Made by a program: the position numbers and the translations under genes | From: a virus | DNA: 64,000 nucleotides | Reading direction: 5' to 3' (one strand) | Virus record (IMG/VR): IMGVR_UViG_3300027792_000013 | Span: 1 to 64,000 of that record | Shown here: positions 1 to 64,000 of the stretch, piece after piece | How positions within the stretch are numbered: position 1 is the stretch's first letter | Layout: every line of letters begins with the position of its first letter | The notes under the pieces: generated by a model | What the model saw: the letters and a program-made list of their open reading frames with translations, nothing else | What the model was told of the DNA's origin: nothing | Databases searched by the model: none

Positions 1-158
1 CTTTCGTCAAGAAAGTCCCCAGAGTCATGATCAAAATAAAGTCTATATACATTTTTTCCAAACCAATTGTTATAATGTTCTCGGTTCCAATCCTTTGAAA
101 ATTTTTTGGCTACATCAAGACTTAATGCTTCTTCGAATATTTGTTTTATTGTTTTCAT
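1..158 (-). CDS. Hypothetical protein, C-terminus outside window
   Basis: The N-terminal 52 residues of a minus-strand gene are present; it runs off the left edge. It begins with ATG at 158, only 2 bases after the stop of the gp48-like gene, so it is the next gene of that transcript. The visible part is charged and aromatic (KKFSKDWNREHYNNWFGK). I do not recognise it. Position next to a baseplate gene suggests a virion or assembly role, but that is inference only. Confidence 0.6.
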   Translation of the reverse strand, partial: MKTIKQIFEEALSLDVAKKFSKDWNREHYNNWFGKNVYRLYFDHDSGDFLDE

Positions 159-160
159 GT

Positions 161-856
161 TTAGCCCCACAAAATATCGTCTCTATATAGTGGAGCAGTT
201 TCTGTCATATCTAAACGAATAACTGTTTTTACTGGAAATCCATTTTTGAAAGCATAAAAAAATCCATCCGGGGTATAATTTGGAATATATGTGGTCAATG
301 CAAAATCTCTATCTTTCAATCCAAAATCAATGGTCTGATCTCTTTTACCATTCATTCCTAAAATATCTATACCCCAAACACAAGGAAATCCTAGAGTTGC
401 TGAAGTTGGGGAACCTTCAGGTAAACTAAATTTTTTGAAACACATTATGATGTCATGTATTTCATTTAATTCTTTTTGGTTTTTTGGAACCAACTCAAAT
501 GAAAAACTAAAAGAACGTAATTCAGGTCCACTATACAATAAAATTTCCGAGGGGTTTATGGCTTTCCCAGTTCGTTTAACAACTTCCATTGTTACTGCCC
601 CACCCAAATTCAATTTTTCCACTGCTTTCTTAAGTGGAGTAGACCAACCTAATTGGGCTGTTGGTCCCCATTGTTGAATGTTAATTTCGCTTAATTCATT
701 TGGATGAGGTAAACAAATTTGAGTAATCAATCTTTGATTTACGCTTGCCTTTTCTCCGTCTTGCCCAACAATTTTATATGATTTGCAACTGAAAATAATG
801 TACCTATCTCCAGTTATTCTACCATCTAACGGATACTTATATTGTTGTTTGGGCAT
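161..856 (-). CDS. 48: Baseplate tail-tube cap protein, T4 gp48-like
   Basis: The 231-residue protein resembles the C-terminal half of T4 gp48, the baseplate protein that caps the hub and starts tail-tube polymerisation. Shared features are the segment around residues 105-140 (LRSFSFSFELVPKNQKE followed by an aromatic helix) and a C-terminal strand-rich block ending in a TETAPLYRDD motif. It is shorter than T4 gp48 (364 residues), lacking most of the N-terminal region. GAGGA lies just ahead of the ATG, and a T4-type late promoter lies 17 bases upstream. The paralogous tube initiator gp54 is the main alternative identity. Confidence 0.68.
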   Translation of the reverse strand: MPKQQYKYPLDGRITGDRYIIFSCKSYKIVGQDGEKASVNQRLITQICLPHPNELSEINIQQWGPTAQLGWSTPLKKAVEKLNLGGAVTMEVVKRTGKAINPSEILLYSGPELRSFSFSFELVPKNQKELNEIHDIIMCFKKFSLPEGSPTSATLGFPCVWGIDILGMNGKRDQTIDFGLKDRDFALTTYIPNYTPDGFFYAFKNGFPVKTVIRLDMTETAPLYRDDILWG

Positions 857-872
857 CTATTTCCTCAAAAAC

Positions 873-884
873 TATTTATAAATA
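873..884. promoter_or_regulatory. Bidirectional T4-type late promoter
   Basis: The palindrome TATTTATAAATA contains the T4 late -10 element TATAAATA on both strands (877-884 on plus, 880-873 on minus). It sits in the only divergent gap of the window, between the gp48-like gene (minus) and the gp4-like gene (plus), both virion-assembly genes expected to be late. The plus start codon is 6 bases past the element, so that transcript may have almost no leader. The minus leader is long enough to include the GAGGA site. Confidence 0.65.
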
Positions 885-890
885 CAATCA

Positions 891-1355
891 ATGGGAACGA
901 AACATTTTTATAAAGGATTTTATCACGCAATCAATCCTAAAAAAATATTAGGTGACCCACAAAAAATTATATATCGAAGTGGGTTAGAAAAAAATTTCAT
1001 GATGAAATTTGATACCAATGAAAGAATTTTACATTGGTTCAGTGAAAGACTAATAGTACCATATGTTTTTTTCAATCCCATAACGAAAGTCCATGAAAAC
1101 CACAGATATTTCCCTGATATTGGTTGCATTTGGTTAGATCGAAAAACAAATGCCCCAACAAAGATCATAATTGAAATCAAACCCTTTGAACAATGTTTTC
1201 CTCCAGAACCTCCGAAAAAAATGAATAGACATTACAAGTACAAATTGTTTGAATATTTAAAAAACCAATCAAAGTGGATGTACGCTAAAAAATACTGTGA
1301 GAACCGCGGATGGAAATTCCGGGTTCTCACAGAAAAGGATTTAGCTAAGATCTAG
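891..1355 (+). CDS. 4: Head completion protein, T4 gp4-like (TnsA-type nuclease fold)
   Basis: The 154-residue protein matches T4 gp4 (150 residues) along its length: an N-terminal FYKGFYHAINPKK segment, IIYRSGLEKNFMMKFD, HRYFPDIG near residue 80 and IIIEIKPFEQ near residue 100. These D and E-x-K positions fit a PD-(D/E)xK nuclease-like fold as in TnsA. gp4 acts late in head filling, before tails join. It is the only plus-strand gene in the window. There is no ribosome binding site, and a late promoter ends 6 bases before ATG, so the message may be leaderless. Its stop codon overlaps the gp32 stop: CTAG at 1352-1355 provides both TAGs. Confidence 0.85.
   Translation: MGTKHFYKGFYHAINPKKILGDPQKIIYRSGLEKNFMMKFDTNERILHWFSERLIVPYVFFNPITKVHENHRYFPDIGCIWLDRKTNAPTKIIIEIKPFEQCFPPEPPKKMNRHYKYKLFEYLKNQSKWMYAKKYCENRGWKFRVLTEKDLAKI
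1287..1332 (-). terminator. Intrinsic terminator of the gp59-gp32 operon
   Basis: A perfect 11-bp inverted repeat (1295-1305 with 1322-1332), extended by an inner CGGA/TCCG pair, is followed on the minus strand by TTTTTT (1292-1287). This is the form of a rho-independent terminator, just 20 bases past the gp32 stop. It lies inside the coding sequence of the convergent gp4-like gene. There is no T-tract on the plus side, so it should act in the minus direction. Confidence 0.75.
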
Positions 1356-2524
1356 TCACCGAAACTATCTAAAATCTCTTGGGGAGTCATTCCACCTGTT
1401 TTCGTCGGAATCACTGGTTCTTCTTTTTTTGCTTTTTTTGTTTCTTTTTTCTCTGTTTTTGGTTCTTCTACCGGTTTTGATTCTGTAAATGGTGGTTTGG
1501 TATCAAGGTCTTCTAGCCCATCAAAATCTAGCTCTTCTTTTTTTGTTTGGGTTGGCGGGGGTTCTGTTTTTGTTTTTGCAGATTCAAAGAGTTCAGTAAC
1601 ACTCTTTAATTTTCCATCGTCTTCAATTTCAGAATTAAGAATATCTTTGTTTCCCTTGGAAACCAAATCGGTATCAACTACAACATTGGATTTAGAATAA
1701 ACCATTCCGTCTTGTAGTTTCTTTTGGATTTCACTATAACTCTTGGATTGAAATTTGGGTTCCATCAAAAGTTTTCTTAAATCAACGATATATTTAGAAG
1801 CTTCAATAATTTTTTCTTCTGACCACTCAGTAATTTCAGTTTTATAACCACTTTCACCATAGTTAGCAACTGAATATTTTTTGCCGTCAATGACAGTTTC
1901 AACACTGGTAAGTCTGAATACAAAATCACTTGAACGTCTCAAGTTAAAAGGATTTCTAACTTGGATGTCAATGAATTTTGGTTCAACCGTAGATAAAATT
2001 TTCTGAATCAAACTGTTATTGTTTCCAGGTCCAAACCCATACAAAAAATATTTTCCTTCGTTTTCGGGTTCAAGTGGATCCGCGATAACATAAACATTTG
2101 TGATGTACTTTTTCTTTCTATGTGTACTTTTCAAAAATTCCTTTTTTACGGGATCTTCTGATTTAAACAGTTCAGCATTCATTTCACAAATTGGGCACTT
2201 ACCATATTCACCAGGAAAATGAGTTGTTGGGCAAACCACAATCATATACCTCCCGTTGGGCATTTCGAAATTGTGATTGAATACTTCGATGATATGTTCG
2301 TCTTTAAATTCTCCTTGGTTTCCGGTTGGGCAGAAACGAACGATAGCACTTCCATTACCATCTTCACCGCGTTTAGGAGACCAAAACCGTGGATCTTCTT
2401 CCTGTTTAAATCCACCACCTTTGGCCTTTGCTTTTAACGAGTCAAAACTGTTTCGGTCAAATTCAGATCCACTTCCGGCTAAACGAGTTAGCAAGAAATT
2501 TGCTTCTTCAGATCTTTCTTTCAT
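1352..2524 (-). CDS. 32: Single-stranded DNA-binding protein, T4 gp32-like
   Basis: gp32 coats ssDNA and organises replication and recombination. At 390 residues this is longer than T4 gp32 (301). The N-terminus is basic (LLTRL and KAKAKGGG). Residues near 98-115 carry a C, H, C, C set (VCPTTHFPGEYGKCPIC) matching the gp32 zinc site. The core continues to about residue 260. The C-terminal ~90 residues are low-complexity, alternating acidic and lysine-rich, ending in EILDSFGD, as expected for the tail that contacts replication partners. It starts with ATG overlapping the stop of the gp59-like loader (ATGA) and has an AAGGAG site. The gp59-gp32 order is the same as in T4. Confidence 0.85.
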   Translation of the reverse strand: MKERSEEANFLLTRLAGSGSEFDRNSFDSLKAKAKGGGFKQEEDPRFWSPKRGEDGNGSAIVRFCPTGNQGEFKDEHIIEVFNHNFEMPNGRYMIVVCPTTHFPGEYGKCPICEMNAELFKSEDPVKKEFLKSTHRKKKYITNVYVIADPLEPENEGKYFLYGFGPGNNNSLIQKILSTVEPKFIDIQVRNPFNLRRSSDFVFRLTSVETVIDGKKYSVANYGESGYKTEITEWSEEKIIEASKYIVDLRKLLMEPKFQSKSYSEIQKKLQDGMVYSKSNVVVDTDLVSKGNKDILNSEIEDDGKLKSVTELFESAKTKTEPPPTQTKKEELDFDGLEDLDTKPPFTESKPVEEPKTEKKETKKAKKEEPVIPTKTGGMTPQEILDSFGD

Positions 2525-3126
2525 AAATTTTCTCCTTTTGATATTAAAATTGATATCTTTTCTTTTTCTAACATTGGTATTCCCAATAGTTTAAATTTGT
2601 CTATAAGAAATCCATATTTCTCCCATAGTTTCATATGATAGAGTTTCTCTCTGGTATAAAATGAATCTATCATAACCGTAGTTAAAAAATGAATCTTTTT
2701 TATTTCCAATAGTTCAAACATTTTTCCACGAGCAAATGGAATCATTGACATAATTCTAGGTTTGTCTGTAAGTGAAACTTCTTTTAAAATCTCATTGTAA
2801 ATGAATTTCAAATCTTTTTCAAATCCAACGGAAAGATTTTTTGTATATTGACGCCATTTCTGATATGTTTCAAAACAGGAAGGATTAAAAAAATCAAAGG
2901 CATATTTGTTTGGATCATCAATGAAATTAGAAATACAAAATGTATTAAATTGTGGTAATGTTAACTCTTTTGATTTTACTAAATTTGAAAGTACTTCAAC
3001 CACTTTTTTGTCGCCGTCATATCTCTGTTTGATTTTCCTAATGTGAGTTATTCCAAACATGAAATTCTTGGAGGTAAAATGAAATTTCAAAGTCAAGTAG
3101 TTTTGATACAAATCAAATTCAAACAT
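2521..3126 (-). CDS. 59: Replicative helicase loader, T4 gp59-like
   Basis: In T4, gp59 loads helicase gp41 onto gp32-covered forked DNA. This 201-residue protein (T4: 217) aligns in pattern with gp59: an N-terminal DLYQNYLTLKFHF helix like T4 VYKLYLMIKQHM, a central ISNFIDDPN like ISNLVAN, and FEKDLKFIYNEI like FEEDIRNIYYF. Its place directly ahead of the gp32 gene matches T4. The start is fixed by the conserved N-terminus, yet there is no ribosome binding site, and the promoter -10 hexamer ends only 6 positions before the A of ATG, so translation may be leaderless. Confidence 0.78.
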   Translation of the reverse strand: MFEFDLYQNYLTLKFHFTSKNFMFGITHIRKIKQRYDGDKKVVEVLSNLVKSKELTLPQFNTFCISNFIDDPNKYAFDFFNPSCFETYQKWRQYTKNLSVGFEKDLKFIYNEILKEVSLTDKPRIMSMIPFARGKMFELLEIKKIHFLTTVMIDSFYTREKLYHMKLWEKYGFLIDKFKLLGIPMLEKEKISILISKGENL

Positions 3127-3131
3127 AATTT

Positions 3132-3160
3132 ATTATATTGAATATCATGTTAAAACTTTA
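3132..3160 (-). promoter_or_regulatory. Class I promoter (TAAAGT-N17-TATAAT)
   Basis: -35 TAAAGT (3160-3155), 17-bp spacer, -10 TATAAT (3137-3132). It drives the gp59-gp32 operon and overlaps the end of the upstream phosphoesterase gene. Predicted transcription start falls on the gp59 start codon. Confidence 0.65.
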
Positions 3161-4050
3161 AGAATTTCGGAGGATAAACTTTTCGCGACTTCTATGATTT
3201 CATTTAATGATGGTTCACCGTTCATGTAAAAAGCTCCGGCATAAGGATGTCCTCCATATGTTTTAATCGATTTATTTCCCGAAAAAACAATATCCATACA
3301 CGAATTTAGGTTTACTTTAGAATTATTGGTTTTAATTCTAATATGAATTCCTTTTGTTGATTTGTCATAAAAGAAGTATAGTTTACAGTTGGGATGAAAA
3401 AACCCTATATCATTTAATATCAACATAGAATTTGTATCACCATTTAAAAACAGAGTAGAATCTGCGATTTCGATTTTTTCTATAGTCTTAAAGGTTTCAA
3501 TTTTTTGTTTAATTTTACTTTCGACAATATTGACTTGTTCTACCGAAAATTTTTCGAAACCATTGTCGAAGATATCAACAAAATTAAAAAATCCATGATG
3601 CCAAAATAATTCGTTTAGATAATAAGAAGATTTAAATTTATGTATCCACAAATCATAGTCACTTGTAATCTCACAAAGTTTTTTAAATCTCCCTTTAGTA
3701 TCTAACAAAAACATTTGGTCTTTAAAGAATTCATAACATAGTAGGGCGGCGCTTTGATCAGTTTTTAGCAAAGTACTTTTTACAAATCTTCCGATGTCAT
3801 TTGAAATTGATTCTTCATGATGATCTATGTAAGTAACATCGAATTTTTTAGAAAGTTTTTTAATGTTGGGAATATCAATAACGAAATCCGTGACGAAAAG
3901 TTCTTGTGGTACTTCTCTCTCTAGGATTTCCATTATCTTTTTATCTTTCTTTTCGTAACCACAACAATAGTATTTGAATTTTCCATAAATTGCTTTCAGA
4001 ATTATGGTGCAAACAGCACCATCAAGATCATAATGAGTTAATTGAATCAT
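3145..4050 (-). CDS. DHH-family phosphoesterase
   Basis: This 301-residue protein has the DHH layout: motif I HYDLDGA at residues 6-12, DFVIDIP near 55, YIDHHEE near 75 (the family signature), SDYDLW near 130, and a C-terminal GGHPYAGAF of the DHHA1 type. DHH enzymes are manganese-dependent phosphoesterases such as RecJ, NrnA oligoribonuclease and pApase. Its size is close to NrnA-type enzymes rather than RecJ, so degradation of short oligonucleotides or a dinucleotide signal is the likelier role. It follows the methyltransferase gene and precedes the gp59 promoter. Confidence 0.8.
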   Translation of the reverse strand: MIQLTHYDLDGAVCTIILKAIYGKFKYYCCGYEKKDKKIMEILEREVPQELFVTDFVIDIPNIKKLSKKFDVTYIDHHEESISNDIGRFVKSTLLKTDQSAALLCYEFFKDQMFLLDTKGRFKKLCEITSDYDLWIHKFKSSYYLNELFWHHGFFNFVDIFDNGFEKFSVEQVNIVESKIKQKIETFKTIEKIEIADSTLFLNGDTNSMLILNDIGFFHPNCKLYFFYDKSTKGIHIRIKTNNSKVNLNSCMDIVFSGNKSIKTYGGHPYAGAFYMNGEPSLNEIIEVAKSLSSEILKVLT

Positions 4051-4060
4051 TTTAGCCTCT

Positions 4061-4708
4061 TTAAATAGTTGAAATTAATACATTTTTGGGGGACATTACA
4101 AATTTATCTTCTATGATTTTAGTACCTTCATCCCCATCGCCAATTGGCCATCCATATGTTAAAATTTCTAAACAATACAATTTATATGCTCCGATTTCTT
4201 TTTTAAATGAGTTGGAGTAAAAGTATTGCCCGGACATTTTGTGACAACATGGCATCATAACCAATTGAACTGTTTTGTTAAATAATAATGATTTAAAAAA
4301 ATCGACTACGAGATATGCTAAATCTTTACATGGATGAATAGCAATGATTACAATATTATTTGATTTTTTCTCCAGCCATTCATCCTCCAAATCTGAATAA
4401 GATTTTATAATATCACATTCAATATATTTGAAATTTTTAACTGCATCATAATTATATTTTCGTTTTTTAATATCATAAGCCGTAACTGACTTAAATTTAT
4501 ACATGAATGCCGCCAATACAGAAGTCAAAGCATTTCCTGCACATAAATCAATTAGATGGTATTTTTTATGGTCTAGTTTACTCAACCTTTTTAGAACTGC
4601 CATTGATTCTGTAATTTCTTTTGTTCTGTTTGGAATTTTACCTAAAATATCTAATATATCCTGATGACATCTCAAAGAATAAAATTGATCGACGTATTTA
4701 TTTGACAT
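4061..4708 (-). CDS. Class I SAM-dependent methyltransferase
   Basis: The 215-residue protein has motif I LIDLCAGNALTSVL near residue 53, an acidic residue after strand 2 (AYDIKK), and two Cys motifs, IHPCKDLA near 125 and MMPCCHKMSG near 152. The HPC/PCCHK pair is seen in the methyltransferase group that includes TRM13-like and GSTCD-like proteins. RNA or protein could be the substrate; nothing here decides it. An AGGAG site precedes the ATG, which lies inside the last codons of the upstream 55-residue membrane gene, so the two are coupled. Confidence 0.7.
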   Translation of the reverse strand: MSNKYVDQFYSLRCHQDILDILGKIPNRTKEITESMAVLKRLSKLDHKKYHLIDLCAGNALTSVLAAFMYKFKSVTAYDIKKRKYNYDAVKNFKYIECDIIKSYSDLEDEWLEKKSNNIVIIAIHPCKDLAYLVVDFFKSLLFNKTVQLVMMPCCHKMSGQYFYSNSFKKEIGAYKLYCLEILTYGWPIGDGDEGTKIIEDKFVMSPKNVLISTI

Positions 4709-4865
4709 TTTTACTCCTGTCTTTATTATATAATACTTCTATACAAATACTTAAGAAACCCATGGTTAAAATTAAAAATATCAGTAATTTCAGGAATTCA
4801 TTTTTTATTGGTTTACATATAAAATAAAAAAGGCAAGCCCCAAAAATAGTAGCTAATATAATCAT
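4698..4865 (-). CDS. Small two-helix membrane protein (55 aa)
   Basis: An open frame begins with ATG immediately after the preceding stop (TAA ATG) and ends 11 bases inside the methyltransferase gene. It encodes one hydrophobic helix at about residues 3-17 (ILATIFGACLFYFIC) and another at 25-45 (FLKLLIFLILTMGFLS), with a basic tail. Tight packing with both neighbours supports it. Function is unknown; a host-membrane role is inference. Confidence 0.6.
   Translation of the reverse strand: MIILATIFGACLFYFICKPIKNEFLKLLIFLILTMGFLSICIEVLYNKDRSKNVK
4725..4754 (-). promoter_or_regulatory. Class I promoter, 18-bp spacer
   Basis: -35 TTAAGT (4754-4749) and -10 TATAAT (4730-4725) with an 18-bp spacer, embedded in the small membrane gene. 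It would drive the methyltransferase and DHH genes, with a leader containing ACAGGAG. Confidence 0.5.
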
Positions 4866-5039
4866 TTAGTTTTCTTTTATATCTATAGATTCTAGCATAG
4901 ACAATGGAAATTCACATCTAAAAACTTTTTTAGATTTTACATCAATCCAAGTACAAATGGCAATTTGTTTTTCTTCATCAATAGATTCAATTGACATATC
5001 AGAGGGGACATCAATAGATAATAAATTTTGCTTGTTCAC
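4866..5039 (-). CDS. Small acidic hypothetical protein (57 aa), GTG start
   Basis: GTG at 5039 overlaps the upstream stop by the usual 4 bases (GTGA), and the frame runs without a stop to 4866, directly abutting the next ATG. The product is acidic (VPSDMSIESIDEEKQ) with a central ICTWIDVKSKKVFRC segment that looks like a small beta unit. No family is recognised. The gapless arrangement on both sides is the evidence that it is real. Confidence 0.6.
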   Translation of the reverse strand: MNKQNLLSIDVPSDMSIESIDEEKQIAICTWIDVKSKKVFRCEFPLSMLESIDIKEN

Positions 5040-5425
5040 AATAATTCCACCATTTCTATTATTTTATATATCATTTTTTGATTTTTTAATTTTGCTATTA
5101 AATGTGATGCAATATGATCTGCCCAATTTGCCGTAATTCGTATTTTAACCTTATTTGTACAAACCATTATAATTCCTGCTATAATATTGATGGCATCATT
5201 TATTTTGTTATAGACATCTTTGAAATCGAAAGAATTTCCGGGGATTGTAGTTGTAGAAACAAGGGTTCCTATTATTTTATCATTATTTGATACTTTATAA
5301 ATTTCAATTTCCATAGGAGAATCTAATGGTGTTATTTTATCATCACTTAATGTTCTATAAACTTCGATTATTATGGGATGATCTTTTATTTTTATACATT
5401 CAATATTAACATTGATTATAATCAC
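5036..5425 (-). CDS. Hypothetical protein, probable GTG start
   Basis: An upstream ATG at 5488 would overlap the RNA ligase gene by 62 bases. GTG at 5425 lies one base after the ligase stop and is preceded by GGGGAA, so I prefer it, giving 129 residues. The protein is rich in Ile and Val with alternating strands (VIIINVNIECIKIKDHPIIIEVYR), suggesting a beta-rich fold, and has a C-terminal helix (ASHLIAKLKNQKMIYKI). No homologue is recognised. Confidence 0.6.
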   Translation of the reverse strand: MIIINVNIECIKIKDHPIIIEVYRTLSDDKITPLDSPMEIEIYKVSNNDKIIGTLVSTTTIPGNSFDFKDVYNKINDAINIIAGIIMVCTNKVKIRITANWADHIASHLIAKLKNQKMIYKIIEMVELL

Positions 5426-5426
5426 G

Positions 5427-6527
5427 TCATTCCCCAAATTTAACAAGAAACTCTGGGTTGATACATTTAAACGAAACTTTATTTTCATAATTTCTAAACA
5501 CTCCGCCCTCAGTCATCACTTTGTCGTTTAGAGCAGATGGTCGATTTACTAATTTTCGTAATTCTTCAATTGTATCAGGTAACACAAAATTATTGGCAAT
5601 CAACGGCACTCTTTTAACTCCGAATATATTTTCACAAAAAATTTCTTGTTCATTGTATTCAATGGTAAATTTATCAAAATCCCAGTAATTGTGCCATCTA
5701 AAAAGAAACATGTTAAATGCAAAAAAATCTAAAACATCTAATTTATATTTGTTTTTTTGAATTCCGGGCCCAACTAATTCTCCTTGAATACAAATCGCTG
5801 TTGATTTATTTTTGCCATAAAATTTAAGATAATCTTTCATTCTTTTTTTCAAATCATGTTTGTAAACAGGTACCCAATATTGTTTATCATTTTCATATAC
5901 TCGTCTATTACGTGAACAAACAATAAATTCGAATTTATGACCATACCAAGTTTTTATCTTTTTCATTGCATATGTAACAGAACAACCATCTAGTTTTTCT
6001 GTTACAATATATGGAATTTTTTTGTTTAAAAAATAAATGTTATTTTCAATGCGGGGTTCATCTGTTTTGGAAATCCAATCAGGAAATTCATTCCGTCTAC
6101 TTTTTCGTAAAAAGAGTGAGCGAACAATTTTAAATCTAAACCACCAATTTTGTTTTTTCTTTTCAATCAATACATCATCTTTGTCATATTTCGTTATCCC
6201 AAGAAGTTCAGTAACATCATCACTGACTTTATATTCATTATAAGGTAATATGCTCAAAGAAAAACAAATACCTTGAGATATCACTTTAAATTTATTCAAT
6301 TTCATTGTTTTGATATGAAAATTTTTAGATCTTAGAAATTCAAATTCTGATCTTTCTGGTAGTAAAGAATCGATTTCAACATAAACACATAAATCTCCTG
6401 CTTTGAATTCATTTTTCTTTACCACAACACTCCAACCATCAATAATTGCTAATTGGATATTATCAGCATTTTGAATATCAATTACATCATCAATTACTCT
6501 AATTGTCGCCAATTTTCTTTCAGTCAT
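5427..6527 (-). CDS. RNA ligase, DraRnl/Rnl5-type
   Basis: This is a nucleotidyltransferase-fold ligase with an N-terminal OB-like domain (residues 1-115: RKLATIRVIDDV, GDLCVYVEIDSLLP) as in Deinococcus DRB0094-type RNA ligases. Motif I is VTEKLDGCSVTY, with the adenylated Lys near residue 178. Others seen are CSRNRRVYE (motif Ia/III region), GELVGPGIQ (motif IIIa), TEGGVFRN (motif IV) and VSFKCIN (motif V). It would seal 3'-OH nicks in RNA, perhaps after host tRNA cleavage. The chosen ATG (6527) has AAGGAG and an ATGA overlap with the upstream gene; an in-frame ATG at 6542 is less likely. Confidence 0.82.
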   Translation of the reverse strand: MTERKLATIRVIDDVIDIQNADNIQLAIIDGWSVVVKKNEFKAGDLCVYVEIDSLLPERSEFEFLRSKNFHIKTMKLNKFKVISQGICFSLSILPYNEYKVSDDVTELLGITKYDKDDVLIEKKKQNWWFRFKIVRSLFLRKSRRNEFPDWISKTDEPRIENNIYFLNKKIPYIVTEKLDGCSVTYAMKKIKTWYGHKFEFIVCSRNRRVYENDKQYWVPVYKHDLKKRMKDYLKFYGKNKSTAICIQGELVGPGIQKNKYKLDVLDFFAFNMFLFRWHNYWDFDKFTIEYNEQEIFCENIFGVKRVPLIANNFVLPDTIEELRKLVNRPSALNDKVMTEGGVFRNYENKVSFKCINPEFLVKFGE

Positions 6528-7054
6528 TTTTTCTCCTTGCATAAATGAATAATTCTTTCATCCGTTCGATCTACCATTTGTTCACATTCTTTACAAACAC
6601 GAATATATGGCTGTATTTCATCAAATGTGCGTCTATATAGCGGAACTGTTTCAAATGGATCACATCGAACTAATTTAATTCTTTTTGCGAATATCGTACC
6701 ACCTGGAAATGACATTATATGTGGCAGGGCTTCTATAATTTTACCACGCGCCAATTCATGCATGTGACAACAAATTTGGCATTCGGTTTCAGCTGGGTTA
6801 TACTCTATTTCCATTAGTTTAAAAAAGTTGTTGGGTTGAATAACCCAAAATTCGGACATGTATTTAATTGCTAATTTTTTATCAGAAAAACACGTCAATT
6901 CAAATCCTTTTTGGGCTAACCATTTAGGTGGTTCTATAAAACGATCAAAGAAGTACTGTACTCTTGCTTTTCCATAAGCATATGATGAATAGTATTTTAA
7001 TTTATCTTTCACTACTTTAACAGAAACTACTTTGTAACCTTTTTTAATTTCCAT
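6524..7054 (-). CDS. Paralogous family A protein, copy 1 (unknown function)
   Basis: One of three related proteins in this window (others at 8269-8736 and 31858-32268). Shared core: KGYKxV at the N-terminus, then A(R/Q)VQYFFDxF, PP(K/R)WL, a GF-L-CFS-KK block, IEYxP near residue 88, and a GTxFAxKIKLV strand. This 176-residue copy has an extra C-terminal part with a possible zinc knuckle (VCKECEQM and a later HLC). The core looks like a small alpha/beta domain with conserved Cys. I do not recognise the family. Confidence 0.6.
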   Translation of the reverse strand: MEIKKGYKVVSVKVVKDKLKYYSSYAYGKARVQYFFDRFIEPPKWLAQKGFELTCFSDKKLAIKYMSEFWVIQPNNFFKLMEIEYNPAETECQICCHMHELARGKIIEALPHIMSFPGGTIFAKRIKLVRCDPFETVPLYRRTFDEIQPYIRVCKECEQMVDRTDERIIHLCKEKK

Positions 7055-7056
7055 AT

Positions 7057-7260
7057 TTAATCCAATGGCTGACTCATAAGAGAATCTTCAAATTCTTTTA
7101 TGATTTCAATAGCATCATTAACTCTTTTTATATCTGCTTCTTCTTTTAGTAGGTTATCTGGAATAATATAATAGCTTGTTATCTTATTCCAGAAATCATC
7201 ACTTGAAATCTCATGACAAAGGTTTAACATTTTCCAGATGTCTTTTTTAACTTTCATCAT
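7057..7260 (-). CDS. Small hypothetical protein (67 aa)
   Basis: ATG at 7260 sits one base after the upstream stop and behind AAGGAGA; a longer frame from 7356 would overlap the upstream gene by 95 bases and lacks such a site. The product (MMKVKKDIWKMLNLCHEI) is mostly helical and charged with an acidic C-terminus. No family is recognised. Confidence 0.6.
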   Translation of the reverse strand: MMKVKKDIWKMLNLCHEISSDDFWNKITSYYIIPDNLLKEEADIKRVNDAIEIIKEFEDSLMSQPLD

Positions 7261-7261
7261 T

Positions 7262-7501
7262 TTATCTCCTTTTCTTATATTTTCTATATGATTCGACCGC
7301 AGTTTCTTCTGACTCAGCACAATAACTCCAATGCGTACACCGATCACCACATGCATATAAATTCATGCAACAATCCATAGAAAATTCATCAACTACTCCA
7401 TTAAACATTTCTGCGTGGGTTTTAGCATCTGATTCATTACCCCAGATTCCAATAATATCACCTCGATGAGATTTAACTAAAAAGACGATTTTATCTTTCA
7501 T
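7262..7501 (-). CDS. Small Cys-containing hypothetical protein (79 aa)
   Basis: The N-terminal half (KIVFLVKSHRGDIIGIWGNESDAKTHA) reads as a small alpha/beta unit, followed by Cys-rich MDCCMNLYACGDRC and WSYCAESEE. Five Cys and two His in about 25 residues may bind a metal. It starts with ATGA overlap on the stop of the gene upstream. Function is unknown. Confidence 0.6.
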   Translation of the reverse strand: MKDKIVFLVKSHRGDIIGIWGNESDAKTHAEMFNGVVDEFSMDCCMNLYACGDRCTHWSYCAESEETAVESYRKYKKRR

Positions 7502-7800
7502 TTTTCTTTTATCCTGAATTCAACTATGCAATCATCAAACATAGAATATTTCTTAAATTTCGTAATCAATAATCCCATCACCTTTCCCGCAACTTCTTTT
7601 GTTTTATATCCTCGTTTTTCTACTTCCCAGTCATGTTCTATTTTCCCTTTCCATTTTGGAATTATATTTTTCTTTAAAGTTATTTTTGATTCAATACAAA
7701 AATTACCTTTTGGCTTTTTTGATTTCAATTTGGGAACCTCAGTTTGTAGTTCTCTTTTTCGTTTTTTGTATTTTTCTCTTTCTTTTGCTCTTTCTGTCAT
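7498..7800 (-). CDS. Basic hypothetical protein (100 aa)
   Basis: The N-terminal third is highly basic (RAKEREKYKKRKREL and KLKSKKPKG), which suggests nucleic-acid binding; the remainder contains WKGKIEHDWEVEKRGYKTKE and a C-terminal strand DDCIVEFRIKEK. It lies in a run of short coupled genes. No family is recognised. Confidence 0.58.
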   Translation of the reverse strand: MTERAKEREKYKKRKRELQTEVPKLKSKKPKGNFCIESKITLKKNIIPKWKGKIEHDWEVEKRGYKTKEVAGKVMGLLITKFKKYSMFDDCIVEFRIKEK

Positions 7801-7801
7801 T

Positions 7802-8272
7802 TTATAAACTCTTTCTCATTATTATCATAATTTCTTCAATAGCATATGATTCTGAAAATTTTATTTTAGAATTGAGGTAATGCAAGTCTATTAAAATCCC
7901 AATAAAAAAAATAAAAATACACCCAAATGTTATCCAAAAAATAGCTATCAAATCTTCATCATAATTTTTACATAGATGATAACAACGAGAAATAATTACT
8001 ATTACCAACATCAATGCCAATATTGATCCTAGTACAATTACTACCGACACTTCCTCTCTTTTTTCAATTTCGGCTTCTATTTTGATATTTCTAGCTAAAA
8101 TTTTAATTACATTTGGGTTTATTTCCAAATATTTGGCAAAATTTTCAAAGGTCTTTGATGTAAAATTTAAATTAATGTTTTTATCTAGAAATTCAGTGGT
8201 TTCAACTTTTGTTTGAGCAATCAAACTTAAACCGAAAACCACGATGAGAATACCAAAAATAATCTTTTTCAT
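7802..8272 (-). CDS. Membrane protein with signal peptide and two TM helices
   Basis: Residues 1-20 form a typical signal or anchor segment (KKIIFGILIVVFGLSLIAQ). A periplasmic-type stretch of about 50 residues follows, then TM helices at about 75-96 (VVIVLGSILALMLVIVIIS) and 108-130 (AIFWITFGCIFIFFIGIL). It could be a holin or other lysis protein because the endolysin lies 1.4 kb downstream, but intervening genes weaken that. Coupled by ATGA to the upstream family A gene. Confidence 0.6.
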   Translation of the reverse strand: MKKIIFGILIVVFGLSLIAQTKVETTEFLDKNINLNFTSKTFENFAKYLEINPNVIKILARNIKIEAEIEKREEVSVVIVLGSILALMLVIVIISRCYHLCKNYDEDLIAIFWITFGCIFIFFIGILIDLHYLNSKIKFSESYAIEEIMIIMRKSL

Positions 8273-8736
8273 TTTTTCTCCTTTGAAATATCATCATTTA
8301 TAATTTTTTGTTTCTGTTTTTCAAAAGACTTAACTAATATTGTATTGACTAACTTGATTTTTGACGCAAATCTTGTTCCTGTTGGATAATGATGTAATCC
8401 AGAAGTTTCAAATCTTCCTATACTCAACAACTGCAAAATACAACAGAAAGGGGAAGGAATTTTACTTGGTTTATATTCTATTTGTATCAATTGAAGAGTC
8501 CCCTTACTTCTAAGTCTAAGGGTTTTATGAAAAAATAATACTTTTTCAAATTCTTTAATCGCAATCTTCTTGTTGGAAAAACAGTTAAGCCAAAACCCTT
8601 TTTCTTTTAACCATTTTGGAGGTTCTACAAACTGATCAAAGAAGTACTGTACTTGGGCTTTTCCTTCTGCATACACAGAAAAGTACTCAGGCCTTCCACC
8701 TTTGTTTTTACAATATACAATCTTGTAGCCTTTCAT
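8269..8736 (-). CDS. Paralogous family A protein, copy 2 (unknown function)
   Basis: The 155-residue protein shares AQVQYFFDQFVEPPKWL, GFWLNCFSNKK, IEYKPS and GTRFASKIKLV with copies at 6524-7054 and 31858-32268. It is closest to the 31858 copy in the GFWLNCFSNKK block. Copy 1 lies 1.2 kb away, which suggests duplication followed by divergence. It ends with a basic tail. No function can be given. Confidence 0.6.
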   Translation of the reverse strand: MKGYKIVYCKNKGGRPEYFSVYAEGKAQVQYFFDQFVEPPKWLKEKGFWLNCFSNKKIAIKEFEKVLFFHKTLRLRSKGTLQLIQIEYKPSKIPSPFCCILQLLSIGRFETSGLHHYPTGTRFASKIKLVNTILVKSFEKQKQKIINDDISKEKK

Positions 8737-9083
8737 TTTGACTCACTTACATATTTAAACAGTCCTTTCAAATATGGTAAACACTTTTTGCAGATTAAAT
8801 ATACTTGACCATCAAATTCCGATTGAATTGATTTTCGTAACAATACAGGATAAGTTAAAACTTTATTTCGACAGCAATAATCACATCTTCCAGTTTGAAT
8901 TTGATCATTTACCGTTTGTGGAGGTTGACTAATTCCTAGGGCATATCGCAAAGCGTTTCCTACTTGTTCAAAATCTTTTGCGATTGCCTTTGAATCAACT
9001 GCTTCTGGATCATCTGAGAATAACCCATCGTAAATGTTCAAGTACTGATCCAAATCAAATCCGAAGTCTTTTATGTTTTTCAT
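8733..9083 (-). CDS. Putative zinc-binding hypothetical protein (116 aa)
   Basis: The N-terminal half is acidic and helical (DFGFDLDQYLNIYDG), and the C-terminal half holds CDYCCRNKV near residue 68 and ICKKCLPYL near 98. The two CxxC pairs fit a treble-clef or ribbon zinc site. It is coupled by ATGA to the next family A gene. No family is recognised. Confidence 0.58.
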   Translation of the reverse strand: MKNIKDFGFDLDQYLNIYDGLFSDDPEAVDSKAIAKDFEQVGNALRYALGISQPPQTVNDQIQTGRCDYCCRNKVLTYPVLLRKSIQSEFDGQVYLICKKCLPYLKGLFKYVSESK

Positions 9084-9092
9084 TTTTATTTC

Positions 9093-9407
9093 TTAAAAAA
9101 TAAAATTAATTATCAACATGATTAAATTCAAAAACATAATTAATACAAAAACAATTTCCATTTGTATAAGTTTATTTGCGTCCTTTTTTGGTTTCTCTGT
9201 GTCTTTTAACAATGAAAAATTAAAATGTTTTGCTAAAATTGAAGGAGCACAATAATCCAAAACATTGTTACATAACCAATTAGCACAATTATGTGGGTTT
9301 TTTTCATTCTTTAAAAGTTCAGTGTATTGATCCCATCTTTCACAATTTTTACAGAAGTAACAAACCTTTTTAGTGCATTTGTTGCAATCAATTATACATT
9401 TTTGCAT
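9093..9407 (-). CDS. Cys-rich protein, tandem copy 1, with C-terminal TM helix
   Basis: It shares MQKC, CxxCxxK, FCxxCxxW, TELLK(N/D)EKNPxNC and LDYCAPSILA(K/R)HF with the adjacent 9392-9658 gene, so the two are a tandem duplication. This copy has gained a C-terminal hydrophobic helix (IVFVLIMFLNLIMLIINFIF), which would anchor the Cys-rich domain to the membrane. The regular Cys spacing suggests a metal site. Family not recognised. Confidence 0.6.
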   Translation of the reverse strand: MQKCIIDCNKCTKKVCYFCKNCERWDQYTELLKNEKNPHNCANWLCNNVLDYCAPSILAKHFNFSLLKDTEKPKKDANKLIQMEIVFVLIMFLNLIMLIINFIF

Positions 9408-9658
9408 TTTATTAATCCTTCATTACGTTTTGAAGTTTCTTCAAGTTCTTTAATTCTTAAATTTACAAAATGTCTCGCTAGAATAGATGGAGCACAATAA
9501 TCAAGAGCATTATCCCTTATAGTTAAAAAATGAGAACAATTTCCTGGATTTTTTTCATCTTTTAAAAGTTCCGTAAGTTGTTCCCACTTTAAACACCCCT
9601 CGCAAAATGGACAAATCTTCCTTTTGCACCGGTAGCAATTAATTACGCATTTTTGCAT
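9392..9658 (-). CDS. Cys-rich protein, tandem copy 2, soluble
   Basis: This 88-residue protein is the paralogue of the 9093-9407 product, with the same MQKC start, Cys pairs (CYRCKRKICPFCEGC) and LDYCAPSILARHF block, but it ends in a charged helix instead of a membrane segment. Its 3' end overlaps the start of copy 1 by 16 bases. Function unknown. Confidence 0.6.
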   Translation of the reverse strand: MQKCVINCYRCKRKICPFCEGCLKWEQLTELLKDEKNPGNCSHFLTIRDNALDYCAPSILARHFVNLRIKELEETSKRNEGLIKCKNV

Positions 9659-9663
9659 TTTTT

Positions 9664-10110
9664 TTAGATCTCCGGAAGTCGAATAAATCCTAAAAACAAT
9701 GGATCGCTGAATTTGTGTTGAACAAATTTTACCTTTGATGGATATGCCCCAACATTACCTTCAATATTTTTGTATGTTGCTGGATTGACTTCAGATACAA
9801 TACCAACATGACCAGTCCAAGTCTGTGGAGGCCTTGAATAAAATGCTAGATCGCCTAGTTGTGGGTCTGTAACTTCAAATACTTTTCTATATTCATTCCA
9901 GGCCTTTCTTGCTGAAATATGATATTCCAAAAACAAATCATTGTCAAAATATCCAACTTGAAGCATACAATAACTTACAAATGGCATACACCAAGCCTGG
10001 CCCTCATCTGTTTTTCCGTTATAATAACGAATAATGTGTGGGCCCATATTGTTTCCACCTTCTTCTCCATTTCCAAGTTCAGTTAAAGCATACTCTAAGA
10101 GTTTATTCAT
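9664..10110 (-). CDS. CHAP-domain peptidoglycan hydrolase (endolysin)
   Basis: The 148-residue single-domain protein has the CHAP catalytic set: Cys in AWCMPFVSYCMLQVG near residue 41, His in GHVGIVSEV near residue 101, and a polar residue in NIEGNVGAYP near residue 116. CHAP enzymes cut peptide bonds of peptidoglycan. There is no wall-binding domain and no signal peptide, so a holin would be needed for release. Its start overlaps the stop of a 16-codon frame behind the DNA ligase gene. A virion-associated lysin is a less likely alternative. Confidence 0.8.
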   Translation of the reverse strand: MNKLLEYALTELGNGEEGGNNMGPHIIRYYNGKTDEGQAWCMPFVSYCMLQVGYFDNDLFLEYHISARKAWNEYRKVFEVTDPQLGDLAFYSRPPQTWTGHVGIVSEVNPATYKNIEGNVGAYPSKVKFVQHKFSDPLFLGFIRLPEI

Positions 10111-10153
10111 TGTTTTTCTCCCAATTAGCTAACATATTTTGTAAAAATCTCAT
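10103..10153 (-). CDS. Possible 16-aa coupling peptide between ligase and endolysin
   Basis: A strong site (GGGAGGAC) precedes ATG at 10153, which overlaps the ligase stop as ATGA. The frame of 16 codons (MRFLQNMLANWEKNNE) ends across the endolysin start (AATGAATAA). The exact fit on both sides suggests a short translated peptide that carries ribosomes to the endolysin start. It could also be chance, with the site acting only as a leftover. Confidence 0.35.
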   Translation of the reverse strand: MRFLQNMLANWEKNNE

Positions 10154-11382
10154 TTGTCCTCCCTAAATCCCAAAAACACAGGAAATCTCAATGAGATTTT
10201 ATCATCGGTTAGATTTTGATATTGAACACTAACCGTTTTTCCTATGTACTTAGATTGATTCAAAAAGATTTCAACCCTTGTTTTATCATCAAATCCACTA
10301 CCAATTTTACATTGGATTTGATGCCCATCTACATTTCCTTTGGCTATTAAAGCCCCAAGTTTACCAATATGTTTTCCTTCACCTTCTTCAAATCCAACTA
10401 CAGTCAAGTCCGCATCCATCATAAATTTTAATTTCAGAAGGTCATCTGACCGATCAAAATTATAATGTCGTATAGGATGTCTCAACATAGCCCCTTCATA
10501 ATTGTTTTCAACAAAAACTTTGGCTAAAACCATAACCTCGCAACTATTGACATCGATTCCAATTAAAAATTTTAGATATTGAAAATCACAGATATTTTTA
10601 ACTTCCCGCATTTTGTCGGACATTTCATTTGTATTACCAATAGATTTCGAAATCATAGCAAAAATCATGTATTTAATTTTTTGTTTCTTTTCTGGATCTA
10701 TGTTGACATTAGAAGTTACGATTCCTTGGATTTCCTGGAACCCAATATTATCAGCGTACAATTCCCCATCGAGCATTTCTATGTCTTCAAATTTTTTAAA
10801 AATAGTTTCGATTTCAGCGATAATATGATCAAACCCAAAAATTTCTTTTCCTCCACGGGAGAAAAATCCAAGGCCTCTGATATAGACAGCTCGTAAACCA
10901 TCAAGTTTTGGAGTAACATTCCAAGTGTCCGTATCATACTTTTTTTGTGGATCATATTTATTGGCTAACTGAACTTTGAATTCAGAAACAAAGGTTGGAC
11001 CAAAAATTTTATTCAATGTCTTTGTAGAAACCCCAATTTTCATATCTTTGTTGATGATTTTTTCAAAGATTTCCAAAGTGGATTTATCACAACCATCAAG
11101 AGTTTCAGCTATTTTGTTAAGTGCTTCATGCCCGGTATATACTCTATTTGATAAGTTCAATAAGAGATCGAAGATAGTTTGTTGTTTGCTTTCAAAACTC
11201 CAACCTTGATCAACTGTTCGTATATCGGGTAATTTGTTTACATGAAACATTTTTGTGGGTTCATACGTCATATTAAAAACCATTTTTAGGGTTTCACATG
11301 AAAATTCTTTTATAATTTTTTCTTTTTCGAGTCGTGATGAAGTTTCCCCAACCTTTTTTAATGTTTCGTAAATAGAAATCAT
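10150..11382 (-). CDS. 30: ATP-dependent DNA ligase, T4 gp30-like
   Basis: The 410-residue protein seals DNA nicks. The adenylation motif is TPKLDGLRAVY with Lys near residue 157; EMLDGELYAD (motif III), NYEGAMLRHP (motif IV) and LLKLKFMMDADL (motif V) follow. An OB-fold domain occupies the C-terminus (FEEGEGKHIGKLGALI onward). It is shorter than T4 ligase (487), mostly through the N-terminal domain. A class I promoter lies directly upstream and GGAGC precedes ATG. Confidence 0.88.
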   Translation of the reverse strand: MISIYETLKKVGETSSRLEKEKIIKEFSCETLKMVFNMTYEPTKMFHVNKLPDIRTVDQGWSFESKQQTIFDLLLNLSNRVYTGHEALNKIAETLDGCDKSTLEIFEKIINKDMKIGVSTKTLNKIFGPTFVSEFKVQLANKYDPQKKYDTDTWNVTPKLDGLRAVYIRGLGFFSRGGKEIFGFDHIIAEIETIFKKFEDIEMLDGELYADNIGFQEIQGIVTSNVNIDPEKKQKIKYMIFAMISKSIGNTNEMSDKMREVKNICDFQYLKFLIGIDVNSCEVMVLAKVFVENNYEGAMLRHPIRHYNFDRSDDLLKLKFMMDADLTVVGFEEGEGKHIGKLGALIAKGNVDGHQIQCKIGSGFDDKTRVEIFLNQSKYIGKTVSVQYQNLTDDKISLRFPVFLGFREDK

Positions 11383-11401
11383 TTTTAGCTCCTTTTTATC
11401 T

Positions 11402-11430
11402 ATTATATAATAAAATTAAAAAGAACTTAA
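11402..11430 (-). promoter_or_regulatory. Class I promoter (TTAAGT-N17-TATAAT)
   Basis: -35 TTAAGT (11430-11425), 17-bp spacer, -10 TATAAT (11407-11402), directly upstream of the DNA ligase gene and overlapping the stop of the preceding gene. Confidence 0.68.
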
Positions 11431-11796
11431 AATATTTTGCCACTCTTTTAAAAATAGAAATGGTACTTGGGCTTCCAGACATTGATTGTTTAATTTTGTT
11501 ATCCACTTTCTTATACCTTCTTGACAGATCACCCAATTAACAGACCCTAAAAATGGAGTATCACCACAAAAATGTTTGTCAAGGCAATCTACGTATGTAT
11601 ATCGTTGTCCAGTTTTTGATGGCAAATCAATAGAGATATTTTTTAAATCAATAAATTCAGATTTTGGATTTACTATAACAAATCGTTTTCTAGCTTGTGT
11701 TTGTAACAATATTGGTATATATTCATTGGCTTGTTTTTGTGTTTCAATTTTGATACCAATCCAAAAGTTTTCAGATGTTGTTAAGATCTGCAACAT
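11416..11796 (-). CDS. DUF5131 (phage Gp37/Gp68-like) C-terminal domain protein
   Basis: The 126 residues match the C-terminal half of DUF5131 proteins: NFWIGIKIETQKQANEYIP (compare N-WLGVSVE-Q--A--RIP), LLQTQARKRFVIVNPKSEFIDL, WVICQEG and CLEAQVPFLFLKEW. Full-length members (about 230-260 residues) have an N-terminal Cys-containing radical-SAM-like part that is absent here. The start has a normal ATG with AGGAG, so this is a short form rather than an obvious frameshift. Function of the family is not established. Confidence 0.65.
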   Translation of the reverse strand: MLQILTTSENFWIGIKIETQKQANEYIPILLQTQARKRFVIVNPKSEFIDLKNISIDLPSKTGQRYTYVDCLDKHFCGDTPFLGSVNWVICQEGIRKWITKLNNQCLEAQVPFLFLKEWQNILSSF

Positions 11797-11799
11797 TTT

Positions 11800-12261
11800 T
11801 TAATCTCCTTTGTTTATAATTGATTCAACAAATTCTCTAGTTTTTTCATTAAAAATAATTTTATTTTTGTTTTTATTATACCATTCTTTGCAATCCCATT
11901 TTCCAGTAATAGCCCTTCCCGCCCCCATCCAATCAGCGATCATTTCTAGGGCATAATGTTTAGGAATTTCAATTGGTATAATTTTTCCACTATCCTCTTT
12001 TAAAATCCAATATTGCCAATGATGTGGATTTCGATGTTGATGCAATAACCATGCTAGTTTAAAATTTTTATCTTCTATGTATTGCTTTTTACCGGTTCTA
12101 CTATAAAATGTTTTTGCGTATGATAAAAACTCTCGGGGTAAAAATTTACTGGTGTCATGAAAGACAATTCTGAAAAATGGAGCATTTATTCTATAGCCGG
12201 CGATTAAAACAAACCATTTGTGTTTAATAATATATTTTAAATAATTTATATATCTTTTCAT
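11800..12261 (-). CDS. DUF5662-family protein
   Basis: The 153-residue protein carries family-like motifs: FHDTSKFLPREF near residue 33, WLLHQHRNPHHWQYW near 70, and ALEMIADWMGAGRAITGKW near 105. The repeated His and Asp (HD, HQH, HHW, DW) look like a metal-bound helical enzyme related to HD-type folds. Members are common in phages and plasmids with no proven activity. It ends a run of accessory genes before the DUF5131-like gene. Confidence 0.68.
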   Translation of the reverse strand: MKRYINYLKYIIKHKWFVLIAGYRINAPFFRIVFHDTSKFLPREFLSYAKTFYSRTGKKQYIEDKNFKLAWLLHQHRNPHHWQYWILKEDSGKIIPIEIPKHYALEMIADWMGAGRAITGKWDCKEWYNKNKNKIIFNEKTREFVESIINKGD

Positions 12262-12429
12262 TTCTTTAAAGTACCATAGATATGATCCAAGTATTCTTTT
12301 ATAGTTTCGATAATATTCATTTGTATTTTAGTTTACAGAAATTATAATTACATTGAACAATAATCTGTTAGAATTATCACAATTTTTACAATTAATTTTT
12401 TCTTTCATAGTTAAAATCTTTTAACCTAT
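12262..12429 (-). other. Gap with two micro-frames
   Basis: This 168-base gap holds two consecutive short frames on the minus strand: ATG at 12408 to stop at 12328 (26 codons, contains CKNC) and ATG at 12320 to a stop at 12258 that overlaps the next gene as ATGA (20 codons). Neither has a clear ribosome binding site and there is no promoter match, so coding is doubtful. Confidence 0.25.
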
Positions 12430-12639
12430 TCAAGAATTTCCGCAGTATCTTCCAATGTTACATGTAGAAGAAACAACAAAAGTAGACAATTTTTTCCAGC
12501 GCCACTCCGGTCCTCCCATTCTTAAAGATACATCACGATTCAAGTCCTTTGCTTCTTCGTCAGTTAGCGCAATGACAGAATAAATTTCATTCAACTCATC
12601 AACTAGACCATAAACAAACCTAATTTTTTCTTTTTTCAT
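12430..12639 (-). CDS. Paralogous family B small protein, copy 1 (69 aa)
   Basis: Shares a pattern with the 32271-32480 product: FVYGLVDELNEIYSVIALT (compare KIYALIDDKNRINAIMAT) and a WRWKKLS block (compare WRWEKLS). GAGGAGG precedes the chosen ATG; an in-frame ATG 30 bases earlier has no such site. A small alpha/beta fold is likely. Function unknown. Confidence 0.58.
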   Translation of the reverse strand: MKKEKIRFVYGLVDELNEIYSVIALTDEEAKDLNRDVSLRMGGPEWRWKKLSTFVVSSTCNIGRYCGNS

Positions 12640-12659
12640 TTTTTCCTCCTCTACTAATT

Positions 12660-12941
12660 TTACCACCAATAAATCATTTCTGGTATAGTGTACTTTGAAA
12701 TGTCATTGTAGAAATCTGAGGTATGTTTAGAATGAGAATAATAACCAAACCCCAAATATTCGATATCGCTAAAATCTGACAAATTTCTACGAGTTCTTGA
12801 CCATTCTGTATATTCCACAACTTTGTCTAATCTAAAAATATACGCAAAGTTCTTGGTTGACCCACTGATTGTTCGTTGTTTTTTTGAAAACCAAAAATAT
12901 CCATATTCGCTATAACGAGTAAATCTAAGATATTTTTTCAT
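12660..12941 (-). CDS. Hypothetical protein (93 aa)
   Basis: Aromatic-rich and basic (KKYLRFTRYSEYGYFWFSKKQR; YLGFGYYSHSKHTSDFY). I chose ATG at 12941, giving a 17-base overlap with the HicB-like frame; ATG at 12983 would overlap it by 59 bases. Neither has a ribosome binding site, so expression probably depends on coupling. No family is recognised. Confidence 0.5.
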   Translation of the reverse strand: MKKYLRFTRYSEYGYFWFSKKQRTISGSTKNFAYIFRLDKVVEYTEWSRTRRNLSDFSDIEYLGFGYYSHSKHTSDFYNDISKYTIPEMIYWW

Positions 12942-13077
12942 ATATATAATTAGTCTTCGATCTAGAAATAATAGCGTGGCCATTAAGTTCTTTTATTTTT
13001 ACAAAATATCCGCCAAGAGGTTCTTTTTTTAAAACAATCGTGTATGGTAAATCTAAATAGTATTTAATGTCTTTCAC
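12925..13077 (-). CDS. HicB-like antitoxin N-terminal fragment (50 aa)
   Basis: GTG at 13077 is preceded by AGGAG at 5 bases, inside the end of the NxG-repeat gene. The product (DIKYYLDLPYTIVLKKEPLG, then GYFVKIKELNGHA) matches the start of HicB antitoxins, whose usual form is YYLxLPYxIxxxxDExGGYxAxIxELPGC. The rest of HicB (second half of the RNase H-like domain and DNA-binding part) is missing, and no HicA toxin frame is nearby. It may be a decaying gene or an orphan domain used by the phage. Confidence 0.6.
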   Translation of the reverse strand: MKDIKYYLDLPYTIVLKKEPLGGYFVKIKELNGHAIISRSKTNYIYEKIS

Positions 13078-13921
13078 GTATTCTCCTGGCTTCAATATGA
13101 GCTTTATGCAGTAACTTTATTTTTTTTATAGTAGCATTGGGGATTGACAAATATGGAGTAGGATCAAATGGATCATCGCTATGTAACATCGCGATTAAAT
13201 TTTGAATTAATTCCATATTTAAAAAAATACAATTATTTTCAACTTTTTTGTTAAAAATATATAATGGAGCTGATCCTATATTAAAATACCCAGAATAACA
13301 ATTACCGCAATTACCACCGCCAGTATTTTCATCTCCAATGTTGCCTTTACCGGAATTTCCATTGCCGATATTTTTGTAACCGGAATTTCCATTGCCGATA
13401 TTTTTGTAACCGGTATTTTGATTTCCTAAATTACCATAACCGGTATTTTCATTACCAGTGTTTTTATTACCGGTATTTTGATTTCCTAAATTACCATAAC
13501 CGGTATTTTCATCGCCGGTATTTCCATCGCCGGTATTTCGATCTCCAAAATTTCTATGGCCAGTATTTCTACTACCAATGTTTTTAGAACCAGTATTGGT
13601 ATTTCCGGTGTTAGTACTACCAATAGCTATTTCTCTAACCAGTTTTATTTTTTTACATACAAACTTTACAGCTGCTCCTGAATCAGATGAAGTGTTTAAC
13701 AACACATATTCGGCTTCAATCTCAAACAATCTTGATCCCTCAACCCAACTCCATGGGCCAGAAGGAAACTTACAGAAGTGAAATCCAGCTTGACATAAAA
13801 CAACTTTACCTTTGTGGGTATGCCATTTTCCTAACTCGAATTGAAATCCTCGGCATTTCATATCGATGTTTGTCAACTTAAAGCCTTTTACAATTACACC
13901 TTTTTTTGTAAATTTATTCAT
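13064..13921 (-). CDS. NxG pentapeptide-type repeat protein with N-terminal DUF7666-like domain
   Basis: Residues 1-100 form a compact domain (GVIVKGFKLTNIDMKCRGFQF, GFHFCKFP, RLFEIEAEYV) of the type placed at the N-terminus of phage pentapeptide proteins. Residues about 101-215 are some 23 consecutive five-residue units of the form N-(T/I/L/S)-G-x-x, which build a right-handed beta helix. A helical C-terminal 70 residues follow. Related repeat helices mimic DNA (for example MfpA and Qnr on gyrase), but NxG types also occur in surface proteins, so the role is open. Confidence 0.72.
   Translation of the reverse strand: MNKFTKKGVIVKGFKLTNIDMKCRGFQFELGKWHTHKGKVVLCQAGFHFCKFPSGPWSWVEGSRLFEIEAEYVLLNTSSDSGAAVKFVCKKIKLVREIAIGSTNTGNTNTGSKNIGSRNTGHRNFGDRNTGDGNTGDENTGYGNLGNQNTGNKNTGNENTGYGNLGNQNTGYKNIGNGNSGYKNIGNGNSGKGNIGDENTGGGNCGNCYSGYFNIGSAPLYIFNKKVENNCIFLNMELIQNLIAMLHSDDPFDPTPYLSIPNATIKKIKLLHKAHIEARRIRERH
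13275..13620 (-). repeat. 15-bp tandem repeat array coding for NxGxx units
   Basis: The segment is built of 15-base units, with longer exact copies: a 30-base unit occurs twice in a row (around 13349-13408) and a 60-base block occurs twice (around 13409-13530). These exact repeats imply recent expansion by slippage or unequal recombination within the NxG-repeat gene. Confidence 0.75.
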
Positions 13922-13924
13922 TTT

Positions 13925-14098
13925 TTATCTCCTTCTCTTGTTCCGAGTGGCGGTTGATTTACAAAATTTCTTTCCTTTTTCCCAATTTTTTATTTTCTTA
14001 TTCATAAGGTTTGAATCAAAGCAATTATCAGCAATAATCTTTTTTTGTATATCTTTTAAACCAATCTCGGCAAAATGTCTATACACTTCAATTTTCAT
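13925..14098 (-). CDS. Small hypothetical protein (57 aa), full copy of a duplicated gene
   Basis: Begins with MKIEVYRHFAEIGLKDIQKK and ends in a basic stretch (KGKKFCKSTATRNKRRR). The first 22 residues repeat in the truncated copy at 14397-14501. GAGGTGATG lies upstream and the ATG overlaps the preceding stop (ATGA). A helical, basic protein; nucleic-acid binding is possible. A longer frame from 14152 is unlikely because it overlaps the upstream gene by 58 bases. Confidence 0.55.
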   Translation of the reverse strand: MKIEVYRHFAEIGLKDIQKKIIADNCFDSNLMNKKIKNWEKGKKFCKSTATRNKRRR

Positions 14099-14400
14099 CG
14101 CATCACCTCTTCTATTGCCCGTCGTGCCTTCTCCTGTCGAGCATAAAACCATATACTGTAGCTCGCTTGTTCAAGTGTTTTTATGTGTTTCACTATCCAC
14201 TCACCTAATTCCCGATCTATTTTGCATGCCCGTCTAAACCACTGTGTTTGCTCATCGAAAGTAACGCAATACTTCTTGCCGTTATTCTTGTCAATTTCCT
14301 TGACAAAACCGACACACCACCGGTCGCGAGGGTCGCCGTCGCTAAATTTCGTTGCCAATACGTAGTCGCCAACCTGAGGTTCTCCCCTATAAATCTTCAC
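14095..14400 (-). CDS. Hypothetical protein (101 aa), GC-richer, likely inserted gene
   Basis: It starts with GTG behind GGAGGAGGTGATG. Base composition and codon choice (CGC, GCC, GTC, CTC common) differ clearly from neighbours. The protein starts KIYRGEPQVGDYVLATKFSDG, which reads as a small SH3-like barrel, then a charged helix. It lies between a truncated and a full copy of one small gene, and both of its ends carry a similar ~20-bp sequence, as if brought in by recombination. Function unknown. Confidence 0.6.
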   Translation of the reverse strand: MKIYRGEPQVGDYVLATKFSDGDPRDRWCVGFVKEIDKNNGKKYCVTFDEQTQWFRRACKIDRELGEWIVKHIKTLEQASYSIWFYARQEKARRAIEEVMR

Positions 14401-14501
14401 CCCATCACCTCCTCCCTGGAGATTATCGCCACATTAATAATCTTTTTTTGTATATCTGTTAAACCAACCTCAGCAAAGTGTTTATACACCTCAGTTTTCA
14501 T
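14397..14501 (-). CDS. Truncated copy of the 13925-14098 gene (34 aa)
   Basis: ATG at 14501 follows CAGGAG. The first 22 residues (MKTEVYKHFAEVGLTDIQKK...) match the gene at 13925-14098, with a 21-base identical DNA stretch; then the sequence switches to GC-richer DNA and stops, overlapping the GTG of the inserted gene (GTGA). It is probably the remnant of a duplication at the insertion point; it may still be translated and pass ribosomes to the next gene. Confidence 0.55.
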   Translation of the reverse strand: MKTEVYKHFAEVGLTDIQKKIINVAIISREEVMG

Positions 14502-15009
14502 TTTTAACTCCTGTGGATTTTTTCATTTCCACTAATATTTCACGGATATGATTAAGCTGCCAATAATTTTCTGCAATTATTATCTTTAGCCACTCATTAT
14601 CTTGTTCTTCTGTGGTATTCATTGACCATTCTGTATCAAACACTACATTATGAGATAATTCCTTTATCATAATCCACTCAGTTTCAGATTCATTACCACA
14701 TAGATATTTTTGTTTAAATTTAAGGACAATTTCAGGTCGGTCGTCATTTGGATGTCGTTTTGACCAAATTGGCATAACATGCTCAATAAAATCATAATCT
14801 AGTTTTCTCTGTAGTTTCTCTGGAATTATCTCTGGCCGTATAAGTATCCACAACTTTTCCAATATTATCATTTCTGGCAATCCATCAATTATTTCCAACG
14901 GGGTTTTCCCTTTGCCAAAAAGTTTTTTTAAATTTTCAGGATAAAATGTCTCTCCTTCCTTATTGAATCCAGGCCCCCATTTCGTAATCATTTTTTGAGT
15001 GATTATCAT
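14491..15009 (-). CDS. Hypothetical protein (172 aa)
   Basis: It contains ALIRPEI-like and FIEHVMPIWSKRHPNDDRPEIVLKF segments. The latter resembles the recurrent phage motif CA--VL-IFE--YP-D-RPR-AIE found in several uncharacterised or immunity-like proteins. The N-terminal part (YPENLKKLFGKGKTPLEIIDGLP) may be a short helical dock. It follows a class I promoter and starts a new transcript. No function can be given. Confidence 0.58.
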   Translation of the reverse strand: MIITQKMITKWGPGFNKEGETFYPENLKKLFGKGKTPLEIIDGLPEMIILEKLWILIRPEIIPEKLQRKLDYDFIEHVMPIWSKRHPNDDRPEIVLKFKQKYLCGNESETEWIMIKELSHNVVFDTEWSMNTTEEQDNEWLKIIIAENYWQLNHIREILVEMKKSTGVKNEN

Positions 15010-15026
15010 TTTTTTATCCTGCTTTT

Positions 15027-15055
15027 ATTATATAATAAAATAAATAAAAACTTAA
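15027..15055 (-). promoter_or_regulatory. Class I promoter (TTAAGT-N17-TATAAT)
   Basis: -35 TTAAGT (15055-15050), 17-bp spacer, -10 TATAAT (15032-15027), about 20 bases upstream of the 14491-15009 gene in a short gap. Confidence 0.66.
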
Positions 15056-15065
15056 ATAGACCATA

Positions 15066-15428
15066 TTAATTCATTTTAATTTGTTTTAATCGATTTGTTA
15101 CAAACAAAATTGTTCCAACTCTAATATTATTTAGAGAAAGTCCTTCATTAACAACTTCTTCTAAACTATACTCTCGTATTTCGATTGAATCTATTAGCAG
15201 ATTTTTACCAGTGGGTTTACAAACTACCCTTACAAAATCTTCTGTTTTTTCTACGCATACCACGGTATAACATTGTTTTCTTATACTCTCTTTGACTTGT
15301 TTAAGTGTATCATCTTCGACAAAATTTAGCAATAAAAAGGACGCTTTTACAAAATCTGTCATTTCTCTTGTAGATCTAAGAATTCCTTTATCGTTAAATA
15401 CTATAAAACCAGAATTAATATTGTTCAT
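15066..15428 (-). CDS. Hypothetical protein (120 aa)
   Basis: ATG at 15428 is preceded by GAGGAAGA and overlaps the upstream gene by 14 bases; an ATG at 15467 has a larger overlap and no site. The product is a mixed alpha/beta protein (SGFIVFNDKGILRS, CYTVVCVEKTEDFVRVVCK, VGTILFVTNRL). No family is recognised. It is last in a unit with the 615-residue gene. Confidence 0.55.
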   Translation of the reverse strand: MNNINSGFIVFNDKGILRSTREMTDFVKASFLLLNFVEDDTLKQVKESIRKQCYTVVCVEKTEDFVRVVCKPTGKNLLIDSIEIREYSLEEVVNEGLSLNNIRVGTILFVTNRLKQIKMN

Positions 15429-17262
15429 CTTCTTCCTCAAATTCAACCTTTTTAATCTTAGATTCAATCATTCTCAATGCTTTAGCATCATCTGAAGTAA
15501 TCGGTCTTTTAAACACAACTTTTTTCTTCCACCATTCAATTGCTTTTTGTATTAATTTATCATCAATATCAGGATTTCTATTTTTAACTAGTTGAGCAAA
15601 ATCATGTTCAAGTTTCATTTCCTCTATTTTTTGTTTTTTAACTTCAATCAAACTAGGAATCATTCTCAAATAGTTTGCCCGATCAATTCTATTGTTTAAA
15701 TAGTAATCAATATCATCTACAGAAATATCGTCATAATTTAAAATAAAATCATCATCACGGCGAATCTCCAATGTTATCGCTCGTTTTCTTTTATATTCAA
15801 CCACATCATTTTCCCGTCTATTGTATTTCCATCGTAAATCTCCGGGGTTGATTGCAATATATAACCATTCGAAATTCAAATCTTTTGTAACAATATTTAA
15901 TTCATCTTTTCTTGTGCATACATCAAATATTTTATATTGTTCTCTGTACCGCAAACGATTAATGTTATAAATTCCAGAAGCTGGGTTTTCATAAATTTTC
16001 CATCCTCGATGTTTTAAAAAATCAAATCTTAAATTACAATTTGTAAAAATTATTCTGCTTCCTAATTTAATCTTGCTATTAATTTGTTTTTTCCAATCTA
16101 TCCAAGGTAATCTTCCATTTGGTAATTTGTAATCGTCGACATCATAAACAAAAACTATTCCCGTGTTTTCAATTGGATTTATTCTTGTATCGAATTCAAA
16201 GATCGGGGTTCTTTGAATAACTCCTTGCAGAAATACTGCTATTTTTTTATAAACAAAAACATCATCTTCGCTTATGGCATTTGGATTCTGTTTTTCCCAG
16301 TCAAAAGAATGTTTTCTAGAAGAAATTTTGTAATCCCTTTGAGGAAAAACTCTCGTGTTGCCCACTTCCATATCTGAAACAATGCGATACAAATTTTCTC
16401 CATTTCGTATCAACCAATATGTTTTTTTATCATATTGATCAAAAAAACTTTTGGCTAAATAATCTACGTCATCATAATCCTTTTTATACCTTCTTGGTTG
16501 TATTGCAATTATAGATTTTTCATGTGGACATAACTTCTTGTAATTTTCATTTTCAACTAACCAGTCATCAAATTCTTTTAGTCTGGAATGATCTAGTCCC
16601 CCATCAGTTGGATCTCCAATTTCTTCATCCATAAAATATACCATTTGATGAATATAAAGTTTTTCGTCTTTAGAAGTGTTTGCCCCTTCTTGAATCTGAA
16701 TAATCTCTTCATTAACCCCCAAGAAAACTTCAAATATACCAATAACTTTTCTGATCTTTTTTAACTTTTTTTCAAATTCATGAGCAATTTGATCCAAAGC
16801 ATTCACTTTGTGCTCAAGTAATATCTTGTAGATTTCAATCTCTCGTTTTTTCGTTTCAATTTCAAACTTCAATACCTGAACTAAATTTGAGTGATTCCGC
16901 CCAATTAAAGCTTCACATTTAGTTTCGACATCAATTTGTTCTTCGTTTTGATTAATAATTTTTTCAATTTCAGAATATAAATCAGTTGGATTTAAAACCT
17001 TTCGTATTATATCATCAGTTAATGCAATTAGTTTCATATCCTTTTGTAATTCTGTCATTGAATAAGAATAATCGTCGAATAAAACAGTTTTTAAGTCAAT
17101 ATCAATTTCATCGAAATGATATTTGTCATTAGAAAACCCGGTAAATCTGAATAAGTCTTTAGACTTTAAATCTATATATAAATTATTTTTGACAAACTCT
17201 GGAAGTGGATCTTCTATTTTCGTTACTGCGTTTTTTTGAACTATAACTTTTTTAATCTTCAC
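15415..17262 (-). CDS. Large charged hypothetical protein (615 aa)
   Basis: No family is recognised. A coiled coil is likely around residues 120-185 (VLKFEIETKKREIEIYKILL, HEFEKKLKKIRK). The middle part (residues 190-480) is rich in aromatics and Asp with motifs KSIIAIQPRRYKKDYDDVDY and TYWLIRNGENLYRI; the latter reads like a display or nucleotide-recognition strand pair. The C-terminus is again helical and very acidic (FEEEDEQY). Position in an accessory block suggests a host-interaction or nucleic-acid role, but there is no direct sign of one. Confidence 0.6.
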   Translation of the reverse strand: MKIKKVIVQKNAVTKIEDPLPEFVKNNLYIDLKSKDLFRFTGFSNDKYHFDEIDIDLKTVLFDDYSYSMTELQKDMKLIALTDDIIRKVLNPTDLYSEIEKIINQNEEQIDVETKCEALIGRNHSNLVQVLKFEIETKKREIEIYKILLEHKVNALDQIAHEFEKKLKKIRKVIGIFEVFLGVNEEIIQIQEGANTSKDEKLYIHQMVYFMDEEIGDPTDGGLDHSRLKEFDDWLVENENYKKLCPHEKSIIAIQPRRYKKDYDDVDYLAKSFFDQYDKKTYWLIRNGENLYRIVSDMEVGNTRVFPQRDYKISSRKHSFDWEKQNPNAISEDDVFVYKKIAVFLQGVIQRTPIFEFDTRINPIENTGIVFVYDVDDYKLPNGRLPWIDWKKQINSKIKLGSRIIFTNCNLRFDFLKHRGWKIYENPASGIYNINRLRYREQYKIFDVCTRKDELNIVTKDLNFEWLYIAINPGDLRWKYNRRENDVVEYKRKRAITLEIRRDDDFILNYDDISVDDIDYYLNNRIDRANYLRMIPSLIEVKKQKIEEMKLEHDFAQLVKNRNPDIDDKLIQKAIEWWKKKVVFKRPITSDDAKALRMIESKIKKVEFEEEDEQY

Positions 17263-17657
17263 TTTTCCTCAGTTTTTAGAAAAATGGCAATATTTGCTGC
17301 CTCAGCAAAAACATCCGCATACCCAGCAGCATGTCCATTTTCCCATGTTATTCGCCTAAGCGAAGCAGCCTTGGGGTGATTAGGATCTATACCAAGCTCA
17401 ACAAAAGCATCTTTCCAAAATTCTTCAACTATGCGATTTTCTTCTGCATACCATTCTTCTCTCTGTTTGCGGTAGTATGCCTGTGATTCATCATATAGTT
17501 TTTGAAGGTTTTGTTGTATTTCTAATTCCTGTTTTTTAAACTCTAAAATTTCTTTTGTATTACAATCTCTCAATGCGTCCGTGTCTGCTTGAAATTGTGG
17601 TTTACGAATTGCATGTTTGGGATAAGGTTTAGTGTTTACATACTTTTTAAAATCCAT
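17259..17657 (-). CDS. Hypothetical phage protein with C-terminal GHAAGY motif (132 aa)
   Basis: A coiled-coil-like middle (EFKKQELEIQQNLQKLYDES) leads to RITWENGHAAGYADVFAEAANIAIFL. The WExGHxxGYxEV pattern is frequent in short phage proteins of unknown role. It overlaps both neighbours (ATGA with the 615-residue gene, 11 bases with the phosphoesterase), so the three are one unit. Confidence 0.58.
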   Translation of the reverse strand: MDFKKYVNTKPYPKHAIRKPQFQADTDALRDCNTKEILEFKKQELEIQQNLQKLYDESQAYYRKQREEWYAEENRIVEEFWKDAFVELGIDPNHPKAASLRRITWENGHAAGYADVFAEAANIAIFLKTEEK

Positions 17658-18219
17658 GTTTTTCTCCTTTGTTTTTTCTATTTTTTATAAAATTAAAGTT
17701 GTCTGGCAATAAATCCATACATTTTTTAACCTCTAAAAAACTGATGGGTCTAAACTGATTACAATCAACCCCAACATCCATTGATTTTCCGTATATTTCG
17801 CGTAGCCTCCCATGAGAATGTCCAAATAAATGCCAGGAGTTGTAGTGGGATCTTGGCCATACCCGCATTGCATAATGACATAATACGATATGATGTCCAT
17901 CTATATTTACTTCAAAAATATTTTCTATGTCATCGTTTAACCAATTGTCATGTGATCCTTTTACAAAGTGATGATATTTTCCATTCAACAAGTCAATTAT
18001 GCTTTGAGTTTTTTCTTTGTCGCCAAAAGAAAAATCACCTAAGTGAAAAACAATGTCTTCTTCTCCAACGACTTCATTATGATATTTTACAAGATCTGCA
18101 TTCATATAGTGAATACTATGAAATGGTCTGTTACAGTACTTGATAATATTTTCATGAAAATAGTGCTCGTCCGCTGTAAACCAAACCATTCCTTGTACTT
18201 TAGTATTAATGCGCATCAT
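17647..18219 (-). CDS. Calcineurin-like metallophosphoesterase, copy 1
   Basis: The 190-residue protein has the five motifs of phage metallophosphoesterases: FTADEHYFHENI, HLGDFSFGD, VKGSHDNW, LCHYAMRVWP and FGHSHGRL. It is paralogous to the 26046-26621 gene. Motif III reads GSHD instead of the usual GNHD/E, replacing a metal ligand Asn with Ser, so activity may be altered. The substrate (cyclic nucleotide, RNA end, small phosphoester) cannot be told. A second in-frame ATG exists 3 bases in, and another at residue 11. Confidence 0.78.
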   Translation of the reverse strand: MMRINTKVQGMVWFTADEHYFHENIIKYCNRPFHSIHYMNADLVKYHNEVVGEEDIVFHLGDFSFGDKEKTQSIIDLLNGKYHHFVKGSHDNWLNDDIENIFEVNIDGHHIVLCHYAMRVWPRSHYNSWHLFGHSHGRLREIYGKSMDVGVDCNQFRPISFLEVKKCMDLLPDNFNFIKNRKNKGEKHGF

Positions 18220-18225
18220 TTTCTT

Positions 18226-18660
18226 TTATTTCTCCATATCAATATCAAAATAAGACCACCAGCCCGGAGTAAATTTCTTCTCTGGGAGTTTTTCAAGTAA
18301 TGGGATGATGTCTCTAAAAAATTTTGCTCTTCTTTGAAATTTTTCAATCATAATTAAATGGTTTTTTTCTGAATTATCTTCTCTCCACTGATTGTAGGCG
18401 TTCATCGCATCGATATAACTAGAAAAATAGGTACAACCATATTTATTCGCAATATATCTAGGATTATTATCATAATGCATGAAACACCCGCGACAAGCTG
18501 CCTGTTTTGTGTAGAATGTGTGATAGTCGTTATTTTTGAAATAAATTTTACAAAATACACAGCGCGAACAACAGAAATACATGTAATTTTTGTCAAAATT
18601 TTCATATAGTCCAATCATTTTTCTACAAGCTTCCAATGTTTGTTCTTTATATGATTTCAT
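18226..18660 (-). CDS. Cys-rich hypothetical protein (144 aa)
   Basis: An eight-Cys region spans residues 29-62 (FCCSRCVFCKIYF, AACRGCFMHYD), followed by a helical segment (AYNQWREDN) and a C-terminal WWSYFDIDMEK. The Cys pattern suggests two zinc sites. It lies between short coupled genes. No family is recognised. Confidence 0.58.
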   Translation of the reverse strand: MKSYKEQTLEACRKMIGLYENFDKNYMYFCCSRCVFCKIYFKNNDYHTFYTKQAACRGCFMHYDNNPRYIANKYGCTYFSSYIDAMNAYNQWREDNSEKNHLIMIEKFQRRAKFFRDIIPLLEKLPEKKFTPGWWSYFDIDMEK

Positions 18661-18911
18661 TTTAATGACCTCCTACAAAATAATTGAATTCTTGCATTGT
18701 ATTCCAAAACTAGATAATCCAAAAATTTTACCAATATGGGATCCGGATCTTTTATGTTTGCATATACATATAGTATTCCAACAATAGCACACCCAATCCG
18801 AGTTCTTTTCCGTCTGACATAACTATAATTGCTTGGATTAGATAACATCCCATGAAACTCAACCAAAAGAGTTTGAAAACATTCGTTGGTAAAATCTATT
18901 TCGTCACACAT
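18657..18911 (-). CDS. Small hypothetical protein (84 aa)
   Basis: Mostly helical: CFQTLLVEFHGMLSNPSNY, RTRIGCAIVGILYVYANI and a C-terminal FLDYLVLEYNARIQLFCRR. It is coupled by ATGA to the Cys-rich gene and overlaps the 36-residue gene upstream by 8 bases. Unknown function. Confidence 0.55.
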   Translation of the reverse strand: MCDEIDFTNECFQTLLVEFHGMLSNPSNYSYVRRKRTRIGCAIVGILYVYANIKDPDPILVKFLDYLVLEYNARIQLFCRRSLK

Positions 18912-19014
18912 TTTTATCTCGTTTTATCAATTCCAAAGTCAGACCATCCACACAGTTTTCAACTTTTGAAATAAATTCATTGTATTCTTTTCTGTATATA
19001 TTTTTTGATTTCAT
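18904..19014 (-). CDS. Very small hypothetical protein (36 aa)
   Basis: ATG at 19014 has GAGGA just upstream and lies 4 bases after the preceding stop; the frame ends 8 bases inside the next gene. The product (MKSKNIYRKEYNEFISKVEN, then CVDGLTLELIKRDKNV) is a plausible single helix hairpin. Spacing supports a real gene. Confidence 0.5.
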   Translation of the reverse strand: MKSKNIYRKEYNEFISKVENCVDGLTLELIKRDKNV

Positions 19015-19018
19015 ATCC

Positions 19019-19342
19019 TCAAACATCTTCGGTCTCCAATATAAGTGATTTACCGAAAAGAATTGTCATAACTGTTTCTGTTTTTTCCCATCCGAGTCTA
19101 TGGTCTTGACAAACTTTACAGATCTTCTCTTTGTAAAATTTGCAATAATGTAAAGTTGATATTCTGTTCCACGAATTAAGTTCGTCTATTACCCAACTTG
19201 GAATCCCTTTACTATCTGGTTGAGTCAAATCATCTAGACATTCATCATAGAAATCATTAAAAATTTTTTCTATCAATAAGAACTTCCGTTGGTTTTCAAG
19301 CGTCAACAAAAATACTTTCCGTATTTCTTCTATTGAGTGCAT
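19019..19342 (-). CDS. Hypothetical protein (107 aa)
   Basis: ATG at 19342 has AAGGAG at 8 bases; the longer frame from 19390 runs through a strong hairpin and is unlikely. The protein is helical at the N-terminus (SIEEIRKVFLLTLENQRKFLL) with CKFYKEKICKVCQDH in the second half, a possible Cys/His metal site. Some codons are GC-richer than average, like the adjacent ParB-like gene. Unknown function. Confidence 0.56.
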   Translation of the reverse strand: MHSIEEIRKVFLLTLENQRKFLLIEKIFNDFYDECLDDLTQPDSKGIPSWVIDELNSWNRISTLHYCKFYKEKICKVCQDHRLGWEKTETVMTILFGKSLILETEDV

Positions 19343-19369
19343 TGTTTTTCTCCTTCTAATTCCTCGGAA

Positions 19370-19396
19370 AGGAGATTGGGACGCTCCCAATCTCCT
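19370..19396 (-). terminator. 12-bp stem-loop downstream of the ParB-like gene
   Basis: AGGAGATTGGGA and TCCCAATCTCCT form a perfect 12-bp stem with a 3-base loop (19382-19384). It lies 10 bases past the ParB-like stop, between that gene and the next start. Only a short T-run (TTT) follows on the minus strand, so it could be a weak terminator, a transcript-protecting hairpin or a processing site. Confidence 0.5.
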
Positions 19397-19406
19397 CGCT
19401 GAAAAA

Positions 19407-20069
19407 TCAGATTTTCCAGTACTTCTTGATGAGAGAGATTGCTGCCTTCCAGTCTTCTGTCAATTCACCTCCATCCAAATGAACATCGAGTTCTTCCAGA
19501 AAATCAGAAATGATCTGCTTTTCTTCTTCCTTGCGCTGTTTGGTTTTGGAAGACTCAACCGTGATTCCTTTTTTGCCTTCCAGGATTTCCTTTTTTTCGG
19601 AAGCCGTGGTTGAATTGATAAGCTTTATCCGATTGAGAACTGTCATCTCGGATTTTCCGATTTTGGAAGCGATGTCCTTGAGTTCCCAGCCCATGTTCTG
19701 CAAACGAATGAACAATTTGCCTTCTTCAATGGGATTGAATTTCAACCCATCATTACTGACGTATGATCGAACCAAAGACTCATCTTCGCTCAAATTCTTT
19801 TCGACCCGAACCGGTACCGTTTTGATGTCAACCCCTTCGTTGATCAAAAACATAACGGCTCGGAGACGACGCTCACCATCAATCAAAACAAATTCTTCAT
19901 CGTTCTGGCTGATTGTTAATGGACAATGGCTATAAAAACCATTAGTCCTGATAGAAGCGATCATTTCCTCCATCCCGGTCTCAAAATCTTCTCGGGGATT
20001 GTATCCCTGCTTGATTTTGACTTCTCGTGGGTCAATGTTTGCCCATCCACAAGCTCTGAAATTACTCAT
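19407..20069 (-). CDS. ParB/Srx-fold nuclease-domain protein
   Basis: The 220-residue protein has the ParB N-terminal domain: NPREDFETGMEEMIASIRTNG, then PLTIS, FVLIDGERRLRAVMFL (the GERR-R signature, residues 62-77) and VPVRVEK. A helix-turn-helix-like segment follows (WELKDIASKIGKSEMTVLNRI). ParB domains bind CTP and act in partition, transcription or as nucleases; in phages they often serve as regulators or in DNA modification. It has its own class II promoter and an AGGAGG site, and GC-richer codons. A partition role is possible but no parA is seen. Confidence 0.78.
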   Translation of the reverse strand: MSNFRACGWANIDPREVKIKQGYNPREDFETGMEEMIASIRTNGFYSHCPLTISQNDEEFVLIDGERRLRAVMFLINEGVDIKTVPVRVEKNLSEDESLVRSYVSNDGLKFNPIEEGKLFIRLQNMGWELKDIASKIGKSEMTVLNRIKLINSTTASEKKEILEGKKGITVESSKTKQRKEEEKQIISDFLEELDVHLDGGELTEDWKAAISLIKKYWKI

Positions 20070-20084
20070 ATTGTAAACCTCCTA

Positions 20085-20106
20085 AAGAACTTATTATTAA
20101 GTTCTT
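20085..20106 (-). promoter_or_regulatory. 5'-leader stem-loop of the ParB-like gene
   Basis: A 9-bp stem (20085-20093 with 20098-20106) and 4-base loop sits between the predicted transcription start (about 20110) and the AGGAGG site. It would form at the very 5' end of the message, and could stabilise it or control access to the ribosome binding site. Confidence 0.45.
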
Positions 20107-20116
20107 CTATACATAT

Positions 20117-20145
20117 ATTATAATATAAATACATTTAAAATTCAA
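20117..20145 (-). promoter_or_regulatory. Class II promoter with upstream A/T block
   Basis: -35 TTGAAT (20145-20140), 17-bp spacer, -10 TATAAT (20122-20117). The upstream block AACAAAATAAAAATTTTTAT-like sequence extends to about 20166 and is nearly identical at three other sites. It drives the ParB-like gene. Confidence 0.7.
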
Positions 20146-20154
20146 TAAAAATTT

Positions 20155-20316
20155 TTATTTTGTTTTATTTTCATAAAAAATAAAACCAGTGGAACAAATG
20201 AACCCAAAAACAAAGGCCGTTGATTTGTTATGTGGTAACAAAACTGAAACCACAACTACGAAAAACAAGGTGAAGACCACGAATCCGATTAACCAACAAA
20301 TAAAAAGGTTTTTCAT
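20155..20316 (-). CDS. Small two-helix membrane protein (53 aa)
   Basis: ATG at 20316 follows GGAG at 8 bases and a class I promoter. Helices at about residues 4-27 (LFICWLIGFVVFTLFFVVVVSVLL) and 34-47 (AFVFGFICSTGFIF) with a short basic end. The gene end forms part of the ParB promoter block. Function unknown. Confidence 0.62.
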   Translation of the reverse strand: MKNLFICWLIGFVVFTLFFVVVVSVLLPHNKSTAFVFGFICSTGFIFYENKTK

Positions 20317-20335
20317 ATTATAAACTCCAAATTAT

Positions 20336-20364
20336 ATTATATTATGAAATCACAAATAACTTTA
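20336..20364 (-). promoter_or_regulatory. Class I promoter (TAAAGT-N17-TATAAT)
   Basis: -35 TAAAGT (20364-20359), 17-bp spacer, -10 TATAAT (20341-20336), directly ahead of the 53-residue membrane gene. Confidence 0.62.
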
Positions 20365-20371
20365 TAAAAAT

Positions 20372-21262
20372 TCATTTTTTGAAAAATTCTTCTGTTGGAT
20401 TATGTTTTTGTAAGGTATGTTTTGTATATTTTCTTGTTGGTTTTGGTGAATCAATTGACTGCGGTTTTGCTTTTTCCTGTATTAAAGATGTTGTAATAAT
20501 AACAAATGCTATAGCCAGAGGATCTAAAACTAAAACAATAAAAATGATAAAAATATTCACAACTTGATTTGCTTTAATTTTAAAAAGTTTTGCTATATAT
20601 CTAAGTGGCCCAATATCGGCCTCGTTTATTTTTTTAGACAATTGATTTTTTGATAGTTTCAGGTCTCGAATTGAATTATTAAAACCATTGATTTCGGTAA
20701 TAATTGAAGAAATCTGTTGATTCAAAGATTTTATTTCGTTATCGGCTTCGCTAATATCCCTTCTGATATTATTGATCATTCTTCGATCAGATCTTTCAGT
20801 CACAGAAGACAATCTTTGTTCTTGTGATGTTCTGGTATTATTTAGCATTCTGATTCTACTCTGCAAATCGATCATTTGTTGTTCTTTAATTCTGATTTGC
20901 TGAAACAACAATCCTTGTTGATCATCTAGTGTTGAACTATCGGTTTCTAGTTTTTCAACTTCGCCCGCTCTTGTCTGATAAGCATTACTCAGAAATCCAT
21001 ATACGCCCCAACTAGTCGCTATCATTAAAACTATTATGGCTAAGGTTACATAGGTACCTAAAAATTTATTCACCTTTTTTCGATATTGATACAAATATGA
21101 GGTGATTATAATTTTTGAAAACTCGAGACTACTAGCCATAATAATAGCTGCATTTGTTGCTCCTGCTAGCATTTTTGAAATTCCAAATACACTAAAATAT
21201 GCGGCACAGCCACCAAGAAGAACGGCACAAAATCCAGTGATATGATAAAATTTTAATTTCAT
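20372..21262 (-). CDS. Integral membrane protein with central coiled coil (296 aa)
   Basis: TM helices at about residues 7-30 (FCAVLLGGCAAYFSVFGI), 38-55, 68-92 (YVTLAIIVLMIATSWGVYGFL) and 230-260 (VVNIFIIFIVLVLDPLAIAFVIITT). Between them, residues 98-215 are a long Gln/Ser-rich coiled coil with ISEADNEIKSLNQQISSI. The layout recalls DUF4407-type membrane proteins and a group seen in T4-like marine phages. The tail is basic. It is coupled to regA by ATGA. Role unknown; membrane attachment of replication or superinfection control are guesses. Confidence 0.65.
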   Translation of the reverse strand: MKLKFYHITGFCAVLLGGCAAYFSVFGISKMLAGATNAAIIMASSLEFSKIIITSYLYQYRKKVNKFLGTYVTLAIIVLMIATSWGVYGFLSNAYQTRAGEVEKLETDSSTLDDQQGLLFQQIRIKEQQMIDLQSRIRMLNNTRTSQEQRLSSVTERSDRRMINNIRRDISEADNEIKSLNQQISSIITEINGFNNSIRDLKLSKNQLSKKINEADIGPLRYIAKLFKIKANQVVNIFIIFIVLVLDPLAIAFVIITTSLIQEKAKPQSIDSPKPTRKYTKHTLQKHNPTEEFFKK

Positions 21263-21708
21263 TGGTCAGATTTTCTTATTGTTAGTGGAATATATGGATA
21301 ATATATAGGTCCATTTATTACCGTTGCCACTTGTTGCTTTTGTTTCGCAATGAATTCAATAATTTCAGCAGAATTAATTACAGATTTTATTTCCCATTCA
21401 TGCTTTTCATCATGTTTTAGAACCTTAAGTTTATCAAACTTTGTTTCCGCAATTGACTCATCCAAAATTTTTATATGCCCCCAACGTTGAAGCAAAGTTG
21501 TTACGGAGTGTAGTTTTGCTATATCAGATTTGTCTAAAGGTTGCCCAATAATTTCTTTGTAGTGGGCAATAAAGTAATGATTGTATATACGTAGAACAAA
21601 ACAGATTTGATAAAAAATTTTAGTTTTGTTTTTTGGTACACCAATTCGTTCTAAGGTTTCCATTACAATACGAAACTTGCTATTGTCTAAACTATTTATT
21701 TCTATCAT
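21259..21708 (-). CDS. regA: Translational repressor RegA
   Basis: RegA binds ribosome binding regions of many early T4 messages and blocks translation. The N-terminal 100 residues follow T4 RegA (122 residues): MIEINSLDNSKFRIVMETLERIGVP is cut short here as MIEIN--D--KF--V-ETLERIG, then KTKIFYQICFVL, YFIAHYKEIIG, LLQRWGHIKI and the conserved KHEWEI. A 30-residue C-terminal extension is added (149 residues). In T4 it lies between genes 62 and 43; here it is separated from the replisome cluster. Class I promoter directly upstream. Confidence 0.85.
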   Translation of the reverse strand: MIEINSLDNSKFRIVMETLERIGVPKNKTKIFYQICFVLRIYNHYFIAHYKEIIGQPLDKSDIAKLHSVTTLLQRWGHIKILDESIAETKFDKLKVLKHDEKHEWEIKSVINSAEIIEFIAKQKQQVATVINGPIYYPYIPLTIRKSDQ

Positions 21709-21722
21709 ATTTTTATTTATAT

Positions 21723-21751
21723 ATTTTAATAAGTTTTTAACATTAACTTAA
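21723..21751 (-). promoter_or_regulatory. Class I promoter variant (TTAAGT-N17-TAAAAT)
   Basis: -35 TTAAGT (21751-21746), 17-bp spacer, -10 TAAAAT (21728-21723), upstream of regA. A TATAAATA also occurs at 21722-21715 and could act as a late element, but it touches the start codon. Confidence 0.5.
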
Positions 21752-22195
21752 TGTTTTACCCATTAATTTTTTAGGAGGTTGTAATGGACCATACCATTTA
21801 AAACCTTCACATGATTTTTTTGTAACAGGTCTCGCAAGCGCAATTTGTAAAAAAATATAAAGTTGTCGGTCATGTGGAAATCTAAATAATTTTACAAATT
21901 GCGCACCAATAAAATACGGAGCTATGCACCAATACCATCCTTTCATAATTGGAATTTTTTCTCTATATTTTTTAGATGTTTCAACAGGTGCTCGTAAGGG
22001 ACCTACCCATTGATATTCACGAGATTTTACATTTACTCCAAAGTGAAGAAGCCACTGTAATTCTTGTTTAACATCCCAATTTGGGGTTCCGTGCTTAAAC
22101 TTAATGGTTGGCATAAAATTAACCTGTAAAATGAAAGGATCACCTTTATCTTTGACCCAATAATATCCGGGTTTAGTTGGTGGTATATATTTCAT
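21743..22195 (-). CDS. Hypothetical protein with two PGYYW...W-GPL repeats (150 aa)
   Basis: Two halves share one pattern: KPGYYWVKD ... EYQWVGPLRAP and MKGWYWCIAP ... FKWYGPLQPP. Such W-rich units occur in short phage proteins annotated as DUF551-like, so this looks like an internal duplication of a small domain. It shares no obvious catalytic residues. Function unknown. Confidence 0.58.
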   Translation of the reverse strand: MKYIPPTKPGYYWVKDKGDPFILQVNFMPTIKFKHGTPNWDVKQELQWLLHFGVNVKSREYQWVGPLRAPVETSKKYREKIPIMKGWYWCIAPYFIGAQFVKLFRFPHDRQLYIFLQIALARPVTKKSCEGFKWYGPLQPPKKLMGKTLS

Positions 22196-22201
22196 TTTTC
22201 C

Positions 22202-22438
22202 TCAATGTGGGCACTTTATTCGTATTAAACTTCCATTTAATTTCCAAACCATAATTTCTTCTGATTCTCTTAAATTATTTTCAAAGTTATATTCTGTTCC
22301 ACAATAATCACAACTATAACCTCTAATTGGCGCTCCACAATTTCGGCAATTAGAGCTATAATTAGAGCTATAATTAGAGCTATAATTAGAGCTATAATTT
22401 TTTGATTGAAATGGCATAGGTGGTAGTATGTATCCCAT
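22202..22438 (-). CDS. Zinc-ribbon protein with (YSSN)n repeat (78 aa)
   Basis: The N-terminus leads into four tandem YSSN units encoded by a 12-bp DNA repeat, then a zinc ribbon CRNCGAPIRGYSCDYCG, and a short C-terminal domain ending IRIKCPH. I place the start at ATG 22438, directly after the upstream stop; an ATG at 22453 would overlap it by 14 bases. Zinc binding is likely, partner unknown. Confidence 0.58.
   Translation of the reverse strand: MGYILPPMPFQSKNYSSNYSSNYSSNYSSNCRNCGAPIRGYSCDYCGTEYNFENNLRESEEIMVWKLNGSLIRIKCPH
22348..22399 (-). repeat. 12-bp tandem repeat, 4.3 copies
   Basis: AATTAGAGCTAT (plus-strand reading) repeats exactly four times from 22348 to 22395 plus four more bases. 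It encodes the YSSN units of the zinc-ribbon gene, and the exact identity suggests recent slippage; copy number probably varies. Confidence 0.85.
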
Positions 22439-22439
22439 A

Positions 22440-22667
22440 TTATGTTTTCCCATTTTCTTTTATATAACACAATGGGGTCTTCTTTGGTTTTACAGGGGGA
22501 GTGCCCATTCCAATTGCAGTATTCACGTTACCTTTGAATTCCCCGGCTTGATATCCAAATGTGTTAGATGAAAAGTCAGGTCTTTTTTCGTTGCCTTCAA
22601 TCCAAGATCCACAATAAGGACATTTTGATTTCCATCGGATCTCTTTCTTACATTTTTGACATTTCAT
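22440..22667 (-). CDS. Small zinc-ribbon protein (75 aa)
   Basis: The N-terminus holds MKCQKCKKEIRWKSKCPYCG, two CxxC pairs typical of a rubredoxin-like ribbon. The remainder is Gly-rich (FGYQAGEFKGNVNTAIGMG) and ends with KPKKTPLCYI. It follows a class I promoter and precedes another zinc-ribbon gene. Nucleic-acid or protein binding is possible. Confidence 0.6.
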   Translation of the reverse strand: MKCQKCKKEIRWKSKCPYCGSWIEGNEKRPDFSSNTFGYQAGEFKGNVNTAIGMGTPPVKPKKTPLCYIKENGKT

Positions 22668-22696
22668 TTTTTTGCCATTTTTTAATCTTTTTCATT

Positions 22697-22725
22697 ATTA
22701 TATTATATTTTATGTTATAACTTAA
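22697..22725 (-). promoter_or_regulatory. Class I promoter (TTAAGT-N17-TATAAT)
   Basis: -35 TTAAGT (22725-22720), 17-bp spacer, -10 TATAAT (22702-22697), in the 76-base gap upstream of the zinc-ribbon genes. Confidence 0.62.
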
Positions 22726-22743
22726 TTGATCGATTCTATCCTC

Positions 22744-23097
22744 CTATTTTATTCGTGCGTTGCTGTACGCACAGTACCCTAAAAATGCTGATAGTGCAAA
22801 GTTGCAAACTATCGGCAACCACCGGTTCTGCCTGCGAACCCTGGACATCCCCCAGATAATCAACTCCCCGGCAATTATTTTTGTAACTAATGCCAATGTA
22901 TCATTTTTATATAGTGGTCTAAACAACACATTAGATTCATAGGTACCAGGAATGTCCAGCGCCCGTATGGAGCTGTACCAATCCAAGGTATTTGTAGCTC
23001 GAAGTGTCCACTTGCTTGCTTCCCAAATGACATCACTTCCTATCAAATAGGGGGTGCAAAACAATAGAATTATAACAATAGTTTTTTTCATTGTCAT
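22744..23097 (-). CDS. Membrane/exported protein, possibly DUF5658-like (117 aa)
   Basis: A signal-type N-terminus (MKKTIVIILLFCTPYLIG) is followed by NTLDWYSSIRALDIPGTYESNVLFRP, which resembles the LDxxST...G..E.NP pattern of DUF5658-type membrane proteins, and by helices at about 68-82 and 93-110 (IVCNFALSAFLGYCAYS). It overlaps the upstream gene by ATGA. Composition is GC-richer than the surroundings. Function unknown. Confidence 0.58.
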   Translation of the reverse strand: MTMKKTIVIILLFCTPYLIGSDVIWEASKWTLRATNTLDWYSSIRALDIPGTYESNVLFRPLYKNDTLALVTKIIAGELIIWGMSRVRRQNRWLPIVCNFALSAFLGYCAYSNARIK

Positions 23098-23549
23098 AAC
23101 CCTTCTTCCTTTAACATGTTAGTTATTTGAGGATTTGACATTGCAATATCCAAAAACTCAATTCTCTCCCATATCTTTTCCGAAGTCAATACTTTTATCG
23201 CCCTGTCAATATAAAAGGCTATGAAAAGATCCAATTTAAATAACGGAGTAAAAAAACGCCCCGGCTCTGTACTTCGGATTAACCGAAGTTTTTTTCCTAG
23301 ACTAATTTTTGCGTTTTCCACGATTTGTGGCAGAGCTTTGTGGACCTCTGTCACAAACTTTTTGTTAAAAACAATGGGATTTTGACACGAGGAAAGTTCC
23401 CTGGTCAGCATATCCAGTGCTTTCCAGTCCTCTGAACAAACCTGAATGAGCTCTGTAACCGACATATCCCGAAATTTCGGGACATCCTCATTCTCCCAAC
23501 ATCTTTGGTAGACGTCGGGAGCGTGTGGATAATGAAACTTCTTGTTCAT
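23094..23549 (-). CDS. Hypothetical protein (151 aa)
   Basis: Helical protein starting MNKKFHYPHAPDVYQRCWE, with ELIQVCSEDWKALDMLTREL, FFTPLFKLDLFIAFYIDRAIKVL and a C-terminal IAMSNPQITNMLKEEGL. It has its own class II promoter and a GGAG site. No family is recognised. The GC content is higher than average. Confidence 0.58.
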   Translation of the reverse strand: MNKKFHYPHAPDVYQRCWENEDVPKFRDMSVTELIQVCSEDWKALDMLTRELSSCQNPIVFNKKFVTEVHKALPQIVENAKISLGKKLRLIRSTEPGRFFTPLFKLDLFIAFYIDRAIKVLTSEKIWERIEFLDIAMSNPQITNMLKEEGL

Positions 23550-23583
23550 TTTTGAACTCCTTATTAACTTTCTCCATATATTT

Positions 23584-23611
23584 ATTATAATATAAATTGA
23601 GAGAAAATCAA
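23584..23611 (-). promoter_or_regulatory. Class II promoter with upstream A/T block
   Basis: -35 TTGATT (23611-23606), 16-bp spacer, -10 TATAAT (23589-23584); conserved upstream block to about 23638. It drives the 23094-23549 gene and those behind it. Confidence 0.7.
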
Positions 23612-23642
23612 TAAAAATTTTTATTTTGTTAAATTTTATATA

Positions 23643-24653
23643 TTAAAATAGACCAAATAGAGATTGTTTACGAATAATAACTTTATCCTCATTATTAACT
23701 TCTCGTAAACAATACGGGGAAATAAATAAACATTCCCTATGTCGATTGACCATACCAGAGGTAATTTTACCCCCACCCAAATTTCCATATCCGCCACCAG
23801 CACTCCATTTATGTATCTTCCACCCAGACTCAACTAAAGATTTGTATTCAGTATCATATCCGGCCACTATTATTCTGTGAGTTTTCTTCTCCCCACGTAT
23901 CAAACACCATTTTTCAACATCATGAGAAACAGTAAGAGATTCTTTATGGTAAACTCTAGTATCTCTATCAGGATCGCCATACGGTGGATCAAAAAATATG
24001 CCGACCGTTCCCATGTTATCCTGCCAATTCCCGCCACATACACGACTCCAATCCCCACAGACCACTCGAACATAGCGCAATCGTTCTGATAGTCGGCGGA
24101 ACCAATCGTAGATATTGGTGTTGTACGAATCGGTAACCCTTTTCCCAGTGCCCATCGGATGTGGGAGCTTGTGTACCCCCTTCCCCGCATTGGTCAGGTG
24201 CGGGATCGACCCAACCCTAGTCAGCCCCGAACCAATCCAACACGACGCAGCCCATATCCAATACCCAGCCATTACTGGATCAAACCATTTATCGTCACTC
24301 AGCAACCCATCAATGAGCTTGCCCTCATTTGCGATCAGCGCTTTTTTCCTGGCCGACAAGTCGGCATGATTCACCGGCCAATCACACCACTTTGCGACCT
24401 CATCCGGCGCGAATTGCAAAGACCGCCATACATTCGCCACGTGCCCGTCCGCGTCACATACCGTTTCGACATGTGTTTGCTGGTCATAATCCGGCCTGCG
24501 CAATAATACCGCACCTGAACCGAAAAACGGTTCAATATAATGTTTGACATAGCCAAGAAACTTCCAAACTTTTTCGGCGATTATTGATTTACCCCCAAAA
24601 TAAGGGAAAGGTGCTGATAGTTTCACTTCATTGTCATTATATAACTGTTCCAT
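23643..24653 (-). CDS. D12-class DNA adenine N6-methyltransferase (Dam-like)
   Basis: The 336-residue protein has APFPYFGGKSIIAEKV at residue 14 (D12 N-terminal motif), YIEPFFGSGAVLLRRP near 38 (SAM-binding motif I) and IFFDPPYGDPDRD near 225 (catalytic DPPY). The spacing is that of Dam/D12 enzymes. Large parts are distinctly GC-richer than the phage average (GCC, CCC, CGC codons), which suggests recent transfer. It probably protects phage DNA from restriction or replaces a host mark. The target cannot be predicted from sequence. Confidence 0.85.
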   Translation of the reverse strand: MEQLYNDNEVKLSAPFPYFGGKSIIAEKVWKFLGYVKHYIEPFFGSGAVLLRRPDYDQQTHVETVCDADGHVANVWRSLQFAPDEVAKWCDWPVNHADLSARKKALIANEGKLIDGLLSDDKWFDPVMAGYWIWAASCWIGSGLTRVGSIPHLTNAGKGVHKLPHPMGTGKRVTDSYNTNIYDWFRRLSERLRYVRVVCGDWSRVCGGNWQDNMGTVGIFFDPPYGDPDRDTRVYHKESLTVSHDVEKWCLIRGEKKTHRIIVAGYDTEYKSLVESGWKIHKWSAGGGYGNLGGGKITSGMVNRHRECLFISPYCLREVNNEDKVIIRKQSLFGLF

Positions 24654-24705
24654 TTTTTACTATTCTTCAAATACTAAATACAATCCAAATAACAAGTAAA
24701 AATCG

Positions 24706-24972
24706 TCATGTTATTTTATCCTCTGGTAAAATTTCTACGGGCCAGATAATCGGGGTACATCCGCAATTAATACGAATAGCCGGGGAAGTCATTCCAAAAT
24801 TATCCCACGTCCATATACGGTCAAATTTTAATTCCGTCAAATCGTCATTAGACTGTACATACCCTGGCTCAAGTAATGGACATAATGAAGAACAGTGGAT
24901 TTCATGCCCCACTGCCCTTATACAAAGCAATTCCATAACAAAAATATCAGCTTTTTTTCTAATTTTTACCAT
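24706..24972 (-). CDS. Hypothetical protein (88 aa)
   Basis: Cys-rich with several Trp: VGHEIHCSSLCPLLEPGY, RIWTWDNFGMTSPAIRINCGCTPIIWPVEIL. It overlaps the upstream gene by 7 bases. The C-terminus NCGCTPIIWPVEILP recalls the ends of short phage proteins of unknown role. No family is recognised. Confidence 0.55.
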   Translation of the reverse strand: MVKIRKKADIFVMELLCIRAVGHEIHCSSLCPLLEPGYVQSNDDLTELKFDRIWTWDNFGMTSPAIRINCGCTPIIWPVEILPEDKIT

Positions 24973-25490
24973 TCTGAATTTTTCTCCTCAAAAGCTTCTT
25001 GTCTTGTTATTATAGAAAGATATTTTGGTGAAGATCTTTGATATTGCTCAGGTACCCCATCCATAAATTCTGGCCATAAATTCAAGTTAAAATCTCCGTA
25101 TAATGTATCTGGTTGATTTTGCCAACATTCAAATACGAAATTAAAAATTGGTTCTGCTTCGAACCAACTCTGACATGCAATAAAATTTGCTTTTTTATGA
25201 AGCATAAAAATTCTTCGTGCAACGGATTTTCTCCATTCATCTAATTTAACAGTGGCCATGTGAACATCAAAAATCTTACCGTGTCTACGTTGATCATCGA
25301 AATCAATTGCTTCAACAACAATACCGGAATTCAACTCATCAAATGCTGGTATTATTCCCAAAAATTTTCGCCATCTTTTTTCTTCGTTTTCCGGTATTTG
25401 TAACATCAACCCCGGCATACAATGTAAAAGATCTTCTGCCAATACCCTAACTATAATTTTTCCGTTGGTATTAATGCCTATGATTTCCAT
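24966..25490 (-). CDS. Hypothetical protein (174 aa)
   Basis: Starts IIGINTNGKIIVRVLAEDLLH, a beta unit, followed by helices with conserved-looking Trp (RWRKFLGIIPAFDEL; SWFEAEPIFNFVFECWQNQP). GAGGAG lies upstream, inside the 30-residue TM gene. No family is recognised. Confidence 0.57.
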   Translation of the reverse strand: MEIIGINTNGKIIVRVLAEDLLHCMPGLMLQIPENEEKRWRKFLGIIPAFDELNSGIVVEAIDFDDQRRHGKIFDVHMATVKLDEWRKSVARRIFMLHKKANFIACQSWFEAEPIFNFVFECWQNQPDTLYGDFNLNLWPEFMDGVPEQYQRSSPKYLSIITRQEAFEEKNSEW

Positions 25491-25563
25491 TTTTCTCCTC
25501 TAATGCTTTTTCAATCGTCCACCAAATAACAACAATAAAAATCATTACTATTAAAAAAATCAT
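25471..25563 (-). CDS. Single-helix membrane peptide (30 aa)
   Basis: ATG at 25563 overlaps the upstream stop (ATGA) and has AGGAG at 8 bases. The product is one TM helix (MIFLIVMIFIVVIWWTIEKAL begins it; 15 hydrophobic residues) with a short polar tail, and it contains the ribosome binding site of the next gene. Similar small hydrophobic genes occur elsewhere in this window. Confidence 0.5.
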   Translation of the reverse strand: MIFLIVMIFIVVIWWTIEKALEEKNGNHRH

Positions 25564-25961
25564 TGGTGTTCTCCTAAATGTAAATGCATTTTTGAAAACT
25601 CTTCGGTAGAATATACAACAACTTTACACCCAAACCCTCGCAAAAATGCTTGACATTTTGGACATGGTTTTGAATTCTTTAATTTACCAGATTTCGTCAT
25701 TCTGATATTAATTATCTCAAATGGAAGCTGATGGTTTAGAAGTCCTTTTGCTAATTTACATGCCATGAATTCACTGTGGTACATTTGATAGTTAGCATAT
25801 CTTGTTCCATTTATCATTGTTCCAGATTTGTTGGTAGACCAAGTTACCAATTTGTTTTCCTGGATAATGAAAGTATAATGTTTGTGTCCGTCTTTGCGCT
25901 GGTGGTTTGGTAAATGATTTTTAGCAATTCGCAAACATGTTCGTATAATGCTTTTATTCAT
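25560..25961 (-). CDS. Cytidine-deaminase-fold protein
   Basis: The 133-residue protein has the zinc motifs of the deaminase superfamily: YHSEFMACKLA (H-x-E, residues 63-65) and KPCPKCQAFLRGFG (PCxxC, residues about 99-103). The fold order (strand, HxE helix, PCxxC helix, VVYSTEEF strand) fits. dCMP deaminases are usual in T4-like phages, but this protein is shorter and starts with an RTCLRIAKNHLP helix seen in less-characterised members, so free nucleotide or RNA/DNA base could be the substrate. Confidence 0.72.
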   Translation of the reverse strand: MNKSIIRTCLRIAKNHLPNHQRKDGHKHYTFIIQENKLVTWSTNKSGTMINGTRYANYQMYHSEFMACKLAKGLLNHQLPFEIINIRMTKSGKLKNSKPCPKCQAFLRGFGCKVVVYSTEEFSKMHLHLGEHQ

Positions 25962-25983
25962 TTTTCACCACATATAAATTTTA

Positions 25984-26055
25984 TGGGCCTACCAGGAGTT
26001 GAACCCGGAACGCTTCGGTTATGAGCCGAGTGATCTACCATTGATCTATAGGCCC
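25984..26055 (-). tRNA. tRNA with anticodon CAT (Met, or Ile2 if lysidine-modified)
   Basis: A 72-base cloverleaf: acceptor GGGCCTA/TAGGCCC, D arm GATC-AATGGTA-GATC, anticodon loop CTCATAA (CAT), T arm CCGGG-TTCAACT-CCTGG, discriminator A and no encoded CCA. The lowest anticodon-stem pair is an A-C type mismatch. The first 10 bases overlap the 3' end of the phosphoesterase gene, so the transcript must be processed there. Elongator Met versus Ile(CAU) cannot be separated by eye. Confidence 0.88.
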
Positions 26056-26621
26056 TTTTCATTTTCTGAATACCCCGATATTTCTGCAAAATATTTTTCG
26101 GCTCTTTCTTTGATTTTGTTTTCAATAGTAACAATTGAGATTGGGAAAAAATTATTGTTGTCTACTCCTACATCAAACTTTAAGTTATCGTAATAAAGTC
26201 TATCACTTCGGGAATTATTTTCTCCATGACAATGCCCATGTAAATGAATATAGGCTTTGTCCTTTCCTTCCCAAGAAAAAATTGGATAATGAAATAATAC
26301 ATATCGATGATTTTCATATTTAAGAACATAATAGTCTTTAACAAATTCAAACGAGTTTTTTTGTTCTGTGTTTGGTGAATCGTGGTTACCTAAAATCCAA
26401 TGTTTTTTGCCATTTAACCTTTTAATCAGTTCCGTTGTTGGTTTAGTTTTCCCTAAAGACAAATCACCCAAAAAATATATGATATCATTTTTTGCTATTG
26501 TGTTATTCCAATTATCGATAAGAGTTTCGTGCATTTCCTCAAGGCCCAAAAATGGTCTACCTGCTCCCGCAGTCAAAATCTTTTCATGAAAAAAATGAGT
26601 ATCTGATGTAAACCAAATCAT
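26046..26621 (-). CDS. Calcineurin-like metallophosphoesterase, copy 2
   Basis: Motifs FTSDTHFFHEKI, FLGDLSLGKT, ILGNHDSPN, LFHYPIFSWEG and HLHGHCHGEN give a complete metal site in 191 residues. It is paralogous to the 17647-18219 protein but keeps the standard GNHD. The final codons and TAG stop lie inside the tRNA acceptor stem. The substrate is unknown; RNA-end or cyclic nucleotide cleavage are both possible. Confidence 0.82.
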   Translation of the reverse strand: MIWFTSDTHFFHEKILTAGAGRPFLGLEEMHETLIDNWNNTIAKNDIIYFLGDLSLGKTKPTTELIKRLNGKKHWILGNHDSPNTEQKNSFEFVKDYYVLKYENHRYVLFHYPIFSWEGKDKAYIHLHGHCHGENNSRSDRLYYDNLKFDVGVDNNNFFPISIVTIENKIKERAEKYFAEISGYSENEKGL

Positions 26622-27109
26622 TTTAAATCTCCACTTTTAAATCGTTTTATAATTTTATTGGTTTTAAATGGGGTTGGTATTTTAGGAATTGGTGTTGGTG
26701 TCACAGAAACAGGTGGATTCAACTTTGGCAATTCTTTTGTTACATTTTTACAAATTTGTTTTATTATGTTTTCCCATTTTTTAATTGCTTTTTTTCCATG
26801 ATCTATATTTAGAGGAGCCATCATTGCTAATTGTTTTGGATGGACTTCTTCTGGTTTCCATTGACCTTCTAAATTATAACATGAACAATGTGATGCTTGA
26901 TTGTAATATAATTTCTTATCTCTTTTGTATAAAATAATTGCATCGGCACAATCTCCTGTATCAATATAAGATGCAAATAAAATTTCTTTGTCAGTTGGGA
27001 AATCAATGATATGAAGTTCAACTAATATATCATGGACAGTAAATGGAGTTTCAATAAATGAATCATGAACTTCTTTTATATTCGCCCATTTGTTAAAATA
27101 TTTTGTCAT
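26618..27109 (-). CDS. Hypothetical protein with SHCSCY motif (163 aa)
   Basis: The central YYNQASHCSCYNLEGQWKPEEV motif, shortened here to QASHCSCY-LEGQW, recurs in phage proteins of unknown role and follows a GDCADAIILYKRD strand. A Pro-rich linker (PPVSVTPTPIPKIPTP) near residue 130 leads to a basic C-terminal peptide (NKIIKRFKSGDLK). It is coupled to the gp62-like gene. Function unknown. Confidence 0.58.
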   Translation of the reverse strand: MTKYFNKWANIKEVHDSFIETPFTVHDILVELHIIDFPTDKEILFASYIDTGDCADAIILYKRDKKLYYNQASHCSCYNLEGQWKPEEVHPKQLAMMAPLNIDHGKKAIKKWENIIKQICKNVTKELPKLNPPVSVTPTPIPKIPTPFKTNKIIKRFKSGDLK

Positions 27110-27504
27110 TTTTGAACTCCACCATAATCCAAAGATTTTTGCAAATCTTGAAGTCTCTTTTTAATCATAGGAAATATTTTCTCAATTTTTTTCAATGAGT
27201 ATTCCGGAAGAAATAGTTTTGCCACTTCAATGAGCTCTTGATGCTCTACTTGTTTTTCTTTTTTCAAATCTAGAAATGGTGCCTTTTTGAGTTTGTCACA
27301 ACCATAAAAATAGAACATATACACCGCCATTTTTTGCTGTGCCAATCCCCAGGTATTGACAGCATCAGCTAGAAATATATTCATTCTATCATGGGACATA
27401 ATTCTATTGAAACCCATAACATCAAAACTTTCCTGGATTATTTCATCAGAAAGCTTCTCTTTTTCGGTAATAACATTTCGGTAGATATCAAATACTGTTG
27501 CCAT
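27106..27504 (-). CDS. 62: Probable clamp-loader small subunit, T4 gp62-like
   Basis: The 132-residue protein follows the pattern of short gp62 proteins of T4-like marine phages: FDIYRNVITEKEKL at the N-terminus, FNRIMSHDRMNIFLAD (compare F-NR-LS), a Y-FYG segment and a C-terminal helix where SLKKIEKIF stands for the ---S---A---L region. In T4, gp62 joins four gp44 subunits to load the clamp. It lies 1.2 kb from the gp44-like gene on the same strand. T4 gp62 is longer (187). The match is moderate and rests partly on position. Confidence 0.6.
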   Translation of the reverse strand: MATVFDIYRNVITEKEKLSDEIIQESFDVMGFNRIMSHDRMNIFLADAVNTWGLAQQKMAVYMFYFYGCDKLKKAPFLDLKKEKQVEHQELIEVAKLFLPEYSLKKIEKIFPMIKKRLQDLQKSLDYGGVQK

Positions 27505-27509
27505 GGTAG

Positions 27510-28469
27510 TTAAAACATAAATTCGTTAGAAAGCATTAGAGACTTTTGAACTCGTTCATTGCCATTTGAAATCACCTGAAATGCCTTTAACAGCATATTG
27601 TAAATAGCCCAGCAAGTATCAACATTCTCATTGTACAAAATATTTTCGTAATATTCATCCCAGGTTTCCTTTAGTTTCTTTTTGTTTTTTAGATTTTTAT
27701 CTTTTCCAGAAAAGTAATTGGTGTAAAAATCAAATCCCTTAACAGAAATATCATAGCTTGCATCGGAGGAACCCGGCAAACAAGTTAAACATGGAATCTT
27801 TGAATATTTTTGAATTAAACAAAGTGCAATTGTAAATTCTTGTCTGGTTAAAAGGGACCAAAAACCCGCCGATATTTTGGAATCAATTCCTTCGGTTGAC
27901 ATGTCTTTGATTCTATCTGAAATTTTTGTCAACCGATCGTTTTCGAGCATTGATTTGATCATAATGTCAACAATTTCATTCAACTCTTTTTGAAAATTTC
28001 CTTTGTAGTGTTTGATTTGAATTTCGGCCACATTTTCTGATGGAACAACAATCATGTTCGAACAAATATAACGAAATAGGCCCAATCGAAACTTCAATCT
28101 GGTCAATCCATCATATGAATTTGTAACAACCAAAGTTACTCCCATATCATCTACTTTGATATCAGGGAATCCAAAAACCATTTGAAACATTGCGTTCTTT
28201 TTCTGCGATGACAATTCCGGAATAAAAATTGGTTTGGGATTATTAAATGTTTCAATTGCGTTTTTTAGATCCAAATTTTTGATTATTGGGTACAAATTCG
28301 TTCTCACGGAAATTGGGGATGCATCACCATCAGTTTTCTCTCGATATAAAATTTTCCATTTTGTTGCTTTACCTTTCAGCAAAACATTTTCAACTTTTGG
28401 TTCAAAAAACAAATCCTCGTTGTTGATTGGAAACCATTCAATATTTTTTGAAAAATCTAAGTTTACCAT
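27510..28469 (-). CDS. DUF932 domain protein
   Basis: The 319-residue protein has the DUF932 signature TNSYDGLTRLKFRLGLFRYICSNMIVV, seen here as NSYDG-T-LKF-LG-FR-ICSN, at about residues 113-138, plus an N-terminal DGDASPISVRTNLYPII. DUF932 proteins are common in phages and plasmids, with no defined activity. It sits between replication genes behind its own class I promoter, which suggests expression with the replisome. Confidence 0.75.
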   Translation of the reverse strand: MVNLDFSKNIEWFPINNEDLFFEPKVENVLLKGKATKWKILYREKTDGDASPISVRTNLYPIIKNLDLKNAIETFNNPKPIFIPELSSQKKNAMFQMVFGFPDIKVDDMGVTLVVTNSYDGLTRLKFRLGLFRYICSNMIVVPSENVAEIQIKHYKGNFQKELNEIVDIMIKSMLENDRLTKISDRIKDMSTEGIDSKISAGFWSLLTRQEFTIALCLIQKYSKIPCLTCLPGSSDASYDISVKGFDFYTNYFSGKDKNLKNKKKLKETWDEYYENILYNENVDTCWAIYNMLLKAFQVISNGNERVQKSLMLSNEFMF

Positions 28470-28490
28470 TTTAAACCTCCAATAAATTTT

Positions 28491-28519
28491 ATTATATAAT
28501 TATTTTTCATAAAACTTTA
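28491..28519 (-). promoter_or_regulatory. Class I promoter (TAAAGT-N17-TATAAT)
   Basis: -35 TAAAGT (28519-28514), 17-bp spacer, -10 TATAAT (28496-28491); GGAGG follows before the DUF932 gene. The -35 overlaps the stop of the upstream small gene. Confidence 0.66.
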
Positions 28520-28726
28520 TTTTTCTTCGATAAAAGAAAATTCTTTACAATTTTCAGCTGTTTTCAATTTTTCTTTGTATGCTTGCTCAGAATCTTCTGT
28601 TCCTTTACAATTCCATTTTCCTTTTGAACACCAAGATTCCCATTTTGTACCCGATGCGAGCCCCCTTGGAACCCCAGAACTAAATTTCCAATGTTTGCAT
28701 TCAAAACATCTTTTTGGACTATCCAT
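28517..28726 (-). CDS. Small Cys-rich protein (69 aa), putative zinc binding
   Basis: The ATG at 28726 has GAGGAG; a longer frame would overlap the gp44 gene. Sequence MDSPKRCFECKHWKFSS, then WCSKGKWNCKGT and a CKEF end: Cys pairs with Trp between them, as in small phage zinc proteins. It lies between clamp-loader gp44 and the DUF932 gene. Function unknown. Confidence 0.6.
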   Translation of the reverse strand: MDSPKRCFECKHWKFSSGVPRGLASGTKWESWCSKGKWNCKGTEDSEQAYKEKLKTAENCKEFSFIEEK

Positions 28727-28736
28727 TTTTATCTCC

Positions 28737-29693
28737 TCAAACAAATTCCAGGGATGACATAAATTCACAAATACAAGCCATCAAAGGAATTTCCTGATTA
28801 GGTGCAAATGAACTTTTGAATTGGTATCGATCAATAATTAGAACCGCTTCGGGAATTGATTTTGGTTTCACGAATTTTTCCAAATCATTAAAAAATTGTG
28901 TATAAACAAATTGCATGTCTTTTTGACCCAAATCCTTGACAAAACTTTGGGCTTTTTTGTAATTCTTCTCTTTAAGGATTTTATATAATTCGATGAATTT
29001 TGACTCATCCAACATAAACAAAAACCCTTCATCGATTTTTTTTGTGGCATAACTATAAAGCTGCAAATCCTCAAGGATTCTTCGCATATCTGGAAAAACT
29101 CTTTTGATATACTCTATAACCGCTTTTTGCCCCGCTGAATCAATTTCAATGTTTTCTTGTTTGAGTATATCAAATACTCGTAACGCAAATTGTTTCATTA
29201 GTTTTACTGACTCTTCTCTATCCCAAGTAAAATTGATGACTTGAAGTCTTGACAAAACTGGTTGAGTCAACTTTTGTGGATAGTTTACTGTAAAAATAAA
29301 TCTGGCATTTGCTGAACAGCCTTCAATTAATCCACGCAAGGCCTGTATAGATGTCTGAGTAAAATTATCTCCTTCATCATTAATAATGACTTTTGGGACA
29401 CCAGGAACATTGGATGCTGTTACCGCAAAGGTTTGAATCTTTGTTTTTAGGGCATCGATTCCACGCTCCAAAGATGTGTTATTGAAAATATAATCACAGC
29501 CCAGTTCCTCCACCAATGCCTTTGCACTCGTGGTTTTTCCTGTTCCCGGTCCACCACTTAATAGCAAATGTGGTATGTTTTTTTGTTGTACAAAAGTCCG
29601 AAATACGCTTTTTATTTTTTCGGGTAGAATAATATCTTCAATTGTTTTAGGTCGATACTTTTCTACCCAAAGACTCGATTCAATTTGATTCAT
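28737..29693 (-). CDS. 44: Clamp-loader ATPase subunit, T4 gp44-like
   Basis: The 318 residues (T4: 319) carry AAA+ motifs: WVEKYRPKTIEDI (N-terminal RFC box), GGPGTGKTTSAKAL (Walker A, residue 46), VIINDEGDNFT (Walker B region), and FIFTVNYPQKL (sensor 1) plus SRLQVINF with the RFC-type SRL. gp44 loads sliding clamp gp45 at primer ends. It is directly followed upstream by the gp45-like gene, in the T4 order 45-44. Confidence 0.9.
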   Translation of the reverse strand: MNQIESSLWVEKYRPKTIEDIILPEKIKSVFRTFVQQKNIPHLLLSGGPGTGKTTSAKALVEELGCDYIFNNTSLERGIDALKTKIQTFAVTASNVPGVPKVIINDEGDNFTQTSIQALRGLIEGCSANARFIFTVNYPQKLTQPVLSRLQVINFTWDREESVKLMKQFALRVFDILKQENIEIDSAGQKAVIEYIKRVFPDMRRILEDLQLYSYATKKIDEGFLFMLDESKFIELYKILKEKNYKKAQSFVKDLGQKDMQFVYTQFFNDLEKFVKPKSIPEAVLIIDRYQFKSSFAPNQEIPLMACICEFMSSLEFV

Positions 29694-29704
29694 TTACATT
29701 ACTC

Positions 29705-30436
29705 CTATTGAATAATTTTTCCTAAAAAGTATTCTAAACGCCCAAAAGCTTTTTGATCTGCTCGTAAATACGCTATAGATTCATTAAACAAAAGAACTTC
29801 GTAATCACAGCTATCAATTACTTTCATATCAGACATTTGAAAGGCGAAACTTCCGGTAAACCCATTGGCTAATATATTCTTCCCCAAAATCTTTTTGAAA
29901 TTATTTGAGGTTGGATTTTTTAAGTCTCGAACAACACCGACTACAACATCACCTTTTATTTCGAAAAACAAATAGTCATACTTCAAGGCTCCGCTCATTT
30001 TTCTCAGCTTAAGAAAGTCATCTTTACTGAATGTAAATTGGACATTTTTTATTTTGTCATCAAAAAAGTTTTCCTTTCGTAGAGGAGCTGCTTGGGCCTC
30101 CATAAGCTCTTGAACAGCTTGAGATGGGTACATAAATTTTGCCTGACTTGTTTTTGACTTCAAAATTAAAAAAACATCTTTAAATTCGATATCAAAATCT
30201 TTTTCAGTTTTGAATTCATCAACAACACTAAGAAAATCATTGAGGTCATAAATAGCAAATCTTGGAATTTGCTTTTCTGATTCCTCTAGTTCATAAAAGG
30301 CAGTGATTACATTGTCTCTAACACTAAGATATCCTTTATGTCCCTCCTTATTCCTGTCTTTATCATTGAAAATCAAACCTTTACTGATACCGGAAAAGTT
30401 TCGAAGTACTTCAATTGTTTTGTTTGTTAATACCAT
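29705..30436 (-). CDS. 45: Sliding clamp, T4 gp45-like
   Basis: The 243-residue protein follows gp45 (228) in its opening (LTNKTIEVLRNFSGISKGLIF compared with T4 TTALLKNFATINSGI), in FAIYDLNDFLSVV (T4 VAIYDLNGFLGIL) and in the late strand DYEVLLFNESIAYL (T4 YKLLLWAKG). It forms the processivity ring for polymerase and helps activate late transcription in T4. Start has GGAGG and a class I promoter at 30 bases. Confidence 0.85.
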   Translation of the reverse strand: MVLTNKTIEVLRNFSGISKGLIFNDKDRNKEGHKGYLSVRDNVITAFYELEESEKQIPRFAIYDLNDFLSVVDEFKTEKDFDIEFKDVFLILKSKTSQAKFMYPSQAVQELMEAQAAPLRKENFFDDKIKNVQFTFSKDDFLKLRKMSGALKYDYLFFEIKGDVVVGVVRDLKNPTSNNFKKILGKNILANGFTGSFAFQMSDMKVIDSCDYEVLLFNESIAYLRADQKAFGRLEYFLGKIIQ

Positions 30437-30457
30437 TTAAAACCTCCAATAAATTAT

Positions 30458-30486
30458 TATATAGTTATTTTTCAAAGAACTTTATA
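30458..30486 (-). promoter_or_regulatory. Class I promoter (TAAAGT-N17-TATAAT)
   Basis: -35 TAAAGT (30486-30481), 17-bp spacer, -10 TATAAT (30463-30458), driving the sliding-clamp and clamp-loader genes. Its leader (AATTTATTGGAGG) is nearly identical to that of the promoter at 28491. Confidence 0.68.
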
Positions 30487-30718
30487 GTTTCCACAAAATA
30501 ATTGAAACCCAACCCGTTATAGACGAAATTGTATACAAGACTAAATATTTTAAAAGATCTAATAGAGGATAGGTTTCTTCAATTCCTTGAAGAACCAAAG
30601 AAACTATTTTGTACCCAGAAAAAATCATTGTTAATAATGAACAAACACATAAAAGAATTAAAAACATACCCAAGGTGGCCCATAAAACCTGAAAACTAGT
30701 TTTCTTAAAATAGGTCAT
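30482..30718 (-). CDS. Small membrane protein (78 aa)
   Basis: Two hydrophobic helices at about residues 10-35 (VLWATLGMFLILLCVCSLLTMIF) and 55-75 (YLVLYTISSITGWVSIILW) with few charges. It starts with an ATGA overlap on the UDG stop. Function unknown. Confidence 0.6.
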   Translation of the reverse strand: MTYFKKTSFQVLWATLGMFLILLCVCSLLTMIFSGYKIVSLVLQGIEETYPLLDLLKYLVLYTISSITGWVSIILWKL

Positions 30719-31260
30719 TCTTTATTCTCCTTTGAATCAATTTCAGAAATCAAATCATAGATAATCTTGAAATCCGCTAACCCATCATCTCCTCTTCTTA
30801 GATAATAGCTGGGATGATACGTTGCGATAACGGCGTAGGTTTGTTTGTCAAAAATTTTATTTCTGGTTACTCCAATTGGTTTTGATAGCACCGATGTAGT
30901 CGCCGTATCACCCAAACAAATAACAAATTTTGGTTTAAATTTTTTGATCATAAATTGAACAAATGGTCTGAAATAATTGATCTCATCTAAACTTGGTTTT
31001 CTAATTGATTTTGTTTCTGATAGAGGAATCAATGGAACAGAATTTGTAATACCAATCTGATCTTCTAATTGATATTCAGAGATCCATCGATTAAGAACTT
31101 GTCCAGCTCTACCAACAAATGGAATACCCTGGGCACTTTCTTCTTTTCCCGGAGCCTCACCAATAAACAAAATTTTTGGTTTTGTTACTCCCCTATACAA
31201 TACAATTTTTTTAGTATCATCATATAGACTGGACTCTTTGATGTATGCTTCAATATTCAT
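30715..31260 (-). CDS. Uracil-DNA glycosylase, family 4/5-type, lacking Fe-S cysteines
   Basis: Motif A GEAPGKEESAQGIPFVGRAGQ near residue 38 is shown as GEAPG-EE--G-PFVGRAGQ; motif B is TYHPSYYLR near 150; ICLGDTATTSVL is between. These fit UDG family 4. Members of that family usually bind a 4Fe-4S cluster through four Cys; only one Cys exists here, so the cluster is absent. It would remove uracil from DNA, or serve another base. The ATG chosen (31260) has GGAGG at 6 bases. Confidence 0.82.
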   Translation of the reverse strand: MNIEAYIKESSLYDDTKKIVLYRGVTKPKILFIGEAPGKEESAQGIPFVGRAGQVLNRWISEYQLEDQIGITNSVPLIPLSETKSIRKPSLDEINYFRPFVQFMIKKFKPKFVICLGDTATTSVLSKPIGVTRNKIFDKQTYAVIATYHPSYYLRRGDDGLADFKIIYDLISEIDSKENKE

Positions 31261-31261
31261 T

Positions 31262-31861
31262 TTAGTCCTCCACAACTTCTATTTTTTCGATTTTGTAAGC
31301 TTCAATTTCATTTAAAATTGTAAATCGAAATCTTATATGTAGTACCGGAGATATTCTAATAGGCACCCCGTCATCATTTAAAGTTTCTTTTTGAACATCA
31401 ATATTTATATCATTAAACAAAAACCAATAAAAAGGTTGACCATTTTGGGATTCAATATATTGATAAATTTTTTCTTTAAAATTTGGAAACAATTTTTTTA
31501 TCTCTTTGTAATAATCTGTTAATCCTATATTATCTAAACTAAATTTTTCTTTTATATGATCGTCTATACACATACGAATTCTATTAATTGATTTATTTTT
31601 TTGAAAAACATCTATTTCGAATATTGGACCTTTATTTACAAAAATACAATTTGGGTCATTTAAATAATTGAAAAATTTTTTTGGTAATTTGTTAATTTTT
31701 TTGCGCATCAATCTTTCTTCTCGTTCATAAATAAATTTTTTCCACCATTTAATACTAAACAATTTAAAAGAGGATTTCAATGTTTTTTTAAAACTCGAAA
31801 AATTGTTATTGTAAAGATACACAATCAAATAAATAAGTAAAAGAATTTCTGTTAATGTCAC
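31262..31861 (-). CDS. Membrane-anchored hypothetical protein (199 aa)
   Basis: One N-terminal helix (LTEILLLIYLIVYLY, residues 2-17) is followed by a basic segment (KWWKKFIYEREERLMRKK) and a soluble domain with strands near the end (ISPVLHIRFRFTIL). It is coupled by ATGA to family A copy 3 upstream. Function unknown. Confidence 0.58.
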   Translation of the reverse strand: MTLTEILLLIYLIVYLYNNNFSSFKKTLKSSFKLFSIKWWKKFIYEREERLMRKKINKLPKKFFNYLNDPNCIFVNKGPIFEIDVFQKNKSINRIRMCIDDHIKEKFSLDNIGLTDYYKEIKKLFPNFKEKIYQYIESQNGQPFYWFLFNDINIDVQKETLNDDGVPIRISPVLHIRFRFTILNEIEAYKIEKIEVVED

Positions 31862-32268
31862 TTTCGTTTCTCCTTTCTAAAATTTTCGATTTTTATTGGT
31901 TCTATCAATTTAATCTTAGATGCGAATTTTGTTCCTTTTGGGTATGAATAATTTGCGGGGCAAATTTTTCCATTTGCTAGTACACTAGTGAAACAATACC
32001 ATTGAGATGATGATTTGGGTTCATATTCTATTCGCATTAATTCTAAAGTTGGTGGTTTACTATTAACAAAAGATTTTATTGCATTTTTAAAAAATCGAAT
32101 TGCATCTTTTTTGTTGGAAAAGCAGTTAAGCCAAAACCCATATTCTTTTAACCACCTAGGGGGCTTTGAAAATTTATCAAAAAAATATTGAACCCTTGCT
32201 TTTTTTGTTGTCACACAGGAAAAATATTTTTTGTTTTTACAACATACAATCTTGTAGCCTTTTTTCAT
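31858..32268 (-). CDS. Paralogous family A protein, copy 3 (unknown function)
   Basis: The 136-residue member of the family seen at 6524 and 8269: KGYKIVCCKNKKYF, ARVQYFFDKFSKPPRWL, GFWLNCFSNKKDAI, RIEYEPKSSS and GTKFASKIKLIEP. It is next to a family B gene (32271), whose relative lies at 12430. The paired occurrence hints at a once-linked gene set. Function unknown. Confidence 0.6.
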   Translation of the reverse strand: MKKGYKIVCCKNKKYFSCVTTKKARVQYFFDKFSKPPRWLKEYGFWLNCFSNKKDAIRFFKNAIKSFVNSKPPTLELMRIEYEPKSSSQWYCFTSVLANGKICPANYSYPKGTKFASKIKLIEPIKIENFRKEKRK

Positions 32269-32270
32269 TT

Positions 32271-32480
32271 TTAGTCATCACTTTTTACTAGCAATTCATT
32301 TGTTTTTACAAATTTAGCAACTGGTAGATCAGATAGTTTTTCCCAACGCCACCCATCAGAAGCATTAGCAGATTTCATAAAGGTTTCTGGTGTTGCCATT
32401 ATTGCGTTTATTCTATTTTTATCGTCAATTAAAGCATATATTTTTCTAAATTCCTTTGTTTTAAACTTATTAAGTTTCAT
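32271..32480 (-). CDS. Paralogous family B small protein, copy 2 (69 aa)
   Basis: Pattern as in the 12430-12639 product: KIYALIDDKNRINAIMATPE and GWRWEKLSDLPVAKFV. It begins a transcript at a class I promoter. A compact alpha/beta domain is likely; no role is known. Confidence 0.58.
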   Translation of the reverse strand: MKLNKFKTKEFRKIYALIDDKNRINAIMATPETFMKSANASDGWRWEKLSDLPVAKFVKTNELLVKSDD

Positions 32481-32499
32481 AATATTATCCTTTTCTGTT

Positions 32500-32528
32500 A
32501 TTATATAATTTGTTTTGAAAAAACTTAA
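32500..32528 (-). promoter_or_regulatory. Class I promoter (TTAAGT-N17-TATAAT)
   Basis: -35 TTAAGT (32528-32523), 17-bp spacer, -10 TATAAT (32505-32500), driving the 32480-to-30482 gene series (family B, family A, UDG). It overlaps the topoisomerase gene end closely. Confidence 0.68.
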
Positions 32529-32531
32529 AAT

Positions 32532-34367
32532 TTAACTTAACCACGTTTTCCTCAATTGAGAATCATATCCAAATATAGTTTCAATACTTAGTTTTCCTTT
32601 ATCATCAAAACAATAGGTATCAATAATTGGATCATTTAACATTTTTCGATATTCTTCTTTGTCTAGGCCTCCTAATCCCTTATTGTATGAAATCTTATAA
32701 TCCTTTAGATTTTTTTGATCTTGATTAAATTCCTCTATTGTATAATATTTTCTGATATCCCCTTTCTTTTCCGCGATTATAATTGGAGACTTATATTTAC
32801 AAATTATTTTCTGTTCAAATAACTCAGGCCAGTACTTGTAAAAGAAATTGATAAGTAAAGCTGTAATACAATTACCGTCTGGATCCGCATCTGTTAAAAG
32901 CACAATCTTACCATAGTTTAGATCAATTGCTTTTTCACGAAGTCTTAAACCAATACAACCCATAATAGATTGGATTTCCTGATTGTCAAGGACTTCTTTG
33001 TCCTTACAATTCAAAACATTCAGAACTTTACCTCTTAGAGGAAGAAATGCGTGATATTGTTTGTTTCTAACTTCCAACGCTGTTCCCCCGGCACTATCAC
33101 CTTCGGTAAGAAATAGAACGCATTTATTTTTTTCATTGCTTTGAGCATCGATAAGTTTAGCAATTTTTTTTCTACTGTGAATGTTTTTATTCTTTTGTTT
33201 GACTTCTTCCAGATCCTTTTTTTGTTGCTTCAACAGATAGGTTTCAACAATAGGATCAAGAATTTCTGGATATGAAACAATTTTATCAACTATTGTTGTT
33301 ACTGATCCGTTTAAACTAAAATATTTCGAAATTTCGCCCCATTGATTAATAAGTTTTTCTTTTGTTTGAGAGTCAAATTTTGGATTTTGAACATTCCTAG
33401 CTGAAACAACAAATAACAATTTGTCCGAAATATCTTTCGGTTTTACCTCTTTGATTTTGCATTTTTTCTGAATTTTGATTTGTAATTCTTTAACCAGTGC
33501 CCAAACTATTCCATCAATATGAGTTCCTCCACGAAAGGTTTCAACCCCATTTACGAAAGATAGAAACGAATATTCTTCGCTTGGCATTACAGCAAATTTA
33601 AAATCACCACTTTCGAATATCACATAGGGTTTATTAAAACATTTTACATATTCTTTAAATAACGAAGTTCGAATTGTGATCCCATTGAATTTGAATTTTA
33701 TTTCAGGAAAAATCATAGCCAAATCATAAATTCTTTTTTTCAATAATCCTAACATAGTTTCGTCAATACCATTGATTTTAAAATATTCGAAATCAATTTT
33801 CCACTTAATCATAGTTCCACTTGGACCACTGACTTTTCGTACTTTTGCTATATATTCTCTGCTGTTATTCTGACAAATCAAATGCATTGACTTGCCTTCT
33901 GTATTTGTGGTTTTGACTTCAAAATATTTGGAAAAAATATTGGTTAAAGATACACCAACACCAAATCTACCAATACTAACATTGTTTTCTGAATCAATAA
34001 AATTTGAACCCGCTCTCAGTTTTAGAAATGCCAGAGCCGCTGAGTATTCTTTGTTTTCTTCGTCCCATTCAATTGATAATCCTCTACCATTATCAGCAAT
34101 TGTAATTGTTCCGTCGACATCGACATCAATCATAATTTTATTCGAAAACTTAAAATTAGTTTTAAGTGCCTCGTCAATGCTATTTGTTAAAACTTCATCG
34201 ATAAGTTTTAAAATAGCGGGAACAAATTCAATTTCCTTTTTACAAATTTTTTCTTGGTCAACAACCCAATGTGATTTTGTTACAGATTGAGTTGATCCAA
34301 CCCAAATTTCTGGTCGGAGTAAGGCGTGATTAATTTCATCAAGAATTTTAATTTCTGCAGGTTTCAT
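32532..34367 (-). CDS. 39: DNA topoisomerase II large subunit, fused gp39+gp60 form
   Basis: The 611-residue protein holds the GHKL ATPase: LTNSIDEAL (N-box), IADNGRGLSI (G1), GRFGVGVSLTN (G2), then the transducer and a TOPRIM domain with VLFLTEGDSAGGTAL near residue 420 and LLTDADPDGNCI near 495. In T4 the TOPRIM end is encoded separately by gene 60; here both parts are one chain (516+160 in T4). It pairs with the gp52-like subunit upstream. A class II promoter and GGAG precede the start. Confidence 0.9.
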   Translation of the reverse strand: MKPAEIKILDEINHALLRPEIWVGSTQSVTKSHWVVDQEKICKKEIEFVPAILKLIDEVLTNSIDEALKTNFKFSNKIMIDVDVDGTITIADNGRGLSIEWDEENKEYSAALAFLKLRAGSNFIDSENNVSIGRFGVGVSLTNIFSKYFEVKTTNTEGKSMHLICQNNSREYIAKVRKVSGPSGTMIKWKIDFEYFKINGIDETMLGLLKKRIYDLAMIFPEIKFKFNGITIRTSLFKEYVKCFNKPYVIFESGDFKFAVMPSEEYSFLSFVNGVETFRGGTHIDGIVWALVKELQIKIQKKCKIKEVKPKDISDKLLFVVSARNVQNPKFDSQTKEKLINQWGEISKYFSLNGSVTTIVDKIVSYPEILDPIVETYLLKQQKKDLEEVKQKNKNIHSRKKIAKLIDAQSNEKNKCVLFLTEGDSAGGTALEVRNKQYHAFLPLRGKVLNVLNCKDKEVLDNQEIQSIMGCIGLRLREKAIDLNYGKIVLLTDADPDGNCITALLINFFYKYWPELFEQKIICKYKSPIIIAEKKGDIRKYYTIEEFNQDQKNLKDYKISYNKGLGGLDKEEYRKMLNDPIIDTYCFDDKGKLSIETIFGYDSQLRKTWLS

Positions 34368-34387
34368 ATAATGAACTCCATATATAC

Positions 34388-34416
34388 ATTATAATATAGA
34401 TCAAACAAAAAATCAA
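34388..34416 (-). promoter_or_regulatory. Class II promoter with upstream A/T block
   Basis: -35 TTGATT (34416-34411), 17-bp spacer, -10 TATAAT (34393-34388); conserved upstream block to about 34443, overlapping the end of the upstream gene. Drives the topoisomerase large subunit. Confidence 0.7.
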
Positions 34417-34425
34417 TAAAAATTT

Positions 34426-35001
34426 TTATTTTGTTAAATTTAAACATTTTGTTCCGATTTTCCCCAAAACTTTTTCAACATTGCAACCATGACTTTTGTA
34501 TCTTTGTATCACATCAATGTGTTCACTGAACCCTTTGTCAAAAACATTTTCCTTGTTTTTTAACCCCCAGGTAGTTTTAATATGTGCCCTAACAGCCTTC
34601 CCCAATGTCTCAATATTGCAATTTGTTTCCGGAATTCCCAAAGAATGTAAAAGTAAACTAGCCGCTGTTCCTATAGAAAAATTTGTTTGATTAATTATAT
34701 TACGTAACAATTTAGATAAAACCATTCCTGAAATATTGAGAAACTTTGTCAGTCTAATTTCTTCATTATTTACTATACACCAAACTGGATTGCTACCATA
34801 TTCTAAACTCATACCATCAAATTTAGATCCTCTCAAATATTTTCTAATGTCTTTTTTTGACATTTTCCAATAATGAGATAAAATCAAAATGGCTTTTGGT
34901 AAAACAATAGATTCTTCACGCAATAATGTTTCAATACAATCGATAACAAATTCTGATTTTTGACTTTCCTCAATAATGTTAATCTTGAATTGAATATCCA
35001 T
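34426..35001 (-). CDS. Hypothetical protein between topoisomerase subunit genes (191 aa)
   Basis: Helical protein with KAILILSHYWKMSKKDIRKYL, SGMVLSKLLRNIINQTNFSIGTAASLLLHSLGIPE and TLGKAVRAHIKTTWGL. The repeated short helices recall DNA-binding or scaffold proteins, without a firm match. It starts on the gp52 stop (TAATG) behind AGGAG and ends in the class II promoter. Position suggests a replication link. Confidence 0.58.
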   Translation of the reverse strand: MDIQFKINIIEESQKSEFVIDCIETLLREESIVLPKAILILSHYWKMSKKDIRKYLRGSKFDGMSLEYGSNPVWCIVNNEEIRLTKFLNISGMVLSKLLRNIINQTNFSIGTAASLLLHSLGIPETNCNIETLGKAVRAHIKTTWGLKNKENVFDKGFSEHIDVIQRYKSHGCNVEKVLGKIGTKCLNLTK

Positions 35002-36335
35002 TATCTCTCCTTTTGTTTTAAATCTTTAATGTAGATTTCAATCGGCGTTGTTTTTAATAAGTCTTCAATAGTTTTTTGATGTTCTTCTTTTGTTTTCAAA
35101 GAATGTTCAATTTCATCTTTAGTAAACTTATAGATTTTTAATTCCAAAAGATCGTCAATGAATTTATAGTTATCTTTTTTTAATTGATCTTTTAATTGTA
35201 CTTTATTCAATTCTGTAATTTTAAGTTTACCAGAAATAATTGAGTCAATGAATCTAATCTTTTCGTCTATGAACTCAATAATTTGATGACTTAAAGCCAA
35301 CAGCCTTTCAATTCGTTGTTGGTACTTTTTGACTCGGTATTCAATAAAATAGTCAACTAATTCATCAATATTGTTGAAATTTCTTAGGTGATTTTCATTG
35401 TCAATAACGTTAACATTCTCACTTAATTTTGTTCTCAATTTTAAATATTTGATTACTTTTTCATCGTCTTCAATATTAACATTTCGATAAAATTGAACTT
35501 CAAAAACAATGTTTCCGTTGTCATCAAAATCCGGATCTGAATAGTTTCTTATGATTTGTTTTTCTTCAAGGTCAACCAAACATTTTTCGATATACTTTTC
35601 ACGGGTCCATCCAATAGGAAGTTCTGTTACCGTAATTGTACTATTTGATTTTCTCTGAAATGTACCCTCAACAATCCAATTGTTCTCCAATTGATTGTAT
35701 TCAATCTTTCCTTTGAAACCCCTGAAAAATGGTTTGTAGTGACTATATGGAAATTTCTTTTTGGTTTTTAATTTTTCAATTGTGGTATCGATTAATAATT
35801 TTGGGTCCCTAGGCAAAATTGTTGTAGCGAACCCAACTGCTATACCCTCGCTTCCATTTACTAACACCCAAGGAATTTTAGGTAAATAACATAATGGCTC
35901 TGGATTTTCTGGATCATGATTTTGATCCAAGATTTCAAAGTCATCAAAATATTTGAGAAATTGTTTATTAAGATGTACTTTTGTATATCTTGCTGCGGCT
36001 GCCTCTGGAACCAATCGATTACCAAAACTTCCCCCACCCTCAAACATTTCAACGTTGTTGGACCCGACAAAATTTTGAGTTAATAAATTTACTGCACTTG
36101 CAATAGAAGCATCACCGTGATGGTAATTACTATCTGCCATTGTAAATCCCACAAGGGATGCGGTTTTGAGAAATTCGGTTTTGCATCTGGCTAAAGCCGT
36201 ATAAAGAATTTTTCTTTGAACCGGTTTTAAACCATCGATTGCGTTTGGAATTGCCCTATTATGTAAAACATAAAGGGCGTATTCTTTATATTCTTGGTCT
36301 ATAAAATCACTAACAGATCTTGAATTTTCTTTCAT
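35001..36335 (-). CDS. 52: DNA topoisomerase II medium subunit, T4 gp52-like
   Basis: The 444 residues (T4: 442) match the GyrA/ParC-like cleavage domain: RAIPNAIDGLKPVQRKILYT near residue 27 is seen as AIPNAIDGLKPVQRK, then SNYHHGDASI (His tower), GSFGNRLVPEAAAARYTKV with the active Tyr near residue 115, and LPIGWTREKYIE. A C-terminal coiled part follows (EFIDEKIRFIDSII). It cuts and rejoins both strands with the gp39-like ATPase. Confidence 0.9.
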   Translation of the reverse strand: MKENSRSVSDFIDQEYKEYALYVLHNRAIPNAIDGLKPVQRKILYTALARCKTEFLKTASLVGFTMADSNYHHGDASIASAVNLLTQNFVGSNNVEMFEGGGSFGNRLVPEAAAARYTKVHLNKQFLKYFDDFEILDQNHDPENPEPLCYLPKIPWVLVNGSEGIAVGFATTILPRDPKLLIDTTIEKLKTKKKFPYSHYKPFFRGFKGKIEYNQLENNWIVEGTFQRKSNSTITVTELPIGWTREKYIEKCLVDLEEKQIIRNYSDPDFDDNGNIVFEVQFYRNVNIEDDEKVIKYLKLRTKLSENVNVIDNENHLRNFNNIDELVDYFIEYRVKKYQQRIERLLALSHQIIEFIDEKIRFIDSIISGKLKITELNKVQLKDQLKKDNYKFIDDLLELKIYKFTKDEIEHSLKTKEEHQKTIEDLLKTTPIEIYIKDLKQKER

Positions 36336-36669
36336 ATTGAACCCCTTGATTTTCTACATAGTTTTTACAATCTTGTAAAGTTGAATCTACGTAAAAATAT
36401 TTAAAATATTTAAAAGCTCGTAAAAGTCCAAATTTTAAATATAAATAGTTTAACCAATATGAACTGAATTTTTCCCAAATGCCTCCAAATGGATTTATTT
36501 GTTCTTTTGCTACTTGATCCAAATAGTGATTATGTTCATCAACTATTTGGTCGGTTAGCTCCAAGTTTCCTCGCATGGATGTTACAAACTCATTATCAAC
36601 AGTAAAAATTCCGTCTCTGAAGTTTTTCCAAATTTTAAAATACCTTTCATCGACCGAATTTTCTTTCAT
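36310..36669 (-). CDS. Hypothetical protein ahead of gp52 (119 aa)
   Basis: The ATG at 36669 mirrors the start of the topoisomerase large-subunit message; an in-frame ATG at 36684 lies 9 bases past the -10 hexamer and may also be used. The protein is aromatic (WEKFSSYWLNYLYLKFGLL, AFKYFKYFYVDS) and helical. It overlaps gp52 by 26 bases and both begin MKENS from a 14-base DNA repeat. Function unknown. Confidence 0.55.
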   Translation of the reverse strand: MKENSVDERYFKIWKNFRDGIFTVDNEFVTSMRGNLELTDQIVDEHNHYLDQVAKEQINPFGGIWEKFSSYWLNYLYLKFGLLRAFKYFKYFYVDSTLQDCKNYVENQGVQYERKFKIC

Positions 36670-36692
36670 ATAATAAACTTTCATATATACAT

Positions 36693-36721
36693 ATTATAAT
36701 ATGAGTTCAGTGAAAATTCAA
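36693..36721 (-). promoter_or_regulatory. Class II promoter with upstream A/T block
   Basis: -35 TTGAAT (36721-36716), 17-bp spacer, -10 TATAAT (36698-36693). The upstream block carries an insertion but keeps AACAAAATAAA near 36740. Drives the gp52 operon. Confidence 0.68.
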
Positions 36722-36745
36722 TAAAAATTATAAAAATTTATTTTG

Positions 36746-37015
36746 TTAAATTTTGGCATGTGCAATTTCACGTTTTATAGCATCAACGGGAATTGTACCA
36801 ATTAAAGTTTTACTTGGTTTATCATCAATCATAATAACTGTTGATGGAACACTTGTTATATGAAGTTGTTTTGTTAAACTATTTGGCCCTTTTATATCAT
36901 CTTCTATTAGAACCTCTTCCCATTTTAAATCCCGTGATTCTAATAGTTTCTGCTTGAAAATTTTACATGGTTTACAATTTACTGAGGAAAAAACTAATAC
37001 TCTAACATTTTTCAT
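36746..37015 (-). CDS. Glutaredoxin/thioredoxin-like protein
   Basis: The 89 residues form a thioredoxin fold: VRVLVFSSVNCKPCKIFKQ (active site CKPC, residues 14-17), ITSVPSTVIMIDD (cis-Pro segment) and a C-terminal helix. In T4, NrdC serves the ribonucleotide reductase; such a partner is not seen here. AGGAGG precedes ATG. Confidence 0.78.
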   Translation of the reverse strand: MKNVRVLVFSSVNCKPCKIFKQKLLESRDLKWEEVLIEDDIKGPNSLTKQLHITSVPSTVIMIDDKPSKTLIGTIPVDAIKREIAHAKI

Positions 37016-37040
37016 AATTCCTCCTAAAGGCTTTTGTTGG

Positions 37041-38084
37041 TTATGATGAAAACAACCATTTACTAACGGCTAGATTTTTTGATAATTTACCAAAAACGGA
37101 ATGTTGTTTTACAAAATCAGTTAATTGTTGTATCGTCACATTTGTATTTATAAATTCCTTACAAACCAATTCATTGAGATCTTTTGTCTTTAATGCTCTT
37201 GGCCATATAAACAATCCGTAGGTATCATGATTGGCAATATGTTTGTAATGACTTACAACTTCTTTATTCCTTGGTTCATTATCAATAACAAAAATAATAT
37301 CATCTGTTTTCAATGTATTCAGAAATTCTTGGCTAATATTAAGAGAAAGCATCGCTATACTATTTTTCAGAAACAAAGCATCAAATATACCTTCGGTAAC
37401 AAAAATTTGTTCCCCGCATTGTAAACGATCAATTCCATAGCATAAATATGAATCCTCAACTAATTTAATCGTATAATATCTGATTTTGTTTTCTTCAATT
37501 GATCTCCCTTGTACCCCAATCAAATTTTTGTCTATGTCATAAATAGGAAATATAATCCTTGGATCTAATTCTGTATCATTATTGTATTTTCCTTGTATAT
37601 AGTTATTATTTATCCATTTTTTATAGTTTTCAACATAATAAATATTTTGATAAAATATTGAATTAATTTTTCTTTTTTGTAAATATTGAAATGCCAAGTG
37701 ATTTTGATTAAGTTCTGAAATACAATCAGCATTTTTTATACTGTATACATTAAGTTCCGGTTTTGGTTCTTCAACAGTTTCTTTTTCTTCTATTTTTGGT
37801 TTTCGAAATTTCAGAACCGAAATTTCTTTGATATAAAGATTCCATAAACTGACATTCAATTTTTTTAAAAACAAGCTAAATTCAAAATTAGCACCACATT
37901 CATTGTGACAAATATAATACAGAGTATCTTTTCGTTTATGTTTTAGCAAATATCCACGTTTTTTAAATCTGCTTTTTTTTGAATCACCACAGAACGGACA
38001 TCTAAAATTATAAGTGTTTTCGTTTAGTTTTTTAAAGCCTTCCAGTTTCAACTTCCGTAAGTATTTTAAATCAATAAATAGCAT
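37041..38084 (-). CDS. 61: DNA primase, T4 gp61-like
   Basis: The 347 residues (T4: 342) have an N-terminal zinc domain (FRCPFCGDSKKSR and CHNECGANF, residues 28-65), a TOPRIM core with FVTEGIFDALFL near 225 and IIFVIDNEPRN near 255, and a C-terminal region. It makes RNA primers with helicase gp41. It follows directly on the RNase H-like gene. Confidence 0.88.
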   Translation of the reverse strand: MLFIDLKYLRKLKLEGFKKLNENTYNFRCPFCGDSKKSRFKKRGYLLKHKRKDTLYYICHNECGANFEFSLFLKKLNVSLWNLYIKEISVLKFRKPKIEEKETVEEPKPELNVYSIKNADCISELNQNHLAFQYLQKRKINSIFYQNIYYVENYKKWINNNYIQGKYNNDTELDPRIIFPIYDIDKNLIGVQGRSIEENKIRYYTIKLVEDSYLCYGIDRLQCGEQIFVTEGIFDALFLKNSIAMLSLNISQEFLNTLKTDDIIFVIDNEPRNKEVVSHYKHIANHDTYGLFIWPRALKTKDLNELVCKEFINTNVTIQQLTDFVKQHSVFGKLSKNLAVSKWLFSS

Positions 38085-38090
38085 TTTAAA

Positions 38091-38966
38091 TCAACAAAAA
38101 AATTCATTAAGGCGTCCAGAAAGAACTTTTAAACTTTTTTGCTCAAAATATGCCATTACAGTAATTCTATCCTTTACAATATTTGAAGTCACATATTTAT
38201 GAATAATTGTGTTTTCAATGATTTGTGGAATTTTACTTAAATCAATTAACCTTCGGTTTCTATTCCAGTTTCTATAGAGATTTTCTGTTTTTAAAAAGTT
38301 TTCAATTCCCTCGATCATAATTTTTTCAACAGCTTTAGGACCCAAAGGTTTCTGTCGTTTTTCTGCGGTAACAAAAACATCGTCGTCACTTCGAACGTTG
38401 GGAACATCATCACCAGAATCACCCATTAAAATCTTTTTTTGCAAGTCAATCCAAGGATCATTAGATTTTGGAATTACTTTTTTCTCAATTGGATCATATT
38501 GCATTAAAAACCCAGGAAACAATTGTAACTGATAAAAATCAGCGTCCTTGCTGATAATGCAACATTTTTCTTTGTCTAATCGCTTTAAAAGAATTGCGAT
38601 AATATCATCACCTTCACATCTTTCAACTTTTATGTTATGAAAAGGAAAAATTTTTAGTTCTTCTGTCATTTCATCAATTAGTTTAAAGAATTTTTCAAAA
38701 TTAAGATCTTCCTGTTTTTCTCTTGATTTCGCCCTCCGAGCTTTGTAATACGGAAAAATTTCCTTTCTCCAACTTTTAGGAGAATCAAAACATAAAAAAA
38801 TTTGATTTCCTCTTACGTTGAATTTCTGTTTCAAATGTAATAGTTTTACTAAAATTGTATGTCTAAATAGATTTGATGAATCTTTGTCAGGTTCAACTTT
38901 GCTCAACTCATAAAAGTGACTCCAGTAAATATTTGACATATCTACTAATAGAATTGTTGGTTCCAT
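38091..38966 (-). CDS. rnh: RNase H / 5'-3' exonuclease, T4 Rnh-like
   Basis: The 291-residue FEN-type nuclease (T4: 305) has LLVDMSNIYW near residue 6 (first Asp), FLCFDSPKSWRKEIFPYYKARR near 57 shown as CFDSP--WR---FPYYKA-R, VERCEGDDIIAILLK near 117 and IISKDADFYQL near 138, then a HhH-like region around GDSGDDVPNV. It removes RNA primers from lagging-strand fragments. Starts as TAATG on the upstream stop. Confidence 0.87.
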   Translation of the reverse strand: MEPTILLVDMSNIYWSHFYELSKVEPDKDSSNLFRHTILVKLLHLKQKFNVRGNQIFLCFDSPKSWRKEIFPYYKARRAKSREKQEDLNFEKFFKLIDEMTEELKIFPFHNIKVERCEGDDIIAILLKRLDKEKCCIISKDADFYQLQLFPGFLMQYDPIEKKVIPKSNDPWIDLQKKILMGDSGDDVPNVRSDDDVFVTAEKRQKPLGPKAVEKIMIEGIENFLKTENLYRNWNRNRRLIDLSKIPQIIENTIIHKYVTSNIVKDRITVMAYFEQKSLKVLSGRLNEFFC

Positions 38967-39343
38967 TATTCTTGCACCAAGATTATAATTCTTCTATTTC
39001 CCGAAATCCTAACGTCTTTTATTTCAACTTCTTTATTGTATAATATTTTAACTATTATTGTAATCAATCCTAAAAACTCTTTTTTGTTTTGAATAAAATA
39101 TTTTCGTCGGCCTTTCCACATTAATTTATACGAAATTAAATTATCTCTTACCCAAGTTTCGATATTCAATGCTGTATTTGCAAATATTCCTGGTAAAGCT
39201 CTTTGTATGAAGGCAATTGCCGAATCCAATTTTATTTTTTCTTCGTCGCTAACCGTTTTTTGTTTTTCTGTGATGAGATTGAATTTATTGACGTAGGGAT
39301 TGATAATTTCGAAAAGTGCCGAAATTTCTTCAATTTGTGACAT
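38966..39343 (-). CDS. Hypothetical protein upstream of rnh (125 aa)
   Basis: ATG behind AAAAGGAG. A helical N-terminus (SQIEEISALFEIINPYVNKF) and a C-terminal strand pair (VEIKDVRISGNRRIIILVQE). In T4 the genes next to rnh are dsbA and 33; this protein matches neither clearly. Its first third overlaps the 39232-39495 frame by 112 bases. Confidence 0.58.
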   Translation of the reverse strand: MSQIEEISALFEIINPYVNKFNLITEKQKTVSDEEKIKLDSAIAFIQRALPGIFANTALNIETWVRDNLISYKLMWKGRRKYFIQNKKEFLGLITIIVKILYNKEVEIKDVRISGNRRIIILVQE

Positions 39344-39495
39344 TTAATTTCTCCTTTTGAGTTAAAAAGTGAAGATTTAGAAACCGGAATTGAAATAAAA
39401 ATAACGTTTTTTATATTAAATGATAAATCTTTTAATGCTTTCCAGGATTCCTCTGGAATTTCTTGGGTGTCTTCAATGTACTTTATTTTTTCCAT
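39232..39495 (-). CDS. Hypothetical protein with long 3' overlap (87 aa)
   Basis: This frame fills the otherwise empty 39344-39482 gap with a plausible start (MEKIKYIEDTQEIPEESWKAL). After about residue 50 it runs in another frame across the next gene, where the sequence turns basic and low-complexity (KNKKRLATKKK). Either a true long overlap or a shortened gene with readthrough. The chosen ATG overlaps the upstream gene by 13 bases. Confidence 0.42.
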   Translation of the reverse strand: MEKIKYIEDTQEIPEESWKALKDLSFNIKNVIFISIPVSKSSLFNSKGEIKCHKLKKFRHFSKLSIPTSINSISSQKNKKRLATKKK

Positions 39496-39719
39496 TTCCA
39501 TTTTAATTGATATTTTTCGCTTTTACTCGGGATTTCGGTAACTTGAAATAATGCCTCTTTTACAATCGAATTTAAAAAAGTTTCTCCAATTTTTCCAATA
39601 CATAAATCTTTTCGATTGTCTTCAACTACACGCATTATTTCTGGCATGATTTTTTCTGCTAAAACCATTCCACTTTTAGTTAATCCCCATTTTTTCCAAA
39701 TACAACCATTTTTTACCAT
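39483..39719 (-). CDS. Hypothetical protein (78 aa), apparently leaderless
   Basis: A frame from TTG at 39743 lies in the promoter spacer, so ATG at 39719 is the likely start; it is 7 bases past the -10 hexamer, leaving no room for a ribosome binding site. The protein begins MVKNGCIWKKWGLTKSGMVL and is helical with a basic end (YQLKWKWKK). A start at the next Met (residue 18) is possible. No family is recognised. Confidence 0.52.
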   Translation of the reverse strand: MVKNGCIWKKWGLTKSGMVLAEKIMPEIMRVVEDNRKDLCIGKIGETFLNSIVKEALFQVTEIPSKSEKYQLKWKWKK

Positions 39720-39726
39720 TTCGTAT

Positions 39727-39755
39727 ATTATAAATGAAATCAAAGAAAAACTTTA
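39727..39755 (-). promoter_or_regulatory. Class I promoter (TAAAGT-N17-TATAAT)
   Basis: -35 TAAAGT (39755-39750), 17-bp spacer, -10 TATAAT (39732-39727), overlapping the stop of the upstream gene. It would drive the series through rnh and primase. Confidence 0.65.
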
Positions 39756-40259
39756 TCTAATTTTTATAAAAATTCCGCCATGCCTAAAATAAAAAGACTT
39801 ATAAGGATAGAGATCTGCCCATATACGAACTTCTGGGTCAAATACTAAGTCTCTCCAATAACCTGTTTTATTTTTGAGTTCAACAATTTGATTGAATTCT
39901 TCTTCATTTTCGATTTCAAAAACTGGTTGATTATAATACAAACTGTCAGGAACTTTTAGTAATGGAATTGGGATCTCAAATTCATATGTTGGACAACTAA
40001 ACTCCTGAATCAATTCTGGTTTCCGTTGTTTCAATAGATCTTCAACTTGTTCTTTAAGATAATCTGATTCTGGTAGTTTTGCTCTAATCCAATGTTTCAA
40101 TGTACCAACAACGGCTTTCCAATACTTATCTTTGTCTTTTTCTGGAGACAATCCAAAATGTTCAGAAACAAATTTTTTAGCCGACTTCCAGTATTCTTCG
40201 GCTTTTTGTATTGTTATTCCAGATTTTTCAGCAAAACTTTTTAATGTTTCCAATGGCAT
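39753..40259 (-). CDS. Hypothetical protein with phage-type N-terminal helix domain (168 aa)
   Basis: Residues 1-55 (LKSFAEKSGITIQKAEEYWKSA, KYWKAVVGTLKHW) form a helical unit found at the N-terminus or core of many phage proteins (KSG-S---AE-LW--AK). Residues 55-168 are different, with strands at the end (FYFRHGGIFIKIR). A TATAAATA element and GGAGG lie upstream, so late expression is possible. Function unknown. Confidence 0.56.
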   Translation of the reverse strand: MPLETLKSFAEKSGITIQKAEEYWKSAKKFVSEHFGLSPEKDKDKYWKAVVGTLKHWIRAKLPESDYLKEQVEDLLKQRKPELIQEFSCPTYEFEIPIPLLKVPDSLYYNQPVFEIENEEEFNQIVELKNKTGYWRDLVFDPEVRIWADLYPYKSFYFRHGGIFIKIR

Positions 40260-40276
40260 TTTTTACCTCCAATAAT

Positions 40277-40284
40277 TATTTATA
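40277..40284 (-). promoter_or_regulatory. Possible T4-type late promoter (TATAAATA)
   Basis: TATAAATA on the minus strand (40284-40277), 18 bases before the 39753-40259 start, followed by GGAGG. It overlaps the stop of the epimerase gene. In an AT-rich genome the 8-base match could be chance. Confidence 0.4.
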
Positions 40285-41383
40285 TTCCACAAACGATTTT
40301 CTGAACGATAGAACTTACATCCGGAATTTTATATTCTATAGGTGGTTGGTTTATTGAGTTCATATTTTTGGCCACATTGATTGCTGCCGATATTTTTTCG
40401 TAATCACATCCAACTAAAATATTCGACCCACATTCAATTGTTTCTGGTCTTTCGGTAACATCTCGAATTGTTATGCAATGCTTTTCATATATACTCATCT
40501 CTTCACAAACGGTCCCAGAATCGCTAATTACAGCAACAGAATGCCTTACTAAACTATGAAATTCACCGAAATTTGGTGGGATAATGAAAACTAATTTTTT
40601 GCGATCTTCCATAGGAACATTCCTTCCAAGATTTTTAGCTAAATGTGGGTGTAAAGAAATAACTATGTCAATATTATGGTCAACTCGAATCCTATTAAAA
40701 ATCAAAATAAAATTAAATAGTCTATTGGGGTTATCGATATTTTCTGATCGGTGTAAAGTAACCAAAACATAAGGCCTTTTGATTTTATAAAGTTGTTGTA
40801 TTTCTGTTAGCTCTTCATCTAAATTCAATTCACTTTTTAAATAATGTCTCATGACTTCATAAATTGGATTACCGGTGACATAAATTCTGTTTAAAGGAAA
40901 TCCTTCTTTGATTAGATTCTCTTTTGATCTCTGAGTATAAGGCATCAAAACATCGCTGCAAGAATCAATAATTCTTCGATTGATTTCCTCTGGAACTCTA
41001 TCATCGAAGCATCGATTTCCTGCTTCTAAATGATAGGTTTTTATACCCATTCGTTTTGCTATGATAATACTCAAAGCACTATTTGTGTCTCCTAAAACCA
41101 AAAACTTGTCTGGTTTTTCTTTTTCGATGATCTTTTCTAGTTGGCAAAATATATCACTGATTCGATGAGATAAAGGTGAATCTTGTGTGGCTGTATTATA
41201 AAGTTCATAGTTTGGATTTCTGATGTTAAATTCCCTTATGAACTGTCTATTAAGTACTTCGGCATTGTTTTGTTTAGTGTTTACCAATAATTGTGTAACG
41301 CCGGGAAATTCATCAATTCTAGAAATAATTCTCGATAATCTAATAATTTCTGGCCGGGTACCAAACACGGTTAGAATTTTCAT
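40280..41383 (-). CDS. UDP-GlcNAc 2-epimerase family (WecB/FnlC/WbvD-like)
   Basis: Non-hydrolysing 2-epimerase of GT-B fold: ILTVFGTRPEIIRL at the N-terminus, FLVLGDTNSALSI near residue 95, HLEAGNRCFDDRVPEEINRRI shown as LEAGNRC--DRVPEEINRR near 118, LVTLHRSEN near 210 and AVISDSGTVCEEM near 285. Third gene of a dehydratase-reductase-epimerase set; in FnlC/WbjD and WbvD systems the enzyme inverts C2 of the UDP-6-deoxy-L-HexNAc. ATG at 41383 gives the family-standard start; ATG 41395 is an alternative. Overlaps the reductase gene by 44 bases. Confidence 0.85.
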   Translation of the reverse strand: MKILTVFGTRPEIIRLSRIISRIDEFPGVTQLLVNTKQNNAEVLNRQFIREFNIRNPNYELYNTATQDSPLSHRISDIFCQLEKIIEKEKPDKFLVLGDTNSALSIIIAKRMGIKTYHLEAGNRCFDDRVPEEINRRIIDSCSDVLMPYTQRSKENLIKEGFPLNRIYVTGNPIYEVMRHYLKSELNLDEELTEIQQLYKIKRPYVLVTLHRSENIDNPNRLFNFILIFNRIRVDHNIDIVISLHPHLAKNLGRNVPMEDRKKLVFIIPPNFGEFHSLVRHSVAVISDSGTVCEEMSIYEKHCITIRDVTERPETIECGSNILVGCDYEKISAAINVAKNMNSINQPPIEYKIPDVSSIVQKIVCGI

Positions 41384-42257
41384 AATAGTTTCCATACTCC
41401 TCTATTAATTTTTCAATACTAGGAACATCAGAATATCCTAGTTTTTGCCATAGATCTAAATTGATTTGTTCATAATCAGTACTTAAAGTTCTATCAATGG
41501 TATCGACAACTGATACCTTTACTGTTATATCATTTCGTTTAAATACATTGCGAATGATATGAATTAATTCAAATTTTGTAACTATGTCTTTGGGAACAAT
41601 ATGTAACAAATTTGGTAAAACCAAATTATTACTGATAACAGCATCTAAGATTTTAGCAAAATGTAAAACAGTTATTCCATTCCAATAGTGAGTTACATAA
41701 CCATCTATTTGCCCACCAATAGGAATAGACAAAACATAACCCATCAAAGAATAATTGTTATTTGGTTCTATACCGACAATTGAACATCTTAAATTTTTGA
41801 AAAAATCATCTTGCACTTCCCCCAAACTTTTAGCTTTACCATATACAGAATGGGAGTCATGTTCTTTTGTTTCTATATAATAACCTAGACCTCCAGAAAA
41901 AACACAATCGGTAGCTATTTGAAATACAATCGAATTATTTTCTTCAGAGTATTTGGCTAATTTATGAGGAAATAATGCATTGATTTCAACCATACTAGAA
42001 ACATCACATTTACGTTGTGGGATTGCCCCGATACAATTTATAATGTAATCTTGTTTAGTAATTTTAAGATCTTCCAATCTGTCTTTTTTGGCATCAAAAA
42101 ACAATACACTAAAATCATATTCTTTTGTAAATTCAGAATTATATGAATCCTTCCTAATAGTAACAGTCAGATCATATTTTTTAGTTTTCAAAAAAATATC
42201 GGTTACACAAGCACCGAGCATTCCCGATGCCCCCAAAATCAATATTTTAGGTTTCAT
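41340..42257 (-). CDS. RmlD-like sugar nucleotide reductase (FnlB/WbvR-type)
   Basis: SDR protein with ILILGASGMLGACV (GxxGxxG, residues 6-13), IINCIGAIPQRKC near 73, QIATDCVFSGGLG near 112 and SVYGKAKSLGE near 132 (the YxxxK pair). At 305 residues it lacks the ~120-residue C-terminal cupin of FnlB/CapF, so it looks like the RmlD-only WbvR that reduces C4 on the UDP-L-QuiNAc route. It stands between the dehydratase and 2-epimerase genes. Confidence 0.82.
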   Translation of the reverse strand: MKPKILILGASGMLGACVTDIFLKTKKYDLTVTIRKDSYNSEFTKEYDFSVLFFDAKKDRLEDLKITKQDYIINCIGAIPQRKCDVSSMVEINALFPHKLAKYSEENNSIVFQIATDCVFSGGLGYYIETKEHDSHSVYGKAKSLGEVQDDFFKNLRCSIVGIEPNNNYSLMGYVLSIPIGGQIDGYVTHYWNGITVLHFAKILDAVISNNLVLPNLLHIVPKDIVTKFELIHIIRNVFKRNDITVKVSVVDTIDRTLSTDYEQINLDLWQKLGYSDVPSIEKLIEEYGNYYENSNRVWYPARNY

Positions 42258-43277
42258 TTAGATAATCCTATATTTTTTCAAATATAATTTTACTTCATCA
42301 TAGGTCATTAAATAGTTTTCTGATGAATATTCTTTTTGTAAACAATCAGTAATCTTTTTCTTTTGTAGTTCTGGAAGGTGAGGACCTATAACATAAAATC
42401 CTTTGAAACTAAATGTTCTATAACATTCGGATTCACTAACCAAAACTTCATGTATTTTTTCTCCTGGTCTAATTCCAGTGATTTTAATTTTTAATTTTTT
42501 ATTTTTCTCTTCAATAATAGAATTCGCAATATCTGTGATTTTTGCCGATTTAACAATGGGAATAAATGTTTCACCTCTATCACCTTGAGATAAGGCCATC
42601 ATTATTGTTTCTACTCCGAGTTCAAGCGGTAATAAAAATCTTGTCATATCCGGGGTTGTAATAGTCAAATCTTTGTTAGCTTCAACTTGATCCAGAAACA
42701 AAGGAATAACAGAACCTCTGGACGCAATCACATTTCCATAACGAACGCAAACAAATCTGGTGTCAGATAAAAGATTTGCTGAAATAAAAATTTTTTCTTG
42801 AATTGCCTTTGTCATACCCATTACATTTATAGGCTTAACTGCTTTATCGGTAATAACACCTATAACAGTTTTGACTGGCAATTTATGTTTTTGTATAACA
42901 TTTACAATATTTAATGGACCACCAATATTAGTTTTAATGGCTTCATCAACAAAATATTCACATGTCGGAACTTGTTTTAAAGCCGCGGCATTAATAACAA
43001 TATCCGAATTTCTAATGGCTTTAAGAACTGAATCCTCGTTTCTAATGTCGCCAATTTGAAACTCAAGAAATGAATTACCATCATAAATGATTTCATCTGT
43101 AGATTTATTCAAATTTTTGTAAGCTAATCTCATATTATGTTGTTTTAATTCATCTCGTGAAAACACAATAATTTTTTTGGGAATTCCGTACTTACCGGTT
43201 AAAATATTTTCCAATAGTTTTTGCCCTAAACTCCCGGTACCCCCAGTAATTGTAATCACTTGATTTTCTAAAATCAT
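42258..43277 (-). CDS. UDP-GlcNAc 4,6-dehydratase/5-epimerase (FnlA/CapE/WbvB-like)
   Basis: Extended SDR of the polysaccharide-synthesis group: ITITGGTGSLGQKLL (residues 9-17), IVFSRDELKQHNM near 38, INAAALKQVPTCEYF near 95, GVITDKAVKPINVMGMTKAIQEK near 125 shown as TDKAVKP-NVMGMTKA, where Met replaces the usual Tyr of YxxxK as in this family, and GIRPGEKIHEVLVS near 270. It makes the UDP-2-acetamido-2,6-dideoxy-L-4-hexulose that the next two enzymes use. A class I promoter precedes it, inside the upstream gene. Confidence 0.87.
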   Translation of the reverse strand: MILENQVITITGGTGSLGQKLLENILTGKYGIPKKIIVFSRDELKQHNMRLAYKNLNKSTDEIIYDGNSFLEFQIGDIRNEDSVLKAIRNSDIVINAAALKQVPTCEYFVDEAIKTNIGGPLNIVNVIQKHKLPVKTVIGVITDKAVKPINVMGMTKAIQEKIFISANLLSDTRFVCVRYGNVIASRGSVIPLFLDQVEANKDLTITTPDMTRFLLPLELGVETIMMALSQGDRGETFIPIVKSAKITDIANSIIEEKNKKLKIKITGIRPGEKIHEVLVSESECYRTFSFKGFYVIGPHLPELQKKKITDCLQKEYSSENYLMTYDEVKLYLKKYRII

Positions 43278-44122
43278 TTTTCCTCTTTTTTTATTATATT
43301 ATTATATACTTCAGAACTTAATTTTCTCTTTCTAATATCATCAATATAATTATTGATAAATCCGTTGAATGTAAACCAACCAAAAAAATCTGTATCGTGA
43401 TGAAAACACCAATAAAGAAAATCATTATTAACATAACTAAGTCCAAAGTACTGAATAATTTTTGGATGGATTGGAGTCATCCACTGTGGTTTCATAATAA
43501 AATCATTGACAATATTTTTAGATAATTTTTTAAATCCAATATACTCTAAAATATTTTGTAACAAATCCAATTTATACTGAATAGATAAATGATTATATGT
43601 ATTAAAACAATATTGGGCAGTAAAATCGGTAAAAATGTTACTTAATTTAATATCACAAAAACTATCTATGTAATTAATTCTTTCTATGTCGGTTTTATAG
43701 ATATAATTAAGGACTTGTTCATCAAATTGTATTTCGTGTACTTTTTTAATAATTGTTTGATTGTCAAAATCCAAATTGTCATAAATAATATTTGTAATAT
43801 CTGAACCCAATCTATAGTTATATTCTCCAATTGATGACTTTCTTTGATATGGCCACAAACAATTAAATGTTGGGTATGGGTATGCAATTTTTTGCCCATT
43901 AATTTTTTGAATGTTTTCATTTAATAAAGCAGCTCGTTGATAAATCAAAAGATCACAGTTTTCCATTTCTTTATTTGATGGTACTGTATTAATGTATTTG
44001 TTTTCTGTTATAAAATATGGAACGATTTTATATTCTTTAACAAATGATTTGTGTTTTTTCAATAGATTGTAAAAATTAATTGCTAAGCAATGTCCCTCGA
44101 TTATACATATTTTTTTACTCAT
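43274..44122 (-). CDS. Putative WcbI-like polysaccharide biosynthesis protein
   Basis: The 282-residue protein has CIIEGHCLAINFYNLL at the N-terminus, DLLIYQRAAL near residue 62 and IAYPYPTFNCLWPYQ near 83. These fit the WcbI pattern (N/GHC--, D-lI-Q, P---F--yWP), a family linked to capsule acetylation. The rest is unassigned and aromatic. The chosen ATG overlaps the upstream gene by 8 bases. Moderate certainty on the family. Confidence 0.58.
   Translation of the reverse strand: MSKKICIIEGHCLAINFYNLLKKHKSFVKEYKIVPYFITENKYINTVPSNKEMENCDLLIYQRAALLNENIQKINGQKIAYPYPTFNCLWPYQRKSSIGEYNYRLGSDITNIIYDNLDFDNQTIIKKVHEIQFDEQVLNYIYKTDIERINYIDSFCDIKLSNIFTDFTAQYCFNTYNHLSIQYKLDLLQNILEYIGFKKLSKNIVNDFIMKPQWMTPIHPKIIQYFGLSYVNNDFLYWCFHHDTDFFGWFTFNGFINNYIDDIRKRKLSSEVYNNIIKKEEK
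43293..43321 (-). promoter_or_regulatory. Class I promoter (TTAAGT-N17-TATAAT)
   Basis: -35 TTAAGT (43321-43316), 17-bp spacer, -10 TATAAT (43298-43293), inside the 3' end of the WcbI-like gene. It drives the three sugar-nucleotide genes separately from the rest of the island; GAGG follows. Confidence 0.66.
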
Positions 44123-44663
44123 TTTTAAACCACCAATTTTCACCGGTCACATAAAATGGAATTTTCATATCATTAATTGCCATTTTAACACTTTCAATAC
44201 TATAATCATGCCCGGCAATAATTTTCAATTTTTTTGTTTTTTTGATAGCATTTTTAACATCTCGTATAACATCATTGAATTCATGAGATCCATCAATATA
44301 GAAAAAATCTATTGATTCATCGGGAATATAAACAATATCAAAAACTTCTAAACTGTTATAAACCACAGTAATAATATTTTTTTCTATGTCATAATTTTTT
44401 ATGTTTTGAAAAAATCGATTTTTTATTTCTAGTTCTTTTGCGGCTTTTTCTGTCGGTGGGTTACTTCCCTGAAATGTGTCAATACAAAAAACTCTAATAT
44501 TTTTTTGTTTAATTATATCAGCCACGGAACAAATTGATCGTCCCTCCCAACAACCAACTTCAATAGTTATAGAATAATTCGGTAAATTAGTATATTGTTT
44601 GCGATAAAACACAATATCATATGTATTAAACCAACCCCAAGGAAGTTCACTATTTTCGTTCAT
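44115..44663 (-). CDS. SAM-dependent methyltransferase (Methyltransf_24 type)
   Basis: The 182-residue protein reads TIEVGCWEGRSICSVAD at residue 33 (motif I), VFCIDTFQGSNPPT near 58 (motif II acidic residue) and IDFFYIDGSHEFNDVIRDV near 118, as in sugar O-methyltransferases and macrocin-like enzymes. In this island it probably methylates a glycan. It overlaps the upstream radical SAM gene by 14 bases. Confidence 0.75.
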   Translation of the reverse strand: MNENSELPWGWFNTYDIVFYRKQYTNLPNYSITIEVGCWEGRSICSVADIIKQKNIRVFCIDTFQGSNPPTEKAAKELEIKNRFFQNIKNYDIEKNIITVVYNSLEVFDIVYIPDESIDFFYIDGSHEFNDVIRDVKNAIKKTKKLKIIAGHDYSIESVKMAINDMKIPFYVTGENWWFKNE

Positions 44664-45582
44664 AATTCATACATGTTTTTTTGCAAATAGAATCATCGTT
44701 GTTTTTAATACAATTTCGCAACCTATTCAACTGCGGGCTATTATTCCAAATATCAACAAAACTATTGGTATTAATATTACCAACAACGAATCTACTCAAA
44801 AAACAACAAATCGCAACTTCACCTTCGGGAGCAATTGAAACCTCGGTCCAAGGAGAAATACAACTTGTAATTGGTTGCTTTACAATTTTTTCTGAAGTTC
44901 CCTCTGTTGGTCTCAAACTACCATAAATATCTATATTATATTTTTTAGCCAATTCATACGTCAAATTTAAAGTCTCCTTTTCTTTACTATCATATTTTAG
45001 TCCAAAACCTTCTGGATAAATATGTGATAATTCTAATATTGGTTCCTGTAATCGTACAACTTCAGCTCCGGTATTATGCGCATATTCTATGAATTTTGGC
45101 ATTTCCAAAAAATTGTAACGATTAACAATAACCGAAATTATTACATGATATGATCTTGGCTTTTTAACAAAACTTTCGTAGTTTCTAATAGTTTGTTCAA
45201 AGTTCCCTTGACCACCACTCAACATTATTTTGGTTTCCTTATCCAGTGAGTTCAGTGAAAAATTAATCCATTTAAGTGGAGAATCTCTCATAAGTTTTTG
45301 TTTTTCCACATCTAAATTTTCGCCAGTCGTAATAATACTATATTTTAACTTTCTGTCAATTAGCAACTGAATAATTTGATTAAAATTCGGATGTAAAAAA
45401 ACATCCCCATATCCACTTATATCAATATATTCTGTTTCCTCTGATTTAAAAGATCTAATAAAACTTTCTATTTTCTCAAAACTCAATAATATAGGTTTCA
45501 TATTTTTGTTATTACAAAAAATACATTTGTAACCACATGTAGTATTTGTACATAATGTTATACGAGATGGCATTTTAATCAT
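44650..45582 (-). CDS. Radical SAM/SPASM protein, stand-alone
   Basis: The 310-residue protein has CGYKCIFCNNKNM near residue 15 (CxxxCxxC), ISGYGDVFLHPNFNQII near 55, a TIM-barrel core, and a SPASM-type C-terminus: CISPWTEVSIAPEGEVAICC, then VGNINTNSFVDIWN and CKKTC. It is a paralogue of the C-terminal half of the 46789-48642 protein. SPASM enzymes often modify peptides or sugars; the substrate here is not known. GGAGGA precedes the ATG at 45582. Confidence 0.85.
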   Translation of the reverse strand: MIKMPSRITLCTNTTCGYKCIFCNNKNMKPILLSFEKIESFIRSFKSEETEYIDISGYGDVFLHPNFNQIIQLLIDRKLKYSIITTGENLDVEKQKLMRDSPLKWINFSLNSLDKETKIMLSGGQGNFEQTIRNYESFVKKPRSYHVIISVIVNRYNFLEMPKFIEYAHNTGAEVVRLQEPILELSHIYPEGFGLKYDSKEKETLNLTYELAKKYNIDIYGSLRPTEGTSEKIVKQPITSCISPWTEVSIAPEGEVAICCFLSRFVVGNINTNSFVDIWNNSPQLNRLRNCIKNNDDSICKKTCMNYERK

Positions 45583-46153
45583 AATATTCCTCCGATTTTA
45601 AAGTTGACCACATAATGAGATTTGATAAAAATCGAAATGATTTTTCTAATAGATGATCGGTTTGTAATACTGTTTCTCTTTTAAATAAACAGTCAAAATC
45701 GATCATAGTAAGTTTTGATTTATCTTCAGTGATAATAAAATTTCTTGGAGATGGATCTAAAATTACAATATTTCTATTATAAATTTCTGACAGAATTAGC
45801 ATCATTCTAGATAAAATCTCTCGTTTTTCTTCGAATTGAAACCATCCATTTTTTTCGGCATCATAAACACTAGAACCTTCTAAATACTCACTGAGTAAAT
45901 AGAATTTTTCGTTGTTCCACCAAAAATCGTAGATTTTTACAATATTTTCAATATCTTTAATTTTTGGATATATTTTTTTATATGGATTTGTATAAAGTTC
46001 ATAATTGATTTTACCGTTAATATTATCGTTTTCATCGGGGCTCATAATTTTTAAAGTGTACAATTCATAATTTTTTTCAACTAAGAAAATATTGGTTCTA
46101 TTTGTTTGTAGATTTGAATAAATATGCTTAATAATTTTATAATCCTTTACCAT
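45575..46153 (-). CDS. Small protein-kinase-like fold protein
   Basis: The 192 residues have a kinase-like layout: LYTLKIMSP (strand-3 Lys near residue 34), FYLLSEYLEGSS hinge near 85, NIVILDPSPRNFIIT near 130 (catalytic-loop D-x4-N) and LTMIDFDCLF near 148 (metal-binding D as DFD). It resembles lipopolysaccharide-kinase or RIO-like small kinases and lacks the C-lobe end. A sugar kinase role in glycan assembly or protein phosphorylation could fit. It lies between methyltransferase and radical SAM genes. Confidence 0.7.
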   Translation of the reverse strand: MVKDYKIIKHIYSNLQTNRTNIFLVEKNYELYTLKIMSPDENDNINGKINYELYTNPYKKIYPKIKDIENIVKIYDFWWNNEKFYLLSEYLEGSSVYDAEKNGWFQFEEKREILSRMMLILSEIYNRNIVILDPSPRNFIITEDKSKLTMIDFDCLFKRETVLQTDHLLEKSFRFLSNLIMWSTLKSEEYYD

Positions 46154-46788
46154 TTTCTCTCCAGTAAAAAAATCATTCTAGTTTCATTACTATGCATTCC
46201 CAAAAATACACCATAGAAAAAAGGAGTTAACCCCTCAAAGATTTTTTGGATGTTAAAGTTTTGTTTTTCTTCTGGCATATAATGATCGAACATAGTATTA
46301 CAGGAAATATCCTCCATTCCTACCGGTACCTCTAAAAACACTGATTTTGTTATTGTTGACAACTTTTCAAAAATCTTTGAATGGTTTTTATAATCTCTAT
46401 AAATATGATGATAAACACTACACATAATAACTAAATCAAATAATTCATCACTGTTATAATCAGTAAATGATTCAACTCGATATTCAATTGATTTACTGAA
46501 ATGTTCGGCAAAAATTTTGGCAGAATCGATAGAATCTTTTATGGTATCAATTCCAAGAATTCTCGTAGCGTATTTGGAAGATTCTAAACAATATAAACCA
46601 AAATTACAGCCTATATCAAATACACTACTTGGATTCAATTTTTCTAACACATGTCGTAAATGCCTGATTGTGTTACCGGCCTTTTGATCAATTTCGTAAC
46701 CACTTTCTGTAATTTTGAAATTTTGGTAAAAACTAATTCCATTTTTGTGTTTTTCGTCAATGATTTTTTGAAGTTGTTTAATTTCCAT
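46147..46788 (-). CDS. Class I SAM-dependent methyltransferase
   Basis: Motif I SVFDIGCNFGLYCLE near residue 56, ILGIDTIKDSIDSAK near 76, and DLVIMCSVYHHIYRD near 118 (post-motif). N-terminal helix region of about 50 residues (QKIIDEKHKNGISFYQ). It is similar to methyltransferases in glycan and natural-product clusters. Starts directly after the fusion-protein stop. Confidence 0.76.
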   Translation of the reverse strand: MEIKQLQKIIDEKHKNGISFYQNFKITESGYEIDQKAGNTIRHLRHVLEKLNPSSVFDIGCNFGLYCLESSKYATRILGIDTIKDSIDSAKIFAEHFSKSIEYRVESFTDYNSDELFDLVIMCSVYHHIYRDYKNHSKIFEKLSTITKSVFLEVPVGMEDISCNTMFDHYMPEEKQNFNIQKIFEGLTPFFYGVFLGMHSNETRMIFLLERKW

Positions 46789-48642
46789 TTAACCGTCCTT
46801 TCTACAATTTTTACAATATGCTATATCACCATTTTTTATAGCATTTCTAAGTTTAGTATATCTATCTCCGTTCCAAATCTCCTCGAAACTCTGTTTAAAA
46901 ATATTTCCCATAATCATTTTGGACCAACAGCAAGGAGTAACCACACCCTTAGAATTAATAAAAAATTTAGTATAAACCCAGTCACAATTTTTTATTTGTT
47001 CAGATAAGTTTTGAACTCTTTGAGTTGATCCAACTTGGGTATCAAAGTTAAAAATGTTAAATTGAGCTCCGATTTTTTCCGCATATGCTTTCCATTCAAT
47101 AATTTTAGTACGATTTTCCAGAGTATCTTTAATAATTAAATCCGGTGTATATGTTAGAGTTGGGGTCAATCCTAAACATGAAATATTTTTGTTGTAGTGT
47201 TTTGCCAATCTAATAAAACTAGGAACCTCATCAAAATTGTAGGCATTCATAACAAATGAAAAATACAAAGTCTTTTTGTATTGTTTGACGAATTCATTAA
47301 TGTTATATAAAACAACTTCTAATCCATCAACCCCCATTAACTGCTTATAAGTATGTTTGTTCAATGAATTCAATGAAACTACAACTTCATCAACAGTAGA
47401 ATTATAAATTAAATTACGATTTTTTTCATTCAGCAAATAACCATTTGTTACAAATCGAATAGGAACATTTTTATCTGATAATTTTTTAATAATATTTTCA
47501 AAATCCGGATGAGCTAAAATTTCACCATAGCCGGTAATATCAACCATTCTGGCATATTCTAAAAGGGAATCTATCCCTTTTATATCATTTAATGTTATAG
47601 TTCTTCTTTCATTTGGTTGCATTTTAGGATTATGACAAAACACACATTTGTAAATACATTTCGTGGTTAATTCCAAAAATAAATCTATACTTTTTGTTTT
47701 CATAACATGCTCCATAATTTTACCCAAAATCGTATTTTTGTAATCTAAAAAATTATTATAATCTACGTGATTTAAAAATACTTGAGAATCCGGAAATCCA
47801 GCATACCAATGAATCCCAATTGTTTTGCTAGTAAAATTTAGCTGAGATCTAATTAAAAAAAGTTCAGGAATCTGTTTATGTGTATGATATGGGTAAACAG
47901 TCATCATATCAATATTACCAACAACGCAATTTTGAAATCTCTTTTGTATTTCAGCCGGGGAACTAAACTCTTTGTTTAAAAGTTCAGATCCATGAGTTTG
48001 ATAACTATTAAAATTTATTTTGGTTCTAATAGCTTTTTGGTGGATGTATGTATAGTATTGATTTTTTGGTGAACTTAACATAAATCCGATGCTATGATAT
48101 GTATCTTTACCATTATCATTTATACTAACTATAGTATCAATATTTGCGTTTTCCGGCGAATTTAAATGCAACTCATTCATTGATCGAAAATATAAGATAT
48201 CCATATCTGACCACAACCCACCTACATTTGATAGGATGTCCCAACGTAAATAATCAGATTTTATTACCTCGGGTATTTCCCTGGGATCTTCTATATTTGG
48301 AATGTTAACATCTAATTCAAAAAATTTCAGTGGGAGTTTTCTCAATAAAAACATATAGTCATTGTTTAAATTTCTTTCAAACTTATGCTCAAATGTTGTC
48401 CATGTTTTTTTCTCACTTAATGTCAAAGGTGAATAAAATCTAATTTCCCAATCCGGATTGTATTTCATAAACGAAAACACTGTTAAATATTTTAAAAAAG
48501 GCAGAGTTTTAGCTCCCCAATAAAAATGAACTATTTTAGGAATTTTTTTCAAATACCACTCATATTTAGTTATTTTTTGGTATTCTGAAAGTCTCCATAA
48601 ATTCATATTTTGTTCGTTACGAATGGAATTCAAATCAAGCAT
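46789..48642 (-). CDS. Fusion protein: GT32-like glycosyltransferase + radical SAM/SPASM
   Basis: Residues 1-300: IPKIVHFYWGAKTLPFLKYL near 33 and YLRWDILSNVGGLWSDMDILYF near 132, with the DxD motif of GT32/TcdB-type glycosyltransferases. Residues about 318-617: LTTKCIYKCVFCHNPKM (CxxxCxxC), DITGYGEILAHPDFENI, then SKGVVTPCCWSKMIMGNIF and CKNCRKDG as SPASM. Both halves are complete and the join is in frame with no gap. It should transfer a sugar and carry out radical chemistry, perhaps on the same product. Coupled to the 745-residue glycosyltransferase by an 8-base overlap. Confidence 0.85.
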   Translation of the reverse strand: MLDLNSIRNEQNMNLWRLSEYQKITKYEWYLKKIPKIVHFYWGAKTLPFLKYLTVFSFMKYNPDWEIRFYSPLTLSEKKTWTTFEHKFERNLNNDYMFLLRKLPLKFFELDVNIPNIEDPREIPEVIKSDYLRWDILSNVGGLWSDMDILYFRSMNELHLNSPENANIDTIVSINDNGKDTYHSIGFMLSSPKNQYYTYIHQKAIRTKINFNSYQTHGSELLNKEFSSPAEIQKRFQNCVVGNIDMMTVYPYHTHKQIPELFLIRSQLNFTSKTIGIHWYAGFPDSQVFLNHVDYNNFLDYKNTILGKIMEHVMKTKSIDLFLELTTKCIYKCVFCHNPKMQPNERRTITLNDIKGIDSLLEYARMVDITGYGEILAHPDFENIIKKLSDKNVPIRFVTNGYLLNEKNRNLIYNSTVDEVVVSLNSLNKHTYKQLMGVDGLEVVLYNINEFVKQYKKTLYFSFVMNAYNFDEVPSFIRLAKHYNKNISCLGLTPTLTYTPDLIIKDTLENRTKIIEWKAYAEKIGAQFNIFNFDTQVGSTQRVQNLSEQIKNCDWVYTKFFINSKGVVTPCCWSKMIMGNIFKQSFEEIWNGDRYTKLRNAIKNGDIAYCKNCRKDG

Positions 48643-50872
48643 TTTTAGCGTCTCTCATTTGAATCAATTTAGATGTCATTTCGTGAACATATTTCATTCC
48701 TTCTCTTTGTAATTTAGCCGATAAATTAAATGGATGTCTACGATGCCATCCACAAACTTTGGGTAAATATGCGAATCTAACACCATTTAAAACCATTCTA
48801 CAAAACATATCATGGTCTTCACAGGGAGTCAGTTGCCAATCACCAACATTTATTCTAGCATGTTTTCGCCACAACCAAATTACCCCGATATTATATCGTT
48901 CAAAAAATTTATGTGGATTCCATTCCATGTTCACTTCTTCATTATAATTTTTTCTTCGTTTTTCAATTAACCCAGTTTCATCCATTACACCAATTTCACA
49001 GCAAGTGTAAACAAAATCAATTTCGGGATGTGTATCAAGAAACATTACCATTTCTCTAAGTGCTTGAGTATAGTACTTATTATCACTGGCTATCCAGGTT
49101 TCGTATTCACCTTTACATACACTAAAACCAACATTAAGGGCACTTCCTGTACCACCGTTTTCTTTATGGATAATTTTTATTCTTGAATCCCTGATGTTGT
49201 CAATAATATTTTTTGTCTCATCCGTTGAACCATCATTTACAATGATCAATTCAAAATCTCTAAATGATTGATCTAAAACACTTCTGATTGATTCTTTGAT
49301 ATATTTAGATTGATTGAAAGTTGGCATTACAATTGAAACTTTTGGTTCTCCTTTTGTTGTATTTGTTGGCAAATGCATAATCATTCCCTTTCGTGTCATT
49401 CTTGAAGTTTGATAATGTTCAATTACAGATTCGTTAATACCTTTCATCAAATCAAAAATTTTTGTATATTCTGGTGGCAGTTTATAAACTTTAATATCAG
49501 GAAAAGCATTGACGACCTCTTGTAGATTTGTTTGTTCATTGCATTCGCTGGTATTAAGTTTTTCATTGTTTTTTTCAATCCATCTGTCAAATACAAATCT
49601 TCCTCTGTCGGTGTTTTTTACAAAAAGTGTTCCACTCAATAACTCAGTTCCATTTCTATAATGAGCGGCTAGATCACAATCAGTCAATTTAGTAAATAAG
49701 ATCGGATAAGTTTGAACTACGGCATCAGCATCAATCCAAACAATATCTTTTCCTCTATGTTTGTCCATCATTTCTCTAATAAAAGCTGCTTTGTAATATG
49801 AATTTATTCTCCAGTTCTTCCTAACTGTTGAGGGGTCATTAAGAGGTGCATAGTTTCCACTTAAAATCTTTTTGATGTCATAATCAATCCCAAATCTATT
49901 AAGCGATTCTATTAAGTTTTTAACGTTTTCTTCGTAAATTGTAGCTTCGGTAAAATAGGAAACCACTATAAATTTATTGGGGATATTAAATTCAAGTTTG
50001 TTATAATCAATAAAATCAAAACAACGAAGACGGGATTTTTCATTTGTATTAAATATTTTAAATCCCTCTTTTTTATATGTATTAGCAACTATCTCAAATT
50101 GTTTTACGTAATCCAATAAAACATTTTCATTTAGATTTGCTAGAGGATATCCGGCATGGTGATGAGTTTTTTCTGGTTCAACATAAAAGTCATAGCCTAA
50201 CAAATAGATTGGATTAGCGCCTAAAGCTAGAGCCAAAGACAATCCAGAAAATCCACTACAATTACCGCCAAAAATTCCTTTAGAAAGATCTAGACTCAAA
50301 CCATGGGGCCCTAAGTATGGAATTGTATATACTTCAGGACCGAACGGATAGTCATGAGTATCTAACCACGTTTTAAGTCCTTTATACTGATTGTATAATG
50401 CCTGATTTTCCGGTCCTAGTTTTGAAGCCTGAATCCATCTATAAAATCTTGAGTCACAACTATGCATAATTGGAGCAAACATGCAGGTTTCAAAACTACG
50501 ATTTAAAGCAATTATTTTTTCTGATTTTAATTTTGATATTTCTAATTGACTAACACTTGTACCACCACCAATAATAAAACATCTTTGATTTTTCCAAGCT
50601 CCACTTGTCATTATGTCACTTAAAAGTTTCTTTTTATTTGGTTGTGGTACCGGCGAAGATGATTTTGGTTTATTTACATTTTGTCTATGAGCATCTAAAT
50701 GTTTTTGCGAAACTATTGGTTGTTGTCCTGGTCTAGCTAGCATATTTTTGTATCGTAAATCTAGCCCTTCTGGTAAATTTGTGTTAATACCTACCTTAAT
50801 TTTATAAACCTTTTTTTCCGACGTTACTTCTAAATTCCATGGAGTTCCCAATAAATTAATATAGTCGGCCAT
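48635..50872 (-). CDS. Three-domain protein: DUF115/MptE-like + GT-A + GT2 glycosyltransferase
   Basis: Residues 1-90 are unassigned with a Pro/Ser linker. Residues 95-290 match DUF115/MptE-like sugar-chain enzymes (CFIIGGGTSVSQLE, IALNRSFETC, YLLGYDFYVEPE). Residues 305-500 look like a nucleotide-sugar transferase with DIVWIDADAVVQTYP (DxD, near 380). Residues 508-745 are a GT2 enzyme: VSIVMPTFNQSKYIKESIRSVL near 512 shown as VSIVMPTFNQS, LIIVNDGSTDET and WRRKHP-type end. It is the first gene of the glycan island and probably builds the glycan core. Confidence 0.82.
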   Translation of the reverse strand: MADYINLLGTPWNLEVTSEKKVYKIKVGINTNLPEGLDLRYKNMLARPGQQPIVSQKHLDAHRQNVNKPKSSSPVPQPNKKKLLSDIMTSGAWKNQRCFIIGGGTSVSQLEISKLKSEKIIALNRSFETCMFAPIMHSCDSRFYRWIQASKLGPENQALYNQYKGLKTWLDTHDYPFGPEVYTIPYLGPHGLSLDLSKGIFGGNCSGFSGLSLALALGANPIYLLGYDFYVEPEKTHHHAGYPLANLNENVLLDYVKQFEIVANTYKKEGFKIFNTNEKSRLRCFDFIDYNKLEFNIPNKFIVVSYFTEATIYEENVKNLIESLNRFGIDYDIKKILSGNYAPLNDPSTVRKNWRINSYYKAAFIREMMDKHRGKDIVWIDADAVVQTYPILFTKLTDCDLAAHYRNGTELLSGTLFVKNTDRGRFVFDRWIEKNNEKLNTSECNEQTNLQEVVNAFPDIKVYKLPPEYTKIFDLMKGINESVIEHYQTSRMTRKGMIMHLPTNTTKGEPKVSIVMPTFNQSKYIKESIRSVLDQSFRDFELIIVNDGSTDETKNIIDNIRDSRIKIIHKENGGTGSALNVGFSVCKGEYETWIASDNKYYTQALREMVMFLDTHPEIDFVYTCCEIGVMDETGLIEKRRKNYNEEVNMEWNPHKFFERYNIGVIWLWRKHARINVGDWQLTPCEDHDMFCRMVLNGVRFAYLPKVCGWHRRHPFNLSAKLQREGMKYVHEMTSKLIQMRDAKNA

Positions 50873-50888
50873 AATAGTTCCTTATTTT

Positions 50889-51440
50889 TTAAATTTTGCA
50901 TATCATCTCTTTTGTAATATATTGATTTTTAGACAACTCATAAATGGGAATTCCAAACACCGTCTCTTTGGGAATTAAATTTTCAATTAGTTCAAACTCT
51001 GAATTCTCAAAAAAGTATTCGTGTATGCCACAAACAAATTTATATGAACCTCTTGGTATGATATCAGAACTCAAAGTTTGTTCAAATAGAATCTGATAGC
51101 GATTTCTATTCAAATAGGCATCCAGTTCCGGATATGTTTTTCGTACTTCAGAAACTGTTGTTTTAAAAATTTCATCACTTGAGTATTCTTTGAGTAAGTA
51201 CAAAGTTGAAAGTATAGCCGCTGCCCGTGATTCACCAACTAATAAATTAATTGTTATTTTTAATTTGCGAATCATTTTTTCGAAGATTCCCAAGGCGTTT
51301 TTTTCATGAGTTAAAACTGGTTGTCTGATAATTTGTCCGGTTTGATCGATTAGACCTAATTCGAAGGCATCCCAATCTTTAAATGGTCTTGCCAATAGAT
51401 CCGCAAATTTATAAGCTAGAAATGCGCTTACAATACTCAT
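50889..51440 (-). CDS. Conserved-type phage protein, possible virion component (183 aa)
   Basis: Opening pattern FLAYKFADLLARPFKDWDAFELGLIDQTGQI, here shortened to L-RPFKDWDAFELGLID, with KMIRKLKITINLLVG near residue 55. This arrangement (aromatic K-F-D-W-AF--GLID--G) recurs in T4-like phages next to structural genes, function unknown. It is the second gene behind a T4-type late promoter, which supports late expression. Confidence 0.6.
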   Translation of the reverse strand: MSIVSAFLAYKFADLLARPFKDWDAFELGLIDQTGQIIRQPVLTHEKNALGIFEKMIRKLKITINLLVGESRAAAILSTLYLLKEYSSDEIFKTTVSEVRKTYPELDAYLNRNRYQILFEQTLSSDIIPRGSYKFVCGIHEYFFENSEFELIENLIPKETVFGIPIYELSKNQYITKEMICKI

Positions 51441-51643
51441 TTGTTTCCCAATAGACTCCTATATAATTCAGAAACTGTTTTATTTTTCCAGTCATCATAG
51501 TTAAATTTTGGGTTTAAAATATATAGGGCATCACTAGGAAATTCATCGTCTTCAAATACTCGTTGTAATTTTTGTGAGGATTTCTTTTTTGTATAGATCT
51601 CAAATTTTGATAACGCACTGAAATAATCACCAAATGTTTTCAT
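51437..51643 (-). CDS. Small hypothetical protein behind a late promoter (68 aa)
   Basis: MKTFGDYFSALSKFEIYTKK with a second block ALYILNPKFNYDDWKNKTVSELYRSLLG. GAGG precedes the ATG, and TATAAATA lies 16 bases upstream. Coupled to the next gene by ATGA. No family is recognised. Confidence 0.58.
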   Translation of the reverse strand: MKTFGDYFSALSKFEIYTKKKSSQKLQRVFEDDEFPSDALYILNPKFNYDDWKNKTVSELYRSLLGNK

Positions 51644-51652
51644 TAGAACCTC

Positions 51653-51678
51653 TGATTGTATTTATAAAAATACAATCA
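51653..51678 (-). promoter_or_regulatory. T4-type late promoter within an 11-bp inverted repeat
   Basis: TATAAATA on the minus strand (51666-51659) precedes the 51643 start. It lies in a perfect 11-bp inverted repeat (51653-51663 with 51668-51678) with a 4-base loop, which also contains the stop of the upstream gene. The element and its CAATCA continuation repeat what is found at 877-890. The repeat may also act as a hairpin on the incoming transcript. Confidence 0.6.
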
Positions 51679-52065
51679 TTTTCTCGTATCGTTAGATTCT
51701 AACCAAAACAAAAAATTTCTTGACATTCTATTACTAATTTTTATATCAAAAAAATAATAGACAAGACTACAAAAATGTTCGTATACTGCTTCTGATTCAC
51801 TAAAATATTCTACGGCTATATATGACAAGCTCTGAGAACCGAAAACATTTTTTATTAAAACGAATAAGTTATAAATCACTAAAAACTGAACATTGCCTTT
51901 GCTTATATGTTGTTTTATAGCTTTTCTTAGCTTTGAAATCTTGTTGAAATCTTCATTAAATTCCGTAAGTTTGTTACCATTTGAATTCTCGTAGAGATTC
52001 AATAAATTGATGTCAATTTCAGTAGCATTTAACTTCTTTTTTAAACTAAATATTAGGTTTGACAT
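51676..52065 (-). CDS. Hypothetical T4-like phage protein (129 aa)
   Basis: Helical: SKLRKAIKQHISKGNVQFLVIYNLFVLIKNVFG and AVEYFSESEAVYEHFCSLVYYF. The second block (EFS-S---YEH---L) resembles a small conserved protein next to helicase or recombination genes in T4-like marine phages. No role known. Ends inside the late-promoter repeat. Confidence 0.56.
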   Translation of the reverse strand: MSNLIFSLKKKLNATEIDINLLNLYENSNGNKLTEFNEDFNKISKLRKAIKQHISKGNVQFLVIYNLFVLIKNVFGSQSLSYIAVEYFSESEAVYEHFCSLVYYFFDIKISNRMSRNFLFWLESNDTRK

Positions 52066-52067
52066 TT

Positions 52068-53429
52068 TTAACCATCAAAATTAAAGTCATATTTTTTTAC
52101 TGTAGATTCTTTATTTGGTGATTGTGGTAAATCAGCTGTAATGCCACCTTCAATATCATAATGGGTCATGTTATCATTATTTATACCAACCATGAATTTT
52201 CTTGTAGCTTTTTCAATACCAAACAATCTATTTTTCAAAATTTTTATAACTAATTGATTTTCATCAATCATACTTTCGGTTCCTATAATTGCTGCCATTA
52301 AATCCGCGGTAGCATTTATACCAGCTGATTCTGCTACTGCACTTTGTAAAACATCCGTGGTATCCCATCCATTTCTATTCAATTGAGATGCGCTTAACAT
52401 AATGGTATTGGTTTCGACACAAAGTTCTCGTAATTCTTCACAAATACTTTTTATAAACAAATACATCCCCTGTTTAATTTCAACTTTAAACGATCTGATA
52501 ATATTCAAATAATCTACAGTAATAATGTCGGGTTTGAAGTTCTCTTTCAGTTCTAAATCTCGTAATAACACTCTAAAATTTTCTGTAGTTACCCCCCCGG
52601 TTGGGAACTCATGAATTTTTAGTTTTCCATATGATTTTTGTTTCAACCCATTTATTTTAAATTCATATTTATCTTTTTCAACTGTTTGAAATGAATTAAT
52701 AGGCATTTCAAGTAAATTAGCATCAAATCTTTTTCTAACTGTAAACTCATCTAACTCCATTGTGAAATAAATTACATTTAATCCCTGTCGAATATAATTG
52801 GCGCTCAAATCAACTAAAAGTCTGGATTTGCCCACATTCGGCATACCAAGAAAAATTATTAATTTTTTTCGTTCTAAACCACCTCCAGTGGCTCGATTAA
52901 ATCCGCCCAAATTTGTAGGATATTTTGTGGCTTCGTTATGATAATAATCAAATGCTTTTTCTGAGTCTCTAAAATAATCATGTCCCTGTGGAATATTAAA
53001 TCCAACTCTAAGAGCTTCTTGTAGTATTGTTGGAATGCTTTCAACCATTCCCTTTTTAGCTTTATCAAATATTCCTATGGAATCCAATAAGGCGTTATAG
53101 ATTGCTCTTGTTCTGCACCAACCCTCAGCTTCCGTAACCAACCAATTTTCATCTATCTCTTCTGTTGGGGATTCCAACAATTGTAGTTTTGCCAGTATAG
53201 CATCTAGTTGAGACTGGCTCAAAGATTTATCTTTTTCTTTAAAATATATCTTTAAAATTGTAAAACTTGGAGATTTTCGATATTGTCTAAAAAATGAAAT
53301 AATGGCACTACAAACCTTTTGGTCTTCGAATGATTCAAAATATTTTGGTTCAATAAAATATAAGATTTTATCTCTAATATTTTGTTTACATAAAATATTT
53401 TTGAGGATTAAATCACTTAATAGCATCAT
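52068..53429 (-). CDS. 41: Replicative helicase, T4 gp41-like (DnaB family)
   Basis: The 453 residues (T4: 475) hold an N-terminal helical domain and a RecA-type core: IIFLGMPNVGKSRLLVDL (Walker A as GMPNVGKS, near residue 197), YFTMELDEFTVRKR, DIITVDYLNIIRS (Walker B near 295), IMLSASQLNRNG (sensor) and RLFGIEK with a C-terminal motif. It unwinds ahead of the polymerase and recruits primase. Confidence 0.9.
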   Translation of the reverse strand: MMLLSDLILKNILCKQNIRDKILYFIEPKYFESFEDQKVCSAIISFFRQYRKSPSFTILKIYFKEKDKSLSQSQLDAILAKLQLLESPTEEIDENWLVTEAEGWCRTRAIYNALLDSIGIFDKAKKGMVESIPTILQEALRVGFNIPQGHDYFRDSEKAFDYYHNEATKYPTNLGGFNRATGGGLERKKLIIFLGMPNVGKSRLLVDLSANYIRQGLNVIYFTMELDEFTVRKRFDANLLEMPINSFQTVEKDKYEFKINGLKQKSYGKLKIHEFPTGGVTTENFRVLLRDLELKENFKPDIITVDYLNIIRSFKVEIKQGMYLFIKSICEELRELCVETNTIMLSASQLNRNGWDTTDVLQSAVAESAGINATADLMAAIIGTESMIDENQLVIKILKNRLFGIEKATRKFMVGINNDNMTHYDIEGGITADLPQSPNKESTVKKYDFNFDG

Positions 53430-53447
53430 GTATATTTTAAATGGTTT

Positions 53448-53765
53448 TTATTGAAAACTTATAGGAGATTTTTCAATATTTGGATATGACATAATCACTT
53501 TTGGTATTTCCTCTTCTAAATTTGTAGACTTTAAAATTATTTTTTGAAGTTTTTTTGAAAGATACTCAAGAAATTCTTCTACAATTTTATCTTCGTATAT
53601 ACAATAAATTTTTAATTTATTAACAGTTGAATCATAAGTTATACCATGAAAAAATAGAAATATATCTCCAATTTTATACATTCTGTTTTCAGCATAAATA
53701 ATGGATTCGGTTTTATTTGAAGGTTTGAAACTTGCGATCCACTTATCTATTTTATTCGTCTTCAT
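53448..53765 (-). CDS. Hypothetical protein downstream of uvsX (105 aa)
   Basis: The ATG at 53765 overlaps the uvsX end by 14 bases; an upstream ATG at 53780 is less likely. The product has a beta-rich middle (MYKIGDIFLFFHGITYDSTVNKLKIYCIYED) and a helix (FLEYLSKKLQKIILK). Its position fits a UvsY-like mediator, but the sequence does not resemble UvsY, so I leave it unnamed. Confidence 0.56.
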   Translation of the reverse strand: MKTNKIDKWIASFKPSNKTESIIYAENRMYKIGDIFLFFHGITYDSTVNKLKIYCIYEDKIVEEFLEYLSKKLQKIILKSTNLEEEIPKVIMSYPNIEKSPISFQ

Positions 53766-54975
53766 TGTTTGATTCCGCATCTATTACAGTTTCGTTATTA
53801 ATTTGAGCTTCATCGGAATTTAAAACCTCTTCGGCTACATCCTTTCCCCCAATTTCGTTTAGTTTCTCCTCGTCAATCATATCCTGGATATTTTTTAATT
53901 CGTCTTCTGCCATTGATTTTTCTAATGCTTCATCAACTTGTTCTTTTCCATAAGAAAATACTATTTGAGCTTCTTTATCTAATAGATCTAAAATTTCCTT
54001 GGTAAAACAAACTTGGGGATTTTCGTCTATCTCATTTGGGAAATATCTTTCTCCGTTGGGAAAAATAATTTTTCTGCCTTCCTTTTTCAATATTCCACTT
54101 TCGAGCCCCAAATCAGTTAGCCCATAAAATCTATCAAGTCCTCTGGAAAATGATAGTCTCATTTGAATCGTTGAGTATTGTTTGGCTGAACTCCTAGTTT
54201 TTTCAGCTTTGGCAGTTAAAATCAGACCCGAAATTGTATTAGTAGCAGTTTTTTCAACTTTGGGAAATAAACAAACAATAAAACTACTGGCATAAGTTAA
54301 TCCAGTACCACCACTAATATTGCTTTTAGTACTAAAAGGATTCGCTGGATTATCATAAGTGTGTGATGTAACAATCATCGGGAACTTTAAAAATCCCAAC
54401 TCAATTGTTAGTAACCTGAAAATTCCTTTTACTAGCTTAGCTCTTAGTCCCATATCCATTTTATTTTTATCATCTAGACTATCTTTGATTTCTTTTTCGC
54501 TAACCATCATTCCTAAAGAATCTAAAACGAATAGAAATCGAGGGTTTGGGTTATTCGGAGCCTTGTTTGCTTCCCTATCAGCCTTTATAATTTCCAGCAT
54601 TTGCATTGTTTGATTTCGGTAATCCTCGATTGATTTTACAGGGCTATGCAAAACTCTGTTGGAATCCAATCCCAATTCGATAATTGTCTTTTTTTCCAAC
54701 GCATTTTCACTGTCACTGTAAATTACATAATTGTTTGGGTCTAGATTTAACCAGCTTTTACAGATATGTAAACTTAAAAATGATTTTCCGCAGGAATAAG
54801 ATCCAGCTAGTCCAACAATCCGATTTGTTGGGAATCCACCAAAAATAGAACCAGATAGTAGAGCATTGAACATATAACTTCCGGTATCAATTGTTTCAGT
54901 AATATCGCTTAACATTCCATCATAAGCGATATTCGAAAAAGGATTAATTCTTTTGAGTTTCTTTAACAAATCCAT
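53752..54975 (-). CDS. uvsX: RecA-like recombinase UvsX
   Basis: The 407 residues (T4: 391) have RecA motifs: IVGLAGSYSCGKSFLSLHI (Walker A as GSYSCGKS near residue 60), NYVIYSDSENALEKK, FLFVLDSLGMMVSEKE (Walker B near 150) and MIVTSHTYDNPANPF near 205. A very acidic tail (EVLNSDEAQINNETVIDAESN) ends the protein, as in T4 UvsX. It forms filaments on gp32-freed ssDNA and promotes strand exchange. Confidence 0.9.
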   Translation of the reverse strand: MDLLKKLKRINPFSNIAYDGMLSDITETIDTGSYMFNALLSGSIFGGFPTNRIVGLAGSYSCGKSFLSLHICKSWLNLDPNNYVIYSDSENALEKKTIIELGLDSNRVLHSPVKSIEDYRNQTMQMLEIIKADREANKAPNNPNPRFLFVLDSLGMMVSEKEIKDSLDDKNKMDMGLRAKLVKGIFRLLTIELGFLKFPMIVTSHTYDNPANPFSTKSNISGGTGLTYASSFIVCLFPKVEKTATNTISGLILTAKAEKTRSSAKQYSTIQMRLSFSRGLDRFYGLTDLGLESGILKKEGRKIIFPNGERYFPNEIDENPQVCFTKEILDLLDKEAQIVFSYGKEQVDEALEKSMAEDELKNIQDMIDEEKLNEIGGKDVAEEVLNSDEAQINNETVIDAESNNEDE

Positions 54976-54977
54976 TG

Positions 54978-55463
54978 TTATTCTCCTTCTACATATAGAT
55001 GCACTTTATTTGTTTTGCTAATTGTTATTTTCAATGTGATTAAATCTTTATCTTTCCACAAAATTTCATCAAAGCTATGAAATAATTTCAATAGTTTTTT
55101 GAATTCAGTTTTTTGATAATTAATTGACAAATCAAATGATATTATTTTTTTTTCACTCAATCTTTTTAACTTGTCAATCCAATTTTGTTTGTTTTTAAGT
55201 CTCCACTTAATCAAATATTCTGGATGTTTCTTTCTGTAATTCATAGTTCTTAGTATTATTTTCTCTCTATTTTCCTGATAATATTGTTTCTGTTTATTTC
55301 TAATAGAATCTTTGTTTTGTAAGTAATTTTTTCTAGCATATTTTTTTTGATATCCCTTTACTTTATCTTTATTTGTTTTTGCCCACTTCTTTGTATATTT
55401 GTTTATCGCTTCTCTATTTTTATGGACCCGCTTATGCTTTTTTAATTTTTGTTTGTCTTCCAA
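54978..55463 (-). CDS. Highly basic hypothetical protein (161 aa)
   Basis: Residues 1-95 are built from Lys/Tyr/Asn-rich units (KYTKKWAKTNKDKVKGYQKK, YYQENREKIILRTMNYRKKHPEY), a style seen at the N-terminus of phage HNH or Hef-type proteins, where it binds DNA or RNA. No HNH residues follow. The C-terminal 60 residues form a small strand-rich end (LITLKITISKTNKVHLYVEGE). It lies between polymerase and uvsX. Confidence 0.6.
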   Translation of the reverse strand: MEDKQKLKKHKRVHKNREAINKYTKKWAKTNKDKVKGYQKKYARKNYLQNKDSIRNKQKQYYQENREKIILRTMNYRKKHPEYLIKWRLKNKQNWIDKLKRLSEKKIISFDLSINYQKTEFKKLLKLFHSFDEILWKDKDLITLKITISKTNKVHLYVEGE

Positions 55464-55474
55464 TTGTCACCTCT

Positions 55475-58045
55475 TTAAAACATAGTTTTCAATGAAATTT
55501 TTTCGGGATTAAAAAATTTGTCATGAATTGTCCAACCACATACTTTTCCTAAGTTATCTAAAGGATGTAAAAACGTTTTTTCGAATTGAGTTTCATAATC
55601 TATAGATTGGTCTAAACCCAACTCGGGAGGTAGAATAGTTAAAAACGCTATTACATTTTCCCCAATTTTGTTTGGAGTTTTAAGATAAATAAATTTAATT
55701 TTGGTTTTTTCCTGAATTAATCTATATTTCCCCAATAGGTTTAATTTTTTAATCCAGTAATTATATAATAGAGATCCTCTGACATGAATGGGGGTTGCTT
55801 TGGCATAAATATTTACATCGTCTCCATATTTTTTTAATCCTTGAACAGATCTTGGAAATGCGATTTCATCTGGTTTCATTTTATCATATTCTTCCCAAAA
55901 CTTCTTTATGCCAGACATTATTTTTTCCTCTGATTTCAGAAAAATATCATTCACAATTTCCTTTAATTTTGTTCTGATGACCTGCGGGGTGGAAGATCTG
56001 ACAATTTCAATTCCGGTAACTTTTAATGTTGGGGGATCACAAATTATATCTTCGTCAATATATTTCTGAATAATATATTTCTTTTTGGCTACAAAAAGAC
56101 CTTTTCCAACAACCTCTTGTTTCATAACAAGAGATTTTTTATAGACATTCAATATCGAATAAATCTCTTCAATTGCTTTTTCAATATATTTCGACACTTT
56201 TTTGTCACCAAATTCTTTTACAAATTTAGCGATTTCAGTATCTGACAATCCCGGTGATAATTTATTTGTCAATTTTGAACAAGAAATATATTCGGAATCT
56301 GTATCACAATAAACAACATCGATATGATCCTTTAAATTAGCTTTCAAATATTCCTCAATAAACCGAACTACATATTGACCTGTACATGTAATAGCCGAAG
56401 CAATTCTAATATCAAAATATCTAAATTTTTCATTTGCAAATGCTCCGTATCCGCTATTTAATAGAATTTTCAAAGCCTGTTGTTTCAAATCCAGACTTTT
56501 ATATAGAGATGTTTTACTTTTTGCGGATTTCATTTTCTTTTTGGTTTCTACTCGATCATTGTAAATGGTCTCCATAATATCACCAAAAATAGACGATTGA
56601 TCTTTTCTATAAAATTGTAAATTTGCTGTCATTGTTAAATTCTTTTCTTGTAAAATTGAAGTATCAACTTTTCTGAAAATCAAATTGTCCAATATAGAAT
56701 TATCGTCTTTTTTTGTTTCATCATAAAAACAAGCTAAAGAATCTATTCCAGGATTGTTAGGAAAAATTTTTGAAATCAAATCTTTTCTTGTATCCTCATC
56801 TGTTATTAGAGTCTGAGGAGAGATATTGCAATCAATAATAACATTTGGATACTCAGAATTTACATCGTATGAAATTACCCAATCATGAAACCCAATTTGT
56901 GGTTCTCTGACATATCCACCGGGATATTCTTCCTTTCTTGAATCTTTTTTAAAAGGCGGAACTATAAGATTTCGTTTTTTCTGCTCATTGTAAACAATCA
57001 CGTCCCAGACCTTTACGGCTGAAAAAATATCACAAAAAAGAACTTTGGCAGTATAAGCAATTGTTGTAGCTAAATTCAATAACTGTAATTTTTCTTCCAA
57101 AAGATAAACTAATTCAACATCATAGATATTATATTCGACAAACTTTTGTTTGTCATTTAAATAGAATTCATCTAAAGAATCTTCGTCAAACTTAACTTTT
57201 TCTTTGTTAAGTTCGACTTGTGAAATATGCGATAATGAATATGATTCCCTTGTTGTTGGTACATACTTTTTGTATAGATCCAAATAGTCTAAAATAGGAA
57301 TATGAAAATCCCAATGAGACAATCGACTTCCATTCACAAAAGATTCAATGGGATTGACATGCCCAATAGGACTCAAATCGTTTAAAACATTTGATCCAAT
57401 TACTTTGCAAATCCGGTTGGTTAAATATGGGATATCAAAATATTGGACATTCCACCCGGTAATAATATCCGGAGACAAAGATTTTATGACGTGAATAAAT
57501 AACTCCAAAAGTTCCCTTTCAGTTGTGACTTGTTTGAATTGAATTTTTTCTTTATCTATGTCTAATTGACATTTTGAAGTTTCAAAGGGGCAAGTACTTA
57601 AAACAAAAAATGATTTCGTTATACTATCTTTTATAGTAATCGAAGTAACCGGATATAATGCATCCTGTGGTTCAGCAAAACCTTGACTATTTGAAAAAAC
57701 TTCGATATCAATATAAACAGTTTTGATAAAATCTAGATTCCAAAATACTGATTGTTCTTCTCCCCATCTTGAATTAATAAATTGATATACTGGCGAAATT
57801 TCCCCATATAATGGAACATCTAGTTGTTTTTGATCATTTTTAAAATTATGATATTCTTTGATCGATAAACTATGTTTTTTCAAAAATTTATTATCAGTCC
57901 CTATATATTCAGTGGGTATTTGTGCCAAAGTATAGATTTCCGGATAAAAAATAACATCTCGTTTAAATTTCTTACCGGTTTCATTGTAACCAATACAACA
58001 TAAACTGTTACCGTTTGAAATCACATTTGTGTAAAATTCTTTCAT
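55475..58045 (-). CDS. 43: DNA polymerase, family B, T4 gp43-like
   Basis: The 856 residues (T4: 898) include the 3'-5' exonuclease (TVYIDIEVFSNSQG near residue 110, DIITGWNVQYFDIPYL near 195, EYNIYDVELVYLLEE near 305) and the polymerase domain: YDVNSEYPNVIIDCNISP (motif A near 390), KILLNSGYGAFANEKF (motif B near 525) and VVYCDTDSEYISCS (motif C near 580). All catalytic acids are present. It is coupled by ATGA to the DpdA-like gene upstream, so polymerase and base-modifier are made together. Confidence 0.93.
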   Translation of the reverse strand: MKEFYTNVISNGNSLCCIGYNETGKKFKRDVIFYPEIYTLAQIPTEYIGTDNKFLKKHSLSIKEYHNFKNDQKQLDVPLYGEISPVYQFINSRWGEEQSVFWNLDFIKTVYIDIEVFSNSQGFAEPQDALYPVTSITIKDSITKSFFVLSTCPFETSKCQLDIDKEKIQFKQVTTERELLELFIHVIKSLSPDIITGWNVQYFDIPYLTNRICKVIGSNVLNDLSPIGHVNPIESFVNGSRLSHWDFHIPILDYLDLYKKYVPTTRESYSLSHISQVELNKEKVKFDEDSLDEFYLNDKQKFVEYNIYDVELVYLLEEKLQLLNLATTIAYTAKVLFCDIFSAVKVWDVIVYNEQKKRNLIVPPFKKDSRKEEYPGGYVREPQIGFHDWVISYDVNSEYPNVIIDCNISPQTLITDEDTRKDLISKIFPNNPGIDSLACFYDETKKDDNSILDNLIFRKVDTSILQEKNLTMTANLQFYRKDQSSIFGDIMETIYNDRVETKKKMKSAKSKTSLYKSLDLKQQALKILLNSGYGAFANEKFRYFDIRIASAITCTGQYVVRFIEEYLKANLKDHIDVVYCDTDSEYISCSKLTNKLSPGLSDTEIAKFVKEFGDKKVSKYIEKAIEEIYSILNVYKKSLVMKQEVVGKGLFVAKKKYIIQKYIDEDIICDPPTLKVTGIEIVRSSTPQVIRTKLKEIVNDIFLKSEEKIMSGIKKFWEEYDKMKPDEIAFPRSVQGLKKYGDDVNIYAKATPIHVRGSLLYNYWIKKLNLLGKYRLIQEKTKIKFIYLKTPNKIGENVIAFLTILPPELGLDQSIDYETQFEKTFLHPLDNLGKVCGWTIHDKFFNPEKISLKTMF

Positions 58046-59253
58046 TCAAATATTTCCTTTAGATCATGTTTAATTGTATCTTCTTCAAATTTGTTAAAAA
58101 CCATTCCACTTTTAATTAACTCGTCAAGTTTTTTTCCTTTTGGTAAATCAAATATTTTGTCAATTAATGTAAAAATAAAAATATCATTTCGAGGAAAAAT
58201 GTCTCTTATAATTTCTTTTGAATTCAAGAAAAGTATATTTTCTAACTCAGTTTTATCTTTTATAAAGTGATACAAATTATGCAAGGATAAAAAACTATAA
58301 AAACGTGTCGTAAATGCCTGATTTTTTTCGTTAAATTCTTGATATATATGTCGCCAAGTTAAACCTTCACAAACTGGACAATCACAAGGTAGTGGAATAT
58401 CTAAATTAAGATGGTCAATTGAATCTATCTGTTTTGTTATAGTTAATTTGCTCGATTTAAAAATAGAAGTTTTGTAAGACCCGAATGCCGATGATAATAT
58501 AGGTGATGATGAATCGTATGAAATTTTGCATTTATACCCTAATTGATTTAGTTTATGTTGAAAATAAATCAACATGCGCATAATTTGATATGATGTTGCT
58601 CCAAAAATATGAAAAATTTTTCCTTTGCTGTTAAATCTATCAAATTCCCCGGATTCTAAAAACATAATAAGAGCATACAAAGTTAAAAATATATTTCGTG
58701 ATACAGATCCAATCGCCCACCCACCACTAAAATTAAAATCCTTGACTTTCTGATACCACGTAATCAATTGATCGATGCTTCTTCCTTGTAAAACATTCAT
58801 AAATTTTGTTTTGTTACTTTGATGAGTTTCAAACCATTGAAAATTAGAAAATGACATTTCTAAACATTCTTCAAATGTTTTTCTTCTGTTTCCTTTACTA
58901 GATGATATAAATGGTGGTATATCCAAATTTGGAGAGTAATTGGTATTTTCTTCTAACCAATCAAATATTTTTTCTCTAATCTCATCAGAATATTCTAAGT
59001 AGTCCGTAGTTATTTGATATCCACCAGAATCTCCCATCACTAATGTTTTAGTTAAGTCAATTTTTAATATTTCCTTAACCAAATTTGGTTTTTTATAATT
59101 ATGTCCGGCCGAAAACATAATTTTGTCATAATGAAAAATAGAATTTTCTTTATTGAAAAATCGCATAGACTTTTCTTTTATTAATTTATCAGTAATCATT
59201 TCATCATATAAACATCCTGTCGATATTGCTGGAATATATAAAGTTCTATTCAT
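58042..59253 (-). CDS. dpdA: DNA 7-deazaguanine transglycosylase, DpdA-like (TGT superfamily)
   Basis: The 403-residue protein has a TGT-type barrel: IMFSAGHNYKKP, VMGDSGGYQITTDYL (residues 72-86), NLDIPPF near 110, MNVLQGRSIDQL near 150, GGWAIGSVSRNIF near 180, and a zinc site LPCDCPVCEGLTWRH near 290. These fit phage DpdA, which exchanges guanine in DNA for a 7-deazaguanine base. Bacterial and archaeal TGTs act on tRNA instead; phage context, the lack of a PUA domain and linkage with polymerase and FolE favour DpdA. Class I promoter upstream. Confidence 0.82.
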   Translation of the reverse strand: MNRTLYIPAISTGCLYDEMITDKLIKEKSMRFFNKENSIFHYDKIMFSAGHNYKKPNLVKEILKIDLTKTLVMGDSGGYQITTDYLEYSDEIREKIFDWLEENTNYSPNLDIPPFISSSKGNRRKTFEECLEMSFSNFQWFETHQSNKTKFMNVLQGRSIDQLITWYQKVKDFNFSGGWAIGSVSRNIFLTLYALIMFLESGEFDRFNSKGKIFHIFGATSYQIMRMLIYFQHKLNQLGYKCKISYDSSSPILSSAFGSYKTSIFKSSKLTITKQIDSIDHLNLDIPLPCDCPVCEGLTWRHIYQEFNEKNQAFTTRFYSFLSLHNLYHFIKDKTELENILFLNSKEIIRDIFPRNDIFIFTLIDKIFDLPKGKKLDELIKSGMVFNKFEEDTIKHDLKEIFE

Positions 59254-59276
59254 TTAATGACCTACCTTATTTAATT

Positions 59277-59305
59277 ATTATACCAAAAAACTTAAAAAAA
59301 CTTTC
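59277..59305 (-). promoter_or_regulatory. Class I promoter (GAAAGT-N17-TATAAT)
   Basis: -35 GAAAGT (59305-59300), 17-bp spacer, -10 TATAAT (59282-59277), driving dpdA and polymerase. The leader contains AAGG before ATG. Confidence 0.6.
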
Positions 59306-59331
59306 TTTTTTTAGTAGAAAAATATATGTTT

Positions 59332-60339
59332 TCATATATACTCCTTGATTTTTTCAAACCCAACAAATTTATTAATCAATATTTGTCTTTGTATTTTTAA
59401 TAATTCATCCAATTTATTTTTATTCATTGAGTTAATTTGTTTGACAAAATGCAAAAACGTTTTAATTATTTCATTGTCGGATAAGAGATTCTCATATTTA
59501 AATTCTGATATATACATTTCTTCGTAAGACAATCGATTTGGAATAAATGGAACCACATCTAAAAATACTCCCTCAACAGCACTTATACCAAATGTTTCTT
59601 GAAGATTGGCACTAAATAAAAATTTACTACTCGTTAGTAATTTATAATAATCTTTTTTTGTTTTGCATTCTTCTAAACTAACAACAAAAGACATGTCTTT
59701 TATTTCATTTTTCATTCTCCTAAATAAGTCAATTCTTTTTTCCACTGATAGTCTATGTGGAAAAATTACCTGATTTTTCTTTAAATCACGATCCATTTTA
59801 TACTTATTTAAATAATCTATTTTGTATGGAAATCCAACTACTTTTATTTTGTCTTTATATGTATTCCCAAAATTATTTATGATCATTTTTTTATGAAAAT
59901 CAGTTGTAACAAAAGATATGTCGGAACAATCTAATAAACTTTTTTCAAATCCATTGAAATACTTATTTGCACCAACTAATCCTAATAAATCATATGGATC
60001 ATAACTTCCAGCATGCCAATAAGAATAGATTTTAATATTAATTCCACTTAAAAGTGACATATATTTTACTGCTATAATCCCATAATGCCAGGCATCATAA
60101 AACAAAAATTTATCATTTGGTTTAATTAATTTTTTATTGAATAAATCTGCCATTTTACTAATTTGTTCTGATTTCCACTTATTAGTATTAAAAATATCTA
60201 AAAAATTTTTGTTATTACTTATACCAGATCTAGTTTTTCCGTCTATTTCAATCGAGTCCGGAAATTCTTCTTTAAACCATACTTTCCACTGTTTTGTATA
60301 TCTTGTCTCTAATGGTTCCAATGTAACTAAATATAGCAT
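59332..60339 (-). CDS. GT-B glycosyltransferase, GT4-like
   Basis: The 335-residue protein has DKFLFYDAWHYGIIAV in the N-terminal domain, then KVVGFPYKIDYL, VIFPHRLSVEKRIDLFRRM and NLQETFGISAVEGVFLDV (the E-x7-E type donor site) in the C-terminal domain, as in GT4 enzymes. GGAGG lies at 5 bases from the chosen ATG. It sits between dpdA and a second glycosyltransferase, next to a deacetylase gene. Confidence 0.78.
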   Translation of the reverse strand: MLYLVTLEPLETRYTKQWKVWFKEEFPDSIEIDGKTRSGISNNKNFLDIFNTNKWKSEQISKMADLFNKKLIKPNDKFLFYDAWHYGIIAVKYMSLLSGINIKIYSYWHAGSYDPYDLLGLVGANKYFNGFEKSLLDCSDISFVTTDFHKKMIINNFGNTYKDKIKVVGFPYKIDYLNKYKMDRDLKKNQVIFPHRLSVEKRIDLFRRMKNEIKDMSFVVSLEECKTKKDYYKLLTSSKFLFSANLQETFGISAVEGVFLDVVPFIPNRLSYEEMYISEFKYENLLSDNEIIKTFLHFVKQINSMNKNKLDELLKIQRQILINKFVGFEKIKEYI

Positions 60340-60359
60340 ATTAACCTCCATAATCTATT

Positions 60360-61091
60360 TTAATATATATATTCAATATCTTTAATAGACCAACCATCTT
60401 TTTTTAAAGAAATTCCATAATTATTTACTTTTTTACTCCAAGCCAATTCAGATACCCACTTTTTTTCTGAATAACTATATCTAAGATGGTAAATACTATC
60501 ATTACAAAATATATAGTGAGGTTTTATTTTTTTATGTTTGAAAATTAAATCAGAAAAAACAAACCAATCTATTGTTTTTTTAGTATTTAATAATTTTTTT
60601 AAAATAACAGTATCTTCTATAAAAGTATCATATTTTTGTAAATAACAACATCCCAACATTGAAAGATAAATATCATCATTTACAAACATCGGTGCTTTTC
60701 TGATTCCTATATCAACTCTATTTTCTATAAATGACATATAGACTATGTTTTTATTTTCCACAAATTTTAAAATGTTTTGAATAACTTTTTCATTAAAAAT
60801 AAAATCATCGTCAAAAATAAAGTAGTTTTTACGATTTAAATTATTCATATATTTAAGCATGTAATAAGTAGTTTTATTTATATTGCCACCACCTAATCCT
60901 GAAAATATATTCCACTTTTTTATCATCAATACTTCGAGTAACTTTTTCTGAAACCCAGTTAAGTCATTTTCCCCATCTTTGATTACTAACAAATTACCAA
61001 CAGTATTAAATGTTGATAGTACTGTTAAAAAAGCAGTAAAACATTCATACCCAAGAGTTCTTACCACAATTGTAAAATTTTTTTCTTTCAT
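60360..61091 (-). CDS. GT-A fold glycosyltransferase
   Basis: The 243-residue protein begins FTIVVRTLGYECFTAFL, with NLLVIKDGENDLTGF near residue 33, a Gly-rich region, and RKNYFIFDDDFIFNEKV near 88, a DDD metal site. The end contains WFVFSDLIFKHKKI and a WSKKVNNYGISLKKDGW segment. It fits a GT2-like family, though the exact group cannot be set. Acceptor unknown. Confidence 0.7.
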   Translation of the reverse strand: MKEKNFTIVVRTLGYECFTAFLTVLSTFNTVGNLLVIKDGENDLTGFQKKLLEVLMIKKWNIFSGLGGGNINKTTYYMLKYMNNLNRKNYFIFDDDFIFNEKVIQNILKFVENKNIVYMSFIENRVDIGIRKAPMFVNDDIYLSMLGCCYLQKYDTFIEDTVILKKLLNTKKTIDWFVFSDLIFKHKKIKPHYIFCNDSIYHLRYSYSEKKWVSELAWSKKVNNYGISLKKDGWSIKDIEYIY

Positions 61092-61097
61092 ATTTAT

Positions 61098-61727
61098 TTA
61101 CATAAAAAGATTAAACACTTTATCATTTTTAAACCATAATCTTTCACAAAAAAGATTGTTTTTATGTAAATAAAAATACAAGCTATTTATTAAAGAAATA
61201 TCAATCTGTGATTTATATAACATAACCAATCTTATTTTATCAAAAATATCTATATTAATAAATGCATGATTAAAATTATTATTTTTTAAAAAATCATTGG
61301 TTTTAAATTGTACATTATCGGCATATGGTAAATCCTCATAAAAAATTAATTTATCATCGGGTAATATATTTTTAAAAGTTTCAAAGCATATAACATGATC
61401 TATATGTTCTTCAATTGATAATGGCAAGAAAACGAAATCATACCAACATAAATTTATTTTAACATCTATGTTTATTTTTAATTTCGAACGTAACTTAGAA
61501 TCTAAAAAATTTAAGTGAATATAATTTGCATTTACATGTTTACAGAAACTTTTGTCTTCTTGTAATCTTGTATTATATGGATTTTCCGATTTTATATTTT
61601 CATTTAATAGATAATTACTTTTATTAAAAACCGTTAAAATAGTTTTTTTACCTATTATTCTTTGTATAGATCCACCAATAGAAAAAGCAATATCATCGAA
61701 ATGTGGTTGAACAAATAATATCTTCAT
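61098..61727 (-). CDS. PIG-L/LmbE-family deacetylase
   Basis: The 209-residue protein opens ILFVQPHFDDIAFSIGG (the PH-DD zinc motif, residues 7-12, with Ile where Glu is common) and has LPLSIEEHIDHVICFE near 106 (the H-x2-H motif). The family removes acetyl groups from GlcNAc units in GPI, mycothiol, bacillithiol and antibiotic sugars. Lying next to a GT4-like enzyme, it suggests a two-step GlcNAc transfer and deacetylation. Coupled by ATGA to the gene upstream. Confidence 0.8.
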   Translation of the reverse strand: MKILFVQPHFDDIAFSIGGSIQRIIGKKTILTVFNKSNYLLNENIKSENPYNTRLQEDKSFCKHVNANYIHLNFLDSKLRSKLKINIDVKINLCWYDFVFLPLSIEEHIDHVICFETFKNILPDDKLIFYEDLPYADNVQFKTNDFLKNNNFNHAFINIDIFDKIRLVMLYKSQIDISLINSLYFYLHKNNLFCERLWFKNDKVFNLFM

Positions 61728-62167
61728 TTTTTGTAATCTACCATATATTTTTCCCAGTCATTATAACTAAAAGAATCTGAAATAAATATACCATCAATTG
61801 ATTCTATTTTTAAAGATACTTGATTTATATTACTCAAAGTCAGATTATTAGTTTTTAAAGTAAATATTTTATGAATGTAGTGATTTGATAATATATAAGC
61901 CGGTATCTTAAAAATTTCATCTATTTCATATTCAGCAACAATGATATATTTATTTACATCTATTGTTGATAAAAATTCAAATAATTCTTTATTGTCTATT
62001 TTTGATTGATTACATGCTCCAAAATAAATCCTTTTAATATCCACATCTTTTTCTAGTATATTTTTAATTTCATTTAGAGAAAAAGATCCTTTGACAAATA
62101 AAGTTTTGATTTTATCTTTTTCTATCCCTTCAACTTCTACCGATACAAAATAAGGTTTATCTAACAT
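61724..62167 (-). CDS. Hypothetical protein in the second modification island (147 aa)
   Basis: ATG at 62167 overlaps the radical SAM gene by 11 bases; two earlier ATGs overlap more. The protein alternates strands and helices (LFVKGSFSLNEIKNIL, YIIVAEYEIDEIF, SLKIESIDGIFISDSFSYND), like a leucine-rich or solenoid-type fold. It is found only in this setting in the window. Function unknown. Confidence 0.58.
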   Translation of the reverse strand: MLDKPYFVSVEVEGIEKDKIKTLFVKGSFSLNEIKNILEKDVDIKRIYFGACNQSKIDNKELFEFLSTIDVNKYIIVAEYEIDEIFKIPAYILSNHYIHKIFTLKTNNLTLSNINQVSLKIESIDGIFISDSFSYNDWEKYMVDYKK

Positions 62168-62873
62168 TTTTTTTCTCACTTTCACCATGATCATTGCTGT
62201 ATCCTAAACAAGTTTCACATTTTTTAATAATTCTATTTTCAATATTCGTTTCCCAAATATTCCCCAAAACACAATCACTACTATCATCAAAACACTCACA
62301 ACATCTTACTATTTTACCATTAGATAGTACTACCACCTCATTATTTACAAGAAAAGAACAATTTTTGAAATCACTCCTTTTCTCTGTATTATTTAATTGA
62401 CCCAGGTCCCGCAATCGTTTGGTAAAACATTTGAATCCATTATTTAAAAGATCTAGTATAATGTCTTTATATTTTTCTTCGTCAAAAAATAATATATTTA
62501 TTTTATCTTTGTCATTTTTTATTTCACTCAAATTTTTAATTGAGTTATAATTGTGAAAGGAAATGTATAATTTACTTAACCCCATTTTTATTAAAGACGA
62601 AAAATTACTATTAGTTAATAGAATTCCATTCGTATTTAATTCAACTTTTATTTTTTTATTATTTAATACTTTTATTGTATATAATAATATATCTAATTCC
62701 AAAAGACTTTCTCCAAAATGATGTAATCGTACTTTTTTCGATGTGATAATATTACATATATGGTCTATCACATCTTTATCAATTGTTTTAATAGGTCTTG
62801 TCATCGCACTTCTTGGGCAATAATAACAACTTAAGTTACATTTATTTGTTATTTCAATTTGATATATATTCAT
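62157..62873 (-). CDS. Radical SAM protein with SPASM-like C-terminus
   Basis: The 238-residue protein opens MNIYQIEITNKCNLSCYYCPRSA (here CNLSCYYC gives CxxxCxxC), with LHHFGESLLELD near residue 50, ELNTNGILL near 78 and a C-terminal set (NCSFLVNNEVVVLSNGKIVRCCECF; VLGNIWE; CETC) of SPASM type. It is too unlike QueE, which has a longer loop in its Cys motif, for that role to be assumed. It ends coupled to the next gene. Confidence 0.8.
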   Translation of the reverse strand: MNIYQIEITNKCNLSCYYCPRSAMTRPIKTIDKDVIDHICNIITSKKVRLHHFGESLLELDILLYTIKVLNNKKIKVELNTNGILLTNSNFSSLIKMGLSKLYISFHNYNSIKNLSEIKNDKDKINILFFDEEKYKDIILDLLNNGFKCFTKRLRDLGQLNNTEKRSDFKNCSFLVNNEVVVLSNGKIVRCCECFDDSSDCVLGNIWETNIENRIIKKCETCLGYSNDHGESEKKNVR

Positions 62874-63206
62874 CTAATAATACTCTTTTAGTGATCCATT
62901 TTCATTATCTTCTGATATTTCAATTTTAATTTTTCTTTTAGGAAATTTGGTGGAAATTTTTTTATAAAAAAAATCAGATATTGCCTCACAAGATTTGTTA
63001 TTAAGATTCTTATTTTTTATTAAAGATTCTACGAAACTTTTGAATAAAAAGAACTCTATATCACGATCATTGTGGAAAACTTCTATCCATATTTTTACAT
63101 AAAAAATATGACGGTGGATATTTTTTAAAAATTTTACTTCTGGTGGGGCATCTGTATATCGATGAAACCCAACAAAATTAGTAGTAATCCATATAAAACT
63201 ATTCAT
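62874..63206 (-). CDS. QueD-like (6-carboxytetrahydropterin synthase-fold) protein
   Basis: The 110 residues follow a phage/bacterial QueD-like pattern: WITTNFVGFHRYTDAPPEVKFL, here shortened to FVGFHRY-DAPPEV, NIHRHIFYVKIWIEVFH near residue 32 (H-x-H), DIEFFLFKSFVES, SCEAISDFFYKK near 78 and IEISEDNENG at the end. QueD makes 6-carboxytetrahydropterin on the preQ0 route. The zinc His set differs from standard QueD, so it could be a diverged form. It follows folE by one base. Confidence 0.72.
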   Translation of the reverse strand: MNSFIWITTNFVGFHRYTDAPPEVKFLKNIHRHIFYVKIWIEVFHNDRDIEFFLFKSFVESLIKNKNLNNKSCEAISDFFYKKISTKFPKRKIKIEISEDNENGSLKEYY

Positions 63207-63207
63207 T

Positions 63208-63822
63208 CTATTTCTTAATGTAATGTAAAAATTCTTCTTTTGTACTAATATCAAGAAAACAGCCTTTTAATGAAGTAGTTATCATCCAGGCATTCGGTTC
63301 TTGAATTCCTCTGATCTGCATGCAACCATGTTGAGCTTTAATATAAACTCCACATCCTACCGGTTGAAGTTTTTCATCAATGAACTCCGATATTTGTTCC
63401 GTTAATTCTTCTTGAATTTGTGGTCTTTTGGTAAACCAATCAACAATTCGAGCCAGCTTAGAAATGCCAGTAATTAGCTTATTGGGAATGTATCCTATAT
63501 AAGCCTCACCAACAAATGGGACAAAATGATGAGAACATAATGAATTTACGCGAATTGGACCCAAAACAATCATAGAGTTAATCTGTTTGGTATTGACGAA
63601 AAATGTTATCTTTGGAGACGGTTCATAACAGCCTTTTAAAAGTTCCCTAACATACATTTTGGCAATTCTTTTAGGGGTTTCGTTTAAATTTTGATCTAAA
63701 TTCATATCAAATCCCAAGATCTTTAAAATTGATATAAAATGAGTTTGTACTTCGTCTTCCATGATTTTCAATTCAGATTCCGTTTTTATCTTATTGTCAT
63801 TCGCAATTCCTAGTCCTGGCAT
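63208..63822 (-). CDS. folE: GTP cyclohydrolase I, FolE
   Basis: The 204-residue protein has the FolE core: LNETPKRIAKMYVRELL near residue 45, VNSLCSHHFVPFVGEAYIGYIP near 92 shown as SLCSHHFVPF-GEA-IGYIP with the zinc Cys and His, LARIVDWFTKRPQIQEELT, and AQHGCMQIRGI near 165 (second Cys). It turns GTP into dihydroneopterin triphosphate, the first step for 7-deazaguanine synthesis and for folates. Class I promoter and AAGGAG are upstream. Confidence 0.9.
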   Translation of the reverse strand: MPGLGIANDNKIKTESELKIMEDEVQTHFISILKILGFDMNLDQNLNETPKRIAKMYVRELLKGCYEPSPKITFFVNTKQINSMIVLGPIRVNSLCSHHFVPFVGEAYIGYIPNKLITGISKLARIVDWFTKRPQIQEELTEQISEFIDEKLQPVGCGVYIKAQHGCMQIRGIQEPNAWMITTSLKGCFLDISTKEEFLHYIKK

Positions 63823-63856
63823 TTTTACTCCTTCTTTTAAATCAATTTATTGGTCT

Positions 63857-63885
63857 ATTATAATATATTTCATATTTTTACTTAA
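63857..63885 (-). promoter_or_regulatory. Class I promoter (TTAAGT-N17-TATAAT)
   Basis: -35 TTAAGT (63885-63880), 17-bp spacer, -10 TATAAT (63862-63857), driving folE, the QueD-like gene and the island behind. The -35 contains the stop of the next upstream gene. Confidence 0.66.
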
Positions 63886-64000
63886 TATAATCTGGCATGT
63901 AAATAAAACTTATCAGCTATATTTGTACTAAGATTCAAAATAACTAGTTTTGTTTCAAATATTAACGTCCAGTTATCAGGTAAATCAGTTCCAAATAATC
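63882..64000 (-). CDS. C-terminal fragment of an unknown gene
   Basis: The last 38 residues of a minus-strand frame that begins beyond the right edge (LFGTDLPDNWTLIFETKLVI, then LNLSTNIADKFYLHARLY). It has no stop for the whole visible stretch and ends within the folE promoter. Too short to assign. Confidence 0.5.
   Translation of the reverse strand, partial: LFGTDLPDNWTLIFETKLVILNLSTNIADKFYLHARLY

Follow-up and report, generated by a model that had tools for sequence, protein, structure and literature searches.

A QueC-less DpdA gene cluster in a T4-like phage and its relatives: possible glycosylation of 7-deazaguanine in phage DNA

Organization of the locus

The 64-kb window examined here (the whole stretch of DNA that was analyzed) is the first part of a virus record of 115,928 bp, itself possibly incomplete. 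Its terminase is closest to those of cyanophages, such as Synechococcus phage S-PM2 (~41% identity), and the phage is T4-like. Running from 66.0 to 55.5 kb, the minus strand carries QueD, QueE, two small ORFs, FolE, a QueD paralogue, a radical SAM protein, a small protein that we designate family U, a PIG-L protein, a 243-aa ORF, a glycosyltransferase (GT), DpdA and DNA polymerase. From QueD to the polymerase, all genes lie on this single strand with intergenic gaps of -47 to +78 bp; QueE and QueD lie 0.7–2 kb beyond the end of the window, on the strand that carries FolE. The features are as follows.

65492–66001, minus strand, beyond the window: QueD proper (TIGR03367, E 2e-13, below the curated cut-off)
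64747–65490, minus strand, beyond the window: QueE (TIGR03963, E 1e-29, below the curated cut-off)
63208–63822, minus strand: FolE, GTP cyclohydrolase I (PF01227, E 9e-54; TIGR00063, above cut-off)
62874–63206, minus strand: QueD-fold paralogue, candidate CDG (7-carboxy-7-deazaguanine) decarboxylase (PHROG 17812, E 1e-19)
62157–62873, minus strand: radical SAM protein, accessory (PF04055, E 1e-11)
61724–62194, minus strand: family U small protein (matches, over its N-terminal half only, a family profile that excludes it, E 1.7e-10)
61098–61727, minus strand: PIG-L type N-acetyl-sugar deacetylase, accessory (PF02585, E 4e-9)
60360–61091, minus strand: ORF of 243 aa, perhaps a GT-A-type glycosyltransferase (DDD motif and N-terminus judged by eye; no Pfam match)
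59332–60351, minus strand: glycosyltransferase, GT-B, family-4-like (9 of 15 family members match PF00534)
58042–59253, minus strand: DpdA-like DNA-guanine transglycosylase, 403 aa (D75, D247, H215, CxCxxC zinc motif)
55475–58045, minus strand: family B DNA polymerase, T4 gp43-like (PHROG 262, E 2e-231; PF00136, PF03104)

The original prediction, made from the window alone, held that dpdA is translationally coupled to the polymerase gene and that folE and a "QueD-like" gene lie upstream of it on the same strand. Both statements stand: the polymerase start falls inside the 3' end of dpdA, the two genes overlapping by 4 bp, and the upstream genes follow one another on a single strand, never more than 78 bp apart. 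The further claim that these genes share a promoter class did not survive comparison with shuffled sequence, in that sigma-70-like matches between 55 and 64 kb number 63, against 69.5 ± 8.3 after shuffling. T4-late-type TATAAATA boxes are likewise at chance level in the window (12 versus 12.9 shuffled). Two conserved partners of dpdA, the glycosyltransferase gene at 59332–60351 and the small protein gene at 61724–62194, had been overlooked in that first reading.

DpdA and the case for 7-deazaguanine in DNA

The DpdA of the window represents a distant subfamily, which three DpdA profiles fail to join to the DpdA of phage 9g. As a single sequence it matches PF01702 weakly (E 0.004) and TIGR00432 at E 3e-5, under the curated cut-off, while the profile of its family reaches archaeosine TGT at E 3e-5, queuine TGTs at 0.002 (many matched) and the solved DNA-guanine transglycosylase at 0.04; by this profile it belongs to the TGT superfamily catalytic domain. 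D75 and D247 align with D72 and D215 of the experimentally tested 9g DpdA, so that both catalytic aspartates are kept, in 169 and 172, respectively, of 172 relatives. H215, invariant in all 172, aligns with H196 of 9g, the conserved DpdA histidine that is missing from DpdA2 (PMC6884629). PA5oct, Phosso and Vibrio phage 2.275.O have genes that belong to the subfamily; the one in the Vibrio phage lies within an annotated cluster of QueF, a YhhQ-like transporter, a queuosine protein and FolE. Scanning viral contigs with the single DpdA sequence gave no matches; an alignment-based scan did yield loci.

The central claim of the original prediction, that the phage DNA contains 7-deazaguanine, is well supported by the catalytic and signature residues of DpdA, by the full FolE-QueD-QueE set and by the linkage to polymerase. 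On these sequence grounds we consider it highly probable that a 7-deazaguanine is inserted into the DNA of this phage.

A QueD-fold paralogue and the missing QueC

Of the preQ0 pathway enzymes, FolE, QueD and QueE are present, and the residues of QueD proper (HCHHDH) are those of 9g QueD, making it a canonical member; of 80 QueD sequences aligned from module carriers, 48 have lost two zinc ligands. The original prediction had allowed that QueE and QueC lie beyond the window, and had proposed searching the rest of the genome for both. QueE is indeed there, with QueD proper beside it, whereas QueC is not: a PF06508 search found no match in the whole 115,928-bp record. Because that record is perhaps incomplete, the absence in this phage alone is no proof, and the argument turns instead on the gene that seems to accompany the loss.

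That gene was listed as an ORF at 62874–63254, for which the ATG at 63206 is the better start. Profile comparison of its product with QueD covers 44 columns only, but the fold search settles the matter: the predicted model (pLDDT 94) has E. coli QueD as its top PDB match, with a TM score of 0.79, and thus adopts the QueD/PTPS T-fold. Conserved glutamates and the three zinc histidines are retained in the protein; where QueD has its nucleophile Cys, however, all 140 relatives carry Leu, and the alignment holds no conserved Asp-His pair of the QueD kind. The label "QueD-like" is therefore right for the fold and wrong for the enzyme. As a canonical QueD is also encoded, the ORF at 62874–63206 is a paralogue with a different task.

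The distribution of the paralogue is complementary to that of QueC. Among isolates, PA5oct, Phosso, BUCT-ZZ01, RHph_I1_18, ACP17 and phiST carry the paralogue without a QueC match, and X1 carries it with a single QueC match below cut-off, giving seven isolates without QueC above cut-off. Conversely, six DpdA phages with QueC or Gat-QueC (2.275.O, GR7B, NCTB, Peetri, 9g and PhiXhv-12) lack the paralogue, in a search that had no positive control alongside, although searches of this type do recover the families from other records; QueC scores are lower in NCTB and Peetri, at 36 and 67 bits. In 30 large surveyed contigs, QueC appears as fragments only, of at most 27 bits, as against 170–204 bits for genuine QueC. 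QueC is thus probably not merely elsewhere in these genomes and, since it is as a rule missing from the paralogue phages, preQ0 is probably not an intermediate. We think there is a good likelihood, judging from this pattern, that the paralogue stands in for QueC and acts on CDG. A predicted phage CDG decarboxylase, named DpdL, has reportedly been proposed for phages with dDG, and the PHROG 17812 paralogue is possibly the same protein; such a decarboxylase would account both for the missing QueC and for the role of the paralogue.

The glycosyltransferase and its genomic association

The GT gene, directly upstream of dpdA, says more than any other about the nature of the base. The window protein alone has no Pfam match, its fold family (PF00534, group 1 glycosyltransferases) being assigned through its relatives, and those relatives are found next to the paralogue or to DpdA in unrelated isolates (Phosso, PA5oct, ACP17, X1 and BUCT-ZZ01). 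Viral contigs were scanned three times, with the paralogue, the GT or DpdA as anchor, and the loci annotated with family profiles. Around the paralogue (n = 80), the GT is found in 74 loci, DpdA in 69 and QueC in none. GT-anchored loci contain the paralogue in 68 of 80 cases, or 38 of the 43 with full flanks. Both GT and paralogue are present in all 16 DpdA-anchored loci with full flanks; across all 80 DpdA-anchored loci, many without full flanks, the counts are 63 for the GT, 53 for the paralogue and 3 for QueC. Loci with the GT usually also carry DpdA and FolE/QueD/QueE.

The surveyed loci over-represent related phages, and the co-occurrence must partly reflect shared ancestry because the loci are partly related. 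Clustering the GTs at 60% identity nevertheless leaves the paralogue present in 43 of 49 clusters. GT and paralogue lie on the same strand in all 193 pairs and are immediately adjacent (no ORF of at least 90 aa between them) in 88 of 175 loci, while the gene order of the module varies widely and Magnetospirillum contigs hold a compact island of GT, paralogue, DpdA and QueD. This variable order, together with the Magnetospirillum island, means that drift within a single lineage does not fully account for the association. This GT is missing from RHph_I1_18 and phiST, which carry the paralogue, so that the paralogue does not require it.

The other common sugar acceptor in DNA is a hydroxymethylpyrimidine, which requires a hydroxymethylase of the thymidylate synthase family. 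No such enzyme turned up in this record or in three complete genomes that carry the GT (X1, BUCT-ZZ01 and ACP17), and the usual acceptor thus drops out. A Tet-type route may still lead to a hydroxymethylpyrimidine; in the search for Tet/JBP proteins the controls were silent too. Genomic association makes it moderately probable that the GT glycosylates the 7-deazaguanine base. Given the lack of a hydroxymethylase and the varying sugar-type and radical enzymes found beside the GT, we infer that the base is the acceptor and that the sugar differs from phage to phage.

Those neighboring enzymes occupy a changeable slot. Here it holds PIG-L and a radical SAM protein; in two other surveyed loci (L103 and L148) a radical SAM protein, and in a third (L025) a Gfo/Idh protein, an alcohol dehydrogenase and a second GT. 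Around a distant GT relative in PhiXhv-12 one finds Gat-QueC, PIG-L and Gfo/Idh, with PIG-L adjoining that relative; overall, PIG-L occurs in 4 of 27 records searched. The radical SAM protein at 62157 has a maturase family as its best NCBIfam match, with close relatives in L023 and L148, whereas in L103 a different radical SAM gene sits in the same slot; it is an accessory gene that accompanies the paralogue and GT in a few related phages. It had been put forward as a possible replacement for QueE or QueC, a role we reject in view of the real QueE at 64747 and of the better fit to maturase families.

The family U protein of the window is a divergent member of a family whose typical length is ~170 aa, and a structural model (pLDDT 57) gave no credible PDB match. 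Across 135 surveyed loci with family U, the paralogue is present in 129 and the GT in 130; among named phages the family is found in 13 records only, those of the PA5oct group and ACP17, all with GT and paralogue.

Proposed pathway and comparison with known systems

The DNA itself shows which genes are present, which catalytic residues they encode, that the record has no QueC and that the set is conserved. From this we would outline the following route, in which the reaction of the paralogue, the glycosylation step, the acceptor atom and the sugar are the conjectural elements. FolE, QueD and QueE would convert GTP to CDG, which, with QueC missing, would not be converted to preQ0. The paralogue would then process CDG, most likely by decarboxylation to 7-deazaguanine, and DpdA would put this base in the place of guanine in DNA already replicated. 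The GT would add a sugar once the base is in the DNA, the free base being a less likely substrate, and the PIG-L deacetylase, perhaps with the products of ORFs 60360 and 62157, would further modify sugar or base. A difficulty is that decarboxylation by the paralogue would leave no ordinary oxygen acceptor at C7, so that a carbon linkage or another position would be needed: the acceptor atom would be C7 if decarboxylation is complete and the carboxylate if it is incomplete. The likely purpose would be to shield phage DNA from host nucleases. Taken as a whole, a QueC-less deazaguanine that is inserted by DpdA and then decorated with sugar is our best explanation, one that we hold to be somewhat better than an even bet.

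Several known systems offer points of comparison. The T-even DNA glucosyltransferases act on hydroxymethylcytosine, a base incorporated as the nucleotide. Like them, the GT here is proposed to place a sugar on a modified phage DNA base; unlike them, its proposed acceptor is a 7-deazaguanine inserted after replication, and the hydroxymethylase family was not found in the complete module genomes X1, BUCT-ZZ01 and ACP17. Systems of the phage 9g type comprise FolE, QueD, QueE, Gat-QueC or QueC, and DpdA1 (Hutinet 2019, PMC6884629). The present cluster shares with them FolE/QueD/QueE, the catalytic aspartates and signature histidine of DpdA, and a run of genes linked to DNA polymerase, but it has a QueD-fold paralogue and a GT instead of QueC, and its DpdA subfamily is distant. 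Another is the type of Mycobacterium phage Bipper, with DpdA, FolE, QueD and QueE but no QueC, for which CDG itself has been suggested as the inserted base (PMC6884629); here, too, preQ0 genes are present and QueC is missing. Tubercidin biosynthesis, in which homologues of FolE, QueD and QueE stop at CDG and decarboxylation is proposed as the next step (PMC6112128), provides a precedent for a QueC-less CDG route to a decarboxylated 7-deazapurine, although its decarboxylase is UbiD-type and acts after ribosylation, and its product is a free nucleoside antibiotic.

Alternative readings

The most serious competitor would do without the sugar: the DNA would contain plain 7-deazaguanine or 7-carboxy-7-deazaguanine, with the GT directed at a surface glycan, another base or the host. 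Simple dDG and dCDG reportedly occur as phage bases, and RHph_I1_18 and phiST manage with the paralogue and without this GT. What speaks against such a division of labor is that, in phages far apart and in bacterial islands alike, the GT is found together with the paralogue and DpdA, adjacent to the paralogue in about half of the loci scored, and that its own full-flank loci contain the paralogue with few exceptions; we regard this reading as rather unlikely. Less probable still, and in our estimation quite improbable, is that host QueC leads to dPreQ0, dADG or dG+ in the DNA, the paralogue being an accessory QueD. Many hosts do encode QueC, and the loss of zinc ligands in over half of the aligned QueDs could point to a composite enzyme formed with the paralogue. 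But among isolates paralogue and QueC are mutually exclusive, and the QueD of this phage, being canonical, needs no helper.

A different challenge concerns DpdA itself, which could be a tRNA transglycosylase acting on host or phage tRNA rather than on DNA, since it is a TGT superfamily member and the profile of its family matches the tRNA enzymes more closely than it does the single DNA-guanine transglycosylase of solved structure. The enzyme has the histidine of 9g-type DpdA, however, and its gene is coupled to that for DNA polymerase; moreover, QueC, which is required for Q, was not found in the record, and the sole tRNA gene found there, tRNA-Met(CAT), is not of the Q type. There is, to our minds, very little chance that this is the explanation. 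We thus return to a sugar-decorated 7-deazaguanine as the preferred reading.

Implications

Viral contigs with the module number in the hundreds, and it is also carried by cultured phages, namely the Pseudomonas Paride/PA5oct group (P. aeruginosa PAO1) and Acidovorax phage ACP17. Whether it amounts to a widespread phage system in which guanine is replaced by glycosylated 7-deazaguanine, made without QueC by way of the paralogue, DpdA and a dedicated DNA glycosyltransferase, and possibly bearing a C7 carbon-linked sugar if decarboxylation comes first, we would put at an even chance. We found no description of glycosylated 7-deazaguanine in phage DNA in the open-access literature. To our knowledge, the 7-deazaguanine DNA modifications described so far are small groups, and the familiar DNA glycosylations are those of modified pyrimidines. 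Sugar attached to an analogue of guanine, if borne out, would bring both approaches together, with a bulky group shielding G in phage DNA, and it would assign roles to two uncharacterized protein families, PHROG 17812 and family U.

Zinc ligands of QueD and its paralogue

The QueD homologues encoded at the surveyed loci L023-L262 were compared together with those of the isolate phages BUCT-ZZ01, ACP17, phiST and RHph_I1_18. In many of the phages and contigs that carry the module, one or two of the zinc-ligand histidines have been lost from QueD itself, where the motif reads FCHYDH or YCHYDH instead of HCHHDH. The QueD paralogue keeps three histidines and is missing the catalytic triad. It is conceivable that QueD and its paralogue assemble into a mixed oligomer.

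Genes around the module and elsewhere in the record

A phosphoribosyltransferase-like gene is found repeatedly near the module, at about 62 of the surveyed loci (for example at 3459-3920 of viral locus L012), and its counterpart in BUCT-ZZ01 is annotated as being of the xanthine-guanine type. An epimerase and other sugar-nucleotide genes likewise recur close by. In the record itself, a large ORF of the window lying outside the operon (48635-50872) resembles, by eye only, a family 2 glycosyltransferase in its C-terminal part, and an ORF beyond the window (record 97718-98182) resembles, again by eye only, a macro-domain protein.

Bacterial and other phage loci

Several Magnetospirillum genomes (L266, L267, L268 and L271) carry, on long bacterial contigs, a compact island of glycosyltransferase, QueD paralogue, DpdA and QueD. 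In Streptomyces sp. NEAU-Y11 (L285, 7911-9633), the QueD paralogue sits beside QueD and FolE, without DpdA or the glycosyltransferase. This locus is perhaps a nucleoside natural-product cluster and, if so, a QueD paralogue acting on a small molecule would fit.

Campylobacter phage CP220, a member of the dADG group, has five radical SAM genes closely grouped with an amidinotransferase-like gene (L265, 4955-11986). Xanthomonas phage PhiXhv-12 (L263) encodes a Gat-QueC fusion, combining PF06508 with GATase, under the annotation glucosamine-fructose aminotransferase; the gene order is:

4618-8701: Gat-QueC fusion, PIG-L, distant relative of the module glycosyltransferase, Gfo/Idh dehydrogenase

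The DpdA of this phage is encoded elsewhere in the genome, away from the Gat-QueC, PIG-L and glycosyltransferase stretch. The PhiXhv-12 set suggests a second route to glycosylated deazaguanine, one that includes QueC.

Follow-up and report, generated by a model that had tools for sequence, protein, structure and literature searches.

Known deazaguanine and sugar pathways

The closest described system is the phage DpdA/DpdA2 pathway (Hutinet 2019, PMC6884629), which, like the locus analysed here, joins FolE, QueD and QueE to a TGT-fold DpdA, and in whose description glycosylation is not mentioned. DpdA-based deazaguanine in DNA is also common to the bacterial dpd islands (dpdA-K), and the dpd genes given in PMC11888242 include no glycosyltransferase (GT). 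Tubercidin biosynthesis (TubA-G; PMC6112128) shares the FolE/QueD/QueE route to 7-carboxy-7-deazaguanine (CDG) without QueC, and its phosphoribosyltransferase (PRTase) and IMPDH-domain protein have counterparts in some relatives of our locus, but its product is a small nucleoside antibiotic and it has no DpdA-type exchange into DNA. A GT beside a base-modification pathway is also found in phage T4, whose alpha- and beta-glucosyltransferases act on hydroxymethylcytosine, likely to protect the DNA; the likeness is one of system, the predicted base here being deazaguanine obtained by base exchange and the GT being GT4-like. To our knowledge, the 7-deazaguanines known from DNA carry only small groups, and a literature search of incomplete coverage returned no glycosylated deazaguanine in DNA.

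Two pathways outside DNA modification use comparable sugar enzymes. In bacillithiol and mycothiol biosynthesis (BshA/BshB and MshA/MshB), a GT4 enzyme transfers GlcNAc and a PIG-L enzyme then frees the amine; the predicted fold of our GT is near those of BshA and MshA, whereas their acceptors, malate or inositol phosphate, are unlike the one proposed here. The butirosin/neomycin pathway employs the same three enzyme types (GT BtrM, PIG-L BtrD, and radical SAM BtrN or zinc dehydrogenase NeoA), a likeness at the level of enzyme type; no aminocyclitol genes were seen here.

The window, the whole stretch analysed (64,000 nucleotides, positions 1 to 64,000 of IMG/VR record IMGVR_UViG_3300027792_000013), carries eight close-set minus-strand genes running from folE to dpdA (Table 1). 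Compared with the DpdA/DpdA2 pathway, the locus is without QueC and adds a conserved GT4-like enzyme, a QueD-fold paralogue and a conserved core protein.

Table 1 Genes of the locus and precursor genes in the adjoining part of the record
Feature	Coordinates	Strand	Evidence
folE, GTP cyclohydrolase I	63208-63822	minus	Pfam GTP_cyclohydroI 9e-54; phrog_2197 5e-60
Small QueD-fold paralogue, divergent	62874-63206	minus	phrog_17812 1e-19
Radical SAM, BtrN-like twitch (half-SPASM) domain	62157-62873	minus	Pfam Radical_SAM 1e-11
Conserved core protein without known function, family ~175 aa	61724-62194	minus	same family in 49 loci
PIG-L/LmbE-type zinc de-N-acetylase	61098-61727	minus	Pfam PIG-L 4e-9
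Orphan protein, putative GT-A	60360-61091	minus	DDD motif alone
GT-B fold, GT4-like glycosyltransferase	59332-60351	minus	AF2/Foldseek; R200, K205, E260 invariant
dpdA, predicted DNA guanine transglycosylase (guanine to deazaguanine)	58042-59253	minus	TGT-family similarity; catalytic/zinc residues
queE (same record, just past window)	64747-65490		translation and match to relatives
queD, true (same record, just past window)	65492-66001		translation and match to relatives

A probable deazaguanine pathway without QueC

DpdA, recognized as such in an earlier note made from the sequence, is a divergent TGT homologue (TIGR00432 in NCBIfam, 3e-5; Pfam TGT, 0.0038, under the cut-off) that keeps the catalytic Asp pair (D75 in GDSGG, D247 in DSS) and the zinc site (C290/C292/C295/H325, CxCxxC...H), all invariant among three loci. 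Its relatives occur in deazaguanine phages; a single-protein scan of IMG/VR with DpdA returned none, and it was scans with alignments, or with the GT, that found relatives. The precursor set of FolE, QueD and QueE is complete in the record, with FolE inside the window and the other two just outside. QueC is absent from the record, which is 115,928 bases long and may be incomplete, and scored above the cut-off in none of 28 records carrying the small QueD-fold gene. Because QueC is missing here and in nearly all relatives, the pathway precursor is probably CDG rather than preQ0.

The gene beside folE had been read as a 126-aa queD, an assignment that the missing catalytic Cys and the presence of the true QueD outside the window rule out. 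An alignment of true QueD proteins has an invariant C31, the catalytic Cys that precedes the HxH zinc motif, and no equivalent exists in the 11 small proteins aligned, whose invariant residues are H15, H31, H33 and E99; the profile match to QueD (probability 84%) spans 42 columns. Relatives of the small protein were found in 26 annotated phage records, with folE nearby in every neighbourhood read, and the gene marks QueC-less deazaguanine clusters. The protein perhaps acts on CDG. DpdL is reported by Cui et al. (2023) to be a CDG decarboxylase, and the small QueD-fold protein may conceivably be DpdL; a search by that name returned nothing relevant. Cellulophaga phage phiST carries the small QueD-fold gene, and no GT was found there.

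A GT4-like enzyme is a conserved partner of dpdA

The window GT has no match in Pfam, NCBIfam or PHROGs, and its profile retrieved nothing useful from PDB sequences. Its AF2 model, of moderate confidence (pLDDT 63), nevertheless has a GT-B fold in Foldseek comparisons (best match 6tvp, E 5e-8; BshA, 4e-7; MshA, 6e-7), which upholds the earlier GT4-like call. Across 49 GT sequences, neither R200 and K205, which form the phosphate-binding R/K pair, nor E260 varies, and an E-x7-E motif (E252 and E260) is shared by the window GT and those of loci L001 and L002. At least 458 relatives are present in IMG/VR; GT diversity amounts to 19 clusters at 70% identity and 8 at 50%.

In a GT-centred sample of IMG/VR, dpdA was present in each of the 61 loci whose upstream sequence reached 5 kb or more, the small QueD-fold gene in 76 of 80 loci and the core-protein family in 63 of 80; centring the sample on the small gene instead recovered the GT in 65 and dpdA in 62 of 80 loci. 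A scan of bacterial genomes and MAGs placed dpdA next to the GT in 23 of 26 loci, the three exceptions being two contigs shorter than 5 kb and L144, ordered QueE, radical SAM, GT, small gene. GT and DpdA distances also co-vary (131 loci, Spearman 0.57, 0 of 500 permutations). The GT-dpdA association exceeds chance, and the two genes form, with the core-protein and QueD-fold genes, a conserved four-gene core that is abundant in IMG/VR. Among unrelated cultured phages, the GT lies in the deazaguanine clusters of Pseudomonas Paride and PA5oct, Acidovorax ACP17 and Xanthomonas X1, next to dpdA or precursor genes in BUCT-ZZ01, and with folE/queE in Phosso (Sinorhizobium). The alphaproteobacterial GT-dpdA loci have an architecture distinct from that of dpd islands. 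Placement of the sugar enzymes in the deazaguanine pathway, which the earlier note supported by gene order alone, thus now has linkage across many lineages behind it, although its queD call was wrong and its GT-A call is unproven. We caution that this linkage is not proof of substrate.

What had been listed as an unknown protein is now a conserved component of the core, usually encoded with dpdA on one side and the small QueD-fold gene on the other. A relative gave a confident AF2 model (pLDDT 90), for which Foldseek and VIA-align returned middling ties (STAS domains, QueE; Z 6-7) and no confident fold; a phage-collection search with the window protein found nothing.

The tailoring cassette varies between lineages

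The PIG-L deacetylase proposed earlier is borne out by a Pfam score of 37.5 bits (cut-off 28.2) and by intact HxDD/HxDH motifs, HFDD and HIDH aligning with HPDD and HPDH of diacetylchitobiose deacetylase 8bgn; the match to BshB1 is weak (0.021). No PIG-L relatives were found in the phage collection, and only 1 of 28 relatives' records has a PIG-L, outside the cluster. In Xanthomonas phage PhiXhv-12, Gat-QueC, PIG-L, GT and Gfo/Idh genes are adjacent, and BLASTP gave no alignment between its PIG-L and ours. Attachment of a sugar followed by deacetylation to a free amine, as envisaged in the earlier note, is plausible from one intact PIG-L here and the parallel gene adjacency in PhiXhv-12.

The radical SAM part of an earlier radical SAM/SPASM call passes the Pfam cut-off, and the accompanying domain is a BtrN-like twitch (half-SPASM); the best PDB match is BtrN (5e-10, residues 3-212). 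Four deazaguanine-linked sequences share an invariant CX3CX2C motif (C12, C16, C19) and four invariant auxiliary-cluster Cys (C172, C191/C192, C219, C222). The protein is predicted to dehydrogenate a hydroxyl group on a sugar or aminosugar. As with DpdA, a single-protein IMG/VR scan found no relatives; radical SAM genes lie within the GT-carrying clusters of L002, L039 (47% identical to the window protein) and L144. The orphan is possibly a GT-A glycosyltransferase, judging from its DDD motif; searches of Pfam, PHROGs, NCBIfam, PDB, the phage collection and IMG/VR returned nothing for it.

Across the loci the cassettes are repeatedly of sugar type, holding Gfo/Idh and zinc ADH, a second GT4, an epimerase, a DegT aminotransferase, PIG-L or a BtrN-like radical SAM, and in relatives the place of the window's radical SAM gene is taken by a zinc dehydrogenase cassette. 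Because the GC content of the window's cassette genes (20-25% versus 31%) is lower, part of the cassette may be recent cargo. At its fullest this would mean that only the GT, with the core protein, serves the pathway and that the PIG-L, orphan and radical SAM genes are unrelated recent arrivals, consistent with their GC being the lowest of the region (20-24%), with the lack of relatives of PIG-L and orphan in the searches made and with the rarity of PIG-L in relatives' records. We consider so complete a separation unlikely because all three genes sit inside the tight folE-dpdA operon, radical SAM genes recur in the three GT-carrying clusters named above and PIG-L adjoins GT and Gat-QueC in PhiXhv-12.

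A glycosylated deazaguanine is the best explanation of the locus

The best explanation, which we regard as probable though well short of assured, is a 7-deazaguanine DNA base that is glycosylated and whose sugar is then remodelled. The analysis shows directly what the genes are, that their motifs are intact, that the linkage is conserved and that the record lacks QueC; the individual chemical steps, their order, the sugar donor, the acceptor atom and the purpose are what we infer for the locus. FolE, QueD and QueE would yield CDG, with no QueC to convert it to preQ0, and the small QueD-fold protein would process CDG or hand the base over. DpdA would then swap guanine in phage DNA for the deazaguanine base, and the GT4-like enzyme is predicted to glycosylate it, adding a sugar to the 7-substituted base in DNA. 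The acceptor counts against this reading: CDG offers a carboxylate, and there would be no obvious handle if the small protein decarboxylates CDG. The donor would most simply be host UDP-GlcNAc or UDP-glucose. The window's own CapE/RmlD/WecB set was not supported as donor supplier, since 10 of the 14 GT-carrying records lack CapE-type genes. The lineage-specific cassette would remodel the attached sugar: PIG-L would leave a free amine by stripping an N-acetyl group, the BtrN-like radical SAM would oxidize a sugar hydroxyl, and the orphan might attach a second sugar. The likely purpose would be to shield the DNA against restriction by the host or another defence aimed at DNA. That the product is specifically an aminosugar on 7-deazaguanine, made by aminoglycoside-type chemistry (GT4 and PIG-L with BtrN-like radical SAM, or with Gfo/Idh and zinc dehydrogenase) and common in marine T4-like viruses and some alphaproteobacterial islands, is a tentative extension that we doubt more than we believe.

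If true, glycosylated deazaguanine would be a new class of DNA hypermodification, the purine counterpart of T4 glucosylated cytosine, and the pairing of the GT with dpdA across numerous unrelated viruses, marine and jumbo ones among them, would point to widespread DNA decoration. The proposal suggests a role for hundreds of viral proteins that lack annotation and may explain the absence of QueC in these phages. The GT occurs in culturable phages, including Paride, a phage of Pseudomonas aeruginosa PAO1, and the question is therefore open to a direct mass-spectrometry test.

An alternative interpretation is that the GT belongs to the deazaguanine pathway but takes as its acceptor the free base (CDG) or nucleotide (CDG ribotide) instead of DNA, as in the 7-deazapurine nucleoside antibiotics, with a PRTase building the CDG nucleotide. 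PRTase genes do recur (36 of 80 small-gene-centred and 55 of 80 GT-centred loci), a gene with an IMPDH/GMPR domain is a neighbour in 7 loci, and the QueC-less tubercidin pathway has a CDG-specific phosphoribosyltransferase, TubE, and an IMPDH/GMPR-domain reductase, TubD (PMC6112128). We nevertheless judge it improbable because the GT has its most constant neighbour in dpdA, whose product exchanges bases in DNA, the window's own cluster showed no PRTase, and the PRTase is more simply explained as salvage of DpdA-released guanine. It is less probable again that the sugar enzymes modify host-surface or virion glycans and lie near dpdA by accident: this virus does carry another glycan cluster, the larger of the two (40280-50872), and surface-glycan genes are frequent in large phages (PMC7824862), but GT homologues are consistently linked to dpdA in many lineages of viruses and bacteria, and most GT-carrying records lack the CapE-type sugar-nucleotide gene found in that larger cluster. 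Least likely, if narrowly so, is a GT-B protein that has lost sugar transfer and serves DpdA as a structural or DNA-binding helper, a role that the divergence of the window protein from every GT family would allow but against which the invariant R/K pair and catalytic-region E260 argue, as does the recurrence of sugar-tailoring genes next to the GT.

A conserved glycosyltransferase in deazaguanine clusters

By its defining genes, the system in the window is a deazaguanine system of the DpdA type, from which it differs in missing QueC and in adding a conserved glycosyltransferase (GT). Every gene from 63822 down to 58042 lies on the minus strand with few-base gaps or overlaps, except for 78 bases before dpdA; because of this arrangement the genes look like a single operon, transcribed in the order folE, small QueD-fold gene, radical SAM, conserved protein, PIG-L, orphan, GT4-like, dpdA and then DNA polymerase B. 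The full record runs to 115,928 bases, of which the window covers the first 64,000, and queE and queD sit just past its end. GC content in dpdA and the cassette genes (58042-63206) is 20-27%, against 31% (s.d. 2.4) in 17 other long genes, which suggests that they were acquired.

Features of the deazaguanine and glycan loci in the virus record
Feature	Coordinates	Strand
Second glycan cluster	40280-50872	minus
dpdA	58042-59253	minus
GT4-like protein	59332-60351	minus
Orphan	60360-61091	minus
PIG-L deacetylase	61098-61727	minus
Conserved protein	61724-62194	minus
Radical SAM protein	62157-62873	minus
Small QueD-fold protein	62874-63206	minus
Protein gene directly past window	63882-64490	
queE	64747-65490	
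queD	65492-66001	

The GT4-like protein of the window gave no family match; its AlphaFold model (pLDDT 63) resembles GT-B enzymes, with GlgM, NeuC, BshA and MshA as top matches. Scans of IMG/VR returned at least 458 relatives of the GT and at least 599 matches to the small protein, and in the best 80 loci of each, samples that are similarity-ranked and include near-duplicates so that their counts are not independent, the GT was accompanied by the small gene in 76/80, by the conserved protein family in 63/80 and by dpdA in all 61 loci with at least 5 kb upstream, while the small gene was accompanied by the GT in 65/80 and dpdA in 62/80. Clustering of the GTs collected before the GT scan gave 19 groups at 70% identity and 8 at 50%. 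Among bacterial genomes and MAGs, dpdA was present at 23 of 26 GT loci, the others being two contigs below 5 kb and L144 (QueE-rSAM-GT-small). Across 131 loci, GT distances correlate with DpdA distances (Spearman 0.57, 0/500 permutations), a correlation to which shared virus phylogeny contributes. The GT also occurs in deazaguanine clusters of five annotated phages, and its linkage to deazaguanine genes is thus conserved. DpdA itself is divergent, yet keeps its transglycosylase residues. Three loci (L019, L021, L039) have, instead of the usual DpdA beside the GT, a divergent transglycosylase (HADSGGLQ motif; 416-437 aa) that the main DpdA profile missed.

Gene order in annotated phages and among the nearest IMG/VR relatives
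Source	Gene order
Paride	dpdA-GT-small-...-PRTase-QueE
ACP17	queD-folE-...-dpdA-GT-small-queE
X1	folE-...-GT-transglycosylase-small-queE
BUCT-ZZ01	queE-...-queD-folE-GT4b-divergent dpdA-small-GT
Phosso	small-GT-...-folE-...-queE; dpdA elsewhere
L001	folE-small-[cassette]-GT-dpdA
L002	queD-queE-folE-small-rSAM-GT-dpdA

In our literature search, whose coverage was incomplete, DNA deazaguanines carried small substituents only: Hutinet 2019 (PMC6884629) nowhere mentions glycosylation, and a jumbo-phage review (PMC7824862) records the deazaguanine system of PA5oct with no link to a GT. Some notice of such a system may already exist in the literature.

Small QueD-fold protein and precursor

The small protein is a member of phrog_17812 (1e-19), a family in which, as in the QueD/PTPS fold, three histidines are invariant, as is a glutamate close to the C-terminus; a profile comparison with QueD gave 84% over 42 columns. 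The earlier note, whose gene coordinates were correct, had named this gene queD, which it is not: QueD's catalytic cysteine has no counterpart in the family alignment, and queD proper lies beyond the window. A second cluster type carries the small gene with neither GT nor recognised DpdA (L040, L047, L054, L056, L057, L074, L076, L081, L086, L098); after it come conserved genes with lengths of about 280, 123, 177, 282 and 223 aa. The conserved protein, found in 49 loci and usually placed between dpdA and the small gene, is a component of the system; the window copy is a divergent member (20-27% identity to a family of ~175 residues), and the model of a relative (pLDDT 90) had no convincing match among solved folds.

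FolE is clearly identified (Pfam, 9e-54). QueC was not found in the records of this virus, L001, L002, Paride, ACP17, Phosso or BUCT-ZZ01, matched only below threshold in X1, and reached the cut-off in none of 28 small-gene records; the precursor is therefore probably 7-carboxy-7-deazaguanine (CDG), unless preQ0 comes from the host. The exception is Xanthomonas phage PhiXhv-12, a distant GT relative carrying a Gat-QueC fusion annotated 'GlmS' (7624-9147; annotated glucosamine-fructose-6-phosphate aminotransferase, actually a glutamine amidotransferase-QueC fusion, QueC 2e-49). A phosphoribosyltransferase recurs in the clusters (36/80 small-gene-centred and 55/80 GT-centred loci; L011-L014, L016, L021, L039-L118, L149-L226) and may either recover the guanine that DpdA releases or synthesize a CDG nucleotide, as TubE does (PMC6112128).

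Sugar cassette and proposed pathway

Besides a CX3CX2C motif, the radical SAM protein has four cysteines belonging to a twitch domain. Among solved structures it matches BtrN best (5e-10, along most of the protein), and the L002 radical SAM protein, via its twitch domain, likewise ranked BtrN first. The PIG-L protein has an intact metal site; the orphan's sole feature is a DDD motif. Cassettes of relatives hold a Gfo/Idh plus zinc dehydrogenase pair (nine loci, with more among GT-centred loci), a second GT4 near the core genes (L001, BUCT-ZZ01, L039, L080, L091, L117), NAD epimerase, DegT aminotransferase, sulfotransferase-like, methyltransferase and IMPDH-domain proteins, other radical SAM proteins or, in L039, an SDR, an FAD oxidoreductase and a BtrN-like radical SAM protein. 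In the butirosin and neomycin pathways, BtrN or NeoA serve as alternatives alongside a GT and a PIG-L deacetylase, a parallel to the radical SAM versus zinc dehydrogenase cassettes of these viruses; none of the loci examined combined the BtrN-like protein, present in four only, with the Gfo/Idh-zinc dehydrogenase pair. PhiXhv-12, where Gat-QueC, PIG-L, GT and Gfo/Idh adjoin one another, is an independent tie of PIG-L to a deazaguanine gene.

In the best-supported order, FolE, QueD and QueE would produce CDG, the small protein would act on it, DpdA would exchange the base into DNA, the GT would attach a sugar and the cassette enzymes would remodel it. The proposal is weakest at the acceptor group: the CDG carboxylate is the obvious handle, and decarboxylation by the small protein, if it occurs, would leave the handle unclear. 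Most GT carriers lack the virus's own CapE-type gene, so a host nucleotide sugar would be the simplest donor.

The CapE-type gene lies in a second glycan cluster, which resembles a pathway to a UDP-N-acetyl-L-aminosugar and encodes a WecB-type UDP-GlcNAc 2-epimerase, an RmlD-like reductase, a CapE/PseB-like 4,6-dehydratase (best PDB match CapE, 7e-61), WcbI, two methyltransferases, two radical SAM/SPASM proteins (one fused to a sugar-binding GT domain), a kinase-like protein and a 745-aa GT2. GT-dpdA pairs also occur in alphaproteobacterial genomes (Magnetospirillum L136-L139 and L143; L123, L125, L130, L131, L133, L135, L140, L142), and that of L136, which adjoins a MASE1 histidine kinase, a response regulator, a CoiA-like nuclease, QueD and an integrase, is possibly part of a bacterial DNA-modification island.
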